From Neptunomonas japonica DSM 18939 (lineage in GTDB: Bacteria; Pseudomonadota; Gammaproteobacteria; Pseudomonadales; Balneatricaceae), in contig NZ_AUGR01000002.1 of assembly GCF_000422765.1 (NCBI RefSeq), forward strand, positions 124,001 through 188,000: a stretch of DNA of 64,000 bases. The letters are read 5' to 3'. Position 1 is the stretch's first letter. Each line of letters opens with the position of its first letter. The notes under the pieces are model-generated. The model was given only the letters and a program-made list of their open reading frames with translations, had not been told where the DNA came from and did no database searches. Below, in pieces: positions 1 through 64,000 of this stretch. Position numbers and translations under genes: made by a program.

Positions 1-61
1 GTTTTATTAATTTTTTTGAGCAGGATTATATATAATGTCATTTTTGTTTTGAGGGCGTGCG

Positions 62-958
62 ATGAAGCACTTGAAAGCTATTCTCGCTATTGTAGTATTA
101 GGGTTGATGTCATTACTTCCATTAAAGTGGGCTCAGTCGTTAGGTGCTTTTATTGGTAAGCGATCATCAAAAAATCATGGCTCAAACTTGTATCGTATTA
201 CTAAGATTAATGTTGATCTGTGTTTTCCTGAGCTGTCTCCCGAACAAAAAAAGAAGCTTATTACTACCAGCCTTATAGAAACTGGTAAGACATTTTCAGA
301 GATGGGTATGTCTTGGTTATGGCCTCCCGCGCGCTCTCTTAAAACTATTAAGCAAGTAAATAATGAGTCACTCGTTGAAGAGAGCTTGTCACATGGTAAG
401 GGCGTTATCCTGATTGCTCCTCATCTTGGTAACTGGGAAATTCTCAATTTATATTTGTCTGGTCGTTATACTTTTACGGCTATGTATCGTCCTCCAAAAC
501 TAAAATTGATGGACGATATGATTAAAAAGATGCGGGCACGCTTAGGTACAAAGCTTGCTGCTGCTGATGCTTCAGGTGTCAGGATTGTTATGAAGGCACT
601 TAAGCGAGGTGAGATGGTTGGAATACTGCCCGATCAAGAGCCAGCTATTGGTGGTGAGTACGCTTCTTTTTTTGGTAATTCTGCTTACACTATGAAGCTG
701 CTACCACAACTCGCCAAACAAACGGGGGCTAAGGTTATCTGTGGTTATGCCGAGCGTTTGGGAAATGGTGAAGGCTTTAATCTTCATTTCATTGAAGCAG
801 ACCCTTCTATCTACGAGAAAGACCTGTCAGTAGCAATTGACGGGATGAATCGCTCAGTAGAGCGCTGTGTTAGAGCGCTTCCTGAGCAGTATCAGTGGGA
901 ATATAAGCGTTTTGATCATCAGCCTGAAGGTGTATTAAGGCCCTATCGGAAGCACTGA
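62..958 (+). CDS. Lipid A acyltransferase family protein (LpxL/HtrB-like)
   Basis: A 298-residue member of the lysophospholipid acyltransferase family that adds a secondary acyl chain to Kdo2-lipid IVA at the inner membrane. Seen: one N-terminal hydrophobic segment (about residues 8-32), then the catalytic HX4E dyad in APHLGNWE with His121 and Glu126, and a later G-x-L-P-D-Q-E-P motif typical of the family. GAGGG lies a few bases before the ATG. It converges tightly on trkH, with only two bases between the stops. The family is clear; whether it is lauroyl- or myristoyl-type cannot be decided here. Confidence 0.88.
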   Translation: MKHLKAILAIVVLGLMSLLPLKWAQSLGAFIGKRSSKNHGSNLYRITKINVDLCFPELSPEQKKKLITTSLIETGKTFSEMGMSWLWPPARSLKTIKQVNNESLVEESLSHGKGVILIAPHLGNWEILNLYLSGRYTFTAMYRPPKLKLMDDMIKKMRARLGTKLAAADASGVRIVMKALKRGEMVGILPDQEPAIGGEYASFFGNSAYTMKLLPQLAKQTGAKVICGYAERLGNGEGFNLHFIEADPSIYEKDLSVAIDGMNRSVERCVRALPEQYQWEYKRFDHQPEGVLRPYRKH

Positions 959-960
959 GA

Positions 961-2409
961 CTAGCGTTTCCAGAATGCTGGCGTAAATAGTACGAGTAGT
1001 GTAAATACTTCTAAGCGCCCTAGTAGCATAGCAAAGCACAGTATCCATTTGGCTGTTTCGTTTAGGTTGCCATAGTAAACGGCAACGTCACCCAGGCCTG
1101 GCCCTAAGTTGTTCAGTGCTGCACCAACCGCAGACCATGCCGTGACTTGATCAAGCCCTGTTCCTAGTAGTGCAATTAGCATGATAATGAATACAATCAA
1201 GTACACAGAGAAAAAGCCCCATACTGCTTCTAGCACGCGATCAGAGATTGGTTTGTTGCCAAGCTTAACGGGTATTACCGCATTGGGATGTACTAACCGC
1301 ATGATCTCTCGGTAGCCTTGCTTAAGAATAAGCAATACGCGAATCACCTTCATACCGCCGCCGGTAGAGCCTGCACAACCTCCAGCAAAAGCCGCTACAA
1401 ATAGCATGAATGGCAACATGACGGGCCAGTGCGCAAAGTCTGCTGTAGCAAAACCTGTGGTGGTCGCTATAGAAACAACCATGAAAATAGATTTTCGCAT
1501 AGATTCAATTGGTGCGTATGTTTCTGTGCTAATAAGTACGAGCATTGTGATCAGTGTGACAGCAGCGAGTATGCTTACATAAAATTGAAACTCAGGATCT
1601 TGGAAGTAATGCAGTATGGTTTTTTGGCGCCATGCAAAGAAGTGCAAACTGAAGTTTACGGCAGAAATCACCATAAAGAAGATGCAGATTGCTTCGATAA
1701 CAGAGCTGTCAAAGTAACCAATACTTGCATCGTGTGTTGAAAATCCACCTATAGCTACGGTTGAAAAGCTATGGCCTATAGCATCAAAGGGAGTCATGCC
1801 CGCGGCCCAGTAACCTAGTGCGCAGGCAATAGTGAGCGATAGATAGATATACCAGAGTGCTTTTGCTGTTTCTGTGATCCGTGGTGTTAGCTTGCTGTCT
1901 TTTACTGGTCCTGGCGTTTCTGCTCGGTATAGCTGCATCCCCCCGATTCCCAGCATTGGGAGTATTGCAACGGCGAGAACGATGATACCCATACCACCAA
2001 GCCATTGAAGCTGTTGGCGGTAGTAGAGTATGGATTTGGGGAGAGTGTCAATGCCGGTTATGACGGTCGCCCCGGTTGTGGTTAAGCCTGAGAGGGATTC
2101 AAAAACGGCATCTACAACGATGAGATGTGGGCTTTGTGAAAGTATTAATGGGACGGCTCCGAACATCCCCAGTACTACCCAAAATAGTACTGTTATGAGA
2201 AAGCCATCTCGTGTTCTTAAATCTTGTCGAACACGATAAACTGGTAGCCATATGAGAAATCCGGTGGTTATAGTAATCGCAAAGGCACCTACAAAGGCGT
2301 AGTCATGGCCATCATCATAGAATAATGAAACAGCGATTGGCGGCAGCATAGTAATGCTGAACACCATTAAAAGTATGCCTAAAATTCTTAGTATTACGCG
2401 ATAGTGCAT
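961..2409 (-). CDS. trkH: Trk potassium uptake protein TrkH
   Basis: A 482-residue polytopic inner-membrane protein of normal TrkH length. It forms the K+ pore of the Trk system, with TrkA as its cytoplasmic nucleotide-binding gate. Seen: about ten hydrophobic segments and the repeated pore-loop glycine signatures, for example GLTTTGATV near residue 110, SIATTTGFAT near 315 and GGCAGSTGGGMK near 343. It follows trkA by 15 bases on the same strand, so the pair is probably co-transcribed from the def side. Confidence 0.95.
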   Translation of the reverse strand: MHYRVILRILGILLMVFSITMLPPIAVSLFYDDGHDYAFVGAFAITITTGFLIWLPVYRVRQDLRTRDGFLITVLFWVVLGMFGAVPLILSQSPHLIVVDAVFESLSGLTTTGATVITGIDTLPKSILYYRQQLQWLGGMGIIVLAVAILPMLGIGGMQLYRAETPGPVKDSKLTPRITETAKALWYIYLSLTIACALGYWAAGMTPFDAIGHSFSTVAIGGFSTHDASIGYFDSSVIEAICIFFMVISAVNFSLHFFAWRQKTILHYFQDPEFQFYVSILAAVTLITMLVLISTETYAPIESMRKSIFMVVSIATTTGFATADFAHWPVMLPFMLFVAAFAGGCAGSTGGGMKVIRVLLILKQGYREIMRLVHPNAVIPVKLGNKPISDRVLEAVWGFFSVYLIVFIIMLIALLGTGLDQVTAWSAVGAALNNLGPGLGDVAVYYGNLNETAKWILCFAMLLGRLEVFTLLVLFTPAFWKR

Positions 2410-2424
2410 GACGAGATCTCAGGG

Positions 2425-3801
2425 TTAGAAGAATGCGAGGCCGACTTGGAATAGCCGCTCGACTTCGCTAATGCGTCGTTTATCAACTAAAAATAAGATC
2501 ACATGATCTCCGTTTTCAACCACAACATCATCATGCGCGATTAACACTTCATCGTTTCGTACGATGGCCCCAATAGTGGTGCCTGGGGGAAGGTCTATAT
2601 CTTCAATGGCACGGCCAACTACTTTGGAACTGCGTTTATCGCCGTGTGCTACTGCTTCTAGAGCCTCCGCAGCACCACGGCGTAAAGAATGTACTGCCGC
2701 TACATCGCCGCGTCTCACATGAGTTAGTAGAGCGCCAATGGTGGTCTGCTGTGGTGATATAGCAATGTCGATGACACCACCTTGGACAAGGTCTACATAC
2801 GCTGGGTTGTTGATGAGCGTCATGACGGTTCTTGCACCAAGGCGCTTTGCCAGCATCGAAGCCATTATGTTTGCTTCATCATCATTCGTTAATGCGCAGA
2901 ATACATCGGTGTCTTCAATGTTCTCTTCTAACAATAGTTCTTTGTCTGAGGCGCTACCATTCAAAACAATTGTGTTATTCAGTGTGCGTGCGAGTTGGTT
3001 GCAGCGTTGCATGCTGCGTTCAATAATTTTGACTCGAAAATCAGACTCTATATTGCTGGCCAAACGAGCCCCAATGTTACCGCCGCCGGCAATGATGATA
3101 CGCTTATAAGGGTTATCCAAACGGCGTAACTCACTCATTACTGCTCTTATATCTTTCTTGGCAGCAATAAAGAACACTTCATCATCAGCCTCGATGACAG
3201 TATCCCCTTGAGGAATGATTGGTTTGCCTTGTCGGAAAATAGCAGCAACACGGGTGTCGATTGCAGGCATATGCGTACGTAAGTAAGCTATTTCTCGGCC
3301 TACCAGAGGGCCACCATAGTAAGCTTTAACCGCAACAAGTTGGGCTTTGCCATCAGCAAAGTCGAGCACTTGTAGTGCGCCGGGTTGCTGGATCAGTCGC
3401 TTAATATGTTGAGTTACTAATTGTTCTGGGCTGATTAGTACATCAATAGGCATGGCTTCTTTATTAAAGAGGAGCTTGTCTTGTTCTAGATAATCATGGG
3501 CTCGGACGCGCGCTATTTTGGTTGGGATGTTAAATAGAGTTTGCCCTATTTGGCACGCCACCATGTTTACTTCGTCACTGTTGGTTACCGCAATAAGCAT
3601 ATCTGCATCTTGGGCTCCCGCTTGTGCTAAAGGGCTTGGGTAAGATGCGTTACCTTCCACGGTGCGGATGTCCAATCGGTCTTGCAGCTCACGTAATCGA
3701 TTTATATCAGTATCGACAATAGTGATGTCATTGGCTTCGTTTGCTAGGTTTTCTGCAAGCGTGCCGCCAACCTGACCTGCTCCTAGAATAACTATTTTCA
3801 T
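2425..3801 (-). CDS. trkA: Trk potassium uptake regulatory protein TrkA
   Basis: A 458-residue peripheral protein that binds NAD(H)/ATP and gates TrkH. Seen: two tandem RCK modules, each starting with a Rossmann glycine motif, GAGQVG at residues 7-12 and AGGGNIG near residue 235, each followed by a TrkA_C domain. Length matches E. coli TrkA (458). It is 17 bases downstream of rsmB, and the order fmt-rsmB-trkA is the classical enterobacterial arrangement; trkH follows here. Confidence 0.97.
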
Positions 3802-3818
3802 CCGCTTTTCCGCTAAGG

Positions 3819-5117
3819 TTAATCGTCAGCTTTTTTTAGGCTTGCGTAGAAGAATCCGTCATGGCCATTTGGCTGAGGGAACAGTTGTCTTCCGTATGGC
3901 CTTTCTACTCCCCAGCTTGCCTCAATAGGGAGGTGGCTCGCGTCTTCGCGCTGTTTTAAGAAACGTTCGATAAGACGTTCGTTTTCTTGAGGGAAAATTG
4001 AACATGTCGCATAAACTAACGTCCCGCCACTTTTTAGCATGTCCCATAAATTATTAAGTATCTTCAGCTGAAGATTTGATATGGCTAAAATTTCTTCTGC
4101 TTTACGCAAAATCTTAATGTCTGGGTTTCTGCGAATCACGCCCGTTGCGCTGCATGGTGCATCTACTAGAATCTTGTCGTACTGAGTGGCATCCCACCAC
4201 TCATTCATGGATGCGTCACCAATGATGAGTTTTGCATTAAGTCTAAGCCTTTCAAGATTCTCGTTAATTCTGTTGGCTCGTTTTTCAGATATTTCTAATG
4301 CATCAACTGAAATGCCTTTCACTGATTCTAATAAATGGCATAGCTTTCCGCCCGGAGCTGCGCAAGCATCGAGGATATGCTCGCCCTCTTGTGCTGCTAA
4401 TAACGATGTACTCAGCTGGGCTGCTTCGTCTTGTACGCTAACATTTCCGTCATCGAACCCTGGAAGGTTTGATACATCGATGGGTGTGGCAAGTGTTATG
4501 CCGTGTTCAGAATAAAGGCATGGGGTCGCATTAATATCCATATCAGCCAAAGTGGATAAGTATGTTTCACGTGAAACATGTTGCTGGTTTACACGGATTG
4601 TCATTGGTGCTTGTTGATTATTTTGCACCAGAATTTCTTGCCAAAAATGCGGCCAGTTGTGTTTAAGTTTTTCTATAAACCAACTCGGATGATTAAACAA
4701 GAAAACTGGCTCATCATATAAGGTTTCAATGATTTGATCTTTTTCTCTGTTAAAACGTCTAAGAACGGCATTAAGAAGACCAGTAACTCTCATCGCATCC
4801 AGTTGGTGTGCCGCTTCAACAGTTTCGCTAATGGCGGCGTGGGCCGGAATTCGCATCTCTAGTAACTGATAAAGACCCACAAGTAGTAATGCGCGGATGT
4901 GTGTGTCAGATTTGCGAATCGGTCTTTCAAGTAGCGCGTCGGCTATTAGCTGTAGTTTTGGGTAGTTTCTAGCGGTACCAAAGCATATTTGCCTAAGGAG
5001 TGACTTATCTTTTTCATCGCACTGTTGTAATGAGTCAGCTAACGATTGCTTTAATGAACCCCTTTCTTCAAGCAGAGGCGCGATGGCGAGAGCGGCTAAA
5101 CCACGAACGTTAATCAT
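3819..5117 (-). CDS. rsmB: 16S rRNA (cytosine-967-C5)-methyltransferase RsmB
   Basis: A 432-residue RsmB (Sun/Fmu), which methylates C967 of 16S rRNA with S-adenosylmethionine. Seen: an N-terminal NusB-like helical domain (about residues 1-140), the SAM motif DACAAPGGK near residues 250-258, and the two cysteines of m5C methyltransferases, Cys322 in APCSATG and Cys372 in YATCS. Its ATG overlaps the fmt stop codon by four bases (ATGA), indicating translational coupling. Confidence 0.96.
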
Positions 5118-6073
5118 ATGCCTAATTGTACTCCTGTAGAGAAGAGCTCTTTACGAGAGTTAAGCACATCTCTGGTCGCTAGTGGCTTGCCTCCCGGTAG
5201 TTGGAGACGGGTCACACCAAGTGCTGTAGCGTTACCACAAGCAATAATGATGCGGTCTTTGTGTGTTTCTATGATAGTGCCGGGTTGTGCGCTAACGTTT
5301 TCTACTTCTGGCTGAGGAGTTGCGCTTAGTATACGCAAGTTATCGTTACCTAGAGAGGTGTAAGCAATGGGCCAAGGTGAAAGCCCCCTCACCTGCCTAT
5401 CGATAGTTTTTGCAGCGTTCGACCAGTCGATTAGCCCCTCTTCCTTTGTTAACTTGTGTGCATAACACGCATCAGCGTCGTTTTGCTTAAGAGGGTTGAG
5501 TTGGTTTGATTGAAGCAGCTGGAGTGTTTCAACTAAGGCACTAGCGCCAAAAGTGGCTAAGCGGTCATGCAAGCTGCCACTGGTGTCATCCGGTAAAATA
5601 GGACAGGTGTTTTTAAATAACATATCACCTGTATCTAAACCTTCATCCATCTGCATAATCGTTATGCCAGTCTCAGCATCGCCCGCAAGTAGTGAGCGGT
5701 GAATAGGAGCCGCTCCGCGCCATCTTGGTAGTAAAGAGGCATGGACATTGATACAGCCACGCTTGGGCGCTTCTAAGACAGCTAAAGGCAGTAATAACCC
5801 ATAAGCCACGACAACCATCAGGTCTGCATTAAGCGATGCTAGCTCAGCTTGCTCTACTTCCCCTTTAAGACGTTGAGGCTGGTACACCGGAATATCATGC
5901 TCAAGGGCAAGTGATTTAACGGGGCTGGCTTTAAGCTTACGGCCCCTACCTGCGGGGCGGTCGGGCTGAGTGTAAACGCCAATGACCTGATGTTCACTCT
6001 TAATGAGAGCCGCTAGGCTGCTCGCTGCAAAGTCAGGTGTGCCAGCAAAGATAATTCTTAAAGGTGTTGTCAT
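5114..6073 (-). CDS. fmt: Methionyl-tRNA formyltransferase
   Basis: Formylates initiator Met-tRNA with 10-formyl-tetrahydrofolate. Seen: N-terminal formyltransferase domain opening with RIIFAGTPDFAA, the signature HASLLPRWRGAAPIHRSL containing the catalytic region, and a C-terminal OB-fold domain. The frame is open upstream to 6127, but the family begins just before the RIIFAGTP strand, so I chose the ATG at 6073 (319 residues). It lies 66 bases downstream of def, its usual partner, and is coupled to rsmB. Confidence 0.96.
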   Translation of the reverse strand: MTTPLRIIFAGTPDFAASSLAALIKSEHQVIGVYTQPDRPAGRGRKLKASPVKSLALEHDIPVYQPQRLKGEVEQAELASLNADLMVVVAYGLLLPLAVLEAPKRGCINVHASLLPRWRGAAPIHRSLLAGDAETGITIMQMDEGLDTGDMLFKNTCPILPDDTSGSLHDRLATFGASALVETLQLLQSNQLNPLKQNDADACYAHKLTKEEGLIDWSNAAKTIDRQVRGLSPWPIAYTSLGNDNLRILSATPQPEVENVSAQPGTIIETHKDRIIIACGNATALGVTRLQLPGGKPLATRDVLNSRKELFSTGVQLGI

Positions 6074-6139
6074 TAGGTGTCCATAAACAAAAACAGGCTT
6101 GCATCTGGCAAACCTGTTGGTAATCAATATCGAACAATT

Positions 6140-6652
6140 CTAGTTAGACTGTTCAAGTTTATGTATTTTTTCTAGCTTAGAGCGAATACGGCTTCGCTTT
6201 AAGTTAGATAGGTAGTCAACGAACAGCTTGCCATTAAGGTGATCAATCTCATGCTGTATGCAAACGGCCAGTAGATCATGCGCTTCCATTTCAAAAGATT
6301 CGCCATTTCGATCTAAAGCTTTTACACGAATATGGTTGGGGCGCTTAATTTCTTCATAAAAACCCGGAACTGACAAACAGCCTTCTTGCATCTGTTCAAG
6401 TTCATCCGAGATAGATTCAAATGAAGGGTTTATCAGCACCAAAGGTTCATCACTATCTTCTGATACATCAATAGTGATGATTTGACGATGAATATTGACT
6501 TGTGTTGCCGCAAGACCAATACCAGGCGCGTCATACATGGTTTCAAACATATCGTCGATCACTTGGCGTAATGCATCATCGACGTGTTCAACGGGCTCTG
6601 CGATGGTGCGCAGTCGTGGATCAGGAAATTCTAGAACGGTTAACAGGGCCAT
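6140..6652 (-). CDS. def: Peptide deformylase
   Basis: A 170-residue metalloenzyme that removes the formyl group from nascent N-termini. All three family motifs are intact: GIGLAATQ (residues 44-51), EGCLSVP with metal ligand Cys92, and QHEIDHLNG with His134, His138 and catalytic Glu135. It is the first gene of the minus-strand run def-fmt-rsmB-trkA-trkH and is divergent from the LysM gene, as in E. coli, where the smf (dprA) side lies opposite. Confidence 0.97.
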
Positions 6653-6811
6653 AAATTCACATATTCTTCACAAAATTATTATAAGAGCCATATTCGGCAC
6701 AAAATATCATTTAACCTATTATACTGATATGGCGCTACGATGCATTTGTCGTTTACCATTGTTTATTATAGGTGCAATGGATCATTCCGGGCACTCAGCA
6801 AGGGAACTGAG
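6653..6811. promoter_or_regulatory. Divergent intergenic region between def and the LysM gene
   Basis: A 159-base AT-rich spacer that must carry promoters for both operons. A minus-strand TATAAT is present (plus-strand ATTATA at 6678-6683), and a plus-strand TATACT occurs near 6719-6724. Neither has a convincing -35 at standard spacing, so exact promoters are not assigned. Confidence 0.4.
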
Positions 6812-7849
6812 ATGAAAAGACTGTTTGGTATATGTTTGGCTTCATGGCTTGCTTTGTCAACGCCTACTCAAGTGCAAGCAAGAGCTGATCAAATACAGCT
6901 GCAAGAGAATTATCCTCAAGAATATGTGGTCGTTAAAGGCGACACTCTGTGGGATATTTCAGGACACTTTTTGAAAAAACCTTGGCGCTGGCCTGAACTG
7001 TGGGATGTAAATCCGCAGATTGATGACCCGCATTGGATCTACCCAGGAGACATTCTTTATCTCACATGGGTGAATGGCCAGCCGAAATTAAGTTTTAAAA
7101 ATGATCGCATGCAACCGCGTGCTCGCGTTTCTAAACTTGATAGTGCGATTCCCGCTATTCCATTAAAAGACTTGTATGCCTTCCTCAGTGATAACGTTGT
7201 ACTGGATGAAGAGTTACTGAAGAAAACCCCTTATGTACTGGGTGGTCGTAATGAGCGAATTATTGCGGGTGCAGGTGATCGAATTTATGCGCGTGGTGAA
7301 ATTGATCAAGGGCATATAGCACAAAACGTTTACCGTCCTGCCAAAGAGTATATCGACCCTAGCACTAAAGAGTTGTTGGGCTATGAGTTACTAAAAGTAG
7401 CGGAAGCGAGAATTAGCGCTTTAAATGGTGATATTACGAGCTTGGAGATTATTAAATCTCGTGAAGAAGTTCGTGTATTAGACCGTGTTATTCCTGCTCC
7501 TGAAGCGCGCATACAGTCGGTTTTTTATCCAGTAGCGGCACCTCTTGAATCGAAAGGTCAGATCCTTGCTGTCTTGCGCGGTGTAACCAAAATTGGTCGT
7601 TACGATGCCGTGACTATTAATTTGGGTAAACGTGAAGGCTTAAAAACAGGACATGTCTTTAAGGTATTCACTCGTGGTGAAACGATTAAAGACCCTCTTA
7701 CTAAAGAGAAAGTCACACTTCCAGCTGAAGAGGCTGGCACGTTAATGGTTTTTAAAACCTATGAAAAAGTCAGTTACGGTTTGATCATGACAGCAACAAA
7801 TGTGTTGTCTATCGGGGATACGATCCGTTCTCCTGACGCTGATAATTAA
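6812..7849 (+). CDS. Secreted LysM-domain protein
   Basis: A 345-residue exported protein with a signal peptide (MKRLFGICLASW, cleavage probably after QVQARA) and one LysM domain at about residues 34-85 (YVVVKGDTLWDIS to YPGDILYLTW) expected to bind peptidoglycan. The rest has no recognised domain; its C-terminal half looks beta-rich. An upstream frame is open to 6740, but the ATG at 6812 starts a proper signal peptide and follows AGGGA. It sits directly upstream of dprA, a conserved gene order in gammaproteobacteria. Function beyond wall binding is unknown. Confidence 0.88.
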   Translation: MKRLFGICLASWLALSTPTQVQARADQIQLQENYPQEYVVVKGDTLWDISGHFLKKPWRWPELWDVNPQIDDPHWIYPGDILYLTWVNGQPKLSFKNDRMQPRARVSKLDSAIPAIPLKDLYAFLSDNVVLDEELLKKTPYVLGGRNERIIAGAGDRIYARGEIDQGHIAQNVYRPAKEYIDPSTKELLGYELLKVAEARISALNGDITSLEIIKSREEVRVLDRVIPAPEARIQSVFYPVAAPLESKGQILAVLRGVTKIGRYDAVTINLGKREGLKTGHVFKVFTRGETIKDPLTKEKVTLPAEEAGTLMVFKTYEKVSYGLIMTATNVLSIGDTIRSPDADN

Positions 7850-7884
7850 GAAATAATACCAATTAGAAAAAATGAGAGCGTACT

Positions 7885-9027
7885 ATGCCAAGCGATCCAA
7901 AGGATTGGATCGCTATCAGTCAGTTGCCGGGTATAGGCCCTGCAACATTAGGTAAGTTATTCCGTGGTAAATGGACACCTAAGAAGCTGATAGCAGATCA
8001 AGATAGCCAGCAGGCTACTTCAAGTAATATTCCTCGGTTAAACAAGCTACAAAAAGCTCAGCTGCATAATTACGTTATGCAGCGAGGGCCTTTGTGGGAT
8101 TCAACACAGCAGCTTGTTGAGCAGCTGCAGCTTATAAACGTTCAATGTTTGTTGGCAGATGATGATGCTTACCCTGCTCTTCTTCGAGAAGCCCCCGATC
8201 ATCCTGTAATGTTGTTCTTGCAAGGTAATATTAACGCCTTACATTTGCCCATGGTCTCCGTTGTGGGTAGCCGTAATGCGAGCGCAGCGGGGTTACGTCA
8301 TGCTTACCAGTTCTCTAGAGCGCTTTCGGCAGGAGGCTTTGTGGTAACGAGTGGTATGGCATTGGGTATTGATGGTGCTGCGCATCAGGCGGCTGCGGAT
8401 CTGGGTTTACCTACGGTCGCTGTGATGGGCACAGGAAGTGATCGGATTTATCCACGTCGTCATCAGAAATTATCAGAAAAAATATTAGAGACAGGTGGGG
8501 CTCTGATCACTGAGCTGTTACCAGGCGCAGGACCATTGGCTGCACACTTTCCAAGGCGCAACAGGATAATCAGTGGGCTTTCGACTGGAGTTCTGGTGGT
8601 AGAGGCTGCCTTGAAAAGTGGTTCTCTAATCACCGCACGAATGGCGCTCAATCAAGGGCGAGAAGTGTTTGCATTACCAGGCTCTATTGATCATCCCGGG
8701 AGTCGAGGTTGTCATGCGCTTATTAGGGAGGGCGCAGTACTAGTTGAGTCTGTAGATCATATATTGGATGAGCTATCGGTCATGCTGGGTTTGTTGCTGC
8801 GGGTGTCTGAAAATATAGAGGCTGCGGGGAATCAGAACGAATTTCAAGAAGGTCTATCGGATATTCAAAATACGATATTGAGTGCGGTCGATTTCTCGCA
8901 AACATTACTGGAAGAGATTACCATACGCATGGGTAGTATAGACTGCCAGTTGCAATCAAACTTAGTAGAGTTAGAGTTACTTGGCTGGATTGAAGCTACA
9001 GGTGGTGGCTATCGTAGGATACGTTGA
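7885..9027 (+). CDS. dprA: DNA-processing protein DprA
   Basis: A 380-residue DprA/Smf. In naturally competent bacteria it binds incoming single-stranded DNA and loads RecA. Seen: an N-terminal helix-hairpin-helix-like region (QLPGIGPATLGKLF), the Rossmann-type core with SGMALGIDGAAH and PRRNRIISGLS, and a C-terminal winged-helix domain after about residue 310. It is 35 bases after the LysM gene and just before tsaC, the standard order. Competence itself cannot be inferred from dprA alone. Confidence 0.96.
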   Translation: MPSDPKDWIAISQLPGIGPATLGKLFRGKWTPKKLIADQDSQQATSSNIPRLNKLQKAQLHNYVMQRGPLWDSTQQLVEQLQLINVQCLLADDDAYPALLREAPDHPVMLFLQGNINALHLPMVSVVGSRNASAAGLRHAYQFSRALSAGGFVVTSGMALGIDGAAHQAAADLGLPTVAVMGTGSDRIYPRRHQKLSEKILETGGALITELLPGAGPLAAHFPRRNRIISGLSTGVLVVEAALKSGSLITARMALNQGREVFALPGSIDHPGSRGCHALIREGAVLVESVDHILDELSVMLGLLLRVSENIEAAGNQNEFQEGLSDIQNTILSAVDFSQTLLEEITIRMGSIDCQLQSNLVELELLGWIEATGGGYRRIR

Positions 9028-9099
9028 TACACTCAAGTACAGTTGCAAGTAGGCTGTGAAACAGGTAGTTTTCCGGCTTTAATACAAAGAGTTTTTGGC

Positions 9100-10601
<1,502 letters not shown>

Positions 10602-10603
10602 TT

Positions 10604-11428
10604 GTGGATAAGTATGCTGTTTTTGGTAACCCAATATCACACTCAAAGTCCCCTGCAATACATACGCAGTTTGCTCAGCAAACCACTCAGTTGCTGAGCT
10701 ATGAAGCTATTTGTGCACCTGTTGATAAGTTTAAAGAAACGGTAATGAGTTTCTTGGCTGAAGGTGGTAAAGGGCTAAATGTGACCGTTCCTTTTAAAGA
10801 AGATGCATGGCACGTAGCTAAAGTTCGTTCCGAGCGTGCTGAGCTTGCGGGTGCCGTGAACACCCTGTACTTAAACGATGAAGGGTTACTGTGTGGTGAG
10901 AATACCGATGGTGTGGGTATGGTACGAGATATCCAAGAAAACTATGGTTATTCGATAGTCGGAAAAAAAGTATTAGTGTTGGGTGCAGGGGGCGCTGTTC
11001 GCGGTGTGATGAAGCCTGTGCTGGAGCAAAATCCAAGCGAAGTCGTGATTGCTAACCGGACTGTTGCAAAAGCGCAAACCTTGGCCGAGTTATTTTCGCC
11101 GTTTGGTAATGTTAGAGCATCATCTTTGGATACCTTATGTGGCCCCTTTGATCTGATTATCAATGGTACTGCGGCTAGCCTTCAAGGAGAAATGCCCGTA
11201 TTGCCACAGGGCATGGTGCACTCACAGTCGTGGTGTTATGACATGATGTATAGTGCACAGCCTACTGTATTCAACCGTTGGGCGAGCAGCGAAGGTGCCT
11301 GTCGGCAGCTAGACGGTCTTGGCATGCTCGTTGAGCAGGCTGCCGAATCTTTCTATATATGGAGAGGTGTACGTCCCGATACCACTTCACTTATTAGCAG
11401 CCTACGTGAGCAGATATTAAATCATTGA
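10604..11428 (+). CDS. aroE: Shikimate dehydrogenase
   Basis: A 274-residue NADP-dependent shikimate dehydrogenase of the chorismate pathway. Seen: the substrate motif NPISHSKSP near the N-terminus, the catalytic lysine in NVTVPFKE, the dinucleotide motif GAGGAVRGV, the NRT motif that reads NADP phosphate, and a C-terminal GMLVEQAAESF. Translation begins at GTG, two bases after the hemF stop, so coupling is likely. Confidence 0.97.
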   Translation: MDKYAVFGNPISHSKSPAIHTQFAQQTTQLLSYEAICAPVDKFKETVMSFLAEGGKGLNVTVPFKEDAWHVAKVRSERAELAGAVNTLYLNDEGLLCGENTDGVGMVRDIQENYGYSIVGKKVLVLGAGGAVRGVMKPVLEQNPSEVVIANRTVAKAQTLAELFSPFGNVRASSLDTLCGPFDLIINGTAASLQGEMPVLPQGMVHSQSWCYDMMYSAQPTVFNRWASSEGACRQLDGLGMLVEQAAESFYIWRGVRPDTTSLISSLREQILNH

Positions 11429-11527
11429 TTTAGAAGCCTTAAACCTAGACTAATTTCATCTGTTTTCTTGCATACCTGCCGATCAGGGTTTATAAAGTTT
11501 ATAAACCCTCCGGCTCAGGATGTACTG

Positions 11528-13906
11528 ATGGAAAAGTTGAAATCCCTCCCTACCGAAGCCCTTTATAAAGTATGTGACACCGATATATTGCCTTTTTTAA
11601 CCACGGAAACTTTGGAGAACTTCAATGGTTTTTTTGGTCAGGAACGTGCCATCGAAGCCATGGGCTTCGGCGTGGGAATGCGTCGCCCCGGTTATAATCT
11701 TTTTGTTATGGGTAATCCGCATACCGGACGCTTCTCATTCGCGATGGAAAGTTTAAAAGGCATTGCGAAAAAAGAAAAAAAGCCCAGTGACTGGTGTTAT
11801 CTGAATAACCTCCTGGATGACCGCTACCCTGTTGCGATGGAGTTGCAAGCAGGTAAAGCTTCACAGCTACGCCGTGATAATAAGCGCATGATTGAAACGA
11901 TCATGACAGAGTTACCCGCGGTGTTTGAGAACCCTGCTTATCAGCGCAAGAAAAGTAAAATAGAGCGCGATTTTAATCGCCACTATGATCAGGCAATTGA
12001 TAGTGTGGAAAAGCGCGCGCGTGAAAATAGCATTGCGGTTTATCAAGAAGGTGGGACGGTAGGTTTTACTCCCGTTGCTGAAGGTCAGGCAATGGATGAG
12101 GCGATGTTTTCTCAGCTATCAGAAGAGGTGCGAGATACATTTTCAAAAAACATCTCTGAATTAGAAGATTATCTAACAGAGAGTCTGACTGAATTGCCGC
12201 AATGGCGCCGTGAAGCCGCCGAGAAAATGAAAATACTCGACCGTGATACCGCACGCCAAACAGTATCTCCCCTGATTCAAACAGTTAAAGAGAAATATAA
12301 TAATATTAGTGGTTTGGCTGATTACTTTAATCAGCTAGAAAGCCATATCGTCAAAAATAGCGCCGATTTGATTAATGATGAAAGACTAATTGAAGCACGT
12401 ACCGAGAACGGTCGACGCACATTGTTGGATGATCAGTTTGGTGTGAACCTGCTTGTGGATAACAGCAAAACCAAAGGTTCGCCTGTTATTTTTGAAGCTC
12501 ATCCTAGTTACGAGAACCTGTTTGGTCGGGTGGAATACAATAATGATATGGGGGCAATGGTCACTAATTACCAGATGATTCGCCCAGGAGCATTGCATAA
12601 CGCTAACGGTGGATATCTTGTTTTAGAGGCGGAGAAACTGCTAGAGCAACCCTTTGTATATGGGGCCCTAAAGCGTGCACTCAAAGCGCATGAAATTCGT
12701 ATAGAAAACCCAATGAGTGAGTATTCGGGTATCAGTACCATTACGTTAAGCCCTGCTCCCATGCCGCTGCATGTAAAAGTCGTATTGATTGGTGGGCGTG
12801 ATACTTATTATTTGCTGCAAGAGATGGATCAAGATTTCGAGAAGATGTTCCGCGTCGTTGTAGATTTTGACGAAGACGTGGAGCGGGCTCCTGCTACCAT
12901 CCGCAATTATGCACGCTTGATGAAAACCTTAGCTGCTGAAGAAAGCTTGGCACCTCTTACTCGTGATGCCGTGGCGCGTTTAGTTGAGCAAAGCTCGCGT
13001 TTGTCGGGTGACCAGGATCTATTATCAGCTCATATTGGTGAGCTGGTGGATCTGTTATGTGAAGCAGATTACAAGCGAAAATCAGCAGGTGAAGACCTGA
13101 TTAATGCCAAGCATGTTGAAATGGCGCTAGATGCTCAAGAAAAACGTACGGGCCGGCTTGCGCAGAAAATTTTGGAAAGCATCTTAAACGAAACAGTGCT
13201 GATCGATACCGATGGTAAGGCCATCGGGAAAAGTAATGGTCTAACCGTACTACAAGTGGGTGATGTTTCGTTTGGTACACCGGCACGTATTACTGCGACA
13301 GTACACCCTGGTAGCCGGGGCATTGTCGATATAGAGCGCGAGGTGCAGTTAGGGCAGTCGATACATTCTAAAGGCGTATTGATTCTCTCTGGCTACTTAG
13401 GACATCAGTATGCTCAAGACTTCCCGTTAACGCTCTCTGCTAGTATCGCGTTAGAGCAGTCTTATGGTTATATCGATGGCGATAGTGCCTCATTAGCTGA
13501 GATATGTACGCTTATTTCAGCGTTGACGCATATCCCTATTTTTCAACAATACGCTCTCACCGGATCAATCAATCAGTACGGTGAAGTCCAAGCAATTGGT
13601 GGTGTGAACGAAAAAATTGAAGGTTTTTATAAGCTATGTGAAACCCGAGGCCTAACGGGCCCGCAAGGCGTAATCATTCCTCGGGCAAATGTACGTAATC
13701 TGATGCTTAAAAAGACGGTTGTAGAGGCCGTTGAGCGTGGTGAGTTCAGAATATATGCCGTTGCTACAGTAGATGAGTGCTTAGAAATCTTGATGGGGCG
13801 TTCAGTGGGTAAACGTAAAGCTGATGGAAGCTTTACTCAACGCAGTATTAATCACCAAGTAGTGAAGCGCCTTAAAGAGTTACATAAAGCGACAACATCG
13901 GGTTGA
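11528..13906 (+). CDS. Lon-like ATP-dependent protease (AAA_32 / LonC-type)
   Basis: A 792-residue protein of the Lon-related family resembling E. coli YcbZ. Seen: an N-terminal AAA_32 region with FNGFFGQERA and the loop MGNPHTGRFSFA, a coiled-coil insertion at about residues 130-290, an ATPase lid region, and a C-terminal Lon protease domain whose Ser-Lys dyad sits in YIDGDSASLAE and GGVNEKIEGFYKLC. The degenerate nucleotide loop is normal for the family. The ATG at 11528 (MEKLKSLP) is preferred over a TTG at 11468. It stands alone, ahead of a bidirectional terminator. Confidence 0.92.
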   Translation: MEKLKSLPTEALYKVCDTDILPFLTTETLENFNGFFGQERAIEAMGFGVGMRRPGYNLFVMGNPHTGRFSFAMESLKGIAKKEKKPSDWCYLNNLLDDRYPVAMELQAGKASQLRRDNKRMIETIMTELPAVFENPAYQRKKSKIERDFNRHYDQAIDSVEKRARENSIAVYQEGGTVGFTPVAEGQAMDEAMFSQLSEEVRDTFSKNISELEDYLTESLTELPQWRREAAEKMKILDRDTARQTVSPLIQTVKEKYNNISGLADYFNQLESHIVKNSADLINDERLIEARTENGRRTLLDDQFGVNLLVDNSKTKGSPVIFEAHPSYENLFGRVEYNNDMGAMVTNYQMIRPGALHNANGGYLVLEAEKLLEQPFVYGALKRALKAHEIRIENPMSEYSGISTITLSPAPMPLHVKVVLIGGRDTYYLLQEMDQDFEKMFRVVVDFDEDVERAPATIRNYARLMKTLAAEESLAPLTRDAVARLVEQSSRLSGDQDLLSAHIGELVDLLCEADYKRKSAGEDLINAKHVEMALDAQEKRTGRLAQKILESILNETVLIDTDGKAIGKSNGLTVLQVGDVSFGTPARITATVHPGSRGIVDIEREVQLGQSIHSKGVLILSGYLGHQYAQDFPLTLSASIALEQSYGYIDGDSASLAEICTLISALTHIPIFQQYALTGSINQYGEVQAIGGVNEKIEGFYKLCETRGLTGPQGVIIPRANVRNLMLKKTVVEAVERGEFRIYAVATVDECLEILMGRSVGKRKADGSFTQRSINHQVVKRLKELHKATTSG

Positions 13907-13916
13907 AAGTAATAAA

Positions 13917-13941
13917 CCAGACGGGGCTTGTGCCCCTCTGG
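13917..13941. terminator. Bidirectional rho-independent-type hairpin
   Basis: The arms CCAGAcGGGGC and GCCCCTCTGG pair around a TTGT loop with one bulged base. On the plus strand it is followed by TTGTTAT and on the minus strand by TTTATT. It lies between the convergent Lon-like and cytochrome c genes. Confidence 0.75.
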
Positions 13942-13962
13942 TTGTTATAGGCGTTACGGATG

Positions 13963-14346
13963 CTATTTCAGCGAGCGTAAGAAGCTTATGAGGTAGTCTT
14001 GTTCTGCTCTGTCTGTGATGGACACATGACGCATGCGTGTATCAGGTACAAGGGCTTCGTTGTCAGAAATCCATTTTCGCAGGTTGTCTTCATCCCATGT
14101 TATGCCGGACTTTTTCATCGCTTCAGAATAAGCGAAGCGAGGCATTGAGGCTGCTTTACGGTTTACTACGCCGATCAGGTTCGGGCCGAAGGAGTTTTTA
14201 CTCGGTTCAAGTGAATGGCAGGCGGTGCAATGGTGGTTAAATATCTGCCGTCCGGCTTCAGTCATACCGCCCTCTTCAGCTTGTACCGATAAAGGTGAAG
14301 CCAGTGCAGAGCATAAAATTAAAGTCGATAGCAAGGTTGCTTTCAT
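13963..14346 (-). CDS. Periplasmic class I cytochrome c
   Basis: A 127-residue exported monoheme cytochrome. Seen: signal peptide (about residues 1-23, ending VQA), heme-attachment motif CTACH (Cys40, Cys43, His44), the cytochrome c2 segment FGPNLIGVVNRKAA, and the distal Met105 in PDTRMRH. The pattern resembles mitochondrial or alphaproteobacterial cytochrome c2 more than c4/c5. No redox partner gene is adjacent, so the electron donor and acceptor are unknown. Confidence 0.92.
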   Translation of the reverse strand: MKATLLSTLILCSALASPLSVQAEEGGMTEAGRQIFNHHCTACHSLEPSKNSFGPNLIGVVNRKAASMPRFAYSEAMKKSGITWDEDNLRKWISDNEALVPDTRMRHVSITDRAEQDYLISFLRSLK

Positions 14347-14705
14347 TAGGTATCCCCTCTCAATAACAGGTAAAGACAGTATATTGAGTAAGGCTTTTCT
14401 TAGGCTGTTCTACAAAAGCACCGGTTCTATAGGACTAAAGTACCTGAATTGACCATCTGCTTTAGAGATGCCCTAGATATGCCGTATGGCGGTGCTTAGC
14501 GAAGATAAAATTGCGCCATGAAATAGAGAAATTGCGCCATTCTCGGGAAGTTTTTGCAGAAATCTATCAAAGAGTATACTAAAGTTTGATGCGCACCTTT
14601 TCAGGGCATATCATACTGAAAACAGCTAGATCTGATAATTTAAGCGTTATGATTTTTCATTGATCCCATTTTATCCCGATAAGCAAACAGTGGAGCTCAC
14701 ACTAA
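14347..14705. promoter_or_regulatory. Intergenic region upstream of gdhB
   Basis: 359 bases with no credible gene. It must hold promoters for the divergent cytochrome c and glutamate dehydrogenase genes. The one clear element is a 12-bp direct repeat at 14508-14540, listed separately. A GGAGCTC lies just before the gdhB start. Confidence 0.5.
14508..14540 (+). repeat. 12-bp direct repeat, 21-bp period (possible operator)
   Basis: AAATTGCGCCAT occurs at 14508-14519 and again, perfectly, at 14529-14540. The 21-bp period equals two helical turns, so both copies face the same side of the DNA. This suits a dimeric regulator acting about 170 bp upstream of the glutamate dehydrogenase start. The regulator is not identified. 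Confidence 0.5.
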
Positions 14706-17700
14706 ATGGACAGCGAGATAGCTAATAAAAAAAATAATAAAACCTTGATCAAATTAAAGGAATTGCTCCAAAAAAGACTAGGCGGTGAACAGGCCCCAAA
14801 AGTTGAGCAGTTTGCTGATCAGTTTTTCACTTACGCCCCTGAAGACGAAATTGCGCAACGACCGATAGAGGCTATTTACGGCGCTACTCTATCTTCCTGG
14901 TCCTTCCTCAAACAGTTTGATGCCTCGTGCTCTAAAATTCAGGTGTTTAACCCTGATTTAGAACAGCATGGCTGGCATAGTAACCACACGGTTGTACAAA
15001 TTCTGACGGTGGACTCCCCTTTTATTGTTGATTCGATTCGTATGGAGCTTAATCGACAAGGTATTGGGATTCATGTGATTCAGAATGTTGTCTTATGGGT
15101 AGACCGTAAGGGCGAGGCTCTCAATGAGTTAACCAGTAATGGCGAGGGTGTTACTGAGTCGTACATTTATCTAGAAGTTGATCGTCATACCGAACCAGAA
15201 CTGCTGAAAGACCTACAGTCAGAATTGATGCTTGCCATGTCCGCGGTGTCTGTTTCGGTTAATGACTTCACTTCGATGAAAGACCGCGCCGCAGGATGTG
15301 CAAAAGCACTAGCCGATGCAGGTTATGAGCAAGAGAACGCATTTACTGAATGGCTAATGGATGATCACTTTACTTTTTTAGCCAGTGATCAGGTTGAATT
15401 TAACGGCACCGAAATGCTTGTACAAGAGAACTCAGCGCTAGGCATGTTAACGCTGCCTGAGCTGGTTCAGCTTGGTAATACTGAGAGCTCTGAATTACCT
15501 TTGCGGGTTGAGCGCCATTGCGAGCGCTCCAGAGTACATCGTCCTGCGTATTTAGATTTAGTGATTATTAGCCACTTCAACGAACAAAACGAATGTGTTG
15601 GCGCCACGCGTTTTCTTGGTTTGTACACCTCACCTGTTTATCGTGAAAGACCTAAGCGCATACCAATGATTCGCCAGAAAGTAGAGCGCGTCTTAGCGCA
15701 CTCTGGCTTTAATCCTCATGGCCATAGTGGTAAGTCTCTTGAACAGGTATTGATCGATCTTCCACGTGATGAGTTATTTTTAGCATCAGAAGAAGAGCTG
15801 TATCAGATAGCGCTTAAGATATTCTATTTGCAGGAAAGACGACGTGCCTGTTTGTTAGTGCGTGAAGATAAGAGCGGTCAGTTCTTTTCATGCTTGTATT
15901 ACGCACCACGTGATCTCTTTAGTACGGCACTGCGTTTGAATGTGCAGCACTTGCTAGAGAAAGTCTTTAATGCACAGGATATTGAGTTTACCAATTCATT
16001 TAGCGAGTCCGTATTGGCTCGTACCCATTTTGTACTTCGTGTTAAACCAGGTCAGGAAGCGCCTGACCTTGAGCAGCTCGAAGCTGAAGTACAAGAGTTG
16101 TCGCGTTCATGGAATGATGACCTGCAGAGCGCACTGATTGAAGCCTGTGGAGAAGAGCAAGGTACAACTCGTAGTAACCTTTATCGAGAGTCGTTTCCTG
16201 TTGCGTATCGCGAGCATTTTACGACGCTACATGCCGTGCACGATATTGAAAAGATGGAACTGCTGGCTAAACAGCCTCTAAGCATGAGTTTTTACCGTCT
16301 TCTTGAGCAATCTCAATCGGTATTGCGCTTTAAGTTATTTACCGCAGAAGAGCCGCTCATTCTATCTGACGTTATTCCTGTGTTAGAAAACTTAGGTTTA
16401 CGTGTGGTGGGTGAGCACCCTTATGTGGTGAGCTGTGTTAACGGAAAAACCTATTGGATTCATGATTTCTCGTTATCACACCGTGGTGGCTCAGAGCCGA
16501 TTGAGCTAGATGAAGTTAAAGATATTTTCCAGCAATCTTATGCCGCTATTTGGCAGGGACTGGCTGATAATGATGAGTTTAACCGCTTAGTACTGGGCGC
16601 GGGTTTAAATTGGCGTGAAGTAGCGATGTTGCGTGCTTATGCTCGTTACAACCAACAGATTCGCTTTGGCTTTAGTCAGGCGTACATTGCTGAAACCTTG
16701 ACGCGTCATACACAGGTTAGCCGTTTGCTGGTGGCGCTGTTCCGTGCGCGCTTTGATCCAACTCGTCAGGCTAAAGGCAAAGTACAAGCATTAGTCGGGC
16801 GTATTGAAAGCAGTATCCTTGATGCGTTGGATAAGGTTGATAACCTTAACGATGACAAAATTCTGAGACGTTTCCTTGAGCTTATTAAAGCAACGTTACG
16901 TACCAACTTTTTCCAGCTCAACGAGAACAATGAGCCTAAAGAATACCAATCCTTTAAGCTTAATCCGCACTTAGTCGCTGATATACCTAAACCGTTACCT
17001 ATGTTCGAGATGTTTGTTTATTCACCTCGTGTTGAAGGTGTACATCTACGTGGTGGTAAGGTTGCTCGTGGTGGGTTACGTTGGTCAGACCGTCAGGAAG
17101 ATTATCGTACTGAGGTTCTGGGCTTAGTTAAAGCACAGCAAGTAAAAAATGCGGTTATTGTACCGGTTGGCGCAAAAGGTGGTTTTGTTGCTAAATGTCT
17201 ACCGCAAGGTGGCACACGTGATGAGATACTCGCTGAAGGTATTGCCAGCTATAAGATCTTTATTCGTGGTTTACTTGATGTGGCAGATAACTTACAAAAT
17301 GGCGAAGTTATCCCTCCTGAGAATGTGGTCCGTCATGATGAGGATGATCCTTACTTGGTGGTCGCCGCTGATAAAGGCACAGCGACATTCTCTGATATTG
17401 CCAATGAGATTGCCGAGACTTACGGCTTCTGGATGGGCGATGCATTCGCTTCGGGCGGAAGCCAAGGGTATGACCATAAAGGCATGGGAATTACCGCCAA
17501 GGGCGCTTGGGAGTCCGTTAAACTGCATTTTCGTGAAATGGGTATCAATACCCAAACAGACCCATTCACCGTTATCGCTGTAGGCGACATGGCAGGCGAT
17601 GTGTTTGGTAATGGTATGTTGCTGTCGGATAAAATCCGCTTAGTGGCCGCATTTAACCATATGCATATCTTTATCGATCCTACGCCTGACGAAGCAAGTA

Positions 17701-19469
17701 GCTTTGTCGAACGCCAGCGCATGTTTGCACTGCCGCGCTCTGGCTGGGAAGACTATAACACTTCACTAATTTCTAAAGGCGGTGGTGTTTTCCTTCGCTC
17801 AGCTAAATCGATTACGCTGACACCCGAGATGAAGAAGCACTTCGATATTAAAGAAGACAAGCTTTCTCCGAATGATTTGATCTCTGCTTTATTGAAAGCA
17901 CCTATCGACCTTTTTTGGAACGGTGGTATCGGTACTTATGTGAAATCCAGTCAGGAAAGTCATTCAGATGTGGGTGATAAGGCGAATGACTCATTACGTG
18001 TCAATGGTAATGAGCTGCGTTGCAAAGTACTGGGAGAAGGCGGTAATTTAGGCTTTACTCAATTAGGACGTATTGAGTTCTGTCACAACGGTGGTGCTTG
18101 CAACACCGATTTTATCGATAATGCCGGTGGGGTTGATTGCTCCGACCATGAAGTTAATATCAAAATCTTGCTCAATAAATGTATTGCTGATGGCGACTTA
18201 ACGGTTAAACAGCGTAATGACTTGTTACGTGACATGACTGATGCTGTAGCAGTACAAGTGTTGAAAAGTAACGACAGACAGGCAAGAGCGCTCAGTTTAG
18301 CGCTTGAACATGCCGGAAAATCTCAGGATGAATATGTTCGTCTGATGGATCGTCTTGAAGATGAAGGTCGTTTGGATCGTGATTTGGAGTTTTTACCCGA
18401 TAACGAGGCTTTACAGCAGCGCCAGCAGGCCAAACTGCAGCTTACTAGGCCTGAGCTATCGGTTTTGATTTCCTATACCAAGGCGGAGCTTAAAGAGCAG
18501 TTAACGCATACCTGGATTACTGACGACCCATACGTCAAGAATGAGATTAAAGAAGCCTTTCCTGAACAGCTGGTTGAACGTTTCCCTGAGGCGGTGCAAG
18601 ACCATCAGCTGAAGAAAGAGATCATCGCAACCCAGGTGGCTAATGCGATGGTGAACCATATGGGTATCACTTTCACTAACCGCATGATGGAAACCGCAGG
18701 CCAGTCTGCAGATCAGGTGGCAGTTGCTTATCTGGTAGCGCGAGATGTGTTCGAACTGCGTGAGATCTGGGAACAGATTGAAGCACTAGATAACATCGTA
18801 CCAACGGGCGTGCAGCAGCGAATGATGGTTGATTTGTTACGCTTGATGCGTCGTGCAAGCTACTGGTTGCTACGTAATGTCTGTAACCGAGGCTGCTTTA
18901 AAGTACAGGAAGTGATTAACCGCTTTAAGCCAGCAGTAGCAGAGATCAGAACATCGTTTACTGAGTTGCTTTCAGGTGACTTGAAAACGCACTGGTTAGG
19001 CCAATGCCAGAAGCTCATTGATGTAGGCATTCCTGAAGACCTTGCTGCGCGTATTACGTGTGCCGAGCGCTTGTATGCGGCTCTTGCTATCAGTGAAGTG
19101 TCTGATGAGGTTAACCAGCCGATTCTCAACACGGCAGAAGTTGATTTCTGGTTGGGCGAACGGTTACAGCTGGATTGGGTGAGTGAGCGTATTCGCCAAA
19201 TTGAGCCTGAAAACCACTGGCAGTTGTTGGCTCGTGAAGGCTTCAATGAAGATCTGAACACGCAGCAAAGCCGTCTAACACGCTCTGTATTGATGAGTGA
19301 TAGCGAGTTAAGTGGGCAAGCACTCGCGCAAAGCTGGCTTGAGAAAAACGAGCCAGGCTTGAAGCGTTGGGAGCGTGTATTAGGAGAGCTACGCTCTACC
19401 ACTGATGCCGATAGTGCTACCTTTACGGTTGTTATTCGCGAACTAACAGAGCTGTCTAAAAAGCTATAA
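14706..19469 (+). CDS. gdhB: Large NAD-dependent glutamate dehydrogenase
   Basis: A 1587-residue member of the 180-kDa class of NAD-glutamate dehydrogenases (Bac_GDH; P. aeruginosa GdhB about 1620). It deaminates glutamate to 2-oxoglutarate and ammonium, mainly for catabolism. Seen: long N-terminal ACT-like regulatory segments, then the catalytic domain from about residue 770 with RGGKVARGGLRWSDR, VPVGAKGGFV carrying the substrate lysine region, and a nucleotide-binding part with GDMAGDVFGNGML. It is monocistronic, with a strong terminator 3' of it. Confidence 0.97.
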   Translation: MDSEIANKKNNKTLIKLKELLQKRLGGEQAPKVEQFADQFFTYAPEDEIAQRPIEAIYGATLSSWSFLKQFDASCSKIQVFNPDLEQHGWHSNHTVVQILTVDSPFIVDSIRMELNRQGIGIHVIQNVVLWVDRKGEALNELTSNGEGVTESYIYLEVDRHTEPELLKDLQSELMLAMSAVSVSVNDFTSMKDRAAGCAKALADAGYEQENAFTEWLMDDHFTFLASDQVEFNGTEMLVQENSALGMLTLPELVQLGNTESSELPLRVERHCERSRVHRPAYLDLVIISHFNEQNECVGATRFLGLYTSPVYRERPKRIPMIRQKVERVLAHSGFNPHGHSGKSLEQVLIDLPRDELFLASEEELYQIALKIFYLQERRRACLLVREDKSGQFFSCLYYAPRDLFSTALRLNVQHLLEKVFNAQDIEFTNSFSESVLARTHFVLRVKPGQEAPDLEQLEAEVQELSRSWNDDLQSALIEACGEEQGTTRSNLYRESFPVAYREHFTTLHAVHDIEKMELLAKQPLSMSFYRLLEQSQSVLRFKLFTAEEPLILSDVIPVLENLGLRVVGEHPYVVSCVNGKTYWIHDFSLSHRGGSEPIELDEVKDIFQQSYAAIWQGLADNDEFNRLVLGAGLNWREVAMLRAYARYNQQIRFGFSQAYIAETLTRHTQVSRLLVALFRARFDPTRQAKGKVQALVGRIESSILDALDKVDNLNDDKILRRFLELIKATLRTNFFQLNENNEPKEYQSFKLNPHLVADIPKPLPMFEMFVYSPRVEGVHLRGGKVARGGLRWSDRQEDYRTEVLGLVKAQQVKNAVIVPVGAKGGFVAKCLPQGGTRDEILAEGIASYKIFIRGLLDVADNLQNGEVIPPENVVRHDEDDPYLVVAADKGTATFSDIANEIAETYGFWMGDAFASGGSQGYDHKGMGITAKGAWESVKLHFREMGINTQTDPFTVIAVGDMAGDVFGNGMLLSDKIRLVAAFNHMHIFIDPTPDEASSFVERQRMFALPRSGWEDYNTSLISKGGGVFLRSAKSITLTPEMKKHFDIKEDKLSPNDLISALLKAPIDLFWNGGIGTYVKSSQESHSDVGDKANDSLRVNGNELRCKVLGEGGNLGFTQLGRIEFCHNGGACNTDFIDNAGGVDCSDHEVNIKILLNKCIADGDLTVKQRNDLLRDMTDAVAVQVLKSNDRQARALSLALEHAGKSQDEYVRLMDRLEDEGRLDRDLEFLPDNEALQQRQQAKLQLTRPELSVLISYTKAELKEQLTHTWITDDPYVKNEIKEAFPEQLVERFPEAVQDHQLKKEIIATQVANAMVNHMGITFTNRMMETAGQSADQVAVAYLVARDVFELREIWEQIEALDNIVPTGVQQRMMVDLLRLMRRASYWLLRNVCNRGCFKVQEVINRFKPAVAEIRTSFTELLSGDLKTHWLGQCQKLIDVGIPEDLAARITCAERLYAALAISEVSDEVNQPILNTAEVDFWLGERLQLDWVSERIRQIEPENHWQLLAREGFNEDLNTQQSRLTRSVLMSDSELSGQALAQSWLEKNEPGLKRWERVLGELRSTTDADSATFTVVIRELTELSKKL

Positions 19470-19489
19470 GCAACAGCTGAGCTAAATTA

Positions 19490-19526
19490 AAGGGGTTCTC
19501 ATACAGCGTATGAGGCCCCTTTTTTA
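19490..19526 (+). terminator. Rho-independent terminator after gdhB
   Basis: The arms AGGGGTTCTCATA and TATGAGGCCCCT form a 12-bp stem with one extra base around CAGCG, followed directly by a run of six T. Confidence 0.92.
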
Positions 19527-19655
19527 TGAGTGTTTTTCTAATTGCGGTCTTTGTGCGTTGTTTGAGCATAGCCTCCTGGAGATAGGCTGCTGCGCAAAGT
19601 GTGCTAATGTTAATTGTACGTTCGCATGTTTAATTTGAGAGGCACGGCTCAGGAT

Positions 19656-20531
19656 ATGGTTAGCGAAATTACCCAACAACTCTACTCCGATACACCCAGT
19701 GAAACGATTTACCACTATACATCTTTCTCCGGTTTGTTAGGTATAGTGGCCAGTGGCTCGCTATGGGCCAGTGATATTCGCTACATGAATGACTCCGCCG
19801 AATTGAACCACATGGTGACCTTGATACGTGAAGAGGTAAACGAGCGTATTACCCTAGGCCACCCTAACCCTAAGCTACTGAACCAGTTTGAAGATTGGAT
19901 AGCTCGGCGGGTGACAAACGGTCATATGTTATTTGCTGGATCGTTCAGAGCCAATGGTAATTTATTGAGCCAATGGCGAGGCTACAGTGAACTAGGCAAA
20001 GGCGTTAGTATTGGTTTTGATCCCAAGCAAATACTCGCATGTGCGCGCAAGCAGTCGTTTATGGTGGGTAAGTGCATCTATGACCGTAAACGCCAGCGCG
20101 CCCTGATCCATCAAATAGTAGACTTTGTGGAAGACCTCGCTGCTTTGTCGTGTGGTGCGCATGGTTGTCGTGATGACTTAGTGTTTGCCGAAGTATTTGA
20201 GCAAGTTGAGAGTGATTTGCTACGTATTGCAGCGGTACTTAAACACCCTTCTTTTCAGGAAGAAGAGGAATGGCGCATTGTTTCACCGGTCATTACCGAT
20301 TTTAAAGACCCCTCAGTGCATTATCGTGAAGGTACCTCGATGCTGGTGCCCTTCTTTGAGTTTTCGCTGGTAGCTCCCTCTGAAGAAAAGCTACAGATTC
20401 AGCATATATTTTTAGGTCCCACTCCCAATATTAACCTCTCAATGAACTCTTTATCAATGTATCTAGCGAAGGAAGGAGTAGCGCCTAAGCGAGGAATTGG
20501 CTATTGTCAGATCCCCTATCGACAGCGCTAA
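19656..20531 (+). CDS. DUF2971 family protein
   Basis: About 291 residues with the DUF2971 pattern: IYHYTSFSGLLGIVASGSLW at the N-terminus, DIRYMNDSAEL, FAGSFRANGNLLSQWRGYS, and a late EEEEWRIVSP. The family is widespread and uncharacterised. No signal peptide or membrane segment. The start is uncertain: the frame is open to a TTG at 19614 and also has an ATG at 19626; none has a good ribosome binding site. I chose the ATG just before SEITQQL. It is an isolated gene between gdhB and an Lrp regulator. Confidence 0.75.
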   Translation: MVSEITQQLYSDTPSETIYHYTSFSGLLGIVASGSLWASDIRYMNDSAELNHMVTLIREEVNERITLGHPNPKLLNQFEDWIARRVTNGHMLFAGSFRANGNLLSQWRGYSELGKGVSIGFDPKQILACARKQSFMVGKCIYDRKRQRALIHQIVDFVEDLAALSCGAHGCRDDLVFAEVFEQVESDLLRIAAVLKHPSFQEEEEWRIVSPVITDFKDPSVHYREGTSMLVPFFEFSLVAPSEEKLQIQHIFLGPTPNINLSMNSLSMYLAKEGVAPKRGIGYCQIPYRQR

Positions 20532-20574
20532 TGTTGCTGTTTTTTAGTCGCTTTTAAGGAAAGATTTTGCAGGT

Positions 20575-21018
20575 ATGATTGATAATATAAACCGCCGTAT
20601 TCTTAAAGCGCTACAGCATAATGCTCGTATCTCCTATGCTGAACTTGGCAAACAGGTTCATCTTTCAGCACCGGCAGTAGCTGAGCGCATCCGAAAATTA
20701 GAACAAGAAGGCGTTATTAGCGGCTATTCCGTATCAGTGGATATGGATAAGTTGGGGCTTCCTGTTGTAGCGATTGTGCAATGTAAAGTGTTTCGCGCTA
20801 TGGAGCGCCAGTTTAAAGAGCTGCTGCTAACGATTCCGGATATTATCGAATGTTATAACACCACTGGAGAGCAAGCGTTTGTCATTAAAATGGCCACTGT
20901 ATCGATGGCCAGATTAGATGAAATATTAGAACTCTTTGGTGATATGAGTGACACCAATACCATGATGATTCTTTCAACACCGGTACACCGAACGCTACCC
21001 GATACTTTTTTTGAGTAG
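20575..21018 (+). CDS. Lrp/AsnC family transcriptional regulator
   Basis: A 147-residue feast/famine regulator: N-terminal helix-turn-helix (RILKALQHNARISYAELGKQ, residues about 6-50) and C-terminal RAM ligand-binding domain (about 70-140). Such proteins bind amino acids as oligomers. It is divergently neighbouring nothing directly and convergent with the DMT transporter; control of that transporter or of gdhB is possible but not shown by the sequence. Confidence 0.92.
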   Translation: MIDNINRRILKALQHNARISYAELGKQVHLSAPAVAERIRKLEQEGVISGYSVSVDMDKLGLPVVAIVQCKVFRAMERQFKELLLTIPDIIECYNTTGEQAFVIKMATVSMARLDEILELFGDMSDTNTMMILSTPVHRTLPDTFFE

Positions 21019-21027
21019 ACTTTTTTG

Positions 21028-21053
21028 AATAAGCTTTTTGTGTAAAGCTTATT
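21028..21053. terminator. Perfect hairpin between convergent genes
   Basis: AATAAGCTTT and AAAGCTTATT form a perfect 10-bp stem with a six-base loop, ten bases after the Lrp stop and just past the DMT transporter stop. There is no T-run after it on either strand, so its terminator role is an inference from position. Confidence 0.5.
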
Positions 21054-21066
21054 CTGTTAGCGGCGG

Positions 21067-21957
21067 CTAAACGGCACTTTGCTCAATGGCTACTTTGCTT
21101 TTTCGCTGAGGCCATTGGCTAATCAGCATTCCTAATAGCATTAATCCACACCCTGTCAGCTGGTTGTTAGTGAGTTGCTCGTTGAGCAATAACCAGCCTC
21201 CAATAACGGCAAAAACAGCTTCTGTGGATAAAATAAGAGCGGTGACGCTAGGTTCAACTTGGCGCTGAGCAATGATCTGAAGTGTGAAGGCGATACCACT
21301 AGAGGCGACACCAGCATAAAGCAAAGGTAAAAGCGCCAGCTCAAATTGCGCAAGAGTGGGCTCTTCAAAAATAAGCATGGCGGCAGTGGCTAAAACCGTT
21401 GCGACCAGGAACTGCATGATAGTTAAGCTAATGGCGTCTACTTTACGGCATAACCAGCCTAAAATGAGTACATGGGCTGTCCAGAAAAGCGCTCCCACAA
21501 GCTCTAATGCATCGCCTTTGTTGACGGTTAAATCATCAGATACTGACAGTGCAAAAAGCCCCGCCAGTGCAAGTAAAACCCCACACCAGGTCTTCATATT
21601 AGTCGCATGGCCCAGAGCAATTCCGGCAATCGGAACCATAACTATGTACATACCGGTGATAAAACCGGCATTACCCGCTGTGGTGTATTGCAATCCTATT
21701 TGCTGAAAACTAAACCCTGCAAACATAACTGTTCCGGCGACTAAGCCACCAATGAACAAGTCTTTGTTTAGCGGAAGTTTGTGCTTACCTAAAATGAGCC
21801 ACAAAGGAACAAGAGAAAACGCACCTAATAAAAATCGAGCAGCATTAAAGCTGTGCGGGCCAAGGTGCTTCATCCCAGTGGTTTGCGCAACAAAGGCAAA
21901 GCCCCAAATGGCGGCGACCAAAACGAGAAGCGCGTGAGATGGTTTCAGTGTGTTCAT
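21067..21957 (-). CDS. EamA/DMT-superfamily transporter
   Basis: A 296-residue inner-membrane protein with ten hydrophobic segments in two EamA repeats (first repeat from AAIWGFAFVAQ, second from ALFWTAHVLILGWL). Members export amino acids or other small metabolites; the substrate cannot be read from sequence. The frame is open to 22014, but the ATG at 21957 (MNTLKPSHALLVL) places the first membrane helix normally. Convergent with the Lrp gene. Confidence 0.88.
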   Translation of the reverse strand: MNTLKPSHALLVLVAAIWGFAFVAQTTGMKHLGPHSFNAARFLLGAFSLVPLWLILGKHKLPLNKDLFIGGLVAGTVMFAGFSFQQIGLQYTTAGNAGFITGMYIVMVPIAGIALGHATNMKTWCGVLLALAGLFALSVSDDLTVNKGDALELVGALFWTAHVLILGWLCRKVDAISLTIMQFLVATVLATAAMLIFEEPTLAQFELALLPLLYAGVASSGIAFTLQIIAQRQVEPSVTALILSTEAVFAVIGGWLLLNEQLTNNQLTGCGLMLLGMLISQWPQRKSKVAIEQSAV

Positions 21958-22195
21958 ATGTGTAAGCGTCCAATAGAGGGTCTTGAATGGAGCTATTGTA
22001 AGGCGGGAACACACGTGGGAGACAGAGACTAACTAACGAAAACAAAGCAGGATGGTTTAATAATCAATGTTGTTAGCTGTTTTTGCTTTGCTTTCGTAAG
22101 CTTTACTGTTTTTTGACTGATGAGAGGTTAAAAAGCCTATTTTTATTGGCTCAAGCTATAGAGAAACGCCAGCAACAGCTGTTTAGGCGCGTAGA

Positions 22196-23311
22196 TTAAA
22201 CCTGCGCGATCTTGGATAGATGGTTATCCCATTTTACCTTGAGCGTTGTTGGGATGGCTGTACGCGTCATTTTTTGGCTATTCAGTGTATACAAGCGGCC
22301 GGTTCCAGAGCTCACTATAAACTCCCCGGCGTCTTTTGCTTTGGCGATACCACAGCCATCGCTTACCTTAATGGCGGCATGAAACTGCTGCGTTTTTATA
22401 TTCCAAAGTGTAATCAAGTTACCTCGCGGTGCAGACACCGCTGCAAAATCACCTGTGCTATCAAAGCAAGCACTGCCGCAATATTGGTTAAGACGTCCAT
22501 TGATTTGTGCTGGGATAGTTAATGTCTGGATCGCTTCGCCACGAGAATGCAGAGCAACAAGAGGCACAGAGTCGCCAGGGTTTCCCTGATACTGCATAGC
22601 CATAATCACTTGACCATTGGGTGAGATATCAAGATGTCGAATGCTGGATTGGTGATATTGAGGAGGCAAATATACTTGCTCTAGTAACTCGCCGCTGTGG
22701 ATATCTACATAGGCTAATGAGGGCTGCATTGACTCGAGATTAATTTTTTCGCGGCCTTTGGTTTTTATGCCTCCATTAGCAATTACCATGGTTTTTTGGT
22801 CAGCAGATAGACGCAACTCATGCGGGCCAATACCGGCGGTAGAGTGCTCTTTTACTATTTCAAAACCCTGCTGGATATCACGAACGACTAGTCGCCCATT
22901 TTCTTGTGAGGGTTTTTTTTCTGTGGTGAGTAGGTAGCGGCCATCGGTAGTGACTTGAGCGTGCCCGTATAGATGGTAACCGTGACTAGAATTAAGTCGC
23001 TTTACTAAGCTCCCGGTTTGATAGTTGAAGATATCAATAGTGGTGCCGGGACGGCGTGCTACCGCTAGCACCCATGGCTGTGTGGGGTGGCTTACTATTT
23101 GATGAGCACGGCTTGGTAATAAATGCTGGGCGACCTCTTTGCCAAGACCATCAAACAAGTACAGATAGAACAAGCCATCGGCTGCTTGGCTTGCTGAAGC
23201 AAAGCGTTGTGTGCCTAAGTTATCCACAGCCGCTAGTGTTATGTGGCTGTGTAACAGAGCGGGCGCGGCAGCAGCCCAGCCAAGAAACGTACGGCGATTA
23301 ATCCCCGTCAC
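22196..23311 (-). CDS. DUF1513 periplasmic protein (iron-uptake cluster)
   Basis: A 371-residue protein with a Tat-type leader (INRRTFLGWAAAAPALL) and a DUF1513 body that looks like a beta-propeller, with repeats such as HPTQPWVLAVARRPG, TTDGRYLLTTE and LSADQKTMVIANGG. DUF1513 genes occur with imelysins and di-heme oxidoreductases in Fur-controlled loci such as the P. aeruginosa icmP region. Its start overlaps the end of the upstream imelysin by 14 bases, so it is the last gene of this operon. Biochemical role unknown. Confidence 0.85.
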   Translation of the reverse strand: MTGINRRTFLGWAAAAPALLHSHITLAAVDNLGTQRFASASQAADGLFYLYLFDGLGKEVAQHLLPSRAHQIVSHPTQPWVLAVARRPGTTIDIFNYQTGSLVKRLNSSHGYHLYGHAQVTTDGRYLLTTEKKPSQENGRLVVRDIQQGFEIVKEHSTAGIGPHELRLSADQKTMVIANGGIKTKGREKINLESMQPSLAYVDIHSGELLEQVYLPPQYHQSSIRHLDISPNGQVIMAMQYQGNPGDSVPLVALHSRGEAIQTLTIPAQINGRLNQYCGSACFDSTGDFAAVSAPRGNLITLWNIKTQQFHAAIKVSDGCGIAKAKDAGEFIVSSGTGRLYTLNSQKMTRTAIPTTLKVKWDNHLSKIAQV

Positions 23312-24425
23312 GACTGTTGAATCCGAGTTGAATATTGAGAGTCTGCATAGCGGCGGCTAATTTACCCTGCAGAGCTTTTAACTGGTCGCTGGTGTGCATC
23401 AAGGTTTGATATGTGTCAGCTGTGACGTTTAATTGAGTAACAGCGGGTATGTTTTTCAGCTCTTCACTGATCAGATTAAACTCTGCTTCAATTGCGTGGG
23501 CATTTAACTTATCCCCCGCCGCTTCGAGCAATGTTTTAACGCTGGAGGGCTGTGTACCACTGTATAGCTCATGTAAAGCAGCCAGATTTTGTTGGATATT
23601 ATTAACAGACTGCTCGCTGCGCCATGATTCGCTTTTCTTCCAGCGGCTTTCCTCGGCAGAGGCGGCTAATGGCTTCAGTAGTTTGTTGTCACGAATTGCC
23701 TCTACTGGCTCAACGAGAGACTTCATGAACTCTGTGGCGGCTTCTGAAGGAGTTTCGTAGACTTGATAGGCCGCAACATGGCTAGCGCCGGGAAGTACTT
23801 TTTGGCCTGCCAGTGAGATCTGTCGGGCTTCTTCTGTCCACTCGCTCTGGATAGAGAGTGATGTTTCGTGAATATGCTGGGCGATTGCAGCAGCAAGGCT
23901 GCATTCAACGGCTTTGCTATCTTGTATATGCTTATTATTGGCAAACAGTAAGCGCTCTAGTGCAGGAAAACCTTTTAAGCTGATGCTAGCTGAGCGGAAA
24001 AACTCATCGTCAAATGTCTGATCTGTTGTCTTTAGAATAGACTTGAGTTGCTTTGCGCCCGTATTTTTTTTGTCCGGCCAGTATTGTAGCGAGTGATTAC
24101 GCATCAGCATGGTGACGGGGCCAAACTGTATATGCTGTACACCTTGCCAGCTTGCTTGAGCGGTTTTAAAGCTTGTCTGGGCAGCGTTTAAGTTATCGCT
24201 GCTAGGGGTTGCACACAAACGCGCCAGTTGTTGTGACATCACAGCACTGTTGTCTGCTAAGTGCTGGTAACGTGGTAAGACATGCTGCTCGATAATGGCA
24301 TTGTTTAATGTGTGCCATTGCTCCTCAGAGGGAGCTTGTGACGATGCAGCGTGAACAACACCTGCTCCTAATATAAATAAAGTGACGCCGAGTAGCACAG
24401 GTGTCAGCGAGCCGGTAGGTAACAT
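23298..24425 (-). CDS. Imelysin family protein (variant motif)
   Basis: A 375-residue exported imelysin (signal peptide ending VVHA). Imelysins are periplasmic helical-bundle proteins linked to iron uptake and related to EfeO. The canonical GxHxxE motif is altered: the sequence has GFPALERLLF, with proline in the histidine position, so metal binding there is probably lost or different. Upstream overlap of one base with the di-heme gene and downstream overlap of 14 with DUF1513 show tight coupling. Confidence 0.85.
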   Translation of the reverse strand: MLPTGSLTPVLLGVTLFILGAGVVHAASSQAPSEEQWHTLNNAIIEQHVLPRYQHLADNSAVMSQQLARLCATPSSDNLNAAQTSFKTAQASWQGVQHIQFGPVTMLMRNHSLQYWPDKKNTGAKQLKSILKTTDQTFDDEFFRSASISLKGFPALERLLFANNKHIQDSKAVECSLAAAIAQHIHETSLSIQSEWTEEARQISLAGQKVLPGASHVAAYQVYETPSEAATEFMKSLVEPVEAIRDNKLLKPLAASAEESRWKKSESWRSEQSVNNIQQNLAALHELYSGTQPSSVKTLLEAAGDKLNAHAIEAEFNLISEELKNIPAVTQLNVTADTYQTLMHTSDQLKALQGKLAAAMQTLNIQLGFNSRDGD

Positions 24426-25909
24426 TAGAGAGACTCCAAAAAAGTGATTAAATTGTTTCTATCTTGTAGTGGTAGTTGCATGAAACTAGCTTTACTCGCT
24501 TGAGCTTCTCCACCGTGCCAAAGAATGGCTTCGTATAAATTTCTAGCGCGGCCGTCATGCAAAAACTGAGTATGCCGGCTAACGGCTTTTGTTAAGCCTA
24601 CTCCCCACAGAGGTGGAGTGCGCCACTCACGCCCCGATGCCTGAAACTCTGGACGATGGTCAGCCAGCCCTTCGCCCATATCATGTAGTAATAGGTCTGT
24701 GTAAGGCCAGATTACCTGGTTAGCTTGAGCTGCAGGTACATCGCTCGGCGTTTCATAACGAGGTGTATGACAGCGCTGGCAGCCTATTTGTGTAAAGGTA
24801 GCTTGTCCATTAAGGACTGCTGGCGTATGACTATTTCTTCTTTTAGGAACAGCGAGGTTACGTGTGTAAAATTCTATTAAACTCACCATTTGAGCAGATG
24901 CCTCAGCATTATCCAAATGTGCGCTATTACCGTTGGTAAATGACTGGCAGTCAGTTTGTTGTGCGGTGCACTCACCTGCCCCTGAAGGGAACATGGGTGA
25001 TGATATACCAATGTCAGAATGTAGGGCTGCATTATTTTGTTGTAGCAGTGTTGGGTTTCCTGCTTTCCAACCAAAACGCCCTAGAGTGGTTTGTTGTTGC
25101 TGGATATCCCAGACGCGGTTGGCTCGCCCAGAAATACCATCCCCATCGATATCGTTTGGGTCTTCTTTGGCAAGAATGTCTGTTTCGCTGATAGCTGCCA
25201 GTAACCCAAGGCCTATCATCGGGGGAGCGATGCGTGGGGACATCTGTATATTGTTTGGTAGTGGGCCGTAGTTAAGCTGCTCTATTGTATATTCTGGCGC
25301 ACGTAACGAGATTGCACTTTTCTCTGTTGGACTAGGAGCTTCTGTGGATAACTTAATGGGTATTTCGTTATAACGTATTGTTGCTTTTCCTTCAGCAAGC
25401 AGCCCTTGTACCGAAGAATCTTGTAATTGAGTGCCATATGTCGGCTCGGGAACCACGCCAATGAGACCTGCTGCTAAGTCTGCTTTATGTTGTTCTGTTT
25501 GTGCGGGAATGCTTATGCGCATCATCATAGATGCTGCCATGTGGTCGGGATTTTTAGTATTTGTAGGCTGGCCGCGACCATTTCGAATATGGCAACTTAG
25601 GCATGATCGAGCATTATAAAGTGGGCCAAGACCATCGCTAGCCGTTGTCGATGATGGCGAAGACACCCATATTTTCTCAAATAAGCTTTTTCCCAGAACA
25701 AACGAAAGTCGCTCTTCTTGAGTCAGGTTGGCTTGGGGCAATGAAAAAATATGTTTGCTAACCGCAGGTTGAGAGCTGCTGGCGTTCTGAGTAGAGGGCA
25801 AAGGTGCAGCAGCGTACGCTTTAGAAAACAAAGAAAGGTTAGACGCGGTTACTGCTGTAAAAGCAGCAACCGCGCCGATAAGTACCAAGATGAAAAAAGA
25901 TTTTTTCAT
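24425..25909 (-). CDS. Periplasmic di-heme oxidoreductase (DHOR family)
   Basis: A 494-residue exported protein (N-terminal hydrophobic segment, cleavage near KAYA) of the di-heme oxidoreductase family once called thiol oxidoreductases. Seen: two c-type heme motifs, CLSCH near residue 106 and CQRCH near residue 377, plus the family segment DIDGDGISGRANRVWD. Members cluster with imelysins in iron-responsive operons, where oxidation of periplasmic ferrous iron is a common guess. Nine bases separate it from the upstream imelysin gene. Confidence 0.88.
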   Translation of the reverse strand: MKKSFFILVLIGAVAAFTAVTASNLSLFSKAYAAAPLPSTQNASSSQPAVSKHIFSLPQANLTQEERLSFVLGKSLFEKIWVSSPSSTTASDGLGPLYNARSCLSCHIRNGRGQPTNTKNPDHMAASMMMRISIPAQTEQHKADLAAGLIGVVPEPTYGTQLQDSSVQGLLAEGKATIRYNEIPIKLSTEAPSPTEKSAISLRAPEYTIEQLNYGPLPNNIQMSPRIAPPMIGLGLLAAISETDILAKEDPNDIDGDGISGRANRVWDIQQQQTTLGRFGWKAGNPTLLQQNNAALHSDIGISSPMFPSGAGECTAQQTDCQSFTNGNSAHLDNAEASAQMVSLIEFYTRNLAVPKRRNSHTPAVLNGQATFTQIGCQRCHTPRYETPSDVPAAQANQVIWPYTDLLLHDMGEGLADHRPEFQASGREWRTPPLWGVGLTKAVSRHTQFLHDGRARNLYEAILWHGGEAQASKASFMQLPLQDRNNLITFLESL

Positions 25910-25918
25910 GCGCTCGTA

Positions 25919-27190
25919 TTAATTTGCCAATATAGTACTTGGGTTATCTAGGCTATCAGAGCCTTCTAGTTCAATATTGTCTAGCTTTAATACACGCATC
26001 GCTTTTTCAATTGAACGAGTTTGTGTTGTGAGAGCGTCAACAGTTTTCTGTACGACAGCATTACCTGCTTGGTTACCGCTGGCGATCAGTACATCAAATG
26101 TATTGCCCATGCCTGCTTGGTCAACCATTGCTTGCATAGCCGCTTCTGTAGCATCTAACTCTGCACGTAATTGCTGATCAACTTCAGATGATTCAGCACG
26201 TACCATTGACGATAGGCTTGGCCCTTTAACGACACTGCCATCAACGCGAGTGTATTCGCCGAGGTAAACGTTTTTAATCCCTTTGGCATCAAAGTAGTGT
26301 GAGTTATGAGTGTTATCTGAGAAGCAATCATGTTCTTCTTCAGGGTCATGCAGCATTAAACCAAGCTTTATACGCTCCCCTGCTAGTTCTCCATAAGAGA
26401 GGCTGCCCATACCACTAAGGATAGTAGCGAGTGCTTGGTTATCACTTTTAGCGGCCAACTCTTTACGCGCCGCACCGCCGTCTTTCCAGTTGTTTGCCAT
26501 CTCTTCTAGATCGGTAATTAGCAGTGTTGTAACCGCACTTAGGTATTCACGACGACGCTCACAGCTGCCACCCGTGCAGTCTGTTAGGCTGTAATCAGTT
26601 ACTGGGCGGATGCCTGCCCCTTTTTCTGTGCCATTAAGGTCTTGGCCCCATAATAAAAACTCAATAGCGTGGTAGCCAGTCGCAACATTTGCCTCAACAT
26701 CATCAACTTCATGTAATGTCTCGGATAGTAGCTGTGGAGTGATGTGGGTTGCATCAATAGTGGTATTGCCAAGTTTCAGAATAGGGTTGGCAACTACGTT
26801 AGCGGTATACAGTAAATTTTCGTCTGACTCTTCGCCATAACTACCATTGTTAACATAATCGATAAGTCCTTCATCCAAAGGCCATGCATTTACTTTACCT
26901 TCCCACTCATCAACAATCGCGTTGCCAAAACGAAACGCTTCTGTTTGCTGGTAAGGTTCACGAGCATCAATCCATGCTTGCTTGGCTGCATTTAGACTTG
27001 CTTGAGTAGGCGATGCTAACAGCGCATCAATAGATGTTTTGAGCGTTTTAGCTGTGGTAAGGGAGTCGCCATAAGTCGCTTCGGCAATATCACCATATGT
27101 ATCGATAACAGAAGTTGCATTGTTGGCTAGCACTGCACCGCTAATGGTTCCAAGTGCAACTGTGAGTGCTAGTTTTGTAAATGTTTTCAT
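25919..27190 (-). CDS. Imelysin family protein with intact GxHxxE motif
   Basis: A 423-residue exported imelysin (M75 type) with signal peptide ending VLA. Seen: the metal motif GYHAIEFLLWGQD around residues 170-182, and a second imelysin repeat with GELAGERIKLGLMLHDPEEEHDCFSDNTH in separate conserved pieces. The frame is open to 27247, but the ATG at 27190 gives a clean signal peptide and follows AGGAC. First gene of the minus-strand iron cluster; a Fur-box palindrome lies 40 bases upstream. Confidence 0.92.
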   Translation of the reverse strand: MKTFTKLALTVALGTISGAVLANNATSVIDTYGDIAEATYGDSLTTAKTLKTSIDALLASPTQASLNAAKQAWIDAREPYQQTEAFRFGNAIVDEWEGKVNAWPLDEGLIDYVNNGSYGEESDENLLYTANVVANPILKLGNTTIDATHITPQLLSETLHEVDDVEANVATGYHAIEFLLWGQDLNGTEKGAGIRPVTDYSLTDCTGGSCERRREYLSAVTTLLITDLEEMANNWKDGGAARKELAAKSDNQALATILSGMGSLSYGELAGERIKLGLMLHDPEEEHDCFSDNTHNSHYFDAKGIKNVYLGEYTRVDGSVVKGPSLSSMVRAESSEVDQQLRAELDATEAAMQAMVDQAGMGNTFDVLIASGNQAGNAVVQKTVDALTTQTRSIEKAMRVLKLDNIELEGSDSLDNPSTILAN

Positions 27191-27229
27191 TAGAAAAGTC
27201 CTGAGATGAAATTCTTGGATGAAAATATA

Positions 27230-27248
27230 AATGATAAGCGTTATCATT
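27230..27248. promoter_or_regulatory. Fur box
   Basis: AATGATAA-GCG-TTATCATT is a perfect 8-3-8 palindrome matching the core of the Fur consensus (GATAATGATAATCATTATC). It lies between the divergent imelysin and MauG-type genes, close enough to repress both when iron is plentiful. Confidence 0.9.
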
Positions 27249-27270
27249 ACAAACAGTGTTGTTATTTTTT

Positions 27271-28446
27271 ATGAATATTTTCGGAGATGTTACGTTGAGA
27301 ACGGCAAGCGTATTTTTGTTAGCTTCGGTCGCGCTATTCAATATTAGCGCTGTAAATGCAGTTCCAACCCCTTCGCTTGAAAGCTCCCAAGTAGAGAGTC
27401 AAAAAGCAACACTAGGGCAGCAGTTGTTCTTTGATGTTAATTTGTCACAAAATCGAACACAGTCATGTGCGAGCTGCCATGCGCCTGACAAAGGTTTTTC
27501 GGACCATCGCGGTTCAGGTACCGCTTTAGCTGCATCGCTAGGTGATGATGGGAAATCGCTGGGTGATCGCAATGCTCCATCAGCCAGTTATGCCGCGTTT
27601 TCACCGCATTTTCAGAAAACATCAGAGGGTGTTTTTAAAGGTGGACAGTTTTGGGATGGCCGCGCTGATTCTTTAGCGGAACAAGCGGGTGGCCCACCGC
27701 TAAATCCTGGCGAAATGGGGCTAGCAAATAAAGCCAGCACGGCTGCTCGAATACAAGAAAACAGCCAGTACCAAGTAGCTTTTAAAGGCATTTATGGAGA
27801 CGCTATTTTTGAAGATGCAGATAAAGCCTATGCTGCCATGAGCGATGCCATTGCCGCCTTTGAGGAAAGCGAGTTTTTCTCCCCGTTTGATGCCAAATAT
27901 GATCGTTATTTACGCGGCGAGTACCAATTAACACCGCAAGAAGATTTAGGCCGCACCCTTTTCTTCTCCCAGCAGTTCACCAACTGTAACCTTTGTCACC
28001 AATTACGTACCTTGCCAGAGCAGCAAAAAGAAACATTTAGTAACTATGAGTTCCATAACATTGGCGTGCCTGTTAACACAGCATTACGAGCAATTAATGG
28101 CACTACTCAGCTTGACCAGGGTTTGCTTAACCATCCTGACGTAGACGATGTAGCCCAGCGCGGCAAATTTAAAACACCGACACTGCGTAATGTTGCGGTG
28201 ACCGGGCCCTATATGCATAACGGCGTTTTTACCGACTTACGCACCGTTATCCTGTTCTATAACAAATACAACAGCCGTAGTGTAAAACGACAGATCAACC
28301 CAGAAACGGGAGAGCAATGGCGTGAGCCAGAAATTGCGCAAACTCTCTCACGTAAAGAACTGGAAACGGGCCCCGCTTTGGATGATAAGCGTATTGATGC
28401 GCTGGTGGCTTTTTTAAAAACGCTGACTGATAAGAGATATGAATAA
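27271..28446 (+). CDS. Di-heme cytochrome c peroxidase / MauG-type protein
   Basis: About 391 residues, exported (signal peptide ending VNA), of the CCP/MauG family. Seen: two c-heme motifs, CASCH (about residue 71) and CNLCH (about 242), plus FKTPTLRNVAVTGPYMHNGVF near the C-terminal heme. Start choice: the ATG at 27271 lacks a ribosome binding site, whereas a TTG at 27295 has GGAG eight bases before it and still leaves a full signal peptide; either is possible. Divergent from the imelysin operon across a shared Fur box, so probably iron-repressed. Confidence 0.88.
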   Translation: MNIFGDVTLRTASVFLLASVALFNISAVNAVPTPSLESSQVESQKATLGQQLFFDVNLSQNRTQSCASCHAPDKGFSDHRGSGTALAASLGDDGKSLGDRNAPSASYAAFSPHFQKTSEGVFKGGQFWDGRADSLAEQAGGPPLNPGEMGLANKASTAARIQENSQYQVAFKGIYGDAIFEDADKAYAAMSDAIAAFEESEFFSPFDAKYDRYLRGEYQLTPQEDLGRTLFFSQQFTNCNLCHQLRTLPEQQKETFSNYEFHNIGVPVNTALRAINGTTQLDQGLLNHPDVDDVAQRGKFKTPTLRNVAVTGPYMHNGVFTDLRTVILFYNKYNSRSVKRQINPETGEQWREPEIAQTLSRKELETGPALDDKRIDALVAFLKTLTDKRYE

Positions 28447-28543
28447 CGGTTAGCGTTTTGTTCAGAGCAAATAAGGCGTCATGCTTAAGCTTAAAAGTAT
28501 AAAGATTGGATATAACAAAAGATTTTTAAAATAAGTTTTCTTA

Positions 28544-28615
28544 TTTCAGTTTGGTTTCAGCTACGGATTTTAAAGTAGCACCATCACAGCGAAACACGCT
28601 GAATAACTTTAAGGA
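28544..28615 (+). promoter_or_regulatory. Conserved leader, copy 1
   Basis: TTTCAG at 28544-28549 and 28555-28560 (11-bp period), then TTTTAAAGT, then an invariant block from GTAGCACCATCA through the hairpin CAGCG-AAACA-CGCTG, ending in ribosome binding site AAGGA (28611-28615), nine bases before the copy 1 ATG. The 52 bases 28512-28563 are identical to 32433-32484 upstream of copy 2. The repeat geometry is that of OmpR/PhoB-family binding sites; that reading is inference. Confidence 0.8.
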
Positions 28616-28624
28616 AACAACATC

Positions 28625-28915
28625 ATGAAAACTCTACTTACGGCTACTCTTCTTTCTTCTGCTCTTTTCGCTTCACAGGCATTTGCTGCTGGCCTAAGTG
28701 ATTTTTCTGAACACTCGGTTGAAGCTAACCTCGCTGCCGGTCATGTTGCTTCAGCGCAAGGTTTTGCATCCGTTGATAGCCCACTGTCTAACGTAGGAGT
28801 ATCAACAGAAGCACAGCTAGATAACGCTAGTCAGGATATCGTTAGCACTTATGGCAACACTGTTGTATTTGCAGGCTTGATTGCACCGGCTGGATCAACA
28901 GAAGCTCAGCTGTAA
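28625..28915 (+). CDS. Small secreted protein, five-copy family, copy 1
   Basis: A 96-residue exported protein: signal peptide of 21 residues (MKTLLTATLLSSALFASQAFA), mature part about 75 residues starting AGLSDF. No cysteine, no membrane segment after the leader. It shares with four other genes in this window the pattern LSxFxxxSVEAxLAxxH, then QxFxSxxSPLSxxGxSxEAxL, and with copies 2 and 3 the ending VVPAGSTEAQL-like tail. I recognise no known family. The strong ribosome binding site and leader show it is real. Followed by a long hairpin and a convergent outer-membrane protein gene. Confidence 0.9.
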   Translation: MKTLLTATLLSSALFASQAFAAGLSDFSEHSVEANLAAGHVASAQGFASVDSPLSNVGVSTEAQLDNASQDIVSTYGNTVVFAGLIAPAGSTEAQL

Positions 28916-28928
28916 GTTATATCTACAA

Positions 28929-28963
28929 CCTTGAGGCCATAACCGCGTCGTATGGCTTCAAGG
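28929..28963 (+). terminator. Hairpin downstream of copy 1
   Basis: CCTTGAGGCCATA and TATGGCTTCAAGG pair over 13 bases with one G-T pair, around a nine-base loop, 13 bases after the stop. No long T-run follows. It lies between convergent genes and may serve both. Confidence 0.6.
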
Positions 28964-28990
28964 CTCTATTACTTTACGTAACTCTGACTG

Positions 28991-29659
28991 TTAGAAAGAG
29001 TAACTTAGCGCTAATTTCATGCTGTCATAATCAAGTTCGTTAGGATTGATTTTTCCAGGGACTGCAACTTCTGGTAACGGTGAGAAATCTACATCATTAA
29101 TACGTGTGTACTCCCCTTTAACCGACCACTTATCATTGACTGCGTATTCAAAGCCAAGCCCTAGTGTTAGGCCTACTTCGCTTTCGCTGCCGCTGCGCAT
29201 AGGGGGGGCGAATGGGTAACTGTTATGAATATCAAAATCTAAAGCAGTAGCCCCTGCAATACCGTAAACAGAGAACTTATGAGTGACATCTACACCGGCT
29301 TTAAAGTTAACGCCGTAGCTAGATTGCAAATCAATCTTCGTTTGTAGCATGTTGTTGATATTTGTAGTGCTGGCATTTTCATCGTTATAGAAGACTTCAG
29401 CAGCAACAAATACATCATCAGTTACGTGATATTTATAACCAAGGTGCAAACCTATCGCTACATCGCTTTCTTCTGCAAAGCTTGTGATGCTTGGGCTTGT
29501 TGCTAGTCCTGTATTACGTTCAATGCTATGGGACAAAGTAGAGCTTTGAATATGTCCACCTAGGTAAAACCCATCACCTGCTTGTGCTGCATTACTTAAA
29601 CTTGCTGTGGCTAGGGCGGTAGCGACGCTGATACCTAAAATTCTGGCGCTCTTGTTCAT
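28991..29659 (-). CDS. Outer-membrane beta-barrel protein (OmpA-like/Opa family)
   Basis: A 222-residue protein with a signal peptide (cleavage near AQAGD) and alternating beta strands ending in the terminal phenylalanine of LALSYSF, the BAM recognition signature. GFYLGGHIQSS and YKYHVTDDVFVAAEVFY are typical strands of the 8-stranded Opa/OmpX type barrel. No OmpA C-terminal peptidoglycan domain. It faces copy 1 of the small secreted family and diverges from the two-component genes; a link to either is only positional. Confidence 0.85.
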   Translation of the reverse strand: MNKSARILGISVATALATASLSNAAQAGDGFYLGGHIQSSTLSHSIERNTGLATSPSITSFAEESDVAIGLHLGYKYHVTDDVFVAAEVFYNDENASTTNINNMLQTKIDLQSSYGVNFKAGVDVTHKFSVYGIAGATALDFDIHNSYPFAPPMRSGSESEVGLTLGLGFEYAVNDKWSVKGEYTRINDVDFSPLPEVAVPGKINPNELDYDSMKLALSYSF

Positions 29660-30048
29660 GTTATTTTTCCTTAGGTTGGTTGTTGCGCGTCTTTGCTACC
29701 ACAAATCAATTGAAGGGGATTGTTTAGAGTAGCTGCACGAATTATGTTTAGTCTTTTTAAATCACCGTTACTGGCTAAGCGCAGTTTACGGGGGGTTATG
29801 CACAAAGTTATCGCAGCAGTCTTCTGTGTTTGTGGTAAATCTATCTGTGATTAATAACAGCTTGGGATAATGTTGGCTTCGATGTGATATTTAAGCTTTT
29901 ATTGTGAGAGTTTCGTGATATTTAGCAGGTAGAATCTTAATAAACGCTCATGTAAAGCGTGTAGTTCGTAAGGAAAATAGAGTGCTACTGGTTTAACTCT
30001 GTTGATATTGCAGGCAACCATTTTGACATGGTGGGTTCAAAGCTATTT
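29660..30048. promoter_or_regulatory. Divergent intergenic region between the barrel protein and the response regulator
   Basis: 389 bases with no credible gene. It should hold both promoters. GGATAATG near 29866 could be a plus-strand -10, but no matching -35 is evident. The TTTCAG direct repeat that marks the small secreted genes is not present here. Confidence 0.4.
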
Positions 30049-30762
30049 ATGGAAAACAAAAAAATACTGATTGTCGAAGATCAGGATGATATTGCAGGAT
30101 TACTGACATTGCACTTTACTGACCTGGGCGCTGAGGTTACACACGTGTCTGATGGGCATGAAGGGTTACGCCTTTCCAGTTCTGTGGAATGGGACCTGCT
30201 TATCCTCGATATCCAACTGCCGGGTCCATCTGGATTAGAAATTTGTAGAAATGTTAGGCGCAATGTTGGTTATGTACCTATTTTGCTACTAACATCGCGC
30301 TCGAGTGAGCTTGATCGTGTTTTAGGACTCGACCTAGGTGCAGATGATTATGTGACTAAGCCCTTTAGTGTCATGGAGCTTATCTCCCGCGTTAAAGCTA
30401 TTTTTCGGCGCGTGAGTGCTATGCAAAAAGTGATACCGCAAACGGCGAGCATTATTCGCATTGGTGACCTCTGTATTGATGAAGAGCTGCACCAAGTAAC
30501 ACTCGCTGAGAAAGTTATTGATTTAACGGCACGCGAGTTTGATCTGTTGCTGCATTTTGCTAACCAACCAGGGCGTGTCTTTCGTCGCTCCGAGCTACTT
30601 GATGGCGTTTGGGGTTACGGTCATGATGGTTATGAACATACCGTTAATTCACACATTAATAGGTTACGCTCAAAAATTGAAGAAGACCCGAACAACCCAA
30701 ATATCATTGTCACAGTATGGGGTGTTGGTTATAAACTGGATTCACAAAGGCTCGCCTCATGA
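30049..30762 (+). CDS. OmpR-family response regulator
   Basis: About 237 residues: receiver domain (residues 1-120) with acidic pocket Glu10-Asp11, phosphoacceptor Asp54 in LLILDIQLPG, the conserved threonine in LLLTSRS and lysine in YVTKPFS, then a winged-helix trans_reg_C domain (about 140-235, ending TVWGVGYKL). An ATG seven codons upstream (30028) is also possible; MENKKILIVED is the more usual start. It overlaps the kinase gene by four bases (ATGA). Placed between copies 1 and 2 of the small secreted family, whose leaders carry 11-bp direct repeats of the type this family binds. Confidence 0.93.
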   Translation: MENKKILIVEDQDDIAGLLTLHFTDLGAEVTHVSDGHEGLRLSSSVEWDLLILDIQLPGPSGLEICRNVRRNVGYVPILLLTSRSSELDRVLGLDLGADDYVTKPFSVMELISRVKAIFRRVSAMQKVIPQTASIIRIGDLCIDEELHQVTLAEKVIDLTAREFDLLLHFANQPGRVFRRSELLDGVWGYGHDGYEHTVNSHINRLRSKIEEDPNNPNIIVTVWGVGYKLDSQRLAS

Positions 30763-32372
30763 GAACCACCGCTACAGTGGCGACGTCACCCCCTTCAGCT
30801 GAAGATTACTCGATGAAGCGTGGTATCACAAGTACGCTCAGCTCCCGCCTTTCCATTGCGGTAATTATGATAGTGATTGCCGTTGGTATGTGCGTGATGG
30901 CGGCGAGTCAGGCGTGGATGAGGATATATTACGAAGAGTTGACGCAAAAACTGAATGCCAGTATTGCCATGTATATTACGGGTGAATATCAGCTAATACA
31001 GGGCGCTGAAGGTTTACCTAACGTCGCTGCAATTCAATCTTTGGCGAACCAAGCTATGATTATCAACCCGATAGCAGAGGTTTATTTACTCGATATTGAC
31101 GGAAAAATCATAGCGCACGCCCTACCGCCTGAAACCAACGTGCAAGCGGCGGTTCCACTAGAACCTATAAAACAGTTTTTGGCTGGTGACACAACATTTC
31201 CTATTCGTGCCAGTGATCCACGCCATATAGGCATTGATAAGATATTTTCAGCAGCTGAAATACGTTATACCGATACACTACAAGGCTACCTGTATGTCGT
31301 TCTTGGAAGCGAGGTTTACGATGGTATTGAGGATGGCATACAAAGCAGTTATAGCCGTTCGATGATACTGGTGACTATCCTTGTGATTACATTGGCTGCT
31401 GCGGTCATAGGAGTCCTTATTTTTAACCTGTTAGTGCGGCGTCTGAATAAGTTAAGTCACAAAATGCATGGCTTTAGTGAGTTAACATTAGATGCTCGGC
31501 TGTTTGATGTTAAAGAGCTTAAGCCCCAATCTTCTAATGATGAAATTGATCTACTGACGCTCACCTTTGAACGGATGTCGACAAAGATTCGCCGCCAACT
31601 TGAGATGCTTAGTGATGCGGATGAAGTTAGGCGAGAACTTATTTCTAATGTATCTCATGATTTGCGTACCCCACTGTCTACCGTGCAAGGATATCTTGAA
31701 ACGCTGCTGATTAAGAATGGACAGCTTACAGAGGCGCAGAGGCTCGAATACTTAAATACTGCTATGAAAAGCTCTCAGCGGCTTGGGCAATTAATTGGAG
31801 ACTTGTTTGAGTTGTCCAAACTGGAGTCTACACATGTAGTACCTAACTTCGAGCAGTTCTCTTTGGCTGAGTTGATCTTCGATATTATTCAGGAGTTTAG
31901 TTTGGAGGTGAGTGCTAAAAATATTCATATTGATGTACGCAACGACCAACATAATGCAGTCGTTTTCGCTGATATTAGCTTGATTCAGCGGGTGTTTGAG
32001 AATCTTATCCGTAATGCGATCGCCTACACGCCTGATAATGGAGAAATACTTTTTCTCATAGAAGCGACAGAGCACAGTGCTGCTGAAAGTGAAGGCAAAA
32101 ATACCGCTAAAACTTTAGGTAGTTGTATAAAAGTAAGCGTTGTTGATACAGGGCGTGGAATTAAGGAAGAAGACTTACCTTTTATCTTTGATCGTTTTTA
32201 TATCAATCCTGACTACAGCCGGGAAGATACGCATTCGACAGGTTTAGGGTTAGCAATAGTAAAACGCATACTCGACTTACATGACACCAGTATTCAAGTG
32301 CAAAGTACACTTAATCAGGGCTCTCGATTTATATTTTCTCTGCCAAGGACTAGCGCCGCTTTAATGTCATAG
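30759..32372 (+). CDS. Membrane sensor histidine kinase
   Basis: A 537-residue kinase. Seen: first membrane helix about residues 32-52, an extracytoplasmic sensor of about 150 residues (PAS/Cache-like by size, with INPIAEVYLLDIDGKI), second helix about 205-230, HAMP, a HisKA domain with phosphoaccepting His300 in SNVSHDLRTPL, and a HATPase domain with N box NLIRNAIAYTP, G1 VVDTGRGI and G2 STGLGLAIVK. It is coupled to the response regulator. The first 18 residues before MKRGIT may not be translated if an internal ATG is used. Confidence 0.93.
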   Translation: MRTTATVATSPPSAEDYSMKRGITSTLSSRLSIAVIMIVIAVGMCVMAASQAWMRIYYEELTQKLNASIAMYITGEYQLIQGAEGLPNVAAIQSLANQAMIINPIAEVYLLDIDGKIIAHALPPETNVQAAVPLEPIKQFLAGDTTFPIRASDPRHIGIDKIFSAAEIRYTDTLQGYLYVVLGSEVYDGIEDGIQSSYSRSMILVTILVITLAAAVIGVLIFNLLVRRLNKLSHKMHGFSELTLDARLFDVKELKPQSSNDEIDLLTLTFERMSTKIRRQLEMLSDADEVRRELISNVSHDLRTPLSTVQGYLETLLIKNGQLTEAQRLEYLNTAMKSSQRLGQLIGDLFELSKLESTHVVPNFEQFSLAELIFDIIQEFSLEVSAKNIHIDVRNDQHNAVVFADISLIQRVFENLIRNAIAYTPDNGEILFLIEATEHSAAESEGKNTAKTLGSCIKVSVVDTGRGIKEEDLPFIFDRFYINPDYSREDTHSTGLGLAIVKRILDLHDTSIQVQSTLNQGSRFIFSLPRTSAALMS

Positions 32373-32464
32373 CAGGTGATGGATGAGTTGTTAGGTGTAT
32401 GCTTTGTGAGCGAGTTAAGTGAAAAGGTTTTAATAACAAAAGATTTTTAAAATAAGTTTTCTTA

Positions 32465-32537
32465 TTTCAGTTTGGTTTCAGCTAGTGGTTTTAAAGTAGC
32501 ACCATCAACAGCGAAACACGCTGAACCACTTTAAGGA
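32465..32537 (+). promoter_or_regulatory. Conserved leader, copy 2
   Basis: TTTCAG at 32465-32470 and 32476-32481, then TTTTAAAGT, the invariant GTAGCACCATCA block, CAGCG-AAACA-CGCTG hairpin, and AAGGA at 32533-32537. Same order and nearly the same spacing as the other four leaders; distance from second TTTCAG to the ATG is 71 bases. Confidence 0.8.
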
Positions 32538-32546
32538 AACGACATT

Positions 32547-32834
32547 ATGAAAACTTTACTGACTACTGCTCTTCTTTCTTCTGCTCTTTTCGCTTCACAG
32601 GCATTTGCCGGTGGTTTAAGCCATTTTGATACTCAGTCTGTTGAAGCTAACCTAGCTACAGGCCATGCATCTACTGCTCAGGGATTTGCCTCTGTTAGCA
32701 GCCCACTGTCTGATCTAGGCGCATCTGTAGAGGCTCACTTGGCAGGTAGCAACAACCTAGTCAGTACTTATAGCAACACAATTGCGCTAACAGGTTTAGT
32801 CGTACCGGCTGGATCAACAGAAACACAGCTTTAA
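32547..32834 (+). CDS. Small secreted protein, five-copy family, copy 2
   Basis: A 95-residue exported paralogue (leader MKTLLTTALLSSALFASQAFA, mature part begins GGLSHF). Closest to copy 3 in the mature region (QGFASVSSPLSDLGAS, LVSTYSNT, PAGSTE). No cysteine. It begins 174 bases after the histidine kinase stop but has its own complete leader, so it is probably transcribed separately. A strong terminator follows. Function unknown. Confidence 0.9.
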   Translation: MKTLLTTALLSSALFASQAFAGGLSHFDTQSVEANLATGHASTAQGFASVSSPLSDLGASVEAHLAGSNNLVSTYSNTIALTGLVVPAGSTETQL

Positions 32835-32881
32835 TTTCTTATTAGAGAGGCGTGCCCTCCCTCAATTAACACAGACCTTTT

Positions 32882-32927
32882 GCCGCTAATTATTCTAATT
32901 AATTTAGAACAATTCAGCGGCTTTTTT
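32882..32927 (+). terminator. Rho-independent terminator after copy 2
   Basis: GCCGCTAATT pairs with AATTCAGCGGC (one bulge) around an AT-rich loop and is followed by six T. A degenerate GAGAGG/CCTCCC hairpin at about 32845-32862, nearer the stop, resembles the hairpins after copies 3 and 4. Confidence 0.8.
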
Positions 32928-32979
32928 GTAGGGCGTTAAACGCTCAAACTATTGTACGAGTGCATCTAAACATCCTCTG

Positions 32980-34020
32980 CTATAGCTGACCTTTGGCTAG
33001 CTGCTTCGTCAGTTCCGCTGCTGGTATCTCTTTACACCCTGTCGCATTTTGCCCGCACCACAATGGTGAAAAATCACCGCTGCCATTGGTTTCGGCTTTT
33101 GAGCGCAGCGCAGTAATAGCCGTTGTCGCTAATGGGAATTCAGGCGTGCTATTACTAATAGGACCTATTTCTCTAATAACACGGTTAACGATACTACGAG
33201 CCGGCCTACCTGAGAAAAGGTTAGTAAGAGCGGTGTGTTGTGCCGAGGGGCTTTTCAGTGCTGCGCGGTGAACCTTGCTGGTTTTTGTTTCTGGGCAAAG
33301 TAGATAAGCGGTACCCACTTGCACCGCTGCTGCGCCAATAGATAGTGCCGCTGAAACACCGTTAGCATCGGCAATACCGCCAGCAGCAATAACAGGAATA
33401 TTTACGGCCTGAGCAATTTGAGGCAGTAACGAAAAAGTACCTATTTGTGTGGTGATATCATCAGATAAAAAGATTCCTCTATGCCCACCGGCTTCTAGCC
33501 CTTGTGCAATGATGGCATCGGCACCATTTGCCTCAAGCCATAGGGCCTCTTCAACGGTTGTTGCCGATGAAATTACCTTGGCGCCCCAGTTTTTAACGCG
33601 TTCGATTAAATCTTGTGATGGTAAACCAAAGTGAAAGCTCACGACGGGTGGGCGAAACTCTTCAATGATATCGGCAATGTCATGGGAAAACGGTGCGCGG
33701 CCAGGGCCTGCTGGAATCTCGTCAGCATTGATTTTATATTCACTAAAGTAAGGTTGTAGCGCGTTGCGCCAAATACCTTCACGTTCTGTGCTCACATGAG
33801 GAGGCGTGTGACAAAAGAAATTCACATTAAAAGGTTTACTGGTCTTTGTAGTAATGGCGGTTAGTTCGCTACGAATCATGTCAGGTGTAAGCATGGCGCA
33901 AGGTAACGAGCCTAACCCCCCAGCGTGAGATACAGCAATGGCCAACTCGCTCCCTTGTACTCCAGCCATAGGTGCTTGAATAATAGGTAATTCAATGCCT
34001 AATAAATCCTTGATATTCAT
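32980..34020 (-). CDS. Nitronate monooxygenase family FMN protein
   Basis: A 346-residue TIM-barrel flavoprotein of the nitronate monooxygenase / 2-nitropropane dioxygenase family. Seen: the N-terminal PIIQAPMAGVQGSELA, VSFHFGLP, GADAIIAQGLEAGGHRG with the catalytic-type His, and the phosphate-binding PVIAAGGIADANGV and GAAAVQVGTAYL. Such enzymes oxidise alkyl nitronates or reduce quinones. Last gene of a minus-strand trio with a CHMI-like protein and a HAD phosphatase. Confidence 0.9.
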   Translation of the reverse strand: MNIKDLLGIELPIIQAPMAGVQGSELAIAVSHAGGLGSLPCAMLTPDMIRSELTAITTKTSKPFNVNFFCHTPPHVSTEREGIWRNALQPYFSEYKINADEIPAGPGRAPFSHDIADIIEEFRPPVVSFHFGLPSQDLIERVKNWGAKVISSATTVEEALWLEANGADAIIAQGLEAGGHRGIFLSDDITTQIGTFSLLPQIAQAVNIPVIAAGGIADANGVSAALSIGAAAVQVGTAYLLCPETKTSKVHRAALKSPSAQHTALTNLFSGRPARSIVNRVIREIGPISNSTPEFPLATTAITALRSKAETNGSGDFSPLWCGQNATGCKEIPAAELTKQLAKGQL

Positions 34021-34067
34021 ATTTCTTATTCGCCTCTTGCTATTATGTTTCCTGATGATTAACGCAT

Positions 34068-34409
34068 TTACAGTACAGCTTTAGCGTAGGAAGACTTTTC
34101 CATATTACAGACTTCAACTGTTAATGAGACTTCTGATAATTCTATTGCTTGAAGCTCTTTTAAAATGGCTTCAGATAGGTTGCAGCGTTGCTCGATGGTT
34201 CGGCCGGATAAAATTTTTAAGGTTACGTGAACAAACTCTTGTTGCTTCGAGCCCGTTTGATAGTGCTTATAGCAGAGCGCTCGGATCTTAATGTCTGCCT
34301 CTGTAAACAATCTAGAAGAGAGTGCACCTTGAAAAACGGCATTAATCAAATCTGCTGGGGCTGTCGATGCTTCTAAACCTTCAGAATATTCAATAATACA
34401 GTGTGGCAT
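34068..34409 (-). CDS. 5-carboxymethyl-2-hydroxymuconate isomerase family protein
   Basis: A 113-residue member of the tautomerase superfamily (CHMI type). The N-terminus MPHCIIEYS exposes the catalytic Pro after methionine removal, the family hallmark, and KILSGRTIEQR is also typical. The family acts in homoprotocatechuate degradation, but no other genes of that pathway are nearby, so the substrate is open. 17 bases downstream of the HAD gene and 47 upstream of the nitronate monooxygenase-like gene. Confidence 0.85.
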   Translation of the reverse strand: MPHCIIEYSEGLEASTAPADLINAVFQGALSSRLFTEADIKIRALCYKHYQTGSKQQEFVHVTLKILSGRTIEQRCNLSEAILKELQAIELSEVSLTVEVCNMEKSSYAKAVL

Positions 34410-34426
34410 GAGAGGGCCCTAAATAA

Positions 34427-34900
34427 TTATGTTACTACGTATAACTCACGCAAACAGCGGATAGTCCTCACCTCTTGTGAGGGCGGCTGATTGTTATCTG
34501 GAGCAAACCAGACGGGTGTAATCCCTACGCTAAGCGCTGGCTTTATATCCTTTGTATAGCTGTCGCCCACCATGATGACCTGTGAAGCGGGAATATCTAA
34601 TTGCTTTAAAATTGCATTGAAAAAGTCAGGAGACCCTTTGGGTACTCCCAAATTTTCTGTACAAAAGTACCCAGTAATATACGGGTTTAACCCAGCGCGT
34701 TGGAAGGCCTTTATTATATCTTTTTCAGATGAATCAGCAGCACCTGTCGCTAGATATATGGGGGCATCTTTAGAGAGTTGTGCCAATGTTTCTTCTGCAC
34801 CAGTAATCGCTTCTACATGATCCCAGTTACACATTTTTCCGCTAGCATCAGGGAAGTCTACCATCAAGGTATCTCCCCAATCGAATAGGTAAGTTGTCAC
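34427..34900 (-). CDS. Small HAD-superfamily hydrolase
   Basis: A 157-residue HAD phosphatase. Seen: motif I YLFDWGDTLM with the nucleophile and acid/base aspartates (DWGDT), motif II YLATGA, motif III lysine near LGVPKGSPDFF, and motif IV VGDSYTKDI. There is almost no cap domain, which suggests a large or accessible substrate. First gene of the trio; its start faces the copy 3 leader. Confidence 0.87.
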   Translation of the reverse strand: MTTYLFDWGDTLMVDFPDASGKMCNWDHVEAITGAEETLAQLSKDAPIYLATGAADSSEKDIIKAFQRAGLNPYITGYFCTENLGVPKGSPDFFNAILKQLDIPASQVIMVGDSYTKDIKPALSVGITPVWFAPDNNQPPSQEVRTIRCLRELYVVT

Positions 34901-34975
34901 TACGATAGCCTCCTTGTCATGTGTATTGTTGGGTCTAATAGACTAGTAAAAAATAATTCAATAATGTTTTTCTTA

Positions 34976-35048
34976 TTTCAGTTTGGTTTCAGCTAGTAGT
35001 TTTAAAGTAGCACCATCAACAGCGAAACACGCTGAACTACTTTAAGGA
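34976..35048 (+). promoter_or_regulatory. Conserved leader, copy 3
   Basis: TTTCAG at 34976-34981 and 34987-34992, TTTTAAAGT, invariant block, CAGCG-AAACA-CGCTG hairpin and AAGGA at 35044-35048. In this copy the outer sequences TTAAAGTAG and CTACTTTAA are perfectly complementary over nine bases and would enclose the inner hairpin if both were transcribed, with the pairing running into the ribosome binding site. Confidence 0.8.
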
Positions 35049-35055
35049 AATGACC

Positions 35056-35346
35056 ATGAAAACTATATTAACGACTGCTCTACTTTCTTCTGCGCTTATC
35101 GCTTCACAGGCATTTGCTGGTGGTTTAAGTGATTTTTCTGCTCAGTCTGTTGAAGCTAACTTAGCTTCAAATCATGCAGTAACGGCTCAGGGTTTTGCTT
35201 CTGTTAGCAGTCCGTTATCTGACTTAGGTGCTTCTGTTCAAGCGCATTTGGGTAATGCTAATAACAACCTAGTCAGCACTTACAGTAATACAGTAGCGTT
35301 TACAGGTTTAGTTGTACACGCAGGGTCAACTGAAGCTCAGCTTTAA
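35056..35346 (+). CDS. Small secreted protein, five-copy family, copy 3
   Basis: A 96-residue exported paralogue (leader MKTILTTALLSSALIASQAFA, mature part GGLSDF). An in-frame ATG two codons upstream (35050) is only one base from AAGGA, so the ATG at 35056, seven bases away, is the start. Mature region closest to copy 2; the tail reads VVHAGSTEAQL. No cysteine. Stand-alone gene between a HAD hydrolase and a Sel1 protein. Confidence 0.9.
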   Translation: MKTILTTALLSSALIASQAFAGGLSDFSAQSVEANLASNHAVTAQGFASVSSPLSDLGASVQAHLGNANNNLVSTYSNTVAFTGLVVHAGSTEAQL

Positions 35347-35353
35347 GGAATAT

Positions 35354-35372
35354 TGGGAGGCTTAGCCTCCCA
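35354..35372 (+). terminator. Hairpin downstream of copy 3
   Basis: TGGGAGGC-TTA-GCCTCCCA, perfect 8-bp stem, eight bases after the stop. No T-run. Nearly the same hairpin follows copy 4, so it appears to have been duplicated with the gene. Confidence 0.6.
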
Positions 35373-35390
35373 TTAGTATATGTAAATCCT

Positions 35391-36284
35391 TTACCAGCCC
35401 GCTTGTTGCTTAACCGTTAAAGCAGGTCTAAAGTTTTGTGCTGCAGACTTTAAAGTTAGCTCTTTTGCTTTGTTCATATCTTTAGTAACCGCTTCACCAC
35501 TTGCATACATTTGGCCAAGCCAGAACTGGGCCGCTGCATGATTATTTTTTGCTAAGGCCTGATAAATTTTTGCTGCTTTGGCTTTATTCTGTTTAGTTCC
35601 ATAGCCATTTGAAAGCATGTAAGCATACTCAAATTGAGCCGATGCATTTTTTTTAGTCGCTGCAATTTCAAAATTATCGAATGCTCTCTTAAACCAGTAA
35701 TGGGATTTTTTTTGGTTTTTTTCAATCCCCTCATAACCACCTCTATACCAGTAAGCAATTTTCTTTTGAGCCATGGGGTTATTGTCGTGTGCTGACTTTA
35801 GCATCCACTTTTCAGCTAAAGGTACATTTTTAGTAACGCCATCACCCCGTATTAGCCGAATTGAATAGTCAAATTTGGCATGTTTATGCCCTGCTTTTGC
35901 TGCCAGTCTAAATAGGGACGTTGCTTGTTTAGTATCCTTTGTTACACCAATGCCTGCGGCATAGTTGTGCCCTAATGTATGCAAAGCATCGGGGTGTTTT
36001 TTATTCGCCGCTATCACTAGATATTCTTTAGCCTTACGCTTATCTATAGTAGTGCCAATTCCATTCGTATATAAAAGATAGAGTAAATATGATGAATGTA
36101 TATGGCCTTTATCTGAGGCGATAATAAGGTGTTCAAGAGCCTTTTGGGGGTGGCGGTTTGCACGATCAAGGTAACTAATACCTTTTTTATATAAAGAGTC
36201 AGCTGATAATGAAGGGTCTATTGTTGCAGAATTTACATATAAAGGAATTAGACAGAGGAATATAATAAAACGTAAATACTGCAT
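35391..36284 (-). CDS. Secreted Sel1-repeat protein
   Basis: A 297-residue protein with a signal peptide (cleavage near VNSAT) and about six Sel1-like repeats, each a pair of helices with the pattern A-x-x-x-Y-x-x-G-x-G-V-x-K-D, for instance HTLGHNYAAGIGVTKDTKQA and WLGQMYASGEAVTKDMNKA. Sel1 repeats mediate protein-protein contacts in the periplasm. Gene stands alone; partner unknown. Confidence 0.88.
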   Translation of the reverse strand: MQYLRFIIFLCLIPLYVNSATIDPSLSADSLYKKGISYLDRANRHPQKALEHLIIASDKGHIHSSYLLYLLYTNGIGTTIDKRKAKEYLVIAANKKHPDALHTLGHNYAAGIGVTKDTKQATSLFRLAAKAGHKHAKFDYSIRLIRGDGVTKNVPLAEKWMLKSAHDNNPMAQKKIAYWYRGGYEGIEKNQKKSHYWFKRAFDNFEIAATKKNASAQFEYAYMLSNGYGTKQNKAKAAKIYQALAKNNHAAAQFWLGQMYASGEAVTKDMNKAKELTLKSAAQNFRPALTVKQQAGW

Positions 36285-36638
36285 AATATAACCCCTTTTC
36301 TTTTAAATATTTAAGCTAGAAACACAATATGAGTGTTACTAAAAGCATATTTTTATAAAAGTTATTTAAGGACTATAAAAGCAGCAGGTTTTATTATCAA
36401 TAAAAGCAATGAAAAATTCAGGTAAAAAGTAGCTATGAAATAGTATTATTTTAATTTTTTCTGCTATTAATTAAGAATCATTGCTAATTAAAATACGGTT
36501 TCTATTCGTTTTTTTGATTAGTTCTAATAATATAAAATATTTTTAAAATTGTTTTATTATTTCAGCTTGGTTTCAGGTACAGGTTTTAAAGTAGCACCAT
36601 CACAGCGAAACACGCTGAATAACTTTAAGGAAACCACC
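36285..36638. other. AT-rich intergenic region
   Basis: 354 bases, notably AT-rich from 36300 to 36555, with no open frame that looks coding. The right end is the copy 4 leader. The richness in A and T may simply reflect promoter and spacer sequence. Confidence 0.5.
36560..36631 (+). promoter_or_regulatory. Conserved leader, copy 4
   Basis: TTTCAG at 36560-36565 and 36571-36576 with spacer CTTGG instead of TTTGG, then TTTTAAAGT, the invariant GTAGCACCATCA block, CAGCG-AAACA-CGCTG hairpin and AAGGA at 36627-36631. The leader is better conserved than the protein it precedes. Confidence 0.8.
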
Positions 36639-36926
36639 ATGAAAGCTTTACTGACAACCGCTTTTCTTGCCTCCGCTCTTTTCACTTCTCAGGCGTTTGC
36701 CGGTGGCCTAAGTGACTTTTCTACACAGTCTGTTGAAGCAACGCTAGCCGCAGACCATGTTACTTCAACACAGGTTTTTATCTCAGTTGATAGCCCGCTG
36801 TCTGATTTAGGAACGTCAGTTGAAGCACAGTTAAGTAACGATAATCACAGTACTGTTAATACTAGGAGTTACAATTTTTTAGCGGGCTTGGATGTACCAG
36901 CTCAGTCACAAGAAACTTTGCTATAA
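36639..36926 (+). CDS. Small secreted protein, five-copy family, copy 4 (divergent)
   Basis: A 95-residue exported paralogue (leader MKALLTTAFLASALFTSQAFA, mature GGLSDFSTQSVEATLA). The central part (SPLSDLGTSVEAQL) is kept, but the tail differs: the STYSNT and AGSTEAQL segments are replaced by NTRSYNFLAGLDVPAQSQETLL in shorter pieces. The frame continues upstream to 36549, but the ATG at 36639 is fixed by AAGGA and the signal peptide. No cysteine. Confidence 0.88.
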   Translation: MKALLTTAFLASALFTSQAFAGGLSDFSTQSVEATLAADHVTSTQVFISVDSPLSDLGTSVEAQLSNDNHSTVNTRSYNFLAGLDVPAQSQETLL

Positions 36927-36972
36927 GTGCTGAGTATTTAACGTAATTTTGTTTTAAATATGGTGCTTAAAA

Positions 36973-36994
36973 AATGGGAGGCTTGCCTCCCATT
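36973..36994 (+). terminator. Hairpin downstream of copy 4
   Basis: AATGGGAGGC and GCCTCCCATT form a perfect 10-base inverted repeat (effective loop CTTG). Same core as the copy 3 hairpin; no T-run follows. Confidence 0.6.
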
Positions 36995-37040
36995 GTTACA
37001 TTGATTGTCCAGCACAACCTCCTTGTTCTACACACTTCTA

Positions 37041-37277
37041 TCAATCTTTCCAAAACGGTTTATCCACTTCTTGTTGAGCTTCTCCAGCGCTGAAACCGAT
37101 ATCTTTTAATTGATAACTACTAAGTTGGGATAACTGTTGGCGGGTTCTCCAGTTCATATGCCAGTGCTGCAGGCATTCTTTCCAGCGTTGTATGTTTTGT
37201 TGTAACAGTGCTGCGAATGTTGCATTTTGGGCCTCGTTTGACACGGCTTTTCTTAAGCATAGGTCGTTAGTGTTCAT
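37041..37277 (-). CDS. DUF1127 (YjiS-like) small protein
   Basis: A 78-residue cytosolic protein with a C-terminal DUF1127 motif: WRTRQQLSQLSSYQLKDIGFS, then AQQEVDKPFW. Proteins with this domain have been implicated in RNA binding and nutrient-phosphate or carbon responses in alphaproteobacteria; here the role is unknown. It is divergent from a GcvA-type LysR gene 156 bases away, a recurrent pairing that suggests the LysR protein controls it. Confidence 0.87.
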   Translation of the reverse strand: MNTNDLCLRKAVSNEAQNATFAALLQQNIQRWKECLQHWHMNWRTRQQLSQLSSYQLKDIGFSAGEAQQEVDKPFWKD

Positions 37278-37433
37278 GGCTATTCCTCATTTATGATCAA
37301 GTTTATCTACGTTATAGAATGCAGAAATGCTGTTTTTCAGCTCATGAGGTTATTTTTAAGGAATGTGTTGCAGGCGACAAACGAGTAATTCGTTAGTATG
37401 ATTAAGAAAATCTTATCTATATTGTGATCGCTT

Positions 37434-38372
37434 ATGAATAGGCTTCCTTCACTGAAAGCGCTTCAGGCCTTTTATTACGCTGCGCAAGATCAGAGCTTTA
37501 AACAGGCAGCTGAACGTTTGCATGTAACACAAGCCGCTATTAGCCAGCAGATTAAAACCTTAGAGCAGCAGCTTGGAGTGTCGCTGTTCAAGCGTTTAAC
37601 ACGTGAGGTGGTATTAACGCCGGAGGGTGTGCAGCTTTTACCTTTTGTTAATAAGGCTTTTGCTTTGCTTGAGCAAGGAGTGGCTGAACTTGGGCAGGAC
37701 GCTCAGCCAAACAGGTTAACGTTGAGTGTTCTACCCTCATTTGCCGGGCGCTGGCTAGTACCAAGATTGGGTGTGTTCCAACAGCACTGCCCTGAGCTTA
37801 TTATTCATTTGACGCCAAGCTTAAAGCTAGACTCTTTCGAGGCCAATGATCTTGACCTAGCGGTACGTTTTGGCCAGGGTAAATACCCCGGATTGAGTTC
37901 ACGGCTATTACAAAAAGAGTATTTATTACCGGTTTGTCATCCGTCGCTGCTTGATAATTCGCTGCCAATTGCCGAACAATTAATAGAGCTGCCGTTGTTA
38001 GCTGATGATGCTCCCGATATGAAACTAGTCTGGCCCCAGTTTGAGCAGGCGTTGGGCATGCCTTTACCGCAAAACACAACGCGCTTGTATGTGTCTGACT
38101 CTACAATGCTTGTTGAGGCATTATTAAGCGGTCAAGGCTTTGCGATGCTGCGCTTTAGTTTGGCGTATGAGCTGCTACAACGTGGGCAATTAATTTGCCC
38201 TCTTCCTATCTATATTAAATCTATTTATGACTATTACTTAGTAGCCCCCGAGTCTTATTTTAAACGTCCTAAGGTTGTACAATTTGAGGGGTGGATACGG
38301 CAAGAGATTAAGGAAATAGATCATAGTTGGCAGCAGTTTACTGGGCTCTCAACTGAAGGTGACCATGCTTAA
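37434..38372 (+). CDS. LysR-family transcriptional regulator (GcvA-like)
   Basis: A 312-residue LysR regulator: N-terminal helix-turn-helix (LPSLKALQAFYYAAQDQSFK onwards, residues 4-63) with the GcvA-type start, then a substrate-binding domain from about residue 90 (LSVLPSFAGRWLVPRL). Divergent from the DUF1127 gene, its probable target. The effector is not known. Copy 4 and copy 5 of the small secreted family flank this pair. Confidence 0.92.
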   Translation: MNRLPSLKALQAFYYAAQDQSFKQAAERLHVTQAAISQQIKTLEQQLGVSLFKRLTREVVLTPEGVQLLPFVNKAFALLEQGVAELGQDAQPNRLTLSVLPSFAGRWLVPRLGVFQQHCPELIIHLTPSLKLDSFEANDLDLAVRFGQGKYPGLSSRLLQKEYLLPVCHPSLLDNSLPIAEQLIELPLLADDAPDMKLVWPQFEQALGMPLPQNTTRLYVSDSTMLVEALLSGQGFAMLRFSLAYELLQRGQLICPLPIYIKSIYDYYLVAPESYFKRPKVVQFEGWIRQEIKEIDHSWQQFTGLSTEGDHA

Positions 38373-38410
38373 TTACATATAACTAAAATAATATTAAAAA
38401 TGTTTTCTTA

Positions 38411-38482
38411 TTTCAGTTTGGTTTCAGCTACAGCTTTTAAAGTAGCACCATCACAGCGAAACACGCTGAACAACTTTAAGGA
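38411..38482 (+). promoter_or_regulatory. Conserved leader, copy 5
   Basis: TTTCAG at 38411-38416 and 38422-38427, then CTTTTAAAGT, the invariant block, CAGCG-AAACA-CGCTG hairpin and AAGGA at 38478-38482. Second TTTCAG to ATG is 68 bases, as in copy 4. Confidence 0.8.
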
Positions 38483-38489
38483 AAACACC

Positions 38490-38777
38490 ATGAAAACTTT
38501 ACTAACGACTGCTCTTCTTTCTTCAGCTCTTTTCGCTTCACAGGCATTTGCCGGTGGTTTAAGTGACTTTTCTACTCAGTCTGTTGAAGCTAACCTAGCT
38601 GCAGGCCATGTCGTAACAGCACAAGGCTTTGAGTCTGCTAGCAGCCCACTGTCTACCTTAGGCGTATCTAAAGAAGCGCATTTAGGTGGTGGTCATCACA
38701 GCAACGTAACCCAGGCACATAACGACGCTGTTGTGAGCTTTGGTTTAGACGTTCCAGCACACTCTAGCGAAGCTTAG
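38490..38777 (+). CDS. Small secreted protein, five-copy family, copy 5 (divergent tail)
   Basis: A 95-residue exported paralogue (leader MKTLLTTALLSSALFASQAFA, identical to that of copy 2). The N-terminal mature half is typical (GGLSDFSTQSVEANLAAGH), but the C-terminal part is changed to a His-containing segment GGGHHSNVTQAHNDA and a tail ending PAHSSEA, lacking the terminal QL. No cysteine. The ATG at 38490 is set by AAGGA eight bases upstream, although the frame is open to 38400. Confidence 0.88.
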   Translation: MKTLLTTALLSSALFASQAFAGGLSDFSTQSVEANLAAGHVVTAQGFESASSPLSTLGVSKEAHLGGGHHSNVTQAHNDAVVSFGLDVPAHSSEA

Positions 38778-38791
38778 TATTAGGGGGACTA

Positions 38792-38806
38792 GTACTAAAA
38801 TAGTAC
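38792..38806 (+). terminator. Small hairpin downstream of copy 5
   Basis: GTACTA-AAA-TAGTAC, perfect 6-bp stem, 15 bases after the copy 5 stop. Weak and without a T-run, so the terminator role is tentative. Confidence 0.35.
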
Positions 38807-38860
38807 GGACTTCAACAAGCAATAGGGGTATTGCTTATCTACATCAAAGCGCATTGTCTG

Positions 38861-38880
38861 AACCGGCTAGTTAGCCGGTT
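38861..38880. terminator. Palindromic hairpin over the deiminase stop codon
   Basis: AACCGGCT-AGTT-AGCCGGTT, perfect 8-bp stem that contains the minus-strand stop codon at 38867-38869. It could end copy 5 transcripts. No T-run. Confidence 0.45.
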
Positions 38881-39988
38881 CTTGCTGTGTAGCGCAGTGA
38901 ATGCTTCCTCCTCCACTAGCAATACCATCAATAGAAATCTGTTCTATCTGGTGCTCAGGAAAAGCATCGGCTAGTTGTTTTTCAGCTGCATTATCGGCCT
39001 TTTTATCGCCGAACTTTTGCATAATAACGGCACCATTACAGACGTAATAGCCGACGTAACCTGCAGCAAAGTCCTTAATTCCGTATCCTGTATTGATATC
39101 CCAGGGAGTATCTAAAATAACCAGTTCAAGGTTATTGCCCAGTGCATCGCTCGCCTTGCGAAGAATGTTGATATTGTCGCGGGTGATCGTGTAATCGTAA
39201 GAGTCCTTGTCCGTATCTCGGCTAACCGCAACAACACCCGGCTTGATGAAGCGGGCATAAAAATCGGTATGGCCATCAGTAATGTCTTTTCCTTTAATAC
39301 CCTTAAGCCAGATAATTTTAGTCAGCCCAAGTAGCTGTTTTAGCTCAACTTCAACCTCTACTTTTGATTTTCCTGGGTTGCGATTGTCATTAAGAATGCA
39401 ACTTTCAGTCAGAATAGCCGTACCGTGGCCATCTAACTCAAAGCAGCCCCCTTCCATTACTAAACTAGAAACAATGCTTTTCGCTCCTGCTTGCTGGGCA
39501 ACAAAGTCAGCTACTTTTGCATCGTATTCATAGGCTTGGTCTTCACCCCAGCCATTAAAGTTAAAATTAACCGCTGCTTTTTCTCCTTCTTTATTGGTGA
39601 CAAATGCTGGTCCAGTGTCTCTCATCCATAAGTCATTTAAGGGGAACTCAATTAAATCGATGGGATGATTATGCCTATCTAAGCCTCCCAGCAGCGCTAA
39701 TGCTGTGTCGTAGTCTTGCTGGCGTACTAATAAGGAGACAGGCTCATATTTGGCAATAGTTTTAGCAATTGTTGCTAAGTTACGTTGAACTTCGGGTACT
39801 TGGCGCGCTTCCCAGATATCGTAACTGGCGATAAATGCCATCCAAGTTCGCTTATGTGGAGCGCTCTCATCGGGCATGTAGTTCTGAGAATATTTATTTG
39901 GCATGTGGCTTTGTCCAAAAGCACTCTGTGCTAAAAAACTACCACTGAGAAGCGATAATCGGTGTAAAAAACGACGTCTACTGGGCAT
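38867..39988 (-). CDS. Exported agmatine deiminase / peptidylarginine deiminase family enzyme
   Basis: A 373-residue guanidino-group modifying enzyme. Seen: NDLWMRDTGP, MEGGCFELDGHG, ITDGHTDFYARF and the catalytic Cys365 in GGGSIHCATQQEP, all as in agmatine deiminase, which yields N-carbamoylputrescine. Odd: it has a twin-arginine-like leader (SRRRFLHRLSLLSG, cleavage near AFG), whereas ordinary agmatine deiminases are cytosolic. Next to it are a DUF4344 metallopeptidase and a gamma-carbonic anhydrase homologue on the same strand. The periplasmic substrate is unknown. Confidence 0.88.
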   Translation of the reverse strand: MPSRRRFLHRLSLLSGSFLAQSAFGQSHMPNKYSQNYMPDESAPHKRTWMAFIASYDIWEARQVPEVQRNLATIAKTIAKYEPVSLLVRQQDYDTALALLGGLDRHNHPIDLIEFPLNDLWMRDTGPAFVTNKEGEKAAVNFNFNGWGEDQAYEYDAKVADFVAQQAGAKSIVSSLVMEGGCFELDGHGTAILTESCILNDNRNPGKSKVEVEVELKQLLGLTKIIWLKGIKGKDITDGHTDFYARFIKPGVVAVSRDTDKDSYDYTITRDNINILRKASDALGNNLELVILDTPWDINTGYGIKDFAAGYVGYYVCNGAVIMQKFGDKKADNAAEKQLADAFPEHQIEQISIDGIASGGGSIHCATQQEPAN

Positions 39989-40004
39989 TTAATACACTCC
40001 AATC

Positions 40005-40790
40005 TTACTTTTGAGAGGCTTGGTCATCATGTGTATACGGCGCCAATAGAGTAAACCAACTATGGCTTAGACTGTTATATTCTTCTATACACAGCTCTGT
40101 ACGATCCTCAGAAAAGTCGGCATCTTCTGCGATATGGGCGTATTCTTCTGGATTACTGCCATATACATGACATAAGGTGCTGTAATAGCGTTGCACGTCT
40201 AGGCTATGCTCATCCCAAAAATCATCTTCTTCAAAGGTTTCGCTATCAGTGCTTTCTAAGTTAAATAAGTCGGCCGTACTAATGGCGATCTCTTGGCCTT
40301 CATTAAATAATTCGATTAATAAAACCGAAGCTAGGCTGTCTGCAGCATCTTCTTCTTTGCCAACAATGGGTAGCTCATGCATAAATATGAGTGCATGGGC
40401 CAGTTCATGAAACAAGGTGTGCATGACGGCATCTATTGTAGCTTCAGCAATACTGCGGCCTGAGTCATCATACTCGGCTGTAACAAAACGTGACTCCACT
40501 TCTTTAACAAAGTGGTAGGGAATCAAAATCTGTAGCGAATCACCATCAAACAATGGGCCTTCTTCGCCGCCAAAGATGATCTGCAATGGTGCGTCTAAAC
40601 GAAATGTATCGTTTATCAAGGCCAGAGTTTCTGATATTTCGCTGGATGCTTTCAGATGCTGCTTAATGCTGGTTTCAATTTTATCCACAGGCGCTTGGTA
40701 GATAATACTGACTTGGTTTTGTGCGTGAACAAGGCTTGTTGTAAGCACACTGCAAAATAAGAGAACAATTTTGCTTGCTAGGCGCATCAC
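40005..40790 (-). CDS. DUF4344 metallopeptidase, exported
   Basis: A 261-residue exported protein (signal peptide ending LVHA) with the zinc-protease motif HELAH at residues 128-132 and the DUF4344 continuation ALIFMHELPIVGKEEDAAD, supplying the distant glutamate ligand. Highly acidic C-terminal half. The substrate is not known. 16 bases upstream of the deiminase gene, so probably co-transcribed with it. Confidence 0.85.
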   Translation of the reverse strand: MMRLASKIVLLFCSVLTTSLVHAQNQVSIIYQAPVDKIETSIKQHLKASSEISETLALINDTFRLDAPLQIIFGGEEGPLFDGDSLQILIPYHFVKEVESRFVTAEYDDSGRSIAEATIDAVMHTLFHELAHALIFMHELPIVGKEEDAADSLASVLLIELFNEGQEIAISTADLFNLESTDSETFEEDDFWDEHSLDVQRYYSTLCHVYGSNPEEYAHIAEDADFSEDRTELCIEEYNSLSHSWFTLLAPYTHDDQASQK

Positions 40791-40823
40791 TGTATTACCT
40801 CTAACAAAAGTGAATAATTCGTT

Positions 40824-41363
40824 TTATGCCCAGTCTTCTTGAAGGTGCTGGTCTTTGAGTTTTACGTAGTTACCGGCTGTGTAGGTAAAATAGCTCATCT
40901 CTTTCTTTGTTAGCGCCCTCACCTGCTTGGCTGGCCTGCCAACATATAAAAAGCCACTGGCCAGTGTTTTGCCTGGAGGTACTAAGCTTCCTGCCCCTAC
41001 AACAACATCTGATTCAACAATTGCACCATCCATGATCATTGCACCCATACCAACTAAAACACGGTCGCCAATAGAGCAGCCGTGCAGCATCGCTTGGTGC
41101 CCAACAGTCACATGGTCGCCAATGATTAGAGGGTAGCCATCGGGGTTGTAAGGGCCTGCATGTGTGATATGTAGGATAGACCCATCTTGTATGCTGCACG
41201 AGTGACCAATACGGATGCGGTGCATATCGCCACGAATCACAACAAGTGGCCAAATAGAGCTATCTGCGCCGATTATTACATCACCCAGTACGACCGCAGA
41301 TGGGTCTACAAAGACTTTATCACCAAGTGTGGGTGCCATTCCTTGGAAAGATCGAATATTCAT
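40824..41363 (-). CDS. Gamma-carbonic anhydrase family hexapeptide-repeat protein (YrdA-like)
   Basis: A 179-residue left-handed beta-helix protein. Seen: repeated hexapeptides such as VFVDPSAVVLGDVIIGADS and the three zinc histidines in SILHITHAG and HQAMLHGC. Many homologues bind zinc, but carbonic anhydrase activity of YrdA types is unproven. The ATG at 41363 is preferred to the GTG at 41372. It precedes the DUF4344 gene by 33 bases and diverges from prlC. Confidence 0.88.
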   Translation of the reverse strand: MNIRSFQGMAPTLGDKVFVDPSAVVLGDVIIGADSSIWPLVVIRGDMHRIRIGHSCSIQDGSILHITHAGPYNPDGYPLIIGDHVTVGHQAMLHGCSIGDRVLVGMGAMIMDGAIVESDVVVGAGSLVPPGKTLASGFLYVGRPAKQVRALTKKEMSYFTYTAGNYVKLKDQHLQEDWA

Positions 41364-41553
41364 TAAACTCACTCGCTTGCATCGCCATAATCAGTCCCCA
41401 TTGTATACTAATCACTATTTTCTGTTGTATTGACATAAGTACTGTATAAGCAGCTACCAAGCACTGTCATAAACAGCTACGAGAGTACTTACGGCTGTGC
41501 TGATGTGTATATGGCTGCATGCAGATATACAAAAGCCCGATTTGGAGAAATCA

Positions 41554-43584
41554 ATGAGCAACCCGTTATTGGAATCCACCCTGCTACCACCATTTAGCTT
41601 GATTAAACCGGCTGATATATCACCAGCGGTTGATCAACTGTTGCAACAAGGGCGTGAGCAAATTACTAAATTAAATACCGATGTGAGCAGTGCTGACTGG
41701 GATAAAGTCATTGCACCGTTAGATAGCATTAATGATGCGCTAAGCCAGGCGTGGTCACCGGTATCACACCTAAATAGCGTGTTGAACAGTGATGAACTGC
41801 GTGAGGCTTACAACGAGAATTTACCTAAGTTATCGGTTTATTGGACGGAGATGGGCCAAAATGAGGACTTATTCAATGCTTATCAGCGCGTTGCTGAACA
41901 ACCCTCAAGCTTAGATGCGGCTCAGAAAACGGTCATAGCGCATAACCTGCGTGATTTTCGTTTATCAGGTATTGATCTGCCTGTGGATAAAAAACAGCGC
42001 TACGCTGACATTAGCCAACGTTTATCCGAGCTGAGCACAAAGTTCTCTGAAAATGTGATGGATGCTACACAAGGCTGGGAAAAGCTAATCGCTGATCCAG
42101 CATTGTTAAAAGGTATGCCTGAAATGTCGCTAGCGGCAGCAAAGCAGGCTGCTGAAGAAAAAGGTAAAGAAGGCTATTTACTCTCGCTTGAGTTCCCTTC
42201 TTACTTCCCTGTGATTACGCATTGTGATGATCAAGCATTACGCCGTGAAGTGTATGAAGCCTTTGCAACACGAGCTTCTGATCAAGGGCCTAATGCTGGC
42301 CAGTGGGATAATTCAGAGGTGATGACTGAAATCCTGACATTGCGTCAAGAGATGTCCGCGCTGTTGGGCTTTGATAGTTATGCACATTATTCGCTAGCCA
42401 CCAAGATGGCAGATACGCCAGAGCAAGTGTTGCAGTTCTTATACGACCTTGCCGATAAAAGCGTTGATGTGGCTCGCCAGGAATATAAAGAGCTGTGTGC
42501 GTTTGCAAAAGATGACTATGGCGCAGAGAGTGTTGAGTCTTGGGATGTGTCTTATTATTCTGAAAAGCTCAAACAAGCGCGCTATTCGTTATCGCAAGAA
42601 ATGTTACGTCCTTACTTTCCGTTTCCTAAAGTTCTAGAGGGAATGTTTGAGGTTGCAGGGCGTTTGTTTAACATCGAAATAGAAGAAGTCACTGAGGTTG
42701 ATAGCTGGCATTCTGATGCGCGTCTGTTTGTCGTTAAACGTAATGCAGAAACCATCGCACGCTTTTACTTAGACCCTTATGCACGCGCTAATAAGCGCGG
42801 TGGTGCATGGATGGATGTGTGCCGTACCCGCCGACGTTTAGAAGATGGCTCGTTACAGCTGCCAACGGCTTACCTTGTGTGTAACTTTAATGGCCCAGTA
42901 GGCAGTGACCCTGCGTTATTAACGCATAACGAAGTGACCACCTTGTTCCATGAATTTGGCCATGGTTTACATCACATGCTAACGCAGATGGAGTATGCTG
43001 ATGTCAGCGGTATTAATGGCGTTGCGTGGGATGCTGTAGAGTTACCAAGCCAGTTTATGGAAAACTGGTGTTGGGAGCCTGAAGCACTGGAGATTATCTC
43101 TGGGCACTACCAAACCGGTGAAACACTGCCGGTTGAGCTGCTAGATAAGATGCTAGCCGCTAAAAACTTCCAGTCTGCATTGATGATGGTTCGCCAGTTA
43201 GAATTTTCTATTTTTGATTTTAAACTGCATCATGAGTTTGAAGCCGGTAAAACGGATATCCGGTCATTATTGCAGGGTGTTCGCCAGCAAGTAGCTGCAA
43301 TTACCCCACCTGAGTTTAATCGCTTTCAACATAGCTTTAGCCATATATTTGGTGGCGGTTATGCGGCGGGTTACTACAGCTACAAATGGGCAGAAGTACT
43401 TTCTGCAGATGCTTTTTCTATGTTTGAAGAGCAGGGTGTGTTTAACCCTGAAGCAGGGCAGCGCTTTCGCGAAACCGTACTAGAGCAGGGTGGCTCAAAA
43501 GAGCCTATGGAGCTGTTTGTTGCTTTTCGTGGTCGTGAGCCCAAAGTTGATGCCTTGTTAAGACATTCCGGTATTAATGTTTAG
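41554..43584 (+). CDS. prlC: Oligopeptidase A (M3 metallopeptidase)
   Basis: A 676-residue cytosolic zinc endopeptidase that degrades short peptides, including cleaved signal peptides. Seen: zinc motif HEFGH at residues 466-470 followed by GLHHMLTQ, and the downstream glutamate in GINGVAWDAVELPSQFMENW. E. coli PrlC is 680 residues. Start ATG at 41554 has GGAG seven bases upstream, so the open frame back to 41497 is not used. Followed at 20 bases by a YheV-like gene. Confidence 0.96.
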   Translation: MSNPLLESTLLPPFSLIKPADISPAVDQLLQQGREQITKLNTDVSSADWDKVIAPLDSINDALSQAWSPVSHLNSVLNSDELREAYNENLPKLSVYWTEMGQNEDLFNAYQRVAEQPSSLDAAQKTVIAHNLRDFRLSGIDLPVDKKQRYADISQRLSELSTKFSENVMDATQGWEKLIADPALLKGMPEMSLAAAKQAAEEKGKEGYLLSLEFPSYFPVITHCDDQALRREVYEAFATRASDQGPNAGQWDNSEVMTEILTLRQEMSALLGFDSYAHYSLATKMADTPEQVLQFLYDLADKSVDVARQEYKELCAFAKDDYGAESVESWDVSYYSEKLKQARYSLSQEMLRPYFPFPKVLEGMFEVAGRLFNIEIEEVTEVDSWHSDARLFVVKRNAETIARFYLDPYARANKRGGAWMDVCRTRRRLEDGSLQLPTAYLVCNFNGPVGSDPALLTHNEVTTLFHEFGHGLHHMLTQMEYADVSGINGVAWDAVELPSQFMENWCWEPEALEIISGHYQTGETLPVELLDKMLAAKNFQSALMMVRQLEFSIFDFKLHHEFEAGKTDIRSLLQGVRQQVAAITPPEFNRFQHSFSHIFGGGYAAGYYSYKWAEVLSADAFSMFEEQGVFNPEAGQRFRETVLEQGGSKEPMELFVAFRGREPKVDALLRHSGINV

Positions 43585-43604
43585 ATTTATAGTAAGGAAC
43601 AGTT

Positions 43605-43883
43605 ATGTCGGTTATTAAACGTTTTGTAGCGGGGGCTGTGTGCCCTCGTTGTGGAGAGATGGATACTATTCGTGTTTATCGCAATGAAATTCGCGAATAC
43701 CGTGAATGTGTTAAATGCGACTATGTGGATGGACAAAACTTAGATGGCTCACCTGAAGAGGCTGAGTTAGAAACACGCGTGAATAAGCAATCGAGTAAGC
43801 AATCAGAGCCTAAGCCAGACCCTAACCCTGCTGCTCAACCTTTGATGTTTGTACCCAACCCGGGTCTTAAGAAAAAAGATTAG
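43605..43883 (+). CDS. YheV-like zinc-ribbon protein
   Basis: A 92-residue protein with a four-cysteine zinc ribbon: CPRCGEMDTIRVYR then CVKCDYVDG (Cys pairs near residues 13/16 and 37/40). The C-terminal 45 residues are charged and probably disordered. The DUF2387/YheV family is uncharacterised. It follows prlC in the same transcription unit. Confidence 0.85.
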   Translation: MSVIKRFVAGAVCPRCGEMDTIRVYRNEIREYRECVKCDYVDGQNLDGSPEEAELETRVNKQSSKQSEPKPDPNPAAQPLMFVPNPGLKKKD

Positions 43884-43897
43884 ATGGTAACTAAGCG

Positions 43898-43928
43898 GTC
43901 TATTTAAACGATATAGGTTTAAATAGAC
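43898..43928 (+). terminator. Perfect 12-bp hairpin after the YheV-like gene
   Basis: GTCTATTTAAAC and GTTTAAATAGAC pair perfectly around GATATAG. No T-run follows. It separates prlC-yheV from tag, so it may act as terminator or as an RNA processing/stabilising element. Confidence 0.55.
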
Positions 43929-43954
43929 TGTTAGCGCTAAAAAAGGAGTTATTT

Positions 43955-44548
43955 ATGTGCCAGCGATGCCATTGGGCAACCAATCAGACTTTGTTAGAGC
44001 AGGATTACCACGATAACGAGTGGGGAATGCCGCAAACAGACGATAACGTGCTGTTTGAGTTTCTTGTATTAGAAGCAGCTCAGGCGGGTTTGAGCTGGCG
44101 CACTGTCTTGGAAAAGCGAGAGGGTTATCGTCATCATTACCTTAACTTTGATCCGGTAGCCGTGGCGGCATTTGACGATGCTCAGCAGCAGGTAATGCTG
44201 GCTGATCCGGGCATTATTCGTAATAAGCTTAAAGTGGCGTCGTCTATCTCAAATGCGCGTGAGTTTTTACGCTTGCAGAAAGAACATGGTAGCTTTGCGC
44301 GTTATTTGTGGCGCTTTGTAGATAATAAGCCGATACAAAATAGCTGGAAAGATTACACCGAAGTCCCTGCCGAAACTGACATCTCAAAACAGCTTTCAAA
44401 GGCGCTAAAAAAAGAGGGAATGCGCTTTGTTGGCCCAACGATTATGTATGCTTATATGCAAGCCGTTGGCATGGTCAATGATCATGAAGTGAGCTGTTGC
44501 CGATACCAAGCCTGTAGTGACGCCGGTGCTGCCTTTTCTTTAAGCTAA
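43955..44548 (+). CDS. tag: DNA-3-methyladenine glycosylase I
   Basis: A 197-residue Tag, excising 3-methyladenine from alkylated DNA. Seen: MCQRCHWATNQ and YHDNEWGMP, the core EAAQAGLSWRTVLEKREGYR, and the C-terminal zinc ligands in HEVSCCRYQAC. AAGGAG lies upstream of the ATG. Converges with the MATE gene. Confidence 0.96.
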   Translation: MCQRCHWATNQTLLEQDYHDNEWGMPQTDDNVLFEFLVLEAAQAGLSWRTVLEKREGYRHHYLNFDPVAVAAFDDAQQQVMLADPGIIRNKLKVASSISNAREFLRLQKEHGSFARYLWRFVDNKPIQNSWKDYTEVPAETDISKQLSKALKKEGMRFVGPTIMYAYMQAVGMVNDHEVSCCRYQACSDAGAAFSLS

Positions 44549-44562
44549 AGCGTGCTAATAAG

Positions 44563-45921
44563 CTAAACGCCTTTACGTTTGATTTGCCACAGCTGGTGGT
44601 GAGATAAGCGCCAGAACACCCAGCCACCACTGACTCCACGTGCTAAAAACAATGTTAGAAATGCGATCCATAAACCGTGATTTTCTAATGGACGCAGCAG
44701 CCACCAAACAGGCAAAAATACGCAAAACACTGAAAATAGCATAGTGTTTTGCATTGCTTTAACCTGTGTAGCGCCAATAAAAATACCGTCCAGTAAGTAA
44801 CTCCACACACTGATAATGGGTAAAACAATTAGCCAGGGTAGGTAAACCATCGCTTGTTGCTGCACGCTTTCAAGTGATGTGAGTAAGCGGATGATTGTTC
44901 CACCGAACAGCCAGAAAAATAGTGTGAACAGCAGGGCAGTCATGAGTGACCAGATAGCAGCAGTAGTAATGGTACGATAGAAGCCTTTTATATCTTGTCG
45001 CCCGGCGCGCTTTCCTACTAAGGCTTCGGTTGCATGTGCAAAGCCATCAAGCCCATTTGATATTAATAATAGGAAGTTCAGCAGTACCGCATTAGCAGAG
45101 AGAATATCAGTGCCTTGGCGGGCGCCTTGTGCGGTAAAAAAAGCCAATGAGAATAGAATAGCGAGCGTACGTACAAAGAGGTAGCGGTTAACTTTAAACA
45201 GCTCAGTGTAATGTTTAATTTGTGTTAGAGAGCTCCTTAATAACTGGCCTCCCATTGGCTTTAAGACGCGTCTGCAAAGATATAACCCTAGTAATAAACT
45301 GCCATACTCTGCAATGACCGTTGCTAAGGCTACGCCATCAGCAAACATGCCCAGTCCGTAAACCGCAATAATATCCATCAACATATTGAGTAGGTTGGTT
45401 ACTGTTAATAGCAGCAGAGGGATTTTGGTATTTTGATTGCCAACAAACCAGCCGAGCAATGCAAAATTACACAAAACAGCGGGTGCTCCGTAGATGCGAA
45501 TAGACGCGTAATTAAGCGCTTCCTCTGTTACCAATGGCTCGGCAGCGATCCAATGTAATGCTAGCTGTATAATAGGGCCTTGCAGCAAAATAATGCAGAT
45601 ACCAATTAAGGTAGCCATCACCAGAGATTGTGCCAATAAAGTACGATTGGTGGCGTCGTCGTCTGCGCCAACAGCCTGAGCGGTTAAGCCAGTAGTACCC
45701 ATACGCAAAAAGCCAAATGCCCAATAGACAATCGAGAAGATCATGCTGCCAATTGCCACCGCTGCCAGATGTTGGCTCTCTGGCAGGTGGCCAATAACTG
45801 CTGTATCGACTAAACCGACCAGCGGTACGGTAATATTGGAAAGAATCATTGGCCACGCCAATGACCACACCTCTTTATGGTCGCGTTGAGTGGGCCAGTA
45901 AGTTGGACGTGCCTTAAGCAT
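44563..45921 (-). CDS. MATE family efflux transporter (DinF-like)
   Basis: A 452-residue protein with twelve predicted membrane helices in two MATE halves, starting SLAWPMILSNITVPLVGLVDTAVIGHL, which is the DinF/NorM signature. Uses Na+ or H+ to export cations or drugs. Its ATG shares one base with the znuB stop (TAATG), so it is translationally coupled to the zinc uptake operon, an unusual appendage. Substrate unknown. Confidence 0.9.
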   Translation of the reverse strand: MLKARPTYWPTQRDHKEVWSLAWPMILSNITVPLVGLVDTAVIGHLPESQHLAAVAIGSMIFSIVYWAFGFLRMGTTGLTAQAVGADDDATNRTLLAQSLVMATLIGICIILLQGPIIQLALHWIAAEPLVTEEALNYASIRIYGAPAVLCNFALLGWFVGNQNTKIPLLLLTVTNLLNMLMDIIAVYGLGMFADGVALATVIAEYGSLLLGLYLCRRVLKPMGGQLLRSSLTQIKHYTELFKVNRYLFVRTLAILFSLAFFTAQGARQGTDILSANAVLLNFLLLISNGLDGFAHATEALVGKRAGRQDIKGFYRTITTAAIWSLMTALLFTLFFWLFGGTIIRLLTSLESVQQQAMVYLPWLIVLPIISVWSYLLDGIFIGATQVKAMQNTMLFSVFCVFLPVWWLLRPLENHGLWIAFLTLFLARGVSGGWVFWRLSHHQLWQIKRKGV

Positions 45922-46721
45922 TAGGCGTTTGCTGAGTGCCTAGATGGCATCAGGTAAATAATCATGAACTCAAACAATGCCGCAACAACAACTGATGGGC
46001 CTGCTGGTGTATCCCACGTCCAAGAGCCCCATATGCCGATTAGTACTGCTACACAACCCAGTATTGAGGCGTAAATAGCCATCTGCTCGGGTGTGCTAGA
46101 AAGACGCCTAGCGGCCGCAGCAGGGATTACTAGCAAAGATGTAATGAGCAAGATCCCAACGATCTTCATCGATACGGCAATCACAACAGCAATAAGAACC
46201 ATCAAAATAAGACGAGTCCGACTAACATTGATGCCCTCAACCTGTGCTAACTCTTCGTTGATTGTTATGGCAAGTAATGGCTCCCAGAAGATACGGATGG
46301 TAAGCAAGACGGCGGCGCCTCCCACGAGAATCCATGCAAGGTCAGCTGGGGCTATGGCGAGTAGATCACCAAAAAGATAATCCATTAAATCTAGCCTAGC
46401 GCCATCAATAAACGAGATAGTAACCAAGCCCAGTGACAGGGTGCTGTGGGCCATGATCCCAAGTAGGGTATCGGTCGCGATTAGTCGCTGCTTTTGAAGG
46501 GAAACCAATATGAGCGCTAAGAGTACACAGCAGGCAATAACGGCAAGGTTGAGGCTAATGTCGAGTAAAATCCCTAGTGCTACGCCTAAAAGTGCCGAAT
46601 GTGCCAAGCTGTCACCAAAATAGGCCATGCGACGCCACACAACAAATGCACCTAGCGGGCCAGCAACAGCGGCGACACCAAGACCGCCTACAATGGCGTA
46701 AATTAAAAAATCATAAGTCAT
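45921..46721 (-). CDS. znuB: Zinc ABC transporter permease ZnuB
   Basis: A 266-residue ABC-3 family permease with about eight membrane helices. Seen: GPLGAFVVWRRMAYFGDSLAHSALLGVALG, which is the family N-terminal signature (in two pieces of under 20), and ISLNLAVIACC. Imports zinc with ZnuC and ZnuA. Its start adjoins the znuC stop at 46722. Confidence 0.95.
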   Translation of the reverse strand: MTYDFLIYAIVGGLGVAAVAGPLGAFVVWRRMAYFGDSLAHSALLGVALGILLDISLNLAVIACCVLLALILVSLQKQRLIATDTLLGIMAHSTLSLGLVTISFIDGARLDLMDYLFGDLLAIAPADLAWILVGGAAVLLTIRIFWEPLLAITINEELAQVEGINVSRTRLILMVLIAVVIAVSMKIVGILLITSLLVIPAAAARRLSSTPEQMAIYASILGCVAVLIGIWGSWTWDTPAGPSVVVAALFEFMIIYLMPSRHSANA

Positions 46722-47519
46722 TTAGTGATTACACTCGCTATGTGCTTTTGGGCTATGGTCGTTGGAGTGAGGATGGTCCGCAATAACATCACCGTGGGTG
46801 TCGTGATTGTGGTTATGATGATGGCTATAGAGAGCTAGGCTTTCAGCGCCCTGTTTGCCAAATAAGTCAATAAAGGATGGGTCTGTACTGACATGTTCAG
46901 GACGTCCAGAACAGCAGACATGGTGATTAAGGCATATCACATGATCAGTAGAAGACATCACCAGATGTAAGTCATGAGAGATCATCAATACACCACAGCC
47001 GCGCTGTTTACGGATGCTAGTGATTAGATTGTAAAGCTCAACCTGGCCATTAATATCAACACCTTGAACAGGCTCATCCAATACTAATAACTCAGGTTCG
47101 CGCAAGAGTGCTCGTGCCAGCATAACACGCTGTGTTTCGCCGCCAGAGAGGTCATGCATGGAGTGCTCTAGCAAGTGCTCGGCACTCACATCTTTAAGGG
47201 CACTTTGCATTTTAGATAGGTCTTTTACACGTGCTGTTTGTAAAAAACGCTTAACTGTTAATGGAAATGTGCGGTCAATGTGTAACTTTTGCGGCATATA
47301 ACCCACACGCAAATTAGGTTGCAACCAGACCTTCCCACTCGTAGGCTTGATTAAGCCTAAAACAATGCGAACGAGTGTGGTTTTGCCTGCGCCGTTTGGG
47401 CCTATCAGTGTGGTTATACAGTCCTTATGAAGAGTTAGGTTAACATCTTGCAGTACATGGCTATGCCCAAACTGAACATTAATGCTATCGAGTCTAATTA
47501 AGTCGACGGGGTGACTCAT
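46722..47519 (-). CDS. znuC: Zinc ABC transporter ATP-binding protein ZnuC
   Basis: A 265-residue ATPase: Walker [11 protein letters not shown]-loop YMPQKL, signature [16 protein letters not shown], Walker B LLVLDEP, switch His in ISHDLHLV. The last 30 residues are rich in histidine ([10 protein letters not shown] and onwards), probably binding zinc. The ATG at 47519 overlaps the zur stop by four bases, so zur-znuC-znuB-MATE form one coupled unit. The longer frame to 47552 is not needed. Confidence 0.96.
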
Positions 47520-48010
47520 GGGGTGTTGTCTTCCTGTTGGCAATTTGGGCATATGCCTGCGACTTCTAACATTTCGGTTTCTACGCTAAAACCAACAGCC
47601 TTGGCAGAAGCCTTAATGGCTTTAGAGACGCTAGCAGACTCTAACTCAACAGCGCTGTGGCAGCGAGTGCAGATCAAAAAGGTATTGTTGCACTGGTGTT
47701 CTGGGTGGCTACAACCAATAAAAGCGTTGAGAGAGGCAATACGGTGGACTAAGCCTTGTTCTTGAAGAAAGTCTAGTGCCCGATAAACAGTAGGGGGCGC
47801 AGAGTTAAAGCCTGCCTTAGCTAGAGCCGGTAAAATATCATAAGCACCCAGTGGCTTATGGCTTTGCCAAATGAGCTGTAGTACCAGTTCGCGAACAGGC
47901 GTTAAACGCTGTTGGCGGCTAGAGCAAAGTTCAGCCGCGTCTTTTAAAGCCTGGGTAATGCAGCGGCTATGGTCATGTTCTGGTTGGAAAGCAATTTCTG
48001 AGTTATTCAT
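47516..48010 (-). CDS. zur: Zinc uptake regulator Zur (Fur family)
   Basis: A 164-residue Fur-family repressor: N-terminal winged helix ([19 protein letters not shown], then [14 protein letters not shown] and [12 protein letters not shown]) and C-terminal metal sites with [14 protein letters not shown] and CPNCQ, the four cysteines of the structural zinc. Context within the znu locus identifies it as Zur rather than Fur. First gene of its operon, divergent from znuA across two Zur boxes, so likely autoregulated. Confidence 0.95.
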
Positions 48011-48041
48011 AGGTAATGAACCATGGGCAACAATTAAGCTT

Positions 48042-48056
48042 TGTTATATTGTAACA
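48042..48056. promoter_or_regulatory. Zur box 1
   Basis: TGTTATATTGTAACA: TGTTA and TAACA are inverted around five bases, matching the core of the gammaproteobacterial Zur consensus (TGTTATAATATAACA). It lies 31 bases from the zur start codon. Confidence 0.88.
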
Positions 48057-48068
48057 ACTATATGAGCT

Positions 48069-48083
48069 TGTTATATTGTAACA
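48069..48083. promoter_or_regulatory. Zur box 2
   Basis: A second identical TGTTATATTGTAACA, 27 bp from the first and 23 bases before the znuA ATG. The pair lets Zur repress both divergent transcription units. Confidence 0.88.
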
Positions 48084-48106
48084 TCAAATTACGCTGGAAA
48101 AAGAGC

Positions 48107-49060
48107 ATGCACCTACAAAGATTATTATCGTCACTACTACTTACCTTATTTATACCTGTTGCAGGGGCAGCAGAGTTAAAAGTGCTCACGAGTATTACGC
48201 CCGTACAGCTTATCGCGAGTGAAGTACTAGCCGGTGTTTCACAGCCTGAAGTGTTATTGCCCCCTGGTGCCTCACCGCATCAATACTCTTTACGCCCCTC
48301 GGATGTGCGCAAAGTGAAACAAGCTGATCTGATTTTTTGGATTGGACCTGAATTGGAGCGTTTTCTAGAAAAAACGCTCAGTAAAACAGATGCGACAGTC
48401 TTGTCTTTTCTGGAAGAAGAGGAAGGGCATCAACACGAAGGCGAAGCGGCTCATGAAGAGGAAGATGAGCACGGGTCACAGCATCATGATAGCGATGAAA
48501 ACCTTTTAGAAAGCAGCAAAGAACATGACGAGCACGACCACGGAGGTATTGATCCTCATCTTTGGCTTGACCCTGCACATGCACTGGAAATGGCTGAAAT
48601 AATTCGTGATGCAGCAATCAAAGTAGCGCCAGACAAGCAAGCGTTGCTCGAACAAAACTATGCAGAATTTGCAGCCGGTTTATTAGAAAAAGACCAACTA
48701 ATAATGTCTCAGTTGGCCCCTTTAAGTGATCAAGGTTTTGTCGTATTTCACGATGCATACAGCCGCTTTGTTAAGCACTACAACCTGCAACAACTCGGCG
48801 CGGTGACTATTAATCCATCACGCAAAGCAGGGGCAAAGCATTTAAGCGAGCTACGTGAGGCGGTCATCCAGAGTAAAGCTGTCTGTATTTTTAGCGAGCC
48901 ACAATTTAGTGCATCCATACTGAAAACAATTGCTTCTGGGACGAATGTTCGTACTGCAGAGCTAGACCCTCTGGGGCAGAGCATAACACCTGGAAAAGGT
49001 GCTTATCTGGCGTTCCTTTCTGATTTTTCACAGGTCTTTAAGAAGTGTTTACAGGATTAA
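48107..49060 (+). CDS. znuA: Zinc ABC transporter substrate-binding protein ZnuA
   Basis: A 318-residue periplasmic zinc-binding lipoprotein-like receptor (signal peptide ending AGAA, no lipobox cysteine). Seen: LLPPGASPHQYSLRPSD with the first zinc His, an acidic/His-rich loop about residues 115-155 (GHQHEGEAAHEEED and so on), GIDPHLWLDP, FHDAYSRF and a C-terminal cysteine pair typical of ZnuA. The frame is open to 48041, but that would run through Zur box 2, so the ATG at 48107 is correct. Confidence 0.95.
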   Translation: MHLQRLLSSLLLTLFIPVAGAAELKVLTSITPVQLIASEVLAGVSQPEVLLPPGASPHQYSLRPSDVRKVKQADLIFWIGPELERFLEKTLSKTDATVLSFLEEEEGHQHEGEAAHEEEDEHGSQHHDSDENLLESSKEHDEHDHGGIDPHLWLDPAHALEMAEIIRDAAIKVAPDKQALLEQNYAEFAAGLLEKDQLIMSQLAPLSDQGFVVFHDAYSRFVKHYNLQQLGAVTINPSRKAGAKHLSELREAVIQSKAVCIFSEPQFSASILKTIASGTNVRTAELDPLGQSITPGKGAYLAFLSDFSQVFKKCLQD

Positions 49061-49119
49061 AGAAAGCCTAGCAGCTGTGGCCTATTGAAATAGCTAAATT
49101 ACATTCTGAACGGCTTCCA

Positions 49120-49158
49120 AAAGACAAAGCTGGTCTATATAATACCGCCCACTTTCGA
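49120..49158 (+). promoter_or_regulatory. Probable promoter of the tRNA-Leu genes
   Basis: TATAAT at about 49138-49143 inside TATATAAT, followed by a GC-rich discriminator (CCGCCC), as in stringently controlled stable-RNA promoters. The -35 (TTCCAA, 17 bp upstream) is poor. Confidence 0.55.
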
Positions 49159-49245
49159 GCAGATGTGGTGGAATTGGTAGACACGCTAGCTTCAGGTGCT
49201 AGTGCCTTCACGGGCGTGGGAGTTCGAGTCTCCCCATCTGCACCA
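49159..49245 (+). tRNA. tRNA-Leu(CAG), copy 1
   Basis: 87 bases including encoded CCA. Acceptor GCAGATG pairs with CATCTGC, discriminator A. Anticodon arm CTAGC-TTCAGGT-GCTAG gives anticodon CAG. Long variable arm (class II) and T loop GTTCGAGTC are as in E. coli leucine tRNA 1. Confidence 0.97.
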
Positions 49246-49329
49246 AACTCTGAATCTTCAGGCTTGGTGCGCAAAGTAGAAAATTAAAAGGTGTGTTTTC
49301 TGCATGCCTTCTTTAAAAGTAAGACCGAT

Positions 49330-49416
49330 GCAGATGTGGTGGAATTGGTAGACACGCTAGCTTCAGGTGCTAGTGCCTTCACGGGCGTGGGAGTTCGAGT
49401 CTCCCCATCTGCACCA
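49330..49416 (+). tRNA. tRNA-Leu(CAG), copy 2
   Basis: Identical to the first copy over all 87 bases, 84 bases downstream, so both are probably in one transcript. Anticodon CAG, encoded CCA. Confidence 0.97.
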
Positions 49417-49567
49417 ATCGGTTAATGCTGTGTTCGCAACATCCCTCATCTTGTTACGCCTATCAACTTCTATTTTTGCTGACTTTTGTCTTCATACTTT
49501 GCGTGCGCATAGCTGCGCTCATTTGAGCTTAGCTAAGGCGTGTTTCACGATTTTCGGGCATGAAAAA

Positions 49568-49584
49568 GCCGGGACAAACCCGGC
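49568..49584 (-). terminator. Rho-independent terminator of the 41-residue gene
   Basis: GCCGGG-ACAAA-CCCGGC, perfect 6-bp GC stem; on the minus strand it is followed by TTTTTC. It lies 24 bases beyond the small minus-strand gene. Confidence 0.88.
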
Positions 49585-49608
49585 AAAAAGGTGGGTGGAA
49601 AAGGGGAA

Positions 49609-49734
49609 TTACTTCGCGAGAATAATAATCTGCATAATGGCGGGTAAAATAGCGATAGCGAGTCCACCTAGCACCATTAGGATCGAGGGAACTACACCAA
49701 TTACTTCAACGCCTTCTTCATGTGTATGTGTCAT
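49609..49734 (-). CDS. 41-residue membrane protein
   Basis: A short gene: MTHTHEEGVEVIGVVPSIL at the start, then a hydrophobic stretch rich in Leu, Ile, Ala and Gly to the terminal LAK, forming one long or two short membrane helices (about residues 11-39). The N-terminus has two histidines and two glutamates. Support: GGAG eight bases before the ATG and a GC-rich terminator just after the stop. Family not recognised. Confidence 0.75.
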   Translation of the reverse strand: MTHTHEEGVEVIGVVPSILMVLGGLAIAILPAIMQIIILAK

Positions 49735-50193
49735 TGTCGTATCTCCACGCATGTTTGTTTAATTACCATAGATATTGCAATGACAGTGCCAGTTTTATAC
49801 TTTGTGCTATAACTGCTTGTTTCTGGTTGGTTTTATTAATCAGCGGTGGCAGAGCCGCGATAGTGGAATAACTTGAAGTGACACAGATTTAGTCAATAGT
49901 GGCATTTTGCTGTCATATTTGTCTTAGGGTGCAGAGGCTAAAACTGCCTTGTTCAGTGCACCCTTTAGCGCTTTTAACGTTCTTCCTTAATAAAAAAGAA
50001 AGTAGTGATAACTCATTGATCTTTAAAGTGGGAGGTTTATGCTCACTGTAAGGGAGTGAATAGTAGTAAGAGCATGGAGGCTTCTTTTGTATATCGACGC
50101 CACATCCATGAACTCCTCAAGTTATTGATTTGTGAACTACTTGCCGTTTTATAAGTGCCTAAGGGCAGGCGTTAGCGAGATTAAGCTCAGACT
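49735..50193. other. Intergenic region upstream of the inverted-repeat-bounded gene
   Basis: 459 bases with no convincing gene. It contains a structured inverted repeat, GGGTGCA at 49927-49933 and TGCACCC at 49957-49963 with a smaller AGGC/GCCT stem inside, and near its right end GCCTAAGGGCAGGCGTTAG, which resembles the 3' end of integron attC sites. Confidence 0.45.
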
Positions 50194-50749
50194 ATGGAAT
50201 TTAAGCTTTCAAAAGATAAGAGACGTAGCAAGGCACATGCATTTTTTTGGATTGTTCTGCTTTCATCTTTTTTCTATTCAATATTTGAGGATTTCCTTCC
50301 TACATCATTAACATCAAAATACGGTTTTTATGCGGCGTGCTTTCTTACAGGTGTATACATGCTCGTTAGCTTCAAGAGCACCGTCTCAATTTATAAATTA
50401 AAATATAAAAAAGAGAGCTCGTGGGTTCATTACTTTTTTACCTTGATGGCTTATGCATTCACTCTTTGTATCTCTTGGGTTTTATTCGCGCACACAGTTC
50501 CAACTTTATACACAAGACTTCAAGGTCAGAGCCATATTTTTAATGCATCAGCAATAACAACTAATAAGTACGAAAGATTTGCTTGTGATTATCGAAGCGA
50601 AGGTGGGGTTATTGAGAGTGGTTTTCCTCGTCATCTATGCATAAGCCAATCAATCTACAAGTCTAATAGCGATCAATTTCGACTTTCCGGTTATAAGTCA
50701 TATTTAGGGGGGCTTATTACGAAAGTCACTCCTATTTAATCTCGCTAAC
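50171..50749. repeat. 14-bp perfect inverted repeat bounding one gene
   Basis: GTTAGCGAGATTAA at 50171-50184 and TTAATCTCGCTAAC at 50736-50749 are exact reverse complements that enclose a single open reading frame; the right arm includes its stop codon. The GTTAG and CTAAC cores recall integron cassette boundaries, but the full attC consensus (GTTRRRY/RYYYAAC) is not met. Confidence 0.55.
50194..50739 (+). CDS. Unknown membrane protein
   Basis: A 181-residue protein with three hydrophobic segments (about residues 16-33, 43-60 and 80-102) and a C-terminal soluble region of about 75 residues containing two cysteines (FACDYRSEGG and RHLCISQS) that could form a periplasmic disulfide. I recognise no family. 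More AT-rich than its neighbours and bounded by the inverted repeat described separately, so recent acquisition is possible. No clear ribosome binding site. Confidence 0.65.
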   Translation: MEFKLSKDKRRSKAHAFFWIVLLSSFFYSIFEDFLPTSLTSKYGFYAACFLTGVYMLVSFKSTVSIYKLKYKKESSWVHYFFTLMAYAFTLCISWVLFAHTVPTLYTRLQGQSHIFNASAITTNKYERFACDYRSEGGVIESGFPRHLCISQSIYKSNSDQFRLSGYKSYLGGLITKVTPI

Positions 50750-50763
50750 AAGGTCGTCAATAA

Positions 50764-50940
50764 ATGGCTCAGAGTATATCTATCTATAGATTCACCAAGC
50801 ATGCTCAGCTTAAGCGCTCGGTAGAGACTGCCATAGATGAGCTGATCGAAAGCTTAAAAATGAAATATGGAATCAAAAAGTCAGTAGAAGTTGTTTATGC
50901 CGTTAACGGTTTTTATCTGTTGGCTATAGAAAAGGATTAG
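50764..50940 (+). CDS. 58-residue protein of unknown function
   Basis: Short gene starting MAQSISIYRFTKHAQLKRSV and ending YLLAIEKD. Charged helix-forming N-terminal half (SVETAIDELIESLKMKYG) and a beta-like C-terminal part. Support: a plausible AAGG upstream, a balanced amino-acid composition, and a strong terminator directly after the stop. 24 bases downstream of the membrane protein gene. Confidence 0.6.
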   Translation: MAQSISIYRFTKHAQLKRSVETAIDELIESLKMKYGIKKSVEVVYAVNGFYLLAIEKD

Positions 50941-50952
50941 ATAAGCCGGATT

Positions 50953-50994
50953 AACCTGTTTGCGCGCTTGATAGCGCGCATAGTAGGTTTTTTT
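50953..50994 (+). terminator. Rho-independent terminator after the 58-residue gene
   Basis: GCGCGC-TTGATA-GCGCGC core (50962-50979) inside an AACCT/AGGTT outer stem, followed by seven T at 50988-50994. It touches the end of the minus-strand HAD gene. Confidence 0.85.
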
Positions 50995-51736
50995 ACTGTT
51001 GATGTAGCTTGTTTACCAGTGCGGGTATTTCGGAAGGGTGCACGATTGTATGGCTTGGGTTGATGCCTAGTTCTGCATCCAATGGGCGCTGGTGTTGAAT
51101 CCATACCGATGTAATACCGCTGTTGTTAGCGCCGGCAATATCTGACGCCAGACTGTCGCCCACATGGATCGCTTCATGGGCTTCGCAGTTGGCGAGTCTA
51201 AGGGCTTTTTCAAAGATTGAGGGGAAGGGCTTTTCCTCTGGCTCTTGGCCACCGATAATCAGATGATCCACATGTTCGATCATATTCACTTGCTCAACCT
51301 TGGGAACCTGTGAAAACGCAGGTCCGTTGGTGATCACTACCAGTGTAAAAATCTTACGCGCCTGGGCTAGCCATTCTTTAATGCCGGGATAAAAATCAAA
51401 GGCGTCGATACGATCCTGATCAAATTTGTTCTGCAGGCTTTGAATTGATTCATCGCTCAGGTCATTCACGCCGTGTTCGGCCATCAGGTCTCGAATGAGT
51501 TGTACGCGAAAAGCCTCTTCACTTTGTTGTTCAATAATCGGCATATAGCGCGCCCGTTGTGCGCTGCTCCATTCACGGTAAATACCCGTTACATAGGCAT
51601 CGGCAAACCTCTGTCCGTCAAATGCTTTACCATGCTGTGTTTGTAATGCCTGTGCCATTAATAACTTGGCCTTCTCATTAGCGCCAGGTGTATCGCAGAG
51701 GGTTTCATCCATATCGAGGAAGAGGGCTTTTAGCAT
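50993..51736 (-). CDS. HAD-IA family hydrolase (YjjG/NANP-like)
   Basis: A 247-residue HAD phosphatase with a helical C1 cap. Seen: motif I FLDMDETLCDT, motif II LVVITNG, lysine motif III EEKPFPSIFEKAL, motif IV HVGDSLASDIAGA. The DMDETL form and cap size resemble the N-acylneuraminate-9-phosphatase / YjjG group acting on nucleotides or sugar phosphates. Stand-alone gene; substrate unknown. Confidence 0.9.
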   Translation of the reverse strand: MLKALFLDMDETLCDTPGANEKAKLLMAQALQTQHGKAFDGQRFADAYVTGIYREWSSAQRARYMPIIEQQSEEAFRVQLIRDLMAEHGVNDLSDESIQSLQNKFDQDRIDAFDFYPGIKEWLAQARKIFTLVVITNGPAFSQVPKVEQVNMIEHVDHLIIGGQEPEEKPFPSIFEKALRLANCEAHEAIHVGDSLASDIAGANNSGITSVWIQHQRPLDAELGINPSHTIVHPSEIPALVNKLHQQ

Positions 51737-51939
51737 GGGGACTCCGTGAACTTGTAATAATGCAGTGCATGATAACGTAAGCAGGGAGAGTGGCCCAGTA
51801 GCAAGTGTTTGCTTTATTCATGGCTCATGTAACCTTGTAAGCGGGTATTAAGACAGGTTTTATTAGCTACAGCAGGTGTTAATCCAAAGCAGAGTGTTGC
51901 TATGCTGCTAGCAGCCTTAGGGCATTAAAAGGGAATACA

Positions 51940-52659
51940 ATGTTAAAACCTTCTGTGGATAAGTCCGATATGGAAAATAGTCAGTTTTTTAAGCAGGTTT
52001 GGCGCATTAATGGCGTCATTATTCTGGTGGCCGGTTTGTTGGCCATTGGTGTTCTGATGTTTGCTACGTATCAGATTTTTAAAGAGACAATACGTGAGCG
52101 TGGGGTTAGCGGTATTGTGAATATAGAAACGTCTGCTGAGGTTAAAGAGAAGTGGCAGTTGGGTTACCTCTCGTCAATACAGGGCACTCCTTTTGTGATG
52201 ATTCCGTTAAGCTCGGATCAGCAATATTCACAGTCATATTATGATAAATCGGCGTCTTCCATACGTAATTACTTGTTTATCAACAAGCAGGAAAACCAGC
52301 AGCACTGGCTGTTAAGCGACAATAAACATCTCATAATGAAAGCCGATGTGTTGTCTGAGAGCACAAGCACCGGCCAAGCAGTAGCACTGGCAATTCTCTT
52401 TACGGTGATAACCTCAGATACAAACAATGATGACAGGCTCACGGCTAAGGATGTTAAAAACGTAGCGATATCGCTGCCAAGCGGCCAAGCCTACCGTGAA
52501 GTGTTGCAGGGTATCGATCGTGTGGTTGGTTACTCTTTAACGGGTCAAGAATCATTATTGGTTGTGTATCAGAGAGGTGATATTGGCTACACGGCGACTA
52601 TAAATTTGGCCGATTTCAGTGTGTCTACAGAAAAGGCACTACCAAAGATACAGAATTAA
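51940..52659 (+). CDS. Membrane-anchored protein of unknown function
   Basis: A 239-residue protein with one membrane helix (about residues 24-46, GVIILVAGLLAIGVLMFA) and a large, probably periplasmic, beta-rich domain containing SDTNNDDRLTAKDVKN, which looks like an EF-hand-type calcium loop (DTNNDDRLTAKD). AAAGGGA precedes the ATG. No family recognised. It lies directly upstream of pqqA on the same strand, 188 bases away. Confidence 0.75.
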   Translation: MLKPSVDKSDMENSQFFKQVWRINGVIILVAGLLAIGVLMFATYQIFKETIRERGVSGIVNIETSAEVKEKWQLGYLSSIQGTPFVMIPLSSDQQYSQSYYDKSASSIRNYLFINKQENQQHWLLSDNKHLIMKADVLSESTSTGQAVALAILFTVITSDTNNDDRLTAKDVKNVAISLPSGQAYREVLQGIDRVVGYSLTGQESLLVVYQRGDIGYTATINLADFSVSTEKALPKIQN

Positions 52660-52847
52660 AGCAGGGGCTAAAACAGGAATGCGCTAGGCTTAATCAGATT
52701 TAGTGTTGCACTACACTTACAACCCTACGACCAAAACAGGTGGTTTCTCGTTCCAAAGTACCATATAGGTATCTATTGACCTCTCATATGATTTAGTGAG
52801 TCTTCGGACATTTCTCATATCACTTAATCACAATAGAGGTACCTACT

Positions 52848-52919
52848 ATGTGGACTAAGCCAGCTTATCAAGATCTGCGTATCGGCTTCGAAGTAACAAT
52901 GTACTTCGCAAACCGTTAA
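52848..52919 (+). CDS. pqqA: PQQ precursor peptide PqqA
   Basis: A 23-residue precursor of pyrroloquinoline quinone. Seen: the sequence from MWTKPAY to MYFANR, with Glu15 and Tyr19 in EVTMY, the two residues cross-linked by PqqE/PqqD and then built into PQQ. Nearly identical to Pseudomonas PqqA. GAGG lies ahead of the ATG. First gene of pqqABCDE; the 134-base gap to pqqB holds imperfect hairpins that may attenuate transcription, as is common after pqqA. Confidence 0.98.
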
Positions 52920-53053
52920 GCATTGACGGTGCTCCGTGTTCAGAATTAAGAGTACAGAGTGCCTAGACCAGCGCCGGGTTCATGCTCACCGGTGCTGCGT
53001 TTCTAGCATTTTATAATAATAACGATTAAACGCTTCTGAGCCATGAGTCTTTT

Positions 53054-53986
53054 ATGAAAATACAGGTGTTAGGTTCTGCCGCCGGTGGCGGTTTCCCGCA
53101 ATGGAACTGTAATTGTCGCAATTGTAAGGGGTTTCGTGATGGCACCTTAAATGCCAAAGCACGAACGCAGTCTTCTATTGCGGTGAGTATTGATGGTATT
53201 GAGTGGATTTTGTTCAATACATCTCCCGATATTCGCGAACAATTAGCAGCGTTTGCTCCCATGCAACCCGCCAGAACTATCCGTGATACGGGTATTGCCG
53301 CTATCGTCTATATGGATAGCCAGATAGACCACACCACGGGTTTGCTGATGCTGCGTGAAGGTTGCCCGCATCAGGTGTGGTGTACCGATATGGTATATCA
53401 GGATCTGACAACAGGCTTTCCGGTGTTCTCTATGTTGAAGCACTGGAACGGTGGCATTGAGCGTCACACTATTCCTGTTAGTAGTGATAGTAATGCAGAG
53501 GGTAGTAGTTTTGTGGTGCCTCAAGTACCGCAGCTAAAACTAACGGCTATTCCTTTGCGTAGCAGTGCACCACCTTATTCGCCACACCGTAATGACCCTC
53601 ATCCTGGGGATAACATTGGTATTCTCATAGAAGATACACGTAGCGGAAAAACGCTGTTCTATGCGCCGGGTTTAGGAAAAATAGAACCCCATTTGAATCC
53701 TCTTATGTCTAATGCTGACTGTTTACTGGTAGACGGCACCTTGTGGCGTGAAGACGAGATGATTACCGCCGGTGTTGGCGATAAATTGGGCGTCACCATG
53801 GGGCACTTACCACAGTCTGGTGAGGGTGGCATGATTGAGTATCTGGATACGCTTACCAAGCCGCGCAAGATACTTATCCACATCAATAATACAAACCCGA
53901 TTCTGGATGAGGACTCTGCCGAGCGTAAAGAGGTGATTGCGCACGGTATTGAGATCTCTTATGACGGGATGAGTATCGAGTTGTAG
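53054..53986 (+). CDS. pqqB: PQQ biosynthesis protein PqqB
   Basis: A 310-residue metallo-beta-lactamase-fold protein that hydroxylates the PQQ precursor diamino acid. Seen: N-terminal [17 protein letters not shown] with the CxCxxC zinc site, and [16 protein letters not shown], the modified metal-binding region typical of PqqB. Length agrees with P. putida and K. pneumoniae homologues (about 303-308). Confidence 0.98.
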
Positions 53987-53994
53987 GTGTTTCT

Positions 53995-54768
53995 ATGAGC
54001 CATCAAGCAGGTAATGCAAATACATTACCTATGACACGTAAAGAATTTGAAATTACTTTACGTGCCAAAGGGAATTTTTACCATACGCAGCATCCATACC
54101 ATATAGCGATGTATGAAGGGCGCTGTACACCAGAACAAATTAAGGGTTGGGTGGCGAACCGTTTTTATTACCAAATTAGTATTCCGGTAAAAGATGCGGC
54201 GATTATGGCTAATTGCCCAGACCGAGATGCACGCCGCCAATGGGTGCAACGGATTTTGGATCATGATGGTTATGAAGGTGCTGAAGGCGGTATTGAAGCA
54301 TGGCTGCGTTTAGGTGAATCGGTAGGTTTAACGCGTGAAGAGATACTCTCTGAAGAGCACGTATTACCCGGTGTTCGCTTTGCTGTTGATGCATACATTA
54401 ACTTTGCACGCCGGGCTAATTGGAAAGAAGCTGCTAGCTCCTCATTAACAGAGCTATTTGCCCCCATGATTCACCAAAACCGCTTGGATACTTGGCCGAC
54501 ACACTATCCGTGGATAAAAGCGGAGGGTTATCAGTACTTTCGTAACCGTTTAACCGAAGCTCGCCGTGATGTTGAGCATGGTTTGACGATTACACTTGAT
54601 CACTACACAACGCGTGAACAGCAAGATCGGATGCTAGAGATACTACAGTTCAAACTTGACATTCTCTGGAGCATGTTAGATTCGATGACCATGGCCTACG
54701 AGCTAAACCGGCCGCCTTACCATACGGTCACGGATCAGCGCGTTTACCATCGAGGGCTATCCGTATGA
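53995..54768 (+). CDS. pqqC: Pyrroloquinoline-quinone synthase PqqC
   Basis: A 257-residue cofactorless oxidase catalysing ring closure and eight-electron oxidation to PQQ. Seen: [37 protein letters not shown], and [18 protein letters not shown] near the C-terminus. An in-frame ATG at 54031 would give the shorter usual start; the ATG at 53995, eight bases after pqqB, is kept. Overlaps pqqD by four bases. Confidence 0.98.
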
Positions 54769-55040
54769 TGAGTATGGAGATGATCCCCGTATTAGAAAGT
54801 ATGTTTCGTTTTCAATGGGAAGAAGCCCAGCAGTGCTATGTACTGCTCTATCCAGAAGGGATGGTAAAGCTAAATGGCCCGGCAGGTGAGATTTTGTCAT
54901 TAGTCGATGGGAAGCGTAACCTAGTTGATATTATCGGCCTGCTTGTTGATAAATATCCACAGGCAGAAGATCTTGATAAAGATGTGGTGGTGTTTATAGA
55001 TGACGCCCTAGAGCAAAACTGGATTAGAGGTGTGGTATGA
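54765..55040 (+). CDS. pqqD: PQQ peptide chaperone PqqD
   Basis: A 91-residue winged-helix RRE protein that presents PqqA to PqqE. Seen: [38 protein letters not shown], and the final helix. Overlaps pqqC (ATGATGA) and pqqE by four bases, consistent with its forming a complex with PqqE. Confidence 0.97.
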
Positions 55041-56194
55041 GTGGTAGCTGCCAGGGGAAACCCTCTTCATTGCCTGAAACCCCTACTCATGGGCAACCGC
55101 TCTGGTTATTAGCTGAGCTAACCTATAAATGCCCCTTACAGTGCCCGTATTGCTCTAACCCGAAAGACTTTGCCGATTTCACTGAAGAACTAACGACAGA
55201 GGAGTGGATAAAAGTATTTGAAGAAGGCCGCAAGTTAGGCGCAGTGCAGCTCGGTTTTTCTGGTGGTGAACCTTTGGTACGCCAAGACCTGAGCAGGCTA
55301 ATTCATGAAGCACGCAAGCTAGGTTATTACACTAACTTAATCACCTCGGGTGTTGGTCTGAACGAGCGCAAGGTAGCGGAGTTTCGTGATGCGGGGCTCG
55401 ATCATATCCAAGTGAGCTTCCAAGCCAGTGATGAAAGCGTTAACAATATGTTGGCAGGTTCACAAAAGGCGTTTCAACAGAAGTTAAAAATGGCCCGCGA
55501 GGTAAAAGCTCAAGGTTATCCTATGGTGCTTAACTTTGTTACACATCGGCATAATATTGATCAAATAGACCGTATTATCGAGCTTTGTGTTGAGTTAGAG
55601 GCAGATTATGTTGAGTTAGCTACCTGCCAATATTACGGTTGGGCGTATGAAAATCGCCAACAATTGATGCCCACACGGGCTCAACTGGAGCGTGCTGAGC
55701 GTATTACTAACGAATATCGTGCTAAGCTGGCCGCTGCGGGTAATCCGATTAAATTAATCTTTGTTACCCCCGACTATTACGAAGAGCGCCCTAAGGGCTG
55801 TATGAATGGCTGGGGGCAAGTCTTCTTGACAGTAACACCAGACGGGCAAGCATTGCCGTGCCATAGCGCAAGAATGCTGCCTATCGAGTTCCCTAATGTG
55901 CGTGAGCACTCGCTTGACCATATCTGGAATGAGTCATTTGGTTTTAATCACTTTCGTGGTTATGAGTGGATGAAAGAGCCATGTCGCTCGTGTGATGAGA
56001 AAGAGAAAGATTTTGGTGGTTGTCGTTGTCAGGCGTATATGATGACAGGCGATGCGCATAATACTGACCCTGTGTGCAGTAAATCCTCGCATCATGACAT
56101 CATCCTAAACGCTAGAGCTGAGGCCGAAAAGCCCGCCGCTGAGCCGTTCTTATACCGTAACGAGCGTAATTCACGTGTCTTCTGTAAAGGCTAA
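55037..56194 (+). CDS. pqqE: PqqA peptide cyclase PqqE (radical SAM/SPASM)
   Basis: A 385-residue radical SAM enzyme that joins Glu15 and Tyr19 of PqqA. Seen: the 4Fe-4S motif with Cys32, Cys36 and Cys39 ([12 protein letters not shown]), the SAM-binding FSGGEPLVR, and the SPASM auxiliary-cluster cysteines [33 protein letters not shown] and DPVCSKS. Full length compared with the family. Confidence 0.98.
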
Positions 56195-58049
56195 AACGCC
56201 ATTAATACCACTGACTGCTGAGCAGGCAGTCGCTGGGCTTAAAGATTATGGGCAGCTCGCCTGTGATGCAGAGGGTGTTTTATTTTGGGTTGAGTACCGC
56301 CCAGAAGAGGCTGGACGAAACTGCCTCATTCGCTATGCAAATGGACACCCGCAGAACCTAACCCCCGCTGAGTTTGATGTACGTAGTACTGTGCATGAGT
56401 ACGGTGGTTTAAGCTGGTGTTTAATTGATTCACAAAGCTGGGTTTTTGTGAATAAGCAAGATCAACAGCTATACCTGCAAACACTTCATATAGAACCACC
56501 TAAACAGTTAACATTCCATTTGGAATCTAGGTTTGGTGAGCCTCATTATGATGCGCAACATCACCGTATTATCATGCTTGAAGAGATGCATTCCAGCAAG
56601 AATGTATTAAATCGTGTCGTGTCTTTGTGTTTGTCCAGTGGTCGCTTGACGGTATTGCACCAAGTGCATGATTTTTATAGCTCTATCGCGCTTTCATCGG
56701 ATGGCCAGCATTGTATTTTTATTAGCTGGGATCACCCCAATCAGCCATGGATAGCGACTCAGCTGCATCATTGCTCATTTGATGCTACAGGCCATGTGAT
56801 TGATGCTTGCGTCTTGTCAGGGAGCCGTGATGTAGAAGAATCAATTTTACAGCCGTCGTTTGATGAAGAGGGCAATGTTTGGGCGGTTACCGATCAGTCG
56901 GGATGGTGGAACCTGAGTTGTTACGATAGCAAGCAGCAAGTATTCACACCCTATTGGTCAGTAGAAGCGGATTGCACGACAGCACCTTGGCAGTTTGGTG
57001 GTTATCATTATGCGATTACACAGCGCAAAATCACGCTGGTGCGCCTCCAGCAAGCGTCAGCTGCTTTATTGCAGCTACACAAAGGTGAAGTGATTCGCCA
57101 GCTTGGCAGAGAGTACAGCCAGTTTAGGTCAATGATTAGCACTGCGCATAAAATATACGCTGTTGCGAACTCTCCCTCTTGTTTGCCAGTGGTGATCGAG
57201 ATTGATCAGTTTAGTGGCAAGGCGCTAGAGCTATCTGGTTCTGTAAATAATCTCACTGAGCTTTCATTACCAAGGCATGTTAGTTTTCCGGTAAAAAGCG
57301 GCGAAGCATTCGGTTTGTTTTATCCCCCGCTTGATGGATATCTTGCTAAGCAAGTTGGTGATTCTCCACCGCCCTTGGTGTTGTTCTTTCATGGAGGGCC
57401 TACGGCGTGTGCCTACCCCGTACTAAATCCGCGTATTCAGTATTGGACGCAGCGCGGTTATGCCGTGATGGATCTAAATTACCGGGGTAGTAGTGGCTAT
57501 GGCCGTAATTATCGATTGCTGTTACATAAGCAGTGGGGCATTAGTGATGTAGAAGATGCAGACGCTGCCGTTGATTTTTTATCAAGCAGAGGCTTAATTA
57601 ATGCACACAAAGTGTTTGTGCGTGGCAGCAGTGCTGGTGGCTTTACGGCGCTAGCGGCGTTAGCTTTTTCAAATCGCTTTGCCGCAGGGGCCAGCTTGTA
57701 TGGTGTTACAGATCCTTTAGCCCTTGCCAAGGCCACGCATAAGTTTGAGTCGCACTACCTGGACTGGCTTATTGGCTCACCTCTTACAGAACAAGAGGTT
57801 TATCAGGCTCGTTCTCCTTTAGCGCATGCCAAGCAGATTCAGGTGCCGGTGATTTTTTTTCAAGGGGAGCGAGATGCGGTGGTTGTGCCGGAGCAGACGC
57901 GAGCCATGGTACAAGCGTTAAATGATCAATCGATACCTGTTGAAGCCTATTACTATGCGCAAGAGGGGCATGGCTTTAGATCGAGTGAGAACTTGGCTGA
58001 TGCACTGGAAAAAGAGTATGACTTCTACCAGCGTATCGTTGACGCATGA
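56175..58049 (+). CDS. S9 family prolyl-oligopeptidase-like peptidase (PQQ operon)
   Basis: A 624-residue protein with an N-terminal seven-bladed beta-propeller and a C-terminal alpha/beta-hydrolase peptidase domain. Catalytic triad: Ser486 in RGSSAGGF, Asp567 in GERDAVV and His599 in QEGHGF. Begins at GTG inside pqqE, 20 bases before its stop, so it is coupled to the PQQ operon. Similar genes follow pqqE in Pseudomonas. No pqqF protease is in this window, so this enzyme could process or degrade PqqA-derived peptides; that is inference. Confidence 0.9.
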
Positions 58050-58065
58050 TTTGGGCTTTTCTGCT

Positions 58066-59325
58066 TTAACCCATTTTCTTTTTGTAAGCCGCTACCATCT
58101 TCTTAAAAGCAGTGCGGTTTCTGCCTTCAATCTCGGTCATGATAGGAATATCTGAACTCATAGCATTTACTGCACGATTATTTATATGTAGTTCGTAATG
58201 TAGATGAGCCCCTGTTGAGCGCCCTGAGTTACCTGATAAAGCAATTTTTTGGCCACGAGATACGCGCTGGCCTTTACGAACATAAGCCTTCTTCAGGTGC
58301 AAATAACGTGTTTTGTACTTCTGGCCGTGTTTGATTTTGATATAAAGGCCCGCATACGTGTGCTTCTTTACTTCAGTGACAATACCATCTCCGGTTGATA
58401 ATACTGGTGTACCAATCGGAGTGGCAAAATCGGTACCATTGTGTGGCCTAATTAAGCGAGTAATGGGATGGCGGCGCCTAGGGTTAAAGCCAGAGGTAAT
58501 ACGGAACTTTTTAACCAAGGGATAGCGGGAAAAAGCACGCTCTAGGCCGACACCTTTTTTATCGTAATAGCTGTCTTTATAGAGATAAGCAGTGACTTCT
58601 TGTTTGCGATTAATGATACGGATGGCTTCAACACGCGTTTCGCCTGTCTCTTGGCCTTCAACCGCTTGTTTGGAGCGAATAATCTGAAAGGTATCGCCCA
58701 GACGGAAACCTTTATTAAAATTGATTTTTTCTTTCAATAAAGAGGATATTTCCATGATGTCGCCAGCTTTAAGGCCAGCACGAGATGCTGAGTTATAAAA
58801 ACTACCTTTAACATCACCAGCCAGTACTTCTTGCTTCCAAGTACCTGGAATAATCAACTCTTGGTACTCAAACCCACCGGCAGCTACCTGTTGATAAACA
58901 ACCTTGTGTGCCAGGCTGAACTCGATTTCTAATCTGTCTAGTTTCTGTGTTTCTGTGTTTAACCAGAAGCGTAATGTATTACCTGGTTTTAGTGTGTCCA
59001 ATGCAAGAATGGCAAGGTCGGTTTCTAAAATGGCATACATGGTTGATTGCGGGATACGCAACAGCTCAAAAATTGAACTTAGAGAGTCTCCTTTGGAGAT
59101 ACTGTAGGCGTAATTTGCTGGGTCTTTACTGTCAGTTTTGTATTCAAAGTCGCTAAGGTCGACTTCTGAAGAAGCAAGCTTTGGTAGTGTCAGTGTTTTG
59201 CTGGAATCGTTTCCACCCAAGAACAGTATTAAAAATACTAATAGAGCAAGAAGCACAGATAGAAATTTGTGGAGCGAAGGTAAACGGGACCAAAAAAGAT
59301 CCGCATTCATCATAACTTGGCGCAT
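58066..59325 (-). CDS. M23 peptidoglycan endopeptidase (MepM-like)
   Basis: A 419-residue envelope protein: one N-terminal membrane anchor (about residues 18-38), an OapA/LysM-like region with YSISKGDSLSSIFELLRI, a spacer domain, and a C-terminal M23 lysostaphin-type domain with the zinc ligands in RPHNGTDFATPIG and LHYELH. The layout matches E. coli MepM (YebA), which cuts D-Ala-mDAP cross-links. Convergent with the S9 peptidase. Confidence 0.93.
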   Translation of the reverse strand: MRQVMMNADLFWSRLPSLHKFLSVLLALLVFLILFLGGNDSSKTLTLPKLASSEVDLSDFEYKTDSKDPANYAYSISKGDSLSSIFELLRIPQSTMYAILETDLAILALDTLKPGNTLRFWLNTETQKLDRLEIEFSLAHKVVYQQVAAGGFEYQELIIPGTWKQEVLAGDVKGSFYNSASRAGLKAGDIMEISSLLKEKINFNKGFRLGDTFQIIRSKQAVEGQETGETRVEAIRIINRKQEVTAYLYKDSYYDKKGVGLERAFSRYPLVKKFRITSGFNPRRRHPITRLIRPHNGTDFATPIGTPVLSTGDGIVTEVKKHTYAGLYIKIKHGQKYKTRYLHLKKAYVRKGQRVSRGQKIALSGNSGRSTGAHLHYELHINNRAVNAMSSDIPIMTEIEGRNRTAFKKMVAAYKKKMG

Positions 59326-59504
59326 ATAAGCGTAAAACCATACAAAAGATGAGATATATGGCGGTTAAAGTAGCTGATTAGGCTTTATATGCCAAGCCTG
59401 AAGGCCTATTTACGGGTGCAAATAGTGTATTTATGGGCTTTTCATCGGGGAAGGCATCCCGCAGAATGAGTTTAGTTTAAAAATTATTAGAGAAGCACAC
59501 ATCA

Positions 59505-60122
59505 ATGAGTACGCTGAATAAGCACTATATTTTTGGTTACGGTAGTTTAATCAACAGCCTTAGCCGAGCGGTAACAGGAGAGTCTGGTGCCGTGTTGCCC
59601 GTAAAAGTGATGGGATATGAAAGATCTTGGTCGGTGATGTCACCTGACTTTGGCATGAGTTCTGTTGCTGTCGTGCAGCGTGAAGGCGCTTATTGTAACG
59701 GTGTGTTGGTCGAAGTGCCTGAGAGCGAAATTCCTCATTTTGATTTGCGTGAGCAGGGATACGAGCGTTCAAGAATCGAGCCTCATCAGATAGAGGCTTA
59801 TCAAGAGATTGTTTTGCCAGAAGGGACCTTGTGGATCTACCACGCCTGTGAAATTACTCCCCCTACACAAGATTGTCCCATCGCCTTGAGTTATGCCGAC
59901 GTAATTTTAGCGGGTTGTATTGAGCATGGTCACGAGTTTGCTTGTGAGTTTATATCTTTAACAAAAGGCTGGGAGTTTCCGGCACTTAATGATCGCATCA
60001 CGCCTCGTTACCCACGTGTACAGCCACAGCTTTGTACGCACAAAATCAACATGTTTATTGCGGGGGCGATTAATTTAACGCAGGAAGAGTTATCTGTGCC
60101 CTATAAAGAGCCTAAACAGTAA
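59505..60122 (+). CDS. Gamma-glutamylcyclotransferase-like protein
   Basis: A 205-residue protein with the GGCT fold signature IFGYGSLIN near the N-terminus and a glutamate-bearing FDLREQGYERSRIE, as in the AIG2/GGCT family. Related proteins release 5-oxoproline from gamma-glutamyl peptides or glutathione. The exact substrate is not determinable. Stand-alone gene followed by a terminator 174 bases later. Confidence 0.82.
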   Translation: MSTLNKHYIFGYGSLINSLSRAVTGESGAVLPVKVMGYERSWSVMSPDFGMSSVAVVQREGAYCNGVLVEVPESEIPHFDLREQGYERSRIEPHQIEAYQEIVLPEGTLWIYHACEITPPTQDCPIALSYADVILAGCIEHGHEFACEFISLTKGWEFPALNDRITPRYPRVQPQLCTHKINMFIAGAINLTQEELSVPYKEPKQ

Positions 60123-60295
60123 CTCCAAACTCCCTTCTGTAATCTAATACTAAAGCAGCAAAGCGACAGTAGTAGTAAATTTGCGCTTTTGCAGAAGGGA
60201 TTAAAGCCGCAAGAAAAAGCATAATTTACCTGTTGTTTCTTCAAGCCATTCCTGTTTTTTCGTTGGTATTCTACTGTTATCAACAGGTCTTTTTG

Positions 60296-60319
60296 CCCGC
60301 ATCTAATGCGGGTTTTTTT
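60296..60319 (+). terminator. Rho-independent terminator
   Basis: CCCGCAT-CTA-ATGCGGG, perfect 7-bp stem followed by seven T. It lies 174 bases after the GGCT-like gene, far enough that it may end a separate small transcript. Confidence 0.92.
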
Positions 60320-60404
60320 ATGCCTGAAAGGTTGTAGAGTCAGACATTATTCATCGTAATCCGCTATGATTTAGCTCTTTGTGTTTCTATAAGTAGGATA
60401 AAAG

Positions 60405-61352
60405 ATGGCCGGTTCTAGCCTGTTAACCTTAATTGATGATATTGCGACGTTACTTGATGATGTGGCGTTAATGACCAAGATAGCTGCTAAAAAGACAGCA
60501 GGAGTCTTAGGTGATGATCTTGCTCTTAATGCTGAGCAAGTCTCGGGTGTCAAAGCCGACCGTGAGTTACCCGTTGTTTGGGCTGTTGCCAAAGGCTCGC
60601 TACTTAATAAAGTTTTTTTGGTGCCCGGAGCTTTAGCGATTAGCTATTTTCTGCCATGGCTCATTATTCCTATGCTCATGCTGGGAGGGTTGTTTCTGTG
60701 TTATGAGGGCTTTGAGAAGGTCGCTCATAAGTATCTTCACAGTGCTGATGAAGATAAAGCACACCGTGCTGAGCTTGAAGCCGCAATCGATGATGCCAGT
60801 GTTGATATGGTGGCGTTTGAAGCAAAGAAAATCAAAGGCGCTATTCGTACCGATTTTATCTTATCCGCAGAAATTATTGTTATTACTCTGGGAACGGTTG
60901 CAGGAGCGCCGTTGGTGACTCAGTTGGCCGTGCTTATCACAATAGCATTAGCGGTTACTGTCGGTGTTTATGGGATTGTTGCTGGTATCGTGAAATTAGA
61001 CGATTTGGGTTTTTATCTGAACGCTAAAAAAGGAGTGAGTGCTTGGATTAGCTTTCAGAAAAAGCTGGGGCATTGGATTATTCTCGCTGCGCCTTACCTG
61101 ATGAAAGGGTTAGCAACGGTAGGTACTATCGCTATGTTTCTTGTTGGTGGCGGTATTATTTCGCACGGAATCCCTGTGCTGCACCACTTGATAGAAGGTG
61201 CTGAAACTAAAGCTGAAATGCTACCGGCAGTCGGTTCTATTTTAGGTGCTTTGACGCCGACGTTATTGAATTTTGGTATTGGTATAGTTGCGGGTGCTTT
61301 AACTGTCGCGGTTGTGAGCTTAGGGCAGAAAATCTTTAACAAAGAGAAGTAG
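60405..61352 (+). CDS. DUF808 inner-membrane protein (YedI-like)
   Basis: A 315-residue polytopic protein with the DUF808 opening MAGSSLLTLIDDIATLLDD (then VALMTKIAAKKTAGVLGDDLA) and at least six hydrophobic segments, ending in GKI-type basic tail. E. coli YedI belongs here; function unknown. Stand-alone, converging on the porin gene. Confidence 0.92.
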   Translation: MAGSSLLTLIDDIATLLDDVALMTKIAAKKTAGVLGDDLALNAEQVSGVKADRELPVVWAVAKGSLLNKVFLVPGALAISYFLPWLIIPMLMLGGLFLCYEGFEKVAHKYLHSADEDKAHRAELEAAIDDASVDMVAFEAKKIKGAIRTDFILSAEIIVITLGTVAGAPLVTQLAVLITIALAVTVGVYGIVAGIVKLDDLGFYLNAKKGVSAWISFQKKLGHWIILAAPYLMKGLATVGTIAMFLVGGGIISHGIPVLHHLIEGAETKAEMLPAVGSILGALTPTLLNFGIGIVAGALTVAVVSLGQKIFNKEK

Positions 61353-61355
61353 CAG

Positions 61356-61395
61356 AAAAACCACAGAGTGAAGTGAAGGGGGCCGCACTCTGTGG
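61356..61395 (-). terminator. Rho-independent terminator of the porin gene
   Basis: CCACAGAGTG and CACTCTGTGG form a perfect 10-bp stem around a 15-base loop; on the minus strand TTTTT follows. It also separates the porin from the convergent DUF808 gene. Confidence 0.85.
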
Positions 61396-61405
61396 CAAGT
61401 GTTGC

Positions 61406-62530
61406 TTACCAGGTTAATACGGCACCCAGTGCAACAGTGTCCGTTTCACGGGCGTCACTTTCTGTACGGTCGTACTCTGCTACTAGTTTGAGGTTGTTAT
61501 TCACTGTATGGAACCAAGCAACGGCGGTATTTTGTGCATCTAGATCATTGGCTGCTGCCGTTGTGCCCCCTGAATTCTCTCCATAAGACGCCACTAGACG
61601 CTCATTACCCATAGTGTAAGACGCCTGAACCAGATAGCCATCTACATCGGCGCTGTCAGAGGTGACTAGGTTAGCTAACCCCGCCGTACCTACACCGCTA
61701 GCACTAAAACCAGAAGCGGTAAGAGATAGGCCCGATACCTTAACATTAACACCATAGGCCACGCCGCTAGAGTCAACATCAGCTGTGCCAGAGTCGGAGC
61801 TTTGCGCCATCCCGCTAATCCAAGCTTTAAGGGGGACGTTCTCGCTTAACTGTGTAGCAAAAGTTAGTTCTGCCTCTAAACGAGGTGCGCTTTCTTCTGA
61901 GCCAGCACTTGATTTACTTGGATCCATTAAACCCAAGGCCAGCTGGAAGCCATTAGATGTAGGAGTGCGATAAGTGATCTGCGCATTAGGGAAAGGGTAT
62001 AAGTAACCTGTACCAATATTACCAAAGGATACGCCTTGCCCATCAACTAAGCCGTCAGTGCCTACTTGTCCGTAACCGAGTAATAGTTCATCTCCCAGGA
62101 TGTTGCTGCGGCCAAATAACGAGAAGTCTTTACCGATGAGAATTTGTCCCCACTCGCCGTCGACGGTGCCGTAAAATTGACGAACATCGATACCGGTAGA
62201 GGTAAGGTTGGTATTTGCATCATTCACAGAGACCCAAAAAGAAGAGCGAGCACCGAGTTTAAGATCGTCTACCTGTTTTTTAAAGTTGAAACCAATATAG
62301 TTAGGCAAGAAACCCATTTTTACACGTGACTGGCTACGGTCTAGTGTGTTGTCGATATCATCAATTTGGCTATTTACGTAAAAAGTGTTGATGAGTCCAT
62401 CGGTGCTAAAAGTAGTTTCATCTTGATCATAAAGGTTAAGACCTGCTGATGCTTGGGTGCATAGGCCAACGGCCACCGCGCAGGTTAATAGCTTTAGATG
62501 TGATTTGAGGTGTGACTTTTTATTTTTCAT
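61406..62530 (-). CDS. Outer-membrane porin (Gram-negative general porin type)
   Basis: A 374-residue porin: signal peptide ending QASA, then alternating beta strands throughout, the internal segment GEWGQILIGKDFSLFGRSN near residue 130 (typical of the eyelet-loop region) and a C-terminal strand ending GAVLTW, with the aromatic last residue required for BAM. Sixteen-stranded trimeric type by length. Solute specificity unknown. Monocistronic. Confidence 0.9.
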   Translation of the reverse strand: MKNKKSHLKSHLKLLTCAVAVGLCTQASAGLNLYDQDETTFSTDGLINTFYVNSQIDDIDNTLDRSQSRVKMGFLPNYIGFNFKKQVDDLKLGARSSFWVSVNDANTNLTSTGIDVRQFYGTVDGEWGQILIGKDFSLFGRSNILGDELLLGYGQVGTDGLVDGQGVSFGNIGTGYLYPFPNAQITYRTPTSNGFQLALGLMDPSKSSAGSEESAPRLEAELTFATQLSENVPLKAWISGMAQSSDSGTADVDSSGVAYGVNVKVSGLSLTASGFSASGVGTAGLANLVTSDSADVDGYLVQASYTMGNERLVASYGENSGGTTAAANDLDAQNTAVAWFHTVNNNLKLVAEYDRTESDARETDTVALGAVLTW

Positions 62531-62870
62531 ATTGTCCCCGAAAGTGTGTGTTTAGCTTAGCGCTGTGACGTACATATCATCGGGGTTAGCGGCCCATTGG
62601 CGAATGCCTCTTTGGCGCTGAATTGATCGGCTATTAGCCTTGTCGTACTCGTGTCTTAAAGAATCTAACTCTCTGTAATATAATGACTTAGTGCCATGGT
62701 CGTGGGTCTAGGTGTAATACTGGGAGGGGCTTTTAGTGGTAGTTTTTTGGGCAGGTGCAGCATAGCCCTAAATACCGGCTGGATTGTAAAAACTGTGTAA
62801 ACTTCATATCCTCTCTAATACGCCAGATTCATTGCGGCGTCTAAGACAATAAGAAAGTTGAGTACAGTTC
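62531..62870. promoter_or_regulatory. Divergent region between the porin and the alcohol dehydrogenase
   Basis: 340 bases. It must carry both promoters. A minus-strand frame at 62552-62707 is open for 51 codons with protein-like composition but has no start codon; see the findings. No operator was recognised. Confidence 0.4.
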
Positions 62871-64000
62871 ATGAGCACTGATATTTCTAACTTACGTAAA
62901 TTTGTATCACCGGAAATTATCTTCGGTGCAGGCGCACGCCACACTGTTGCAAATTATGCGCGAACCTTTGGTGCACGTAAGGTACTGATTGTTTCTGATC
63001 CAGGTGTGATGAAAGCTGGCTGGATTGAAGATGTTATCACCAGCTTAGAAGATCAGCAGATCCCCTATGCGGTGTTTACGGATGTATCGCCTAACCCTCG
63101 TTGTGAAGAGGTGATGAGCGGTGCTCAGTTTTACGAGCAGCAAGGCTGCAATGTTATTGTTGGTATTGGCGGTGGTAGTCCGATGGATTGCGCTAAAGGT
63201 ATCGGTATTGTTAGCGCGCATGGCCGTCATATTTTAGAGTTTGAGGGTGTAGATACCATCGATGTGGCCATCCCTCCGCTTATCTTTATACCCACTACTG
63301 CGGGGACCTCGGCGGATGTCTCTCAGTTTGCGATTATTTCTGATCAAAATGAGAAGGTGAAATTTTCCATTGTGAGCAAAGCTGTTGTGCCAGATGTGTC
63401 ACTTATTGACCCTGAAACAACAGCAACAATGGATGGTTTTTTGAGTGCCTGTACCGGTATTGATGCGCTTGTCCACGCGATCGAAGCTTTTGTGTCTACT
63501 GGTGCAGGCCCTTTAACGGATATGCATGCACTGGATGCTATCCGCTTGATCAATATGAACATTGTTCCCCTCGTAGAAGACCCCAAGGACATGCATCTGC
63601 GTGAGCAGATTATGTTGGGCTCAATGAAAGCAGGCTTAGCCTTTTCTAATGCTATTTTGGGGGCAGTACATGCAATGTCGCATAGCTTGGGTGGCTTTTT
63701 AGACCTGCCACATGGTTTATGTAATGCGATGTTGTTGGAGCACGTGATTGATTTTAACTACTCTGAAGCGACAGACCGATTTAAAGTTGTTGCCCAAACG
63801 ATGGGTATTGATACGCGTGGTTTAACCACTCCACAGATCAAGCAGCGCTTAATGCAACATGTCATCTCACTTAAAGCCGATGTAGGGCTGACGCAAAAAT
63901 TAGCTGCTCAAGGGGTGAGTCTCACCGATATACCAACCTTATCGTCTAAAGCGATGAAAGACCCTTGTATCGTGACAAATCCGCGTAAATCAAACCAGCG
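62871..64000 (+). CDS. ercA: Iron-containing alcohol dehydrogenase, ErcA-like (3' end outside window)
   Basis: The first 376 codons of a group III (Fe-dependent) alcohol dehydrogenase, cut by the window edge; the family ends about a dozen residues later. Seen: GIGGGSPMDCAKGIGI (nucleotide binding), IPTTAGTSADVS, and the metal ligands in CTGIDALVHAIEAF and AVHAMSHSLGGFLDLPHGLCNA. The overall sequence is that of ErcA, which in Pseudomonas is tied to regulation of PQQ-dependent ethanol oxidation; the PQQ operon 5 kb upstream supports this. Confidence 0.88.
   Translation, partial: MSTDISNLRKFVSPEIIFGAGARHTVANYARTFGARKVLIVSDPGVMKAGWIEDVITSLEDQQIPYAVFTDVSPNPRCEEVMSGAQFYEQQGCNVIVGIGGGSPMDCAKGIGIVSAHGRHILEFEGVDTIDVAIPPLIFIPTTAGTSADVSQFAIISDQNEKVKFSIVSKAVVPDVSLIDPETTATMDGFLSACTGIDALVHAIEAFVSTGAGPLTDMHALDAIRLINMNIVPLVEDPKDMHLREQIMLGSMKAGLAFSNAILGAVHAMSHSLGGFLDLPHGLCNAMLLEHVIDFNYSEATDRFKVVAQTMGIDTRGLTTPQIKQRLMQHVISLKADVGLTQKLAAQGVSLTDIPTLSSKAMKDPCIVTNPRKSNQ

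Follow-up and report, generated by a model that had tools for sequence, protein, structure and literature searches.

Why would a bacterium keep several genes for one short exported protein, scattered rather than joined in a cluster, and what controls them? The question is raised by a 64,000-nucleotide stretch of the Neptunomonas japonica DSM 18939 genome (here referred to as the window), in which an original prediction had described five related genes of selected function, outside any one operon and without a recognized domain. Its common promoter, the five other copies in the genome, and a link to a two-component system and to operons for copper-binding RiPPs were not part of that prediction.

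A ten-copy family of exported proteins

The five open reading frames (ORFs) start where first described, on the plus strand. Each encodes 95 to 96 residues, comprising a 21-residue signal peptide that is nearly identical among the copies and a mature part without Cys. Using copy 1 as the query in a whole-genome search, we recovered copies 2 to 5 at E values of 2.7e-34 to 2.1e-24, far beyond chance. The relatedness therefore stands, but the count of five does not, as the proposed check of the remaining genome returned five further copies, one on C2 and four on C4, for ten in all (Table 1).

Family members, 40 ORFs in total, occur in six of the eight Neptunomonas genomes. Loss of the frames in close relatives, named beforehand as evidence against the prediction, was found only to a small extent: two of the eight genomes lack any family match, one copy in genome G006 is chimeric or truncated, and a 55-aa fragment remains in G001. 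An alignment search of 116 genomes of the bacterial family gave only weak matches outside the genus (best E value, 1.8e-5, in G076), and at four out-of-genus loci that we inspected (L058 to L061) we saw neither a family-like ORF nor a TTTCA-N6-TTTCA site. Among the genomes searched, the family is confined to Neptunomonas, and a literature search under that genus name found nothing relevant among the papers listed.

Table 1. Positions of family copies, promoter elements, and the linked two-component operon (window coordinates unless a contig is given)
Feature	Position	Strand	Remark
Copy 1 promoter	28544..28576	+	Box TTTCAG-N5-TTTCAG 28544-28560; -10 TAAAGT 28571-28576
Leader inverted repeat CAGCG-AAACA-CGCTG	28587..28601	+	Before copy 1 ribosome-binding site; also in copies 2-5
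Family copy 1	28625..28915	+	96 aa
Copy 2 promoter	32465..32497	+	Box 32465-32481; -10 32492-32497
Family copy 2	32547..32834	+	95 aa
Copy 3 promoter	34976..35008	+	Box 34976-34992; -10 35003-35008
Family copy 3	35056..35346	+	96 aa
Terminator-like hairpin GGGAGGCTTAGCCTCCC	35355..35371	+	3' of copy 3; fold of 70 nt past stop
Copy 4 promoter	36560..36592	+	Box 36560-36576 (one mismatch to strict pattern); -10 36587-36592
Family copy 4	36639..36926	+	95 aa
Copy 5 promoter	38411..38443	+	Box 38411-38427; -10 38438-38443
Family copy 5	38490..38777	+	95 aa; without usual final two residues of C-terminal motif
Further copy, outside window	C2:115687	minus	Whole-genome search
Further copies, outside window	C4:97959, C4:99997, C4:100889, C4:220293		Whole-genome search
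Two-component operon, outside window	G000 (own genome):C1, about 189.0-191.9 kb		Small secreted protein, PepSY protein, PhoP/PmrA-like response regulator, PhoQ-like kinase

The mature parts lack Met and Trp as well as Cys and contain almost no Lys or Arg, and each carries two or three S-x-E-x-x-L-like segments. In a composition set of 38 of the 40 ORFs (two ORFs of locus L048 were dropped), Cys is absent from the mature part of every member, Lys and Arg are absent altogether from 23, and the mature proteins are acidic. No invariant His or Cys was present in the family alignment (27 of the 40 ORFs), and a conserved metal site, or a specific copper site, was rejected because Cys, Met, and a strictly conserved His are all missing. 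Export is predicted from the signal peptides. The mature proteins are probably disordered; the AlphaFold model of the family was not usable (mean pLDDT, 49.6), a low confidence of the kind expected for disorder. dN/dS ranged from 0.09 to 0.32, with all 11 pairs below 1; the proteins are under purifying selection, which bears out the selected function first proposed. The family is also undescribed, in agreement with the lack of a recognized domain: all five window proteins gave only sub-threshold matches in Pfam and NCBIfam and no PHROGs match at 0.01, and the family profile gave one match to PDB sequences (E value, 0.14).

A promoter common to all copies

A promoter of consensus TTTCAG-N5-TTTCAG-N10-TAnnnT precedes each of the ten copies, so the view that they are not one operon holds. 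The region first singled out begins at 28544, exactly the first base of the copy 1 box. Over 21 pairwise comparisons among seven own copies, promoter plus leader is 87 to 94% identical, compared with 73 to 100% for the signal-peptide DNA, 59 to 91% for the mature-part DNA, 35 to 84% for the 60 bp past the stop codon, and 39 to 60%, as aligned, for the region 100 to 250 bp upstream. The promoter is the best conserved part of the family unit, which begins at the box, takes in the gene, and leaves out the neighbors. The leader inverted repeat is missing from three of the C4 copies, at 98 to 101 kb; G+C-rich hairpins similar to that of copy 3 lie 3' of most own copies, the copy 2 fold being weak (-7.4 for the 70 nt past the stop codon).

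Exact TTTCAG-N5-TTTCAG sites number 14 in the genome, 10 of them at family copies, versus 2 for a reversed control. The strict box is found in seven of the eight Neptunomonas genomes and the reversed control in none of the eight. Of the 121 distinct sites collected, 109 have TAnnnT beginning exactly 10 nt past the box, with every other offset at 8 or fewer and the -10 element missing at 12 sites. The site pattern skipped one-mismatch variants at the C or A of the hexamer (for example, the G003 site, which has no -10, and three TTTAAG sites), and its 33 sites are not all of the one-mismatch sites. A -10 element at fixed spacing from direct repeats that lie 11 bp apart was taken as the mark of an activated promoter of the OmpR/PhoB type; both were found, and on its sequence the architecture appears as expected for an OmpR/PhoP-type activator.

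A linked two-component system and known systems that resemble it

The same box precedes a two-component operon on C1 in which PepSY (PF03413, 31.0 bits versus 24), regulator (PF00072 and PF00486), and kinase (HATPase_c) genes are adjacent (locus L076). All seven regulator-bearing Neptunomonas genomes have an operon box of their own, exact in G000, G002, G004, G006, and G007 and with one mismatch in G001 and G005. The regulator orthologue (83 to 100% identity) occurs in the same seven of eight genomes as the strict box; the next best match, in G003, is 46% identical. Across 116 genomes of the bacterial family, a kinase relative and the box occur together in 26, the kinase only in 13, the box only in 1, and neither in 76 (Fisher p = 3.3e-15; the genomes in this test, like the sites counted above, are related to one another, with kinship uncorrected). 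Some of the kinase-bearing genomes that lack the strict box have boxes with one or two mismatches before the operon (G065, G069, G014, and G009); in G024, no box was found there within two mismatches. To look for a PhoQ-like sensor fold, the kinase sensor was modeled with a pLDDT of 84.9, yielding a best PDB match at an E value of 0.015 and none at 0.001 or better; the sensor alignment comprises 18 of 30 loci, with six near-duplicates omitted and six whose coordinates did not give the kinase frame.

In the N. japonica genome, the promoter also stands before two further operons, one for a bufferin (a copper-binding RiPP) and one with a YHS-domain gene. Precursor genes of the bufferin (BufA1/DUF2282), BufA2, and HvfA types, with MNIO maturases, lie 3' of the box in different genera, so that bufferin and oxazolin operons have a promoter in common with the family. 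A one-mismatch box near ArsS-type radical SAM genes in G000, G001, and G007 lacks TAnnnT at +10, and these were not counted as targets. Bufferins and oxazolins are secreted metal-binding stress peptides, according to the available text of the source (PMC12452194). The family itself was rejected as a bufferin or other MNIO-modified precursor: such precursors need Cys to modify, and because all 38 mature parts are without it, the proteins cannot be MNIO-modified metallophores of the bufferin or oxazolin types.

The closest NCBIfam neighbors of the system are PhoP/PhoQ and PmrA/PmrB, the regulator having both PmrA and PhoP in its best four matches and the kinase having PhoQ in first place; the best PDB sequence match of the kinase is the PhoQ catalytic domain. 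The likeness extends to the promoter, in the 11-bp spacing of its direct repeats and the constant distance to the -10; PhoP/PhoQ proper was nevertheless rejected, as scores fall far below the equivalog cutoffs (regulator, 167.3 versus 336; kinase, 161.7 versus 497). To our knowledge, the TTTCAG hexamer is neither a PhoP nor a PmrA half-site. DUF1471 (BhsA/McbA/YdgH) proteins of enterobacteria are multicopy small secreted stress proteins and resemble the family in that a single genome carries several of these short exported paralogues at scattered sites, but the family has no Pfam match to DUF1471, and we know of no single promoter box common to that group.

Comparable in arrangement is the DbfQRS system of Vibrio cholerae (VC1638/VC1639 region), where, as far as the available text goes, a small PepSY protein, a response regulator, and a kinase are likewise encoded together; the DbfRS paper never mentions copper and reports that iron elicits no response. 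The kinase VC1639 is described as controlling a small periplasmic protein, SipA (VCA0732), which binds antimicrobial peptides. SipA belongs to another family and is encoded by one gene, and the SipA/YgiW-type family is absent from the Pfam matches of the five window proteins up to an E value of 10. A ten-copy family lacking a Pfam match, an explicit direct-repeat promoter, and copper-RiPP operons alongside further set the Neptunomonas system apart.

Readings of the function

By strong inference, one autoregulated PepSY-type stress system has the ten-copy family as its most numerous predicted output. Envelope stress would act on the PhoQ-like kinase system at C1, and the response regulator very probably binds the TTTCAG repeats and activates each copy separately; the operon's own box would provide autoregulation, and the bufferin and YHS operons would be switched on through the same promoter. 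With moderate confidence, we take the trigger to be metals, copper above all, or membrane-active agents. We weakly favor a role for the acidic mature proteins as abundant periplasmic or extracellular binders that would capture cationic or metal toxicants, the ten copies supplying dose. SipA offers a precedent, in the text available, for such a binder under kinase control. Against this reading stand the 13 of 39 kinase-bearing genomes without the strict box, a genome (G007) with regulator and box yet no family member, the residues missing for a specific copper site, the silence on copper and the negative result with iron in the DbfRS paper, and the sites that lack a -10 or, outside Neptunomonas, stand before genes of a different kind (L202, L206, and L207). 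The whole chain, from the C1 system through the box and ten copies to toxicant binding, has in our judgment somewhat less than an even chance of being right.

The main rival to the binder role is feedback on the sensor, which we consider unlikely: S/G-x-E-x-[HNQ]-[LM] segments would bind the sensor of the kinase, or else the PepSY protein, and tune the system, with copy number setting the gain. In several Neptunomonas genomes, a small secreted protein with three such short segments heads the two-component operon beside the PepSY gene, and DbfQ is described, in the available text, as binding the DbfS sensor domain (PMC12714742); yet the G005 operon begins directly with the PepSY gene, and ten copies seem a large number for a feedback peptide. 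The motif evidence falls on both sides. The short motif, defined after viewing the proteins, occurs 14 times in 7 of 13 proteins (shuffle mean, 0.42), and the core E-x-[HNQ]-[LMF], also chosen post hoc, occurs 9 times in 6 of 12 held-out box-linked proteins (shuffle mean, 1.39; reached in 0 of 5,000 shuffles). The core is absent from the other 6, however, and among the held-out proteins the strict form [ST]-x-E-x-[HNQ]-[LMF] shows no clear enrichment (2 occurrences in 1 of 12; 79 of 5,000 shuffles reach this).

Less probable still, it seems, is a coat laid over the envelope under stress by abundant proteins of a structural or surface kind (matrix, vesicle, or amyloid-like). The sulfur-free, cheap composition, the strong-looking promoter, ribosome-binding site, and terminator at each copy, and the disorder-like model would suit them, but neither Pfam nor NCBIfam places the proteins in a matrix or amyloid family, and each protein has just two or three segments. 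Secreted signaling or antagonistic peptides are quite improbable: although promoter and signal are conserved beside a more variable mature part, and the product is replaced lineage by lineage, selection is purifying rather than diversifying in all pairs, and the proteins are acidic, mostly free of Lys and Arg, and devoid of Cys. In the sequence, promoter, and selection analyses, nothing pointed to the antagonistic peptide set suggested in the original prediction. Hardly credible, finally, is control by the OmpR-type regulator and kinase encoded within the window at 30028-32372, a two-component pair adjoining copy 2 and ending about 175 bp before it, because only distant matches (25 to 35% identity) were found in the 20 loci searched, none of the 14 boxes in the genome precedes it, and the C1 system instead carries the box and matches it across genomes.

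Under control by the C1 system, a secreted family so far orphan would gain a regulator and a promoter, along with inducing conditions open to test; through the common promoter, copper-binding RiPPs of three periplasmic classes are linked to a single PepSY-type two-component system. More tentatively, a conserved sensor-regulator and near-invariant promoter may drive exchangeable small secreted proteins, each lineage having its own multicopy, often repeat-bearing product, with many sharing a related E-x-[HNQ]-[LM] segment and making up a so far undescribed class, stress effectors or feedback peptides of the periplasm, beside the copper-binding RiPPs. The regulon wiring would then be kept while the most numerous product is swapped between lineages, and either toxicant binding or sensor feedback, if true, would make these proteins a new kind of stress effector. 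Six Neptunomonas genomes have S-x-E-A-x-L proteins behind the promoter, a seventh has PL-x-APKD-repeat proteins there, and in further genera the place is taken by other small secreted proteins.

Family members and their surroundings

All five open reading frames of the original prediction were present in the window as it described them, but the family is larger than that: searching the whole Neptunomonas japonica genome (G000; 4.39 Mb, 39 contigs) with copy 1 returned ten members (E, 3.4e-54 to 1.5e-22). Row 11 of that search (E, 0.74) was not a family member. The family was found in 6 of 57 genomes, all six of them Neptunomonas. When a 27-member alignment was searched against 116 genomes of the bacterial family, confident matches (E of 1e-12 or better) were obtained only in G000, G001, G002, G004, G005, and G006, and there was none in the Neptunomonas genomes G003 and G007. 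In total, 40 family open reading frames were recovered, drawing on the window plus 17 fetched loci; one of them, in G006, is chimeric or truncated.

Mature parts were free of Cys, Met, and Trp in all 38 members analyzed, with Lys and Arg both absent from 23 of them, and contained on average 6.8 Asp/Glu and 2.9 His. Three segments matching S/T-x-E/Q-x-x-L/F/M are present in 30 members and two in 8. Whole-gene dN/dS was 0.09 to 0.32 (11 pairs, Nei-Gojobori), and AlphaFold with 27 sequences gave a mean pLDDT of 49.6. No family match exceeded the cutoff of Pfam or NCBIfam, and PHROGs gave no match. The searches of open-access literature showed nothing on this family, which falls short of proving that it is unpublished.

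In both G001 and G004, homologs of the imelysin-like, di-haem cytochrome-like, and MauG-like genes adjoin family copies; in G006, a MauG-like homolog does so. In G001, the MauG-like gene is directly followed by a family copy, and no close counterpart of the outer membrane protein and two-component genes that separate copies 1 and 2 in the window was found in that locus. The pattern suggests gain or loss of these genes between copies of the family, and recombination between copies would explain the G001 arrangement.

Coordinates of features in the window (C2:124001-188000), on contig C1, and in fetched loci
Feature	Position	Remarks
Imelysin-like, di-haem cytochrome-like, and MauG-like genes	23298-28446	Before copy 1; named by eye
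Perfect inverted repeat CAGCG-AAACA-CGCTG	28587-28601	Leader, just before the ribosome-binding site
Family copy 1	28625	Plus strand
Outer membrane beta-barrel gene (PF13505) and two-component pair	28991-32372	Between copies 1 and 2
Family copy 2	32547	Plus strand
Family copy 3	35056	Plus strand
Family copy 4	36639	Plus strand
Family copy 5	38490	Plus strand
Two-component operon	C1:189 kb	106-aa secreted protein, PepSY protein (PF03413), response regulator, kinase
PL-x-APKD repeat protein	L113:277-921	G007
MCSxPK protein	L181:1190-1471	G006

The box, its promoter, and the C1 two-component system

Among the 21 pairs of seven N. japonica copies, the best-conserved stretch was the ∼90 bp of promoter and leader preceding the gene (87 to 94% identity), with mature DNA 59 to 91% identical. 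Within this upstream stretch, the hexamer TTTCAG occurs twice, at a spacing of 11 bp. The resulting direct repeat, TTTCAG-N5-TTTCAG (the box), has 14 sites in the genome versus 2 for the reversed control. Ten sites precede the family copies, and one each precedes the C1 two-component operon, a bufferin operon, and a YHS-domain gene; the remaining site, in contig C22, we take as chance. The stricter TTTCAGTTTNNTTTCAG was found in seven of eight Neptunomonas genomes, with 0 for its reversed control in all eight. Every N. japonica family unit is equipped with a ribosome-binding site and its own promoter-like box; in most of them, a strong hairpin lies past the stop codon.

Across the fetched loci, a −10 element (TAnnnT) begins exactly 10 nt past the box at 109 of 121 distinct sites (81 of 88 exact and 28 of 33 one-mismatch boxes), of which orthologous and paralogous ones are not independent; no other offset exceeded 8. 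Because sites were collected by the box alone, the −10 element is separate evidence. A box with a −10 element at a fixed distance is the layout of promoters at which an OmpR/PhoP-type regulator replaces the −35 element. Box sites before genes of other kinds in L202, L206, and L207 were without the −10 element.

In copies 2 to 5, the leader carries the same inverted repeat as copy 1 at the same place; the three C4 copies that form part of another subfamily lack it. RNA-level control through this repeat is possible.

The response regulator of the C1 operon is nearest RppA, PmrA, QseB, and PhoP, and the kinase is nearest PhoQ, all below NCBIfam cutoffs; the 106-aa secreted protein contains two Cys residues as well as three S-x-E-x-[NQH]-[ML] segments. 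Seven of eight Neptunomonas genomes have the regulator (83 to 100% identity), and in all seven the operon is itself preceded by the box (exact in five, one mismatch in G001 and G005). Only G003 is missing the regulator (next best, 46%), and the exact box and the family are likewise absent there. In the 116 genomes, a close kinase relative (E of 1e-149 or better) occurred in 39 and the strict box in 27: both in 26, kinase only in 13, box only in 1, and neither in 76 (Fisher P = 3.3e-15, relatedness ignored). The sole box-only genome, G084, is 71% complete. Among kinase-only genomes, G065, G069, and G014 have a one-mismatch box and G009 a two-mismatch box, each with the −10 element in place; G024 has no box within two mismatches. 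We consider it very probable that the family genes are members of one regulon under the C1 system.

Copper-RiPP genes under the box and predicted function

A DUF2282 bufferin gene and an MNIO gene, the maturase of bufferin/HvfA-type copper-binding RiPPs, follow the box in G000, G004, G006 (three hexamers in a row), and G007 and a one-mismatch box in G001; the N. japonica maturase scores 316.8 against the BufB cutoff of 310. In another genus, g15, similar-looking MNIO genes lie behind the box in L125, L131, and L136 (317.3 versus 310 for L125, the one scanned), and EGKCG-repeat precursors with an MNIO gene do so in five genomes (L126, L127, L201, L203, and L204). L126, the sole locus scanned of these five, scored 66.8 versus 19.5 for the HvfA domain model, 435.4 versus 360 for HvfB, and 59.4, below 95, for the HvfA equivalog. 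L211, from genus g8, encodes a BufA2 precursor (123.4 versus 60) with BufB (387.3 versus 310). Across different genera, bufferin, HvfA-type, and BufA2 loci thus place three secreted copper-RiPP precursor classes under the box. A YHS-domain operon is also behind the box in G000, G001, and G006 (one mismatch in G004 and G007), and a cytochrome P460/YHS pair is behind a one-mismatch box in G000, G001, and G007.

Bufferins are reported to sequester copper in the periplasm (PMC12452194). The Vibrio cholerae PepSY-response regulator-kinase system DbfQRS is described as triggered by lipopolysaccharide defects, polymyxin B, and thymol and not by iron, with the sensor domain as the binding partner of DbfQ; that paper does not mention copper (PMC12714742). 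Two further papers place V. cholerae SipA (VCA0732), which binds antimicrobial peptides, under control of the kinase VC1639 (PMC5636140, PMC6370654). By analogy, and because of the company of copper RiPPs, the Neptunomonas system would be expected to answer metal or membrane damage. Its acidic, nearly Lys/Arg-free family proteins could soak up cationic agents, judging from company and charge only; the lack of Cys, Met, and a conserved His argues against a specific copper site. The best rival is that the family proteins feed back on the sensor or the PepSY protein. We give the full chain, from membership in the C1 regulon to function, slightly less than an even chance.

Other genes and small proteins behind the box

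In G007, which is without the family, the operon is headed by a gene for a secreted protein of 215 aa in which PL-x-APKD is repeated six times; another such gene runs off the contig (end of L196). A 314-aa secreted protein of G083 with several tandem repeats (IDHWGKSVYDYQ-like) is encoded on the minus strand of L217, behind a one-mismatch box that lies upstream of the kinase. Behind the box, g9 and g8 have tandem proteins of about 67 to 74 aa, several with SVEQSQLG, and g8 has proteins of 49 to 75 aa with EGHM, EGHL, EVQM, or EVHL.

An ArsS-type arsenosugar radical SAM gene follows a conserved one-mismatch box in L184, L189, and L199 (G000, G001, and G007; TIGR04167, 450.8 versus 300 for L184), with no −10 element at +10. 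Proteins of 87 to 95 aa starting MCSxPK occur behind the box in two genera (L181; L194, G004; L132, G063), and the one scanned had no Pfam or NCBIfam match; the −10 element is absent in L132 and present in L181 and L194.

The pattern [GSTP]-x-E-x-[HNQ]-[LMF], written after sight of 13 small secreted proteins linked to the box, has 14 occurrences, spread over 7 of the 13, versus 0.42 in shuffles. In a held-out set of 12 proteins, there was no clear enrichment of the strict [ST] form (2 occurrences in one protein, reached by 79 of 5,000 shuffles). Enrichment of the core E-x-[HNQ]-[LMF] in the held-out set (9 in 6 of 12; shuffle mean, 1.39; 0 of 5,000), at 9.5 per 1,000 residues versus 0.74 in 41 long window open reading frames, is no more than suggestive of a shared short motif.
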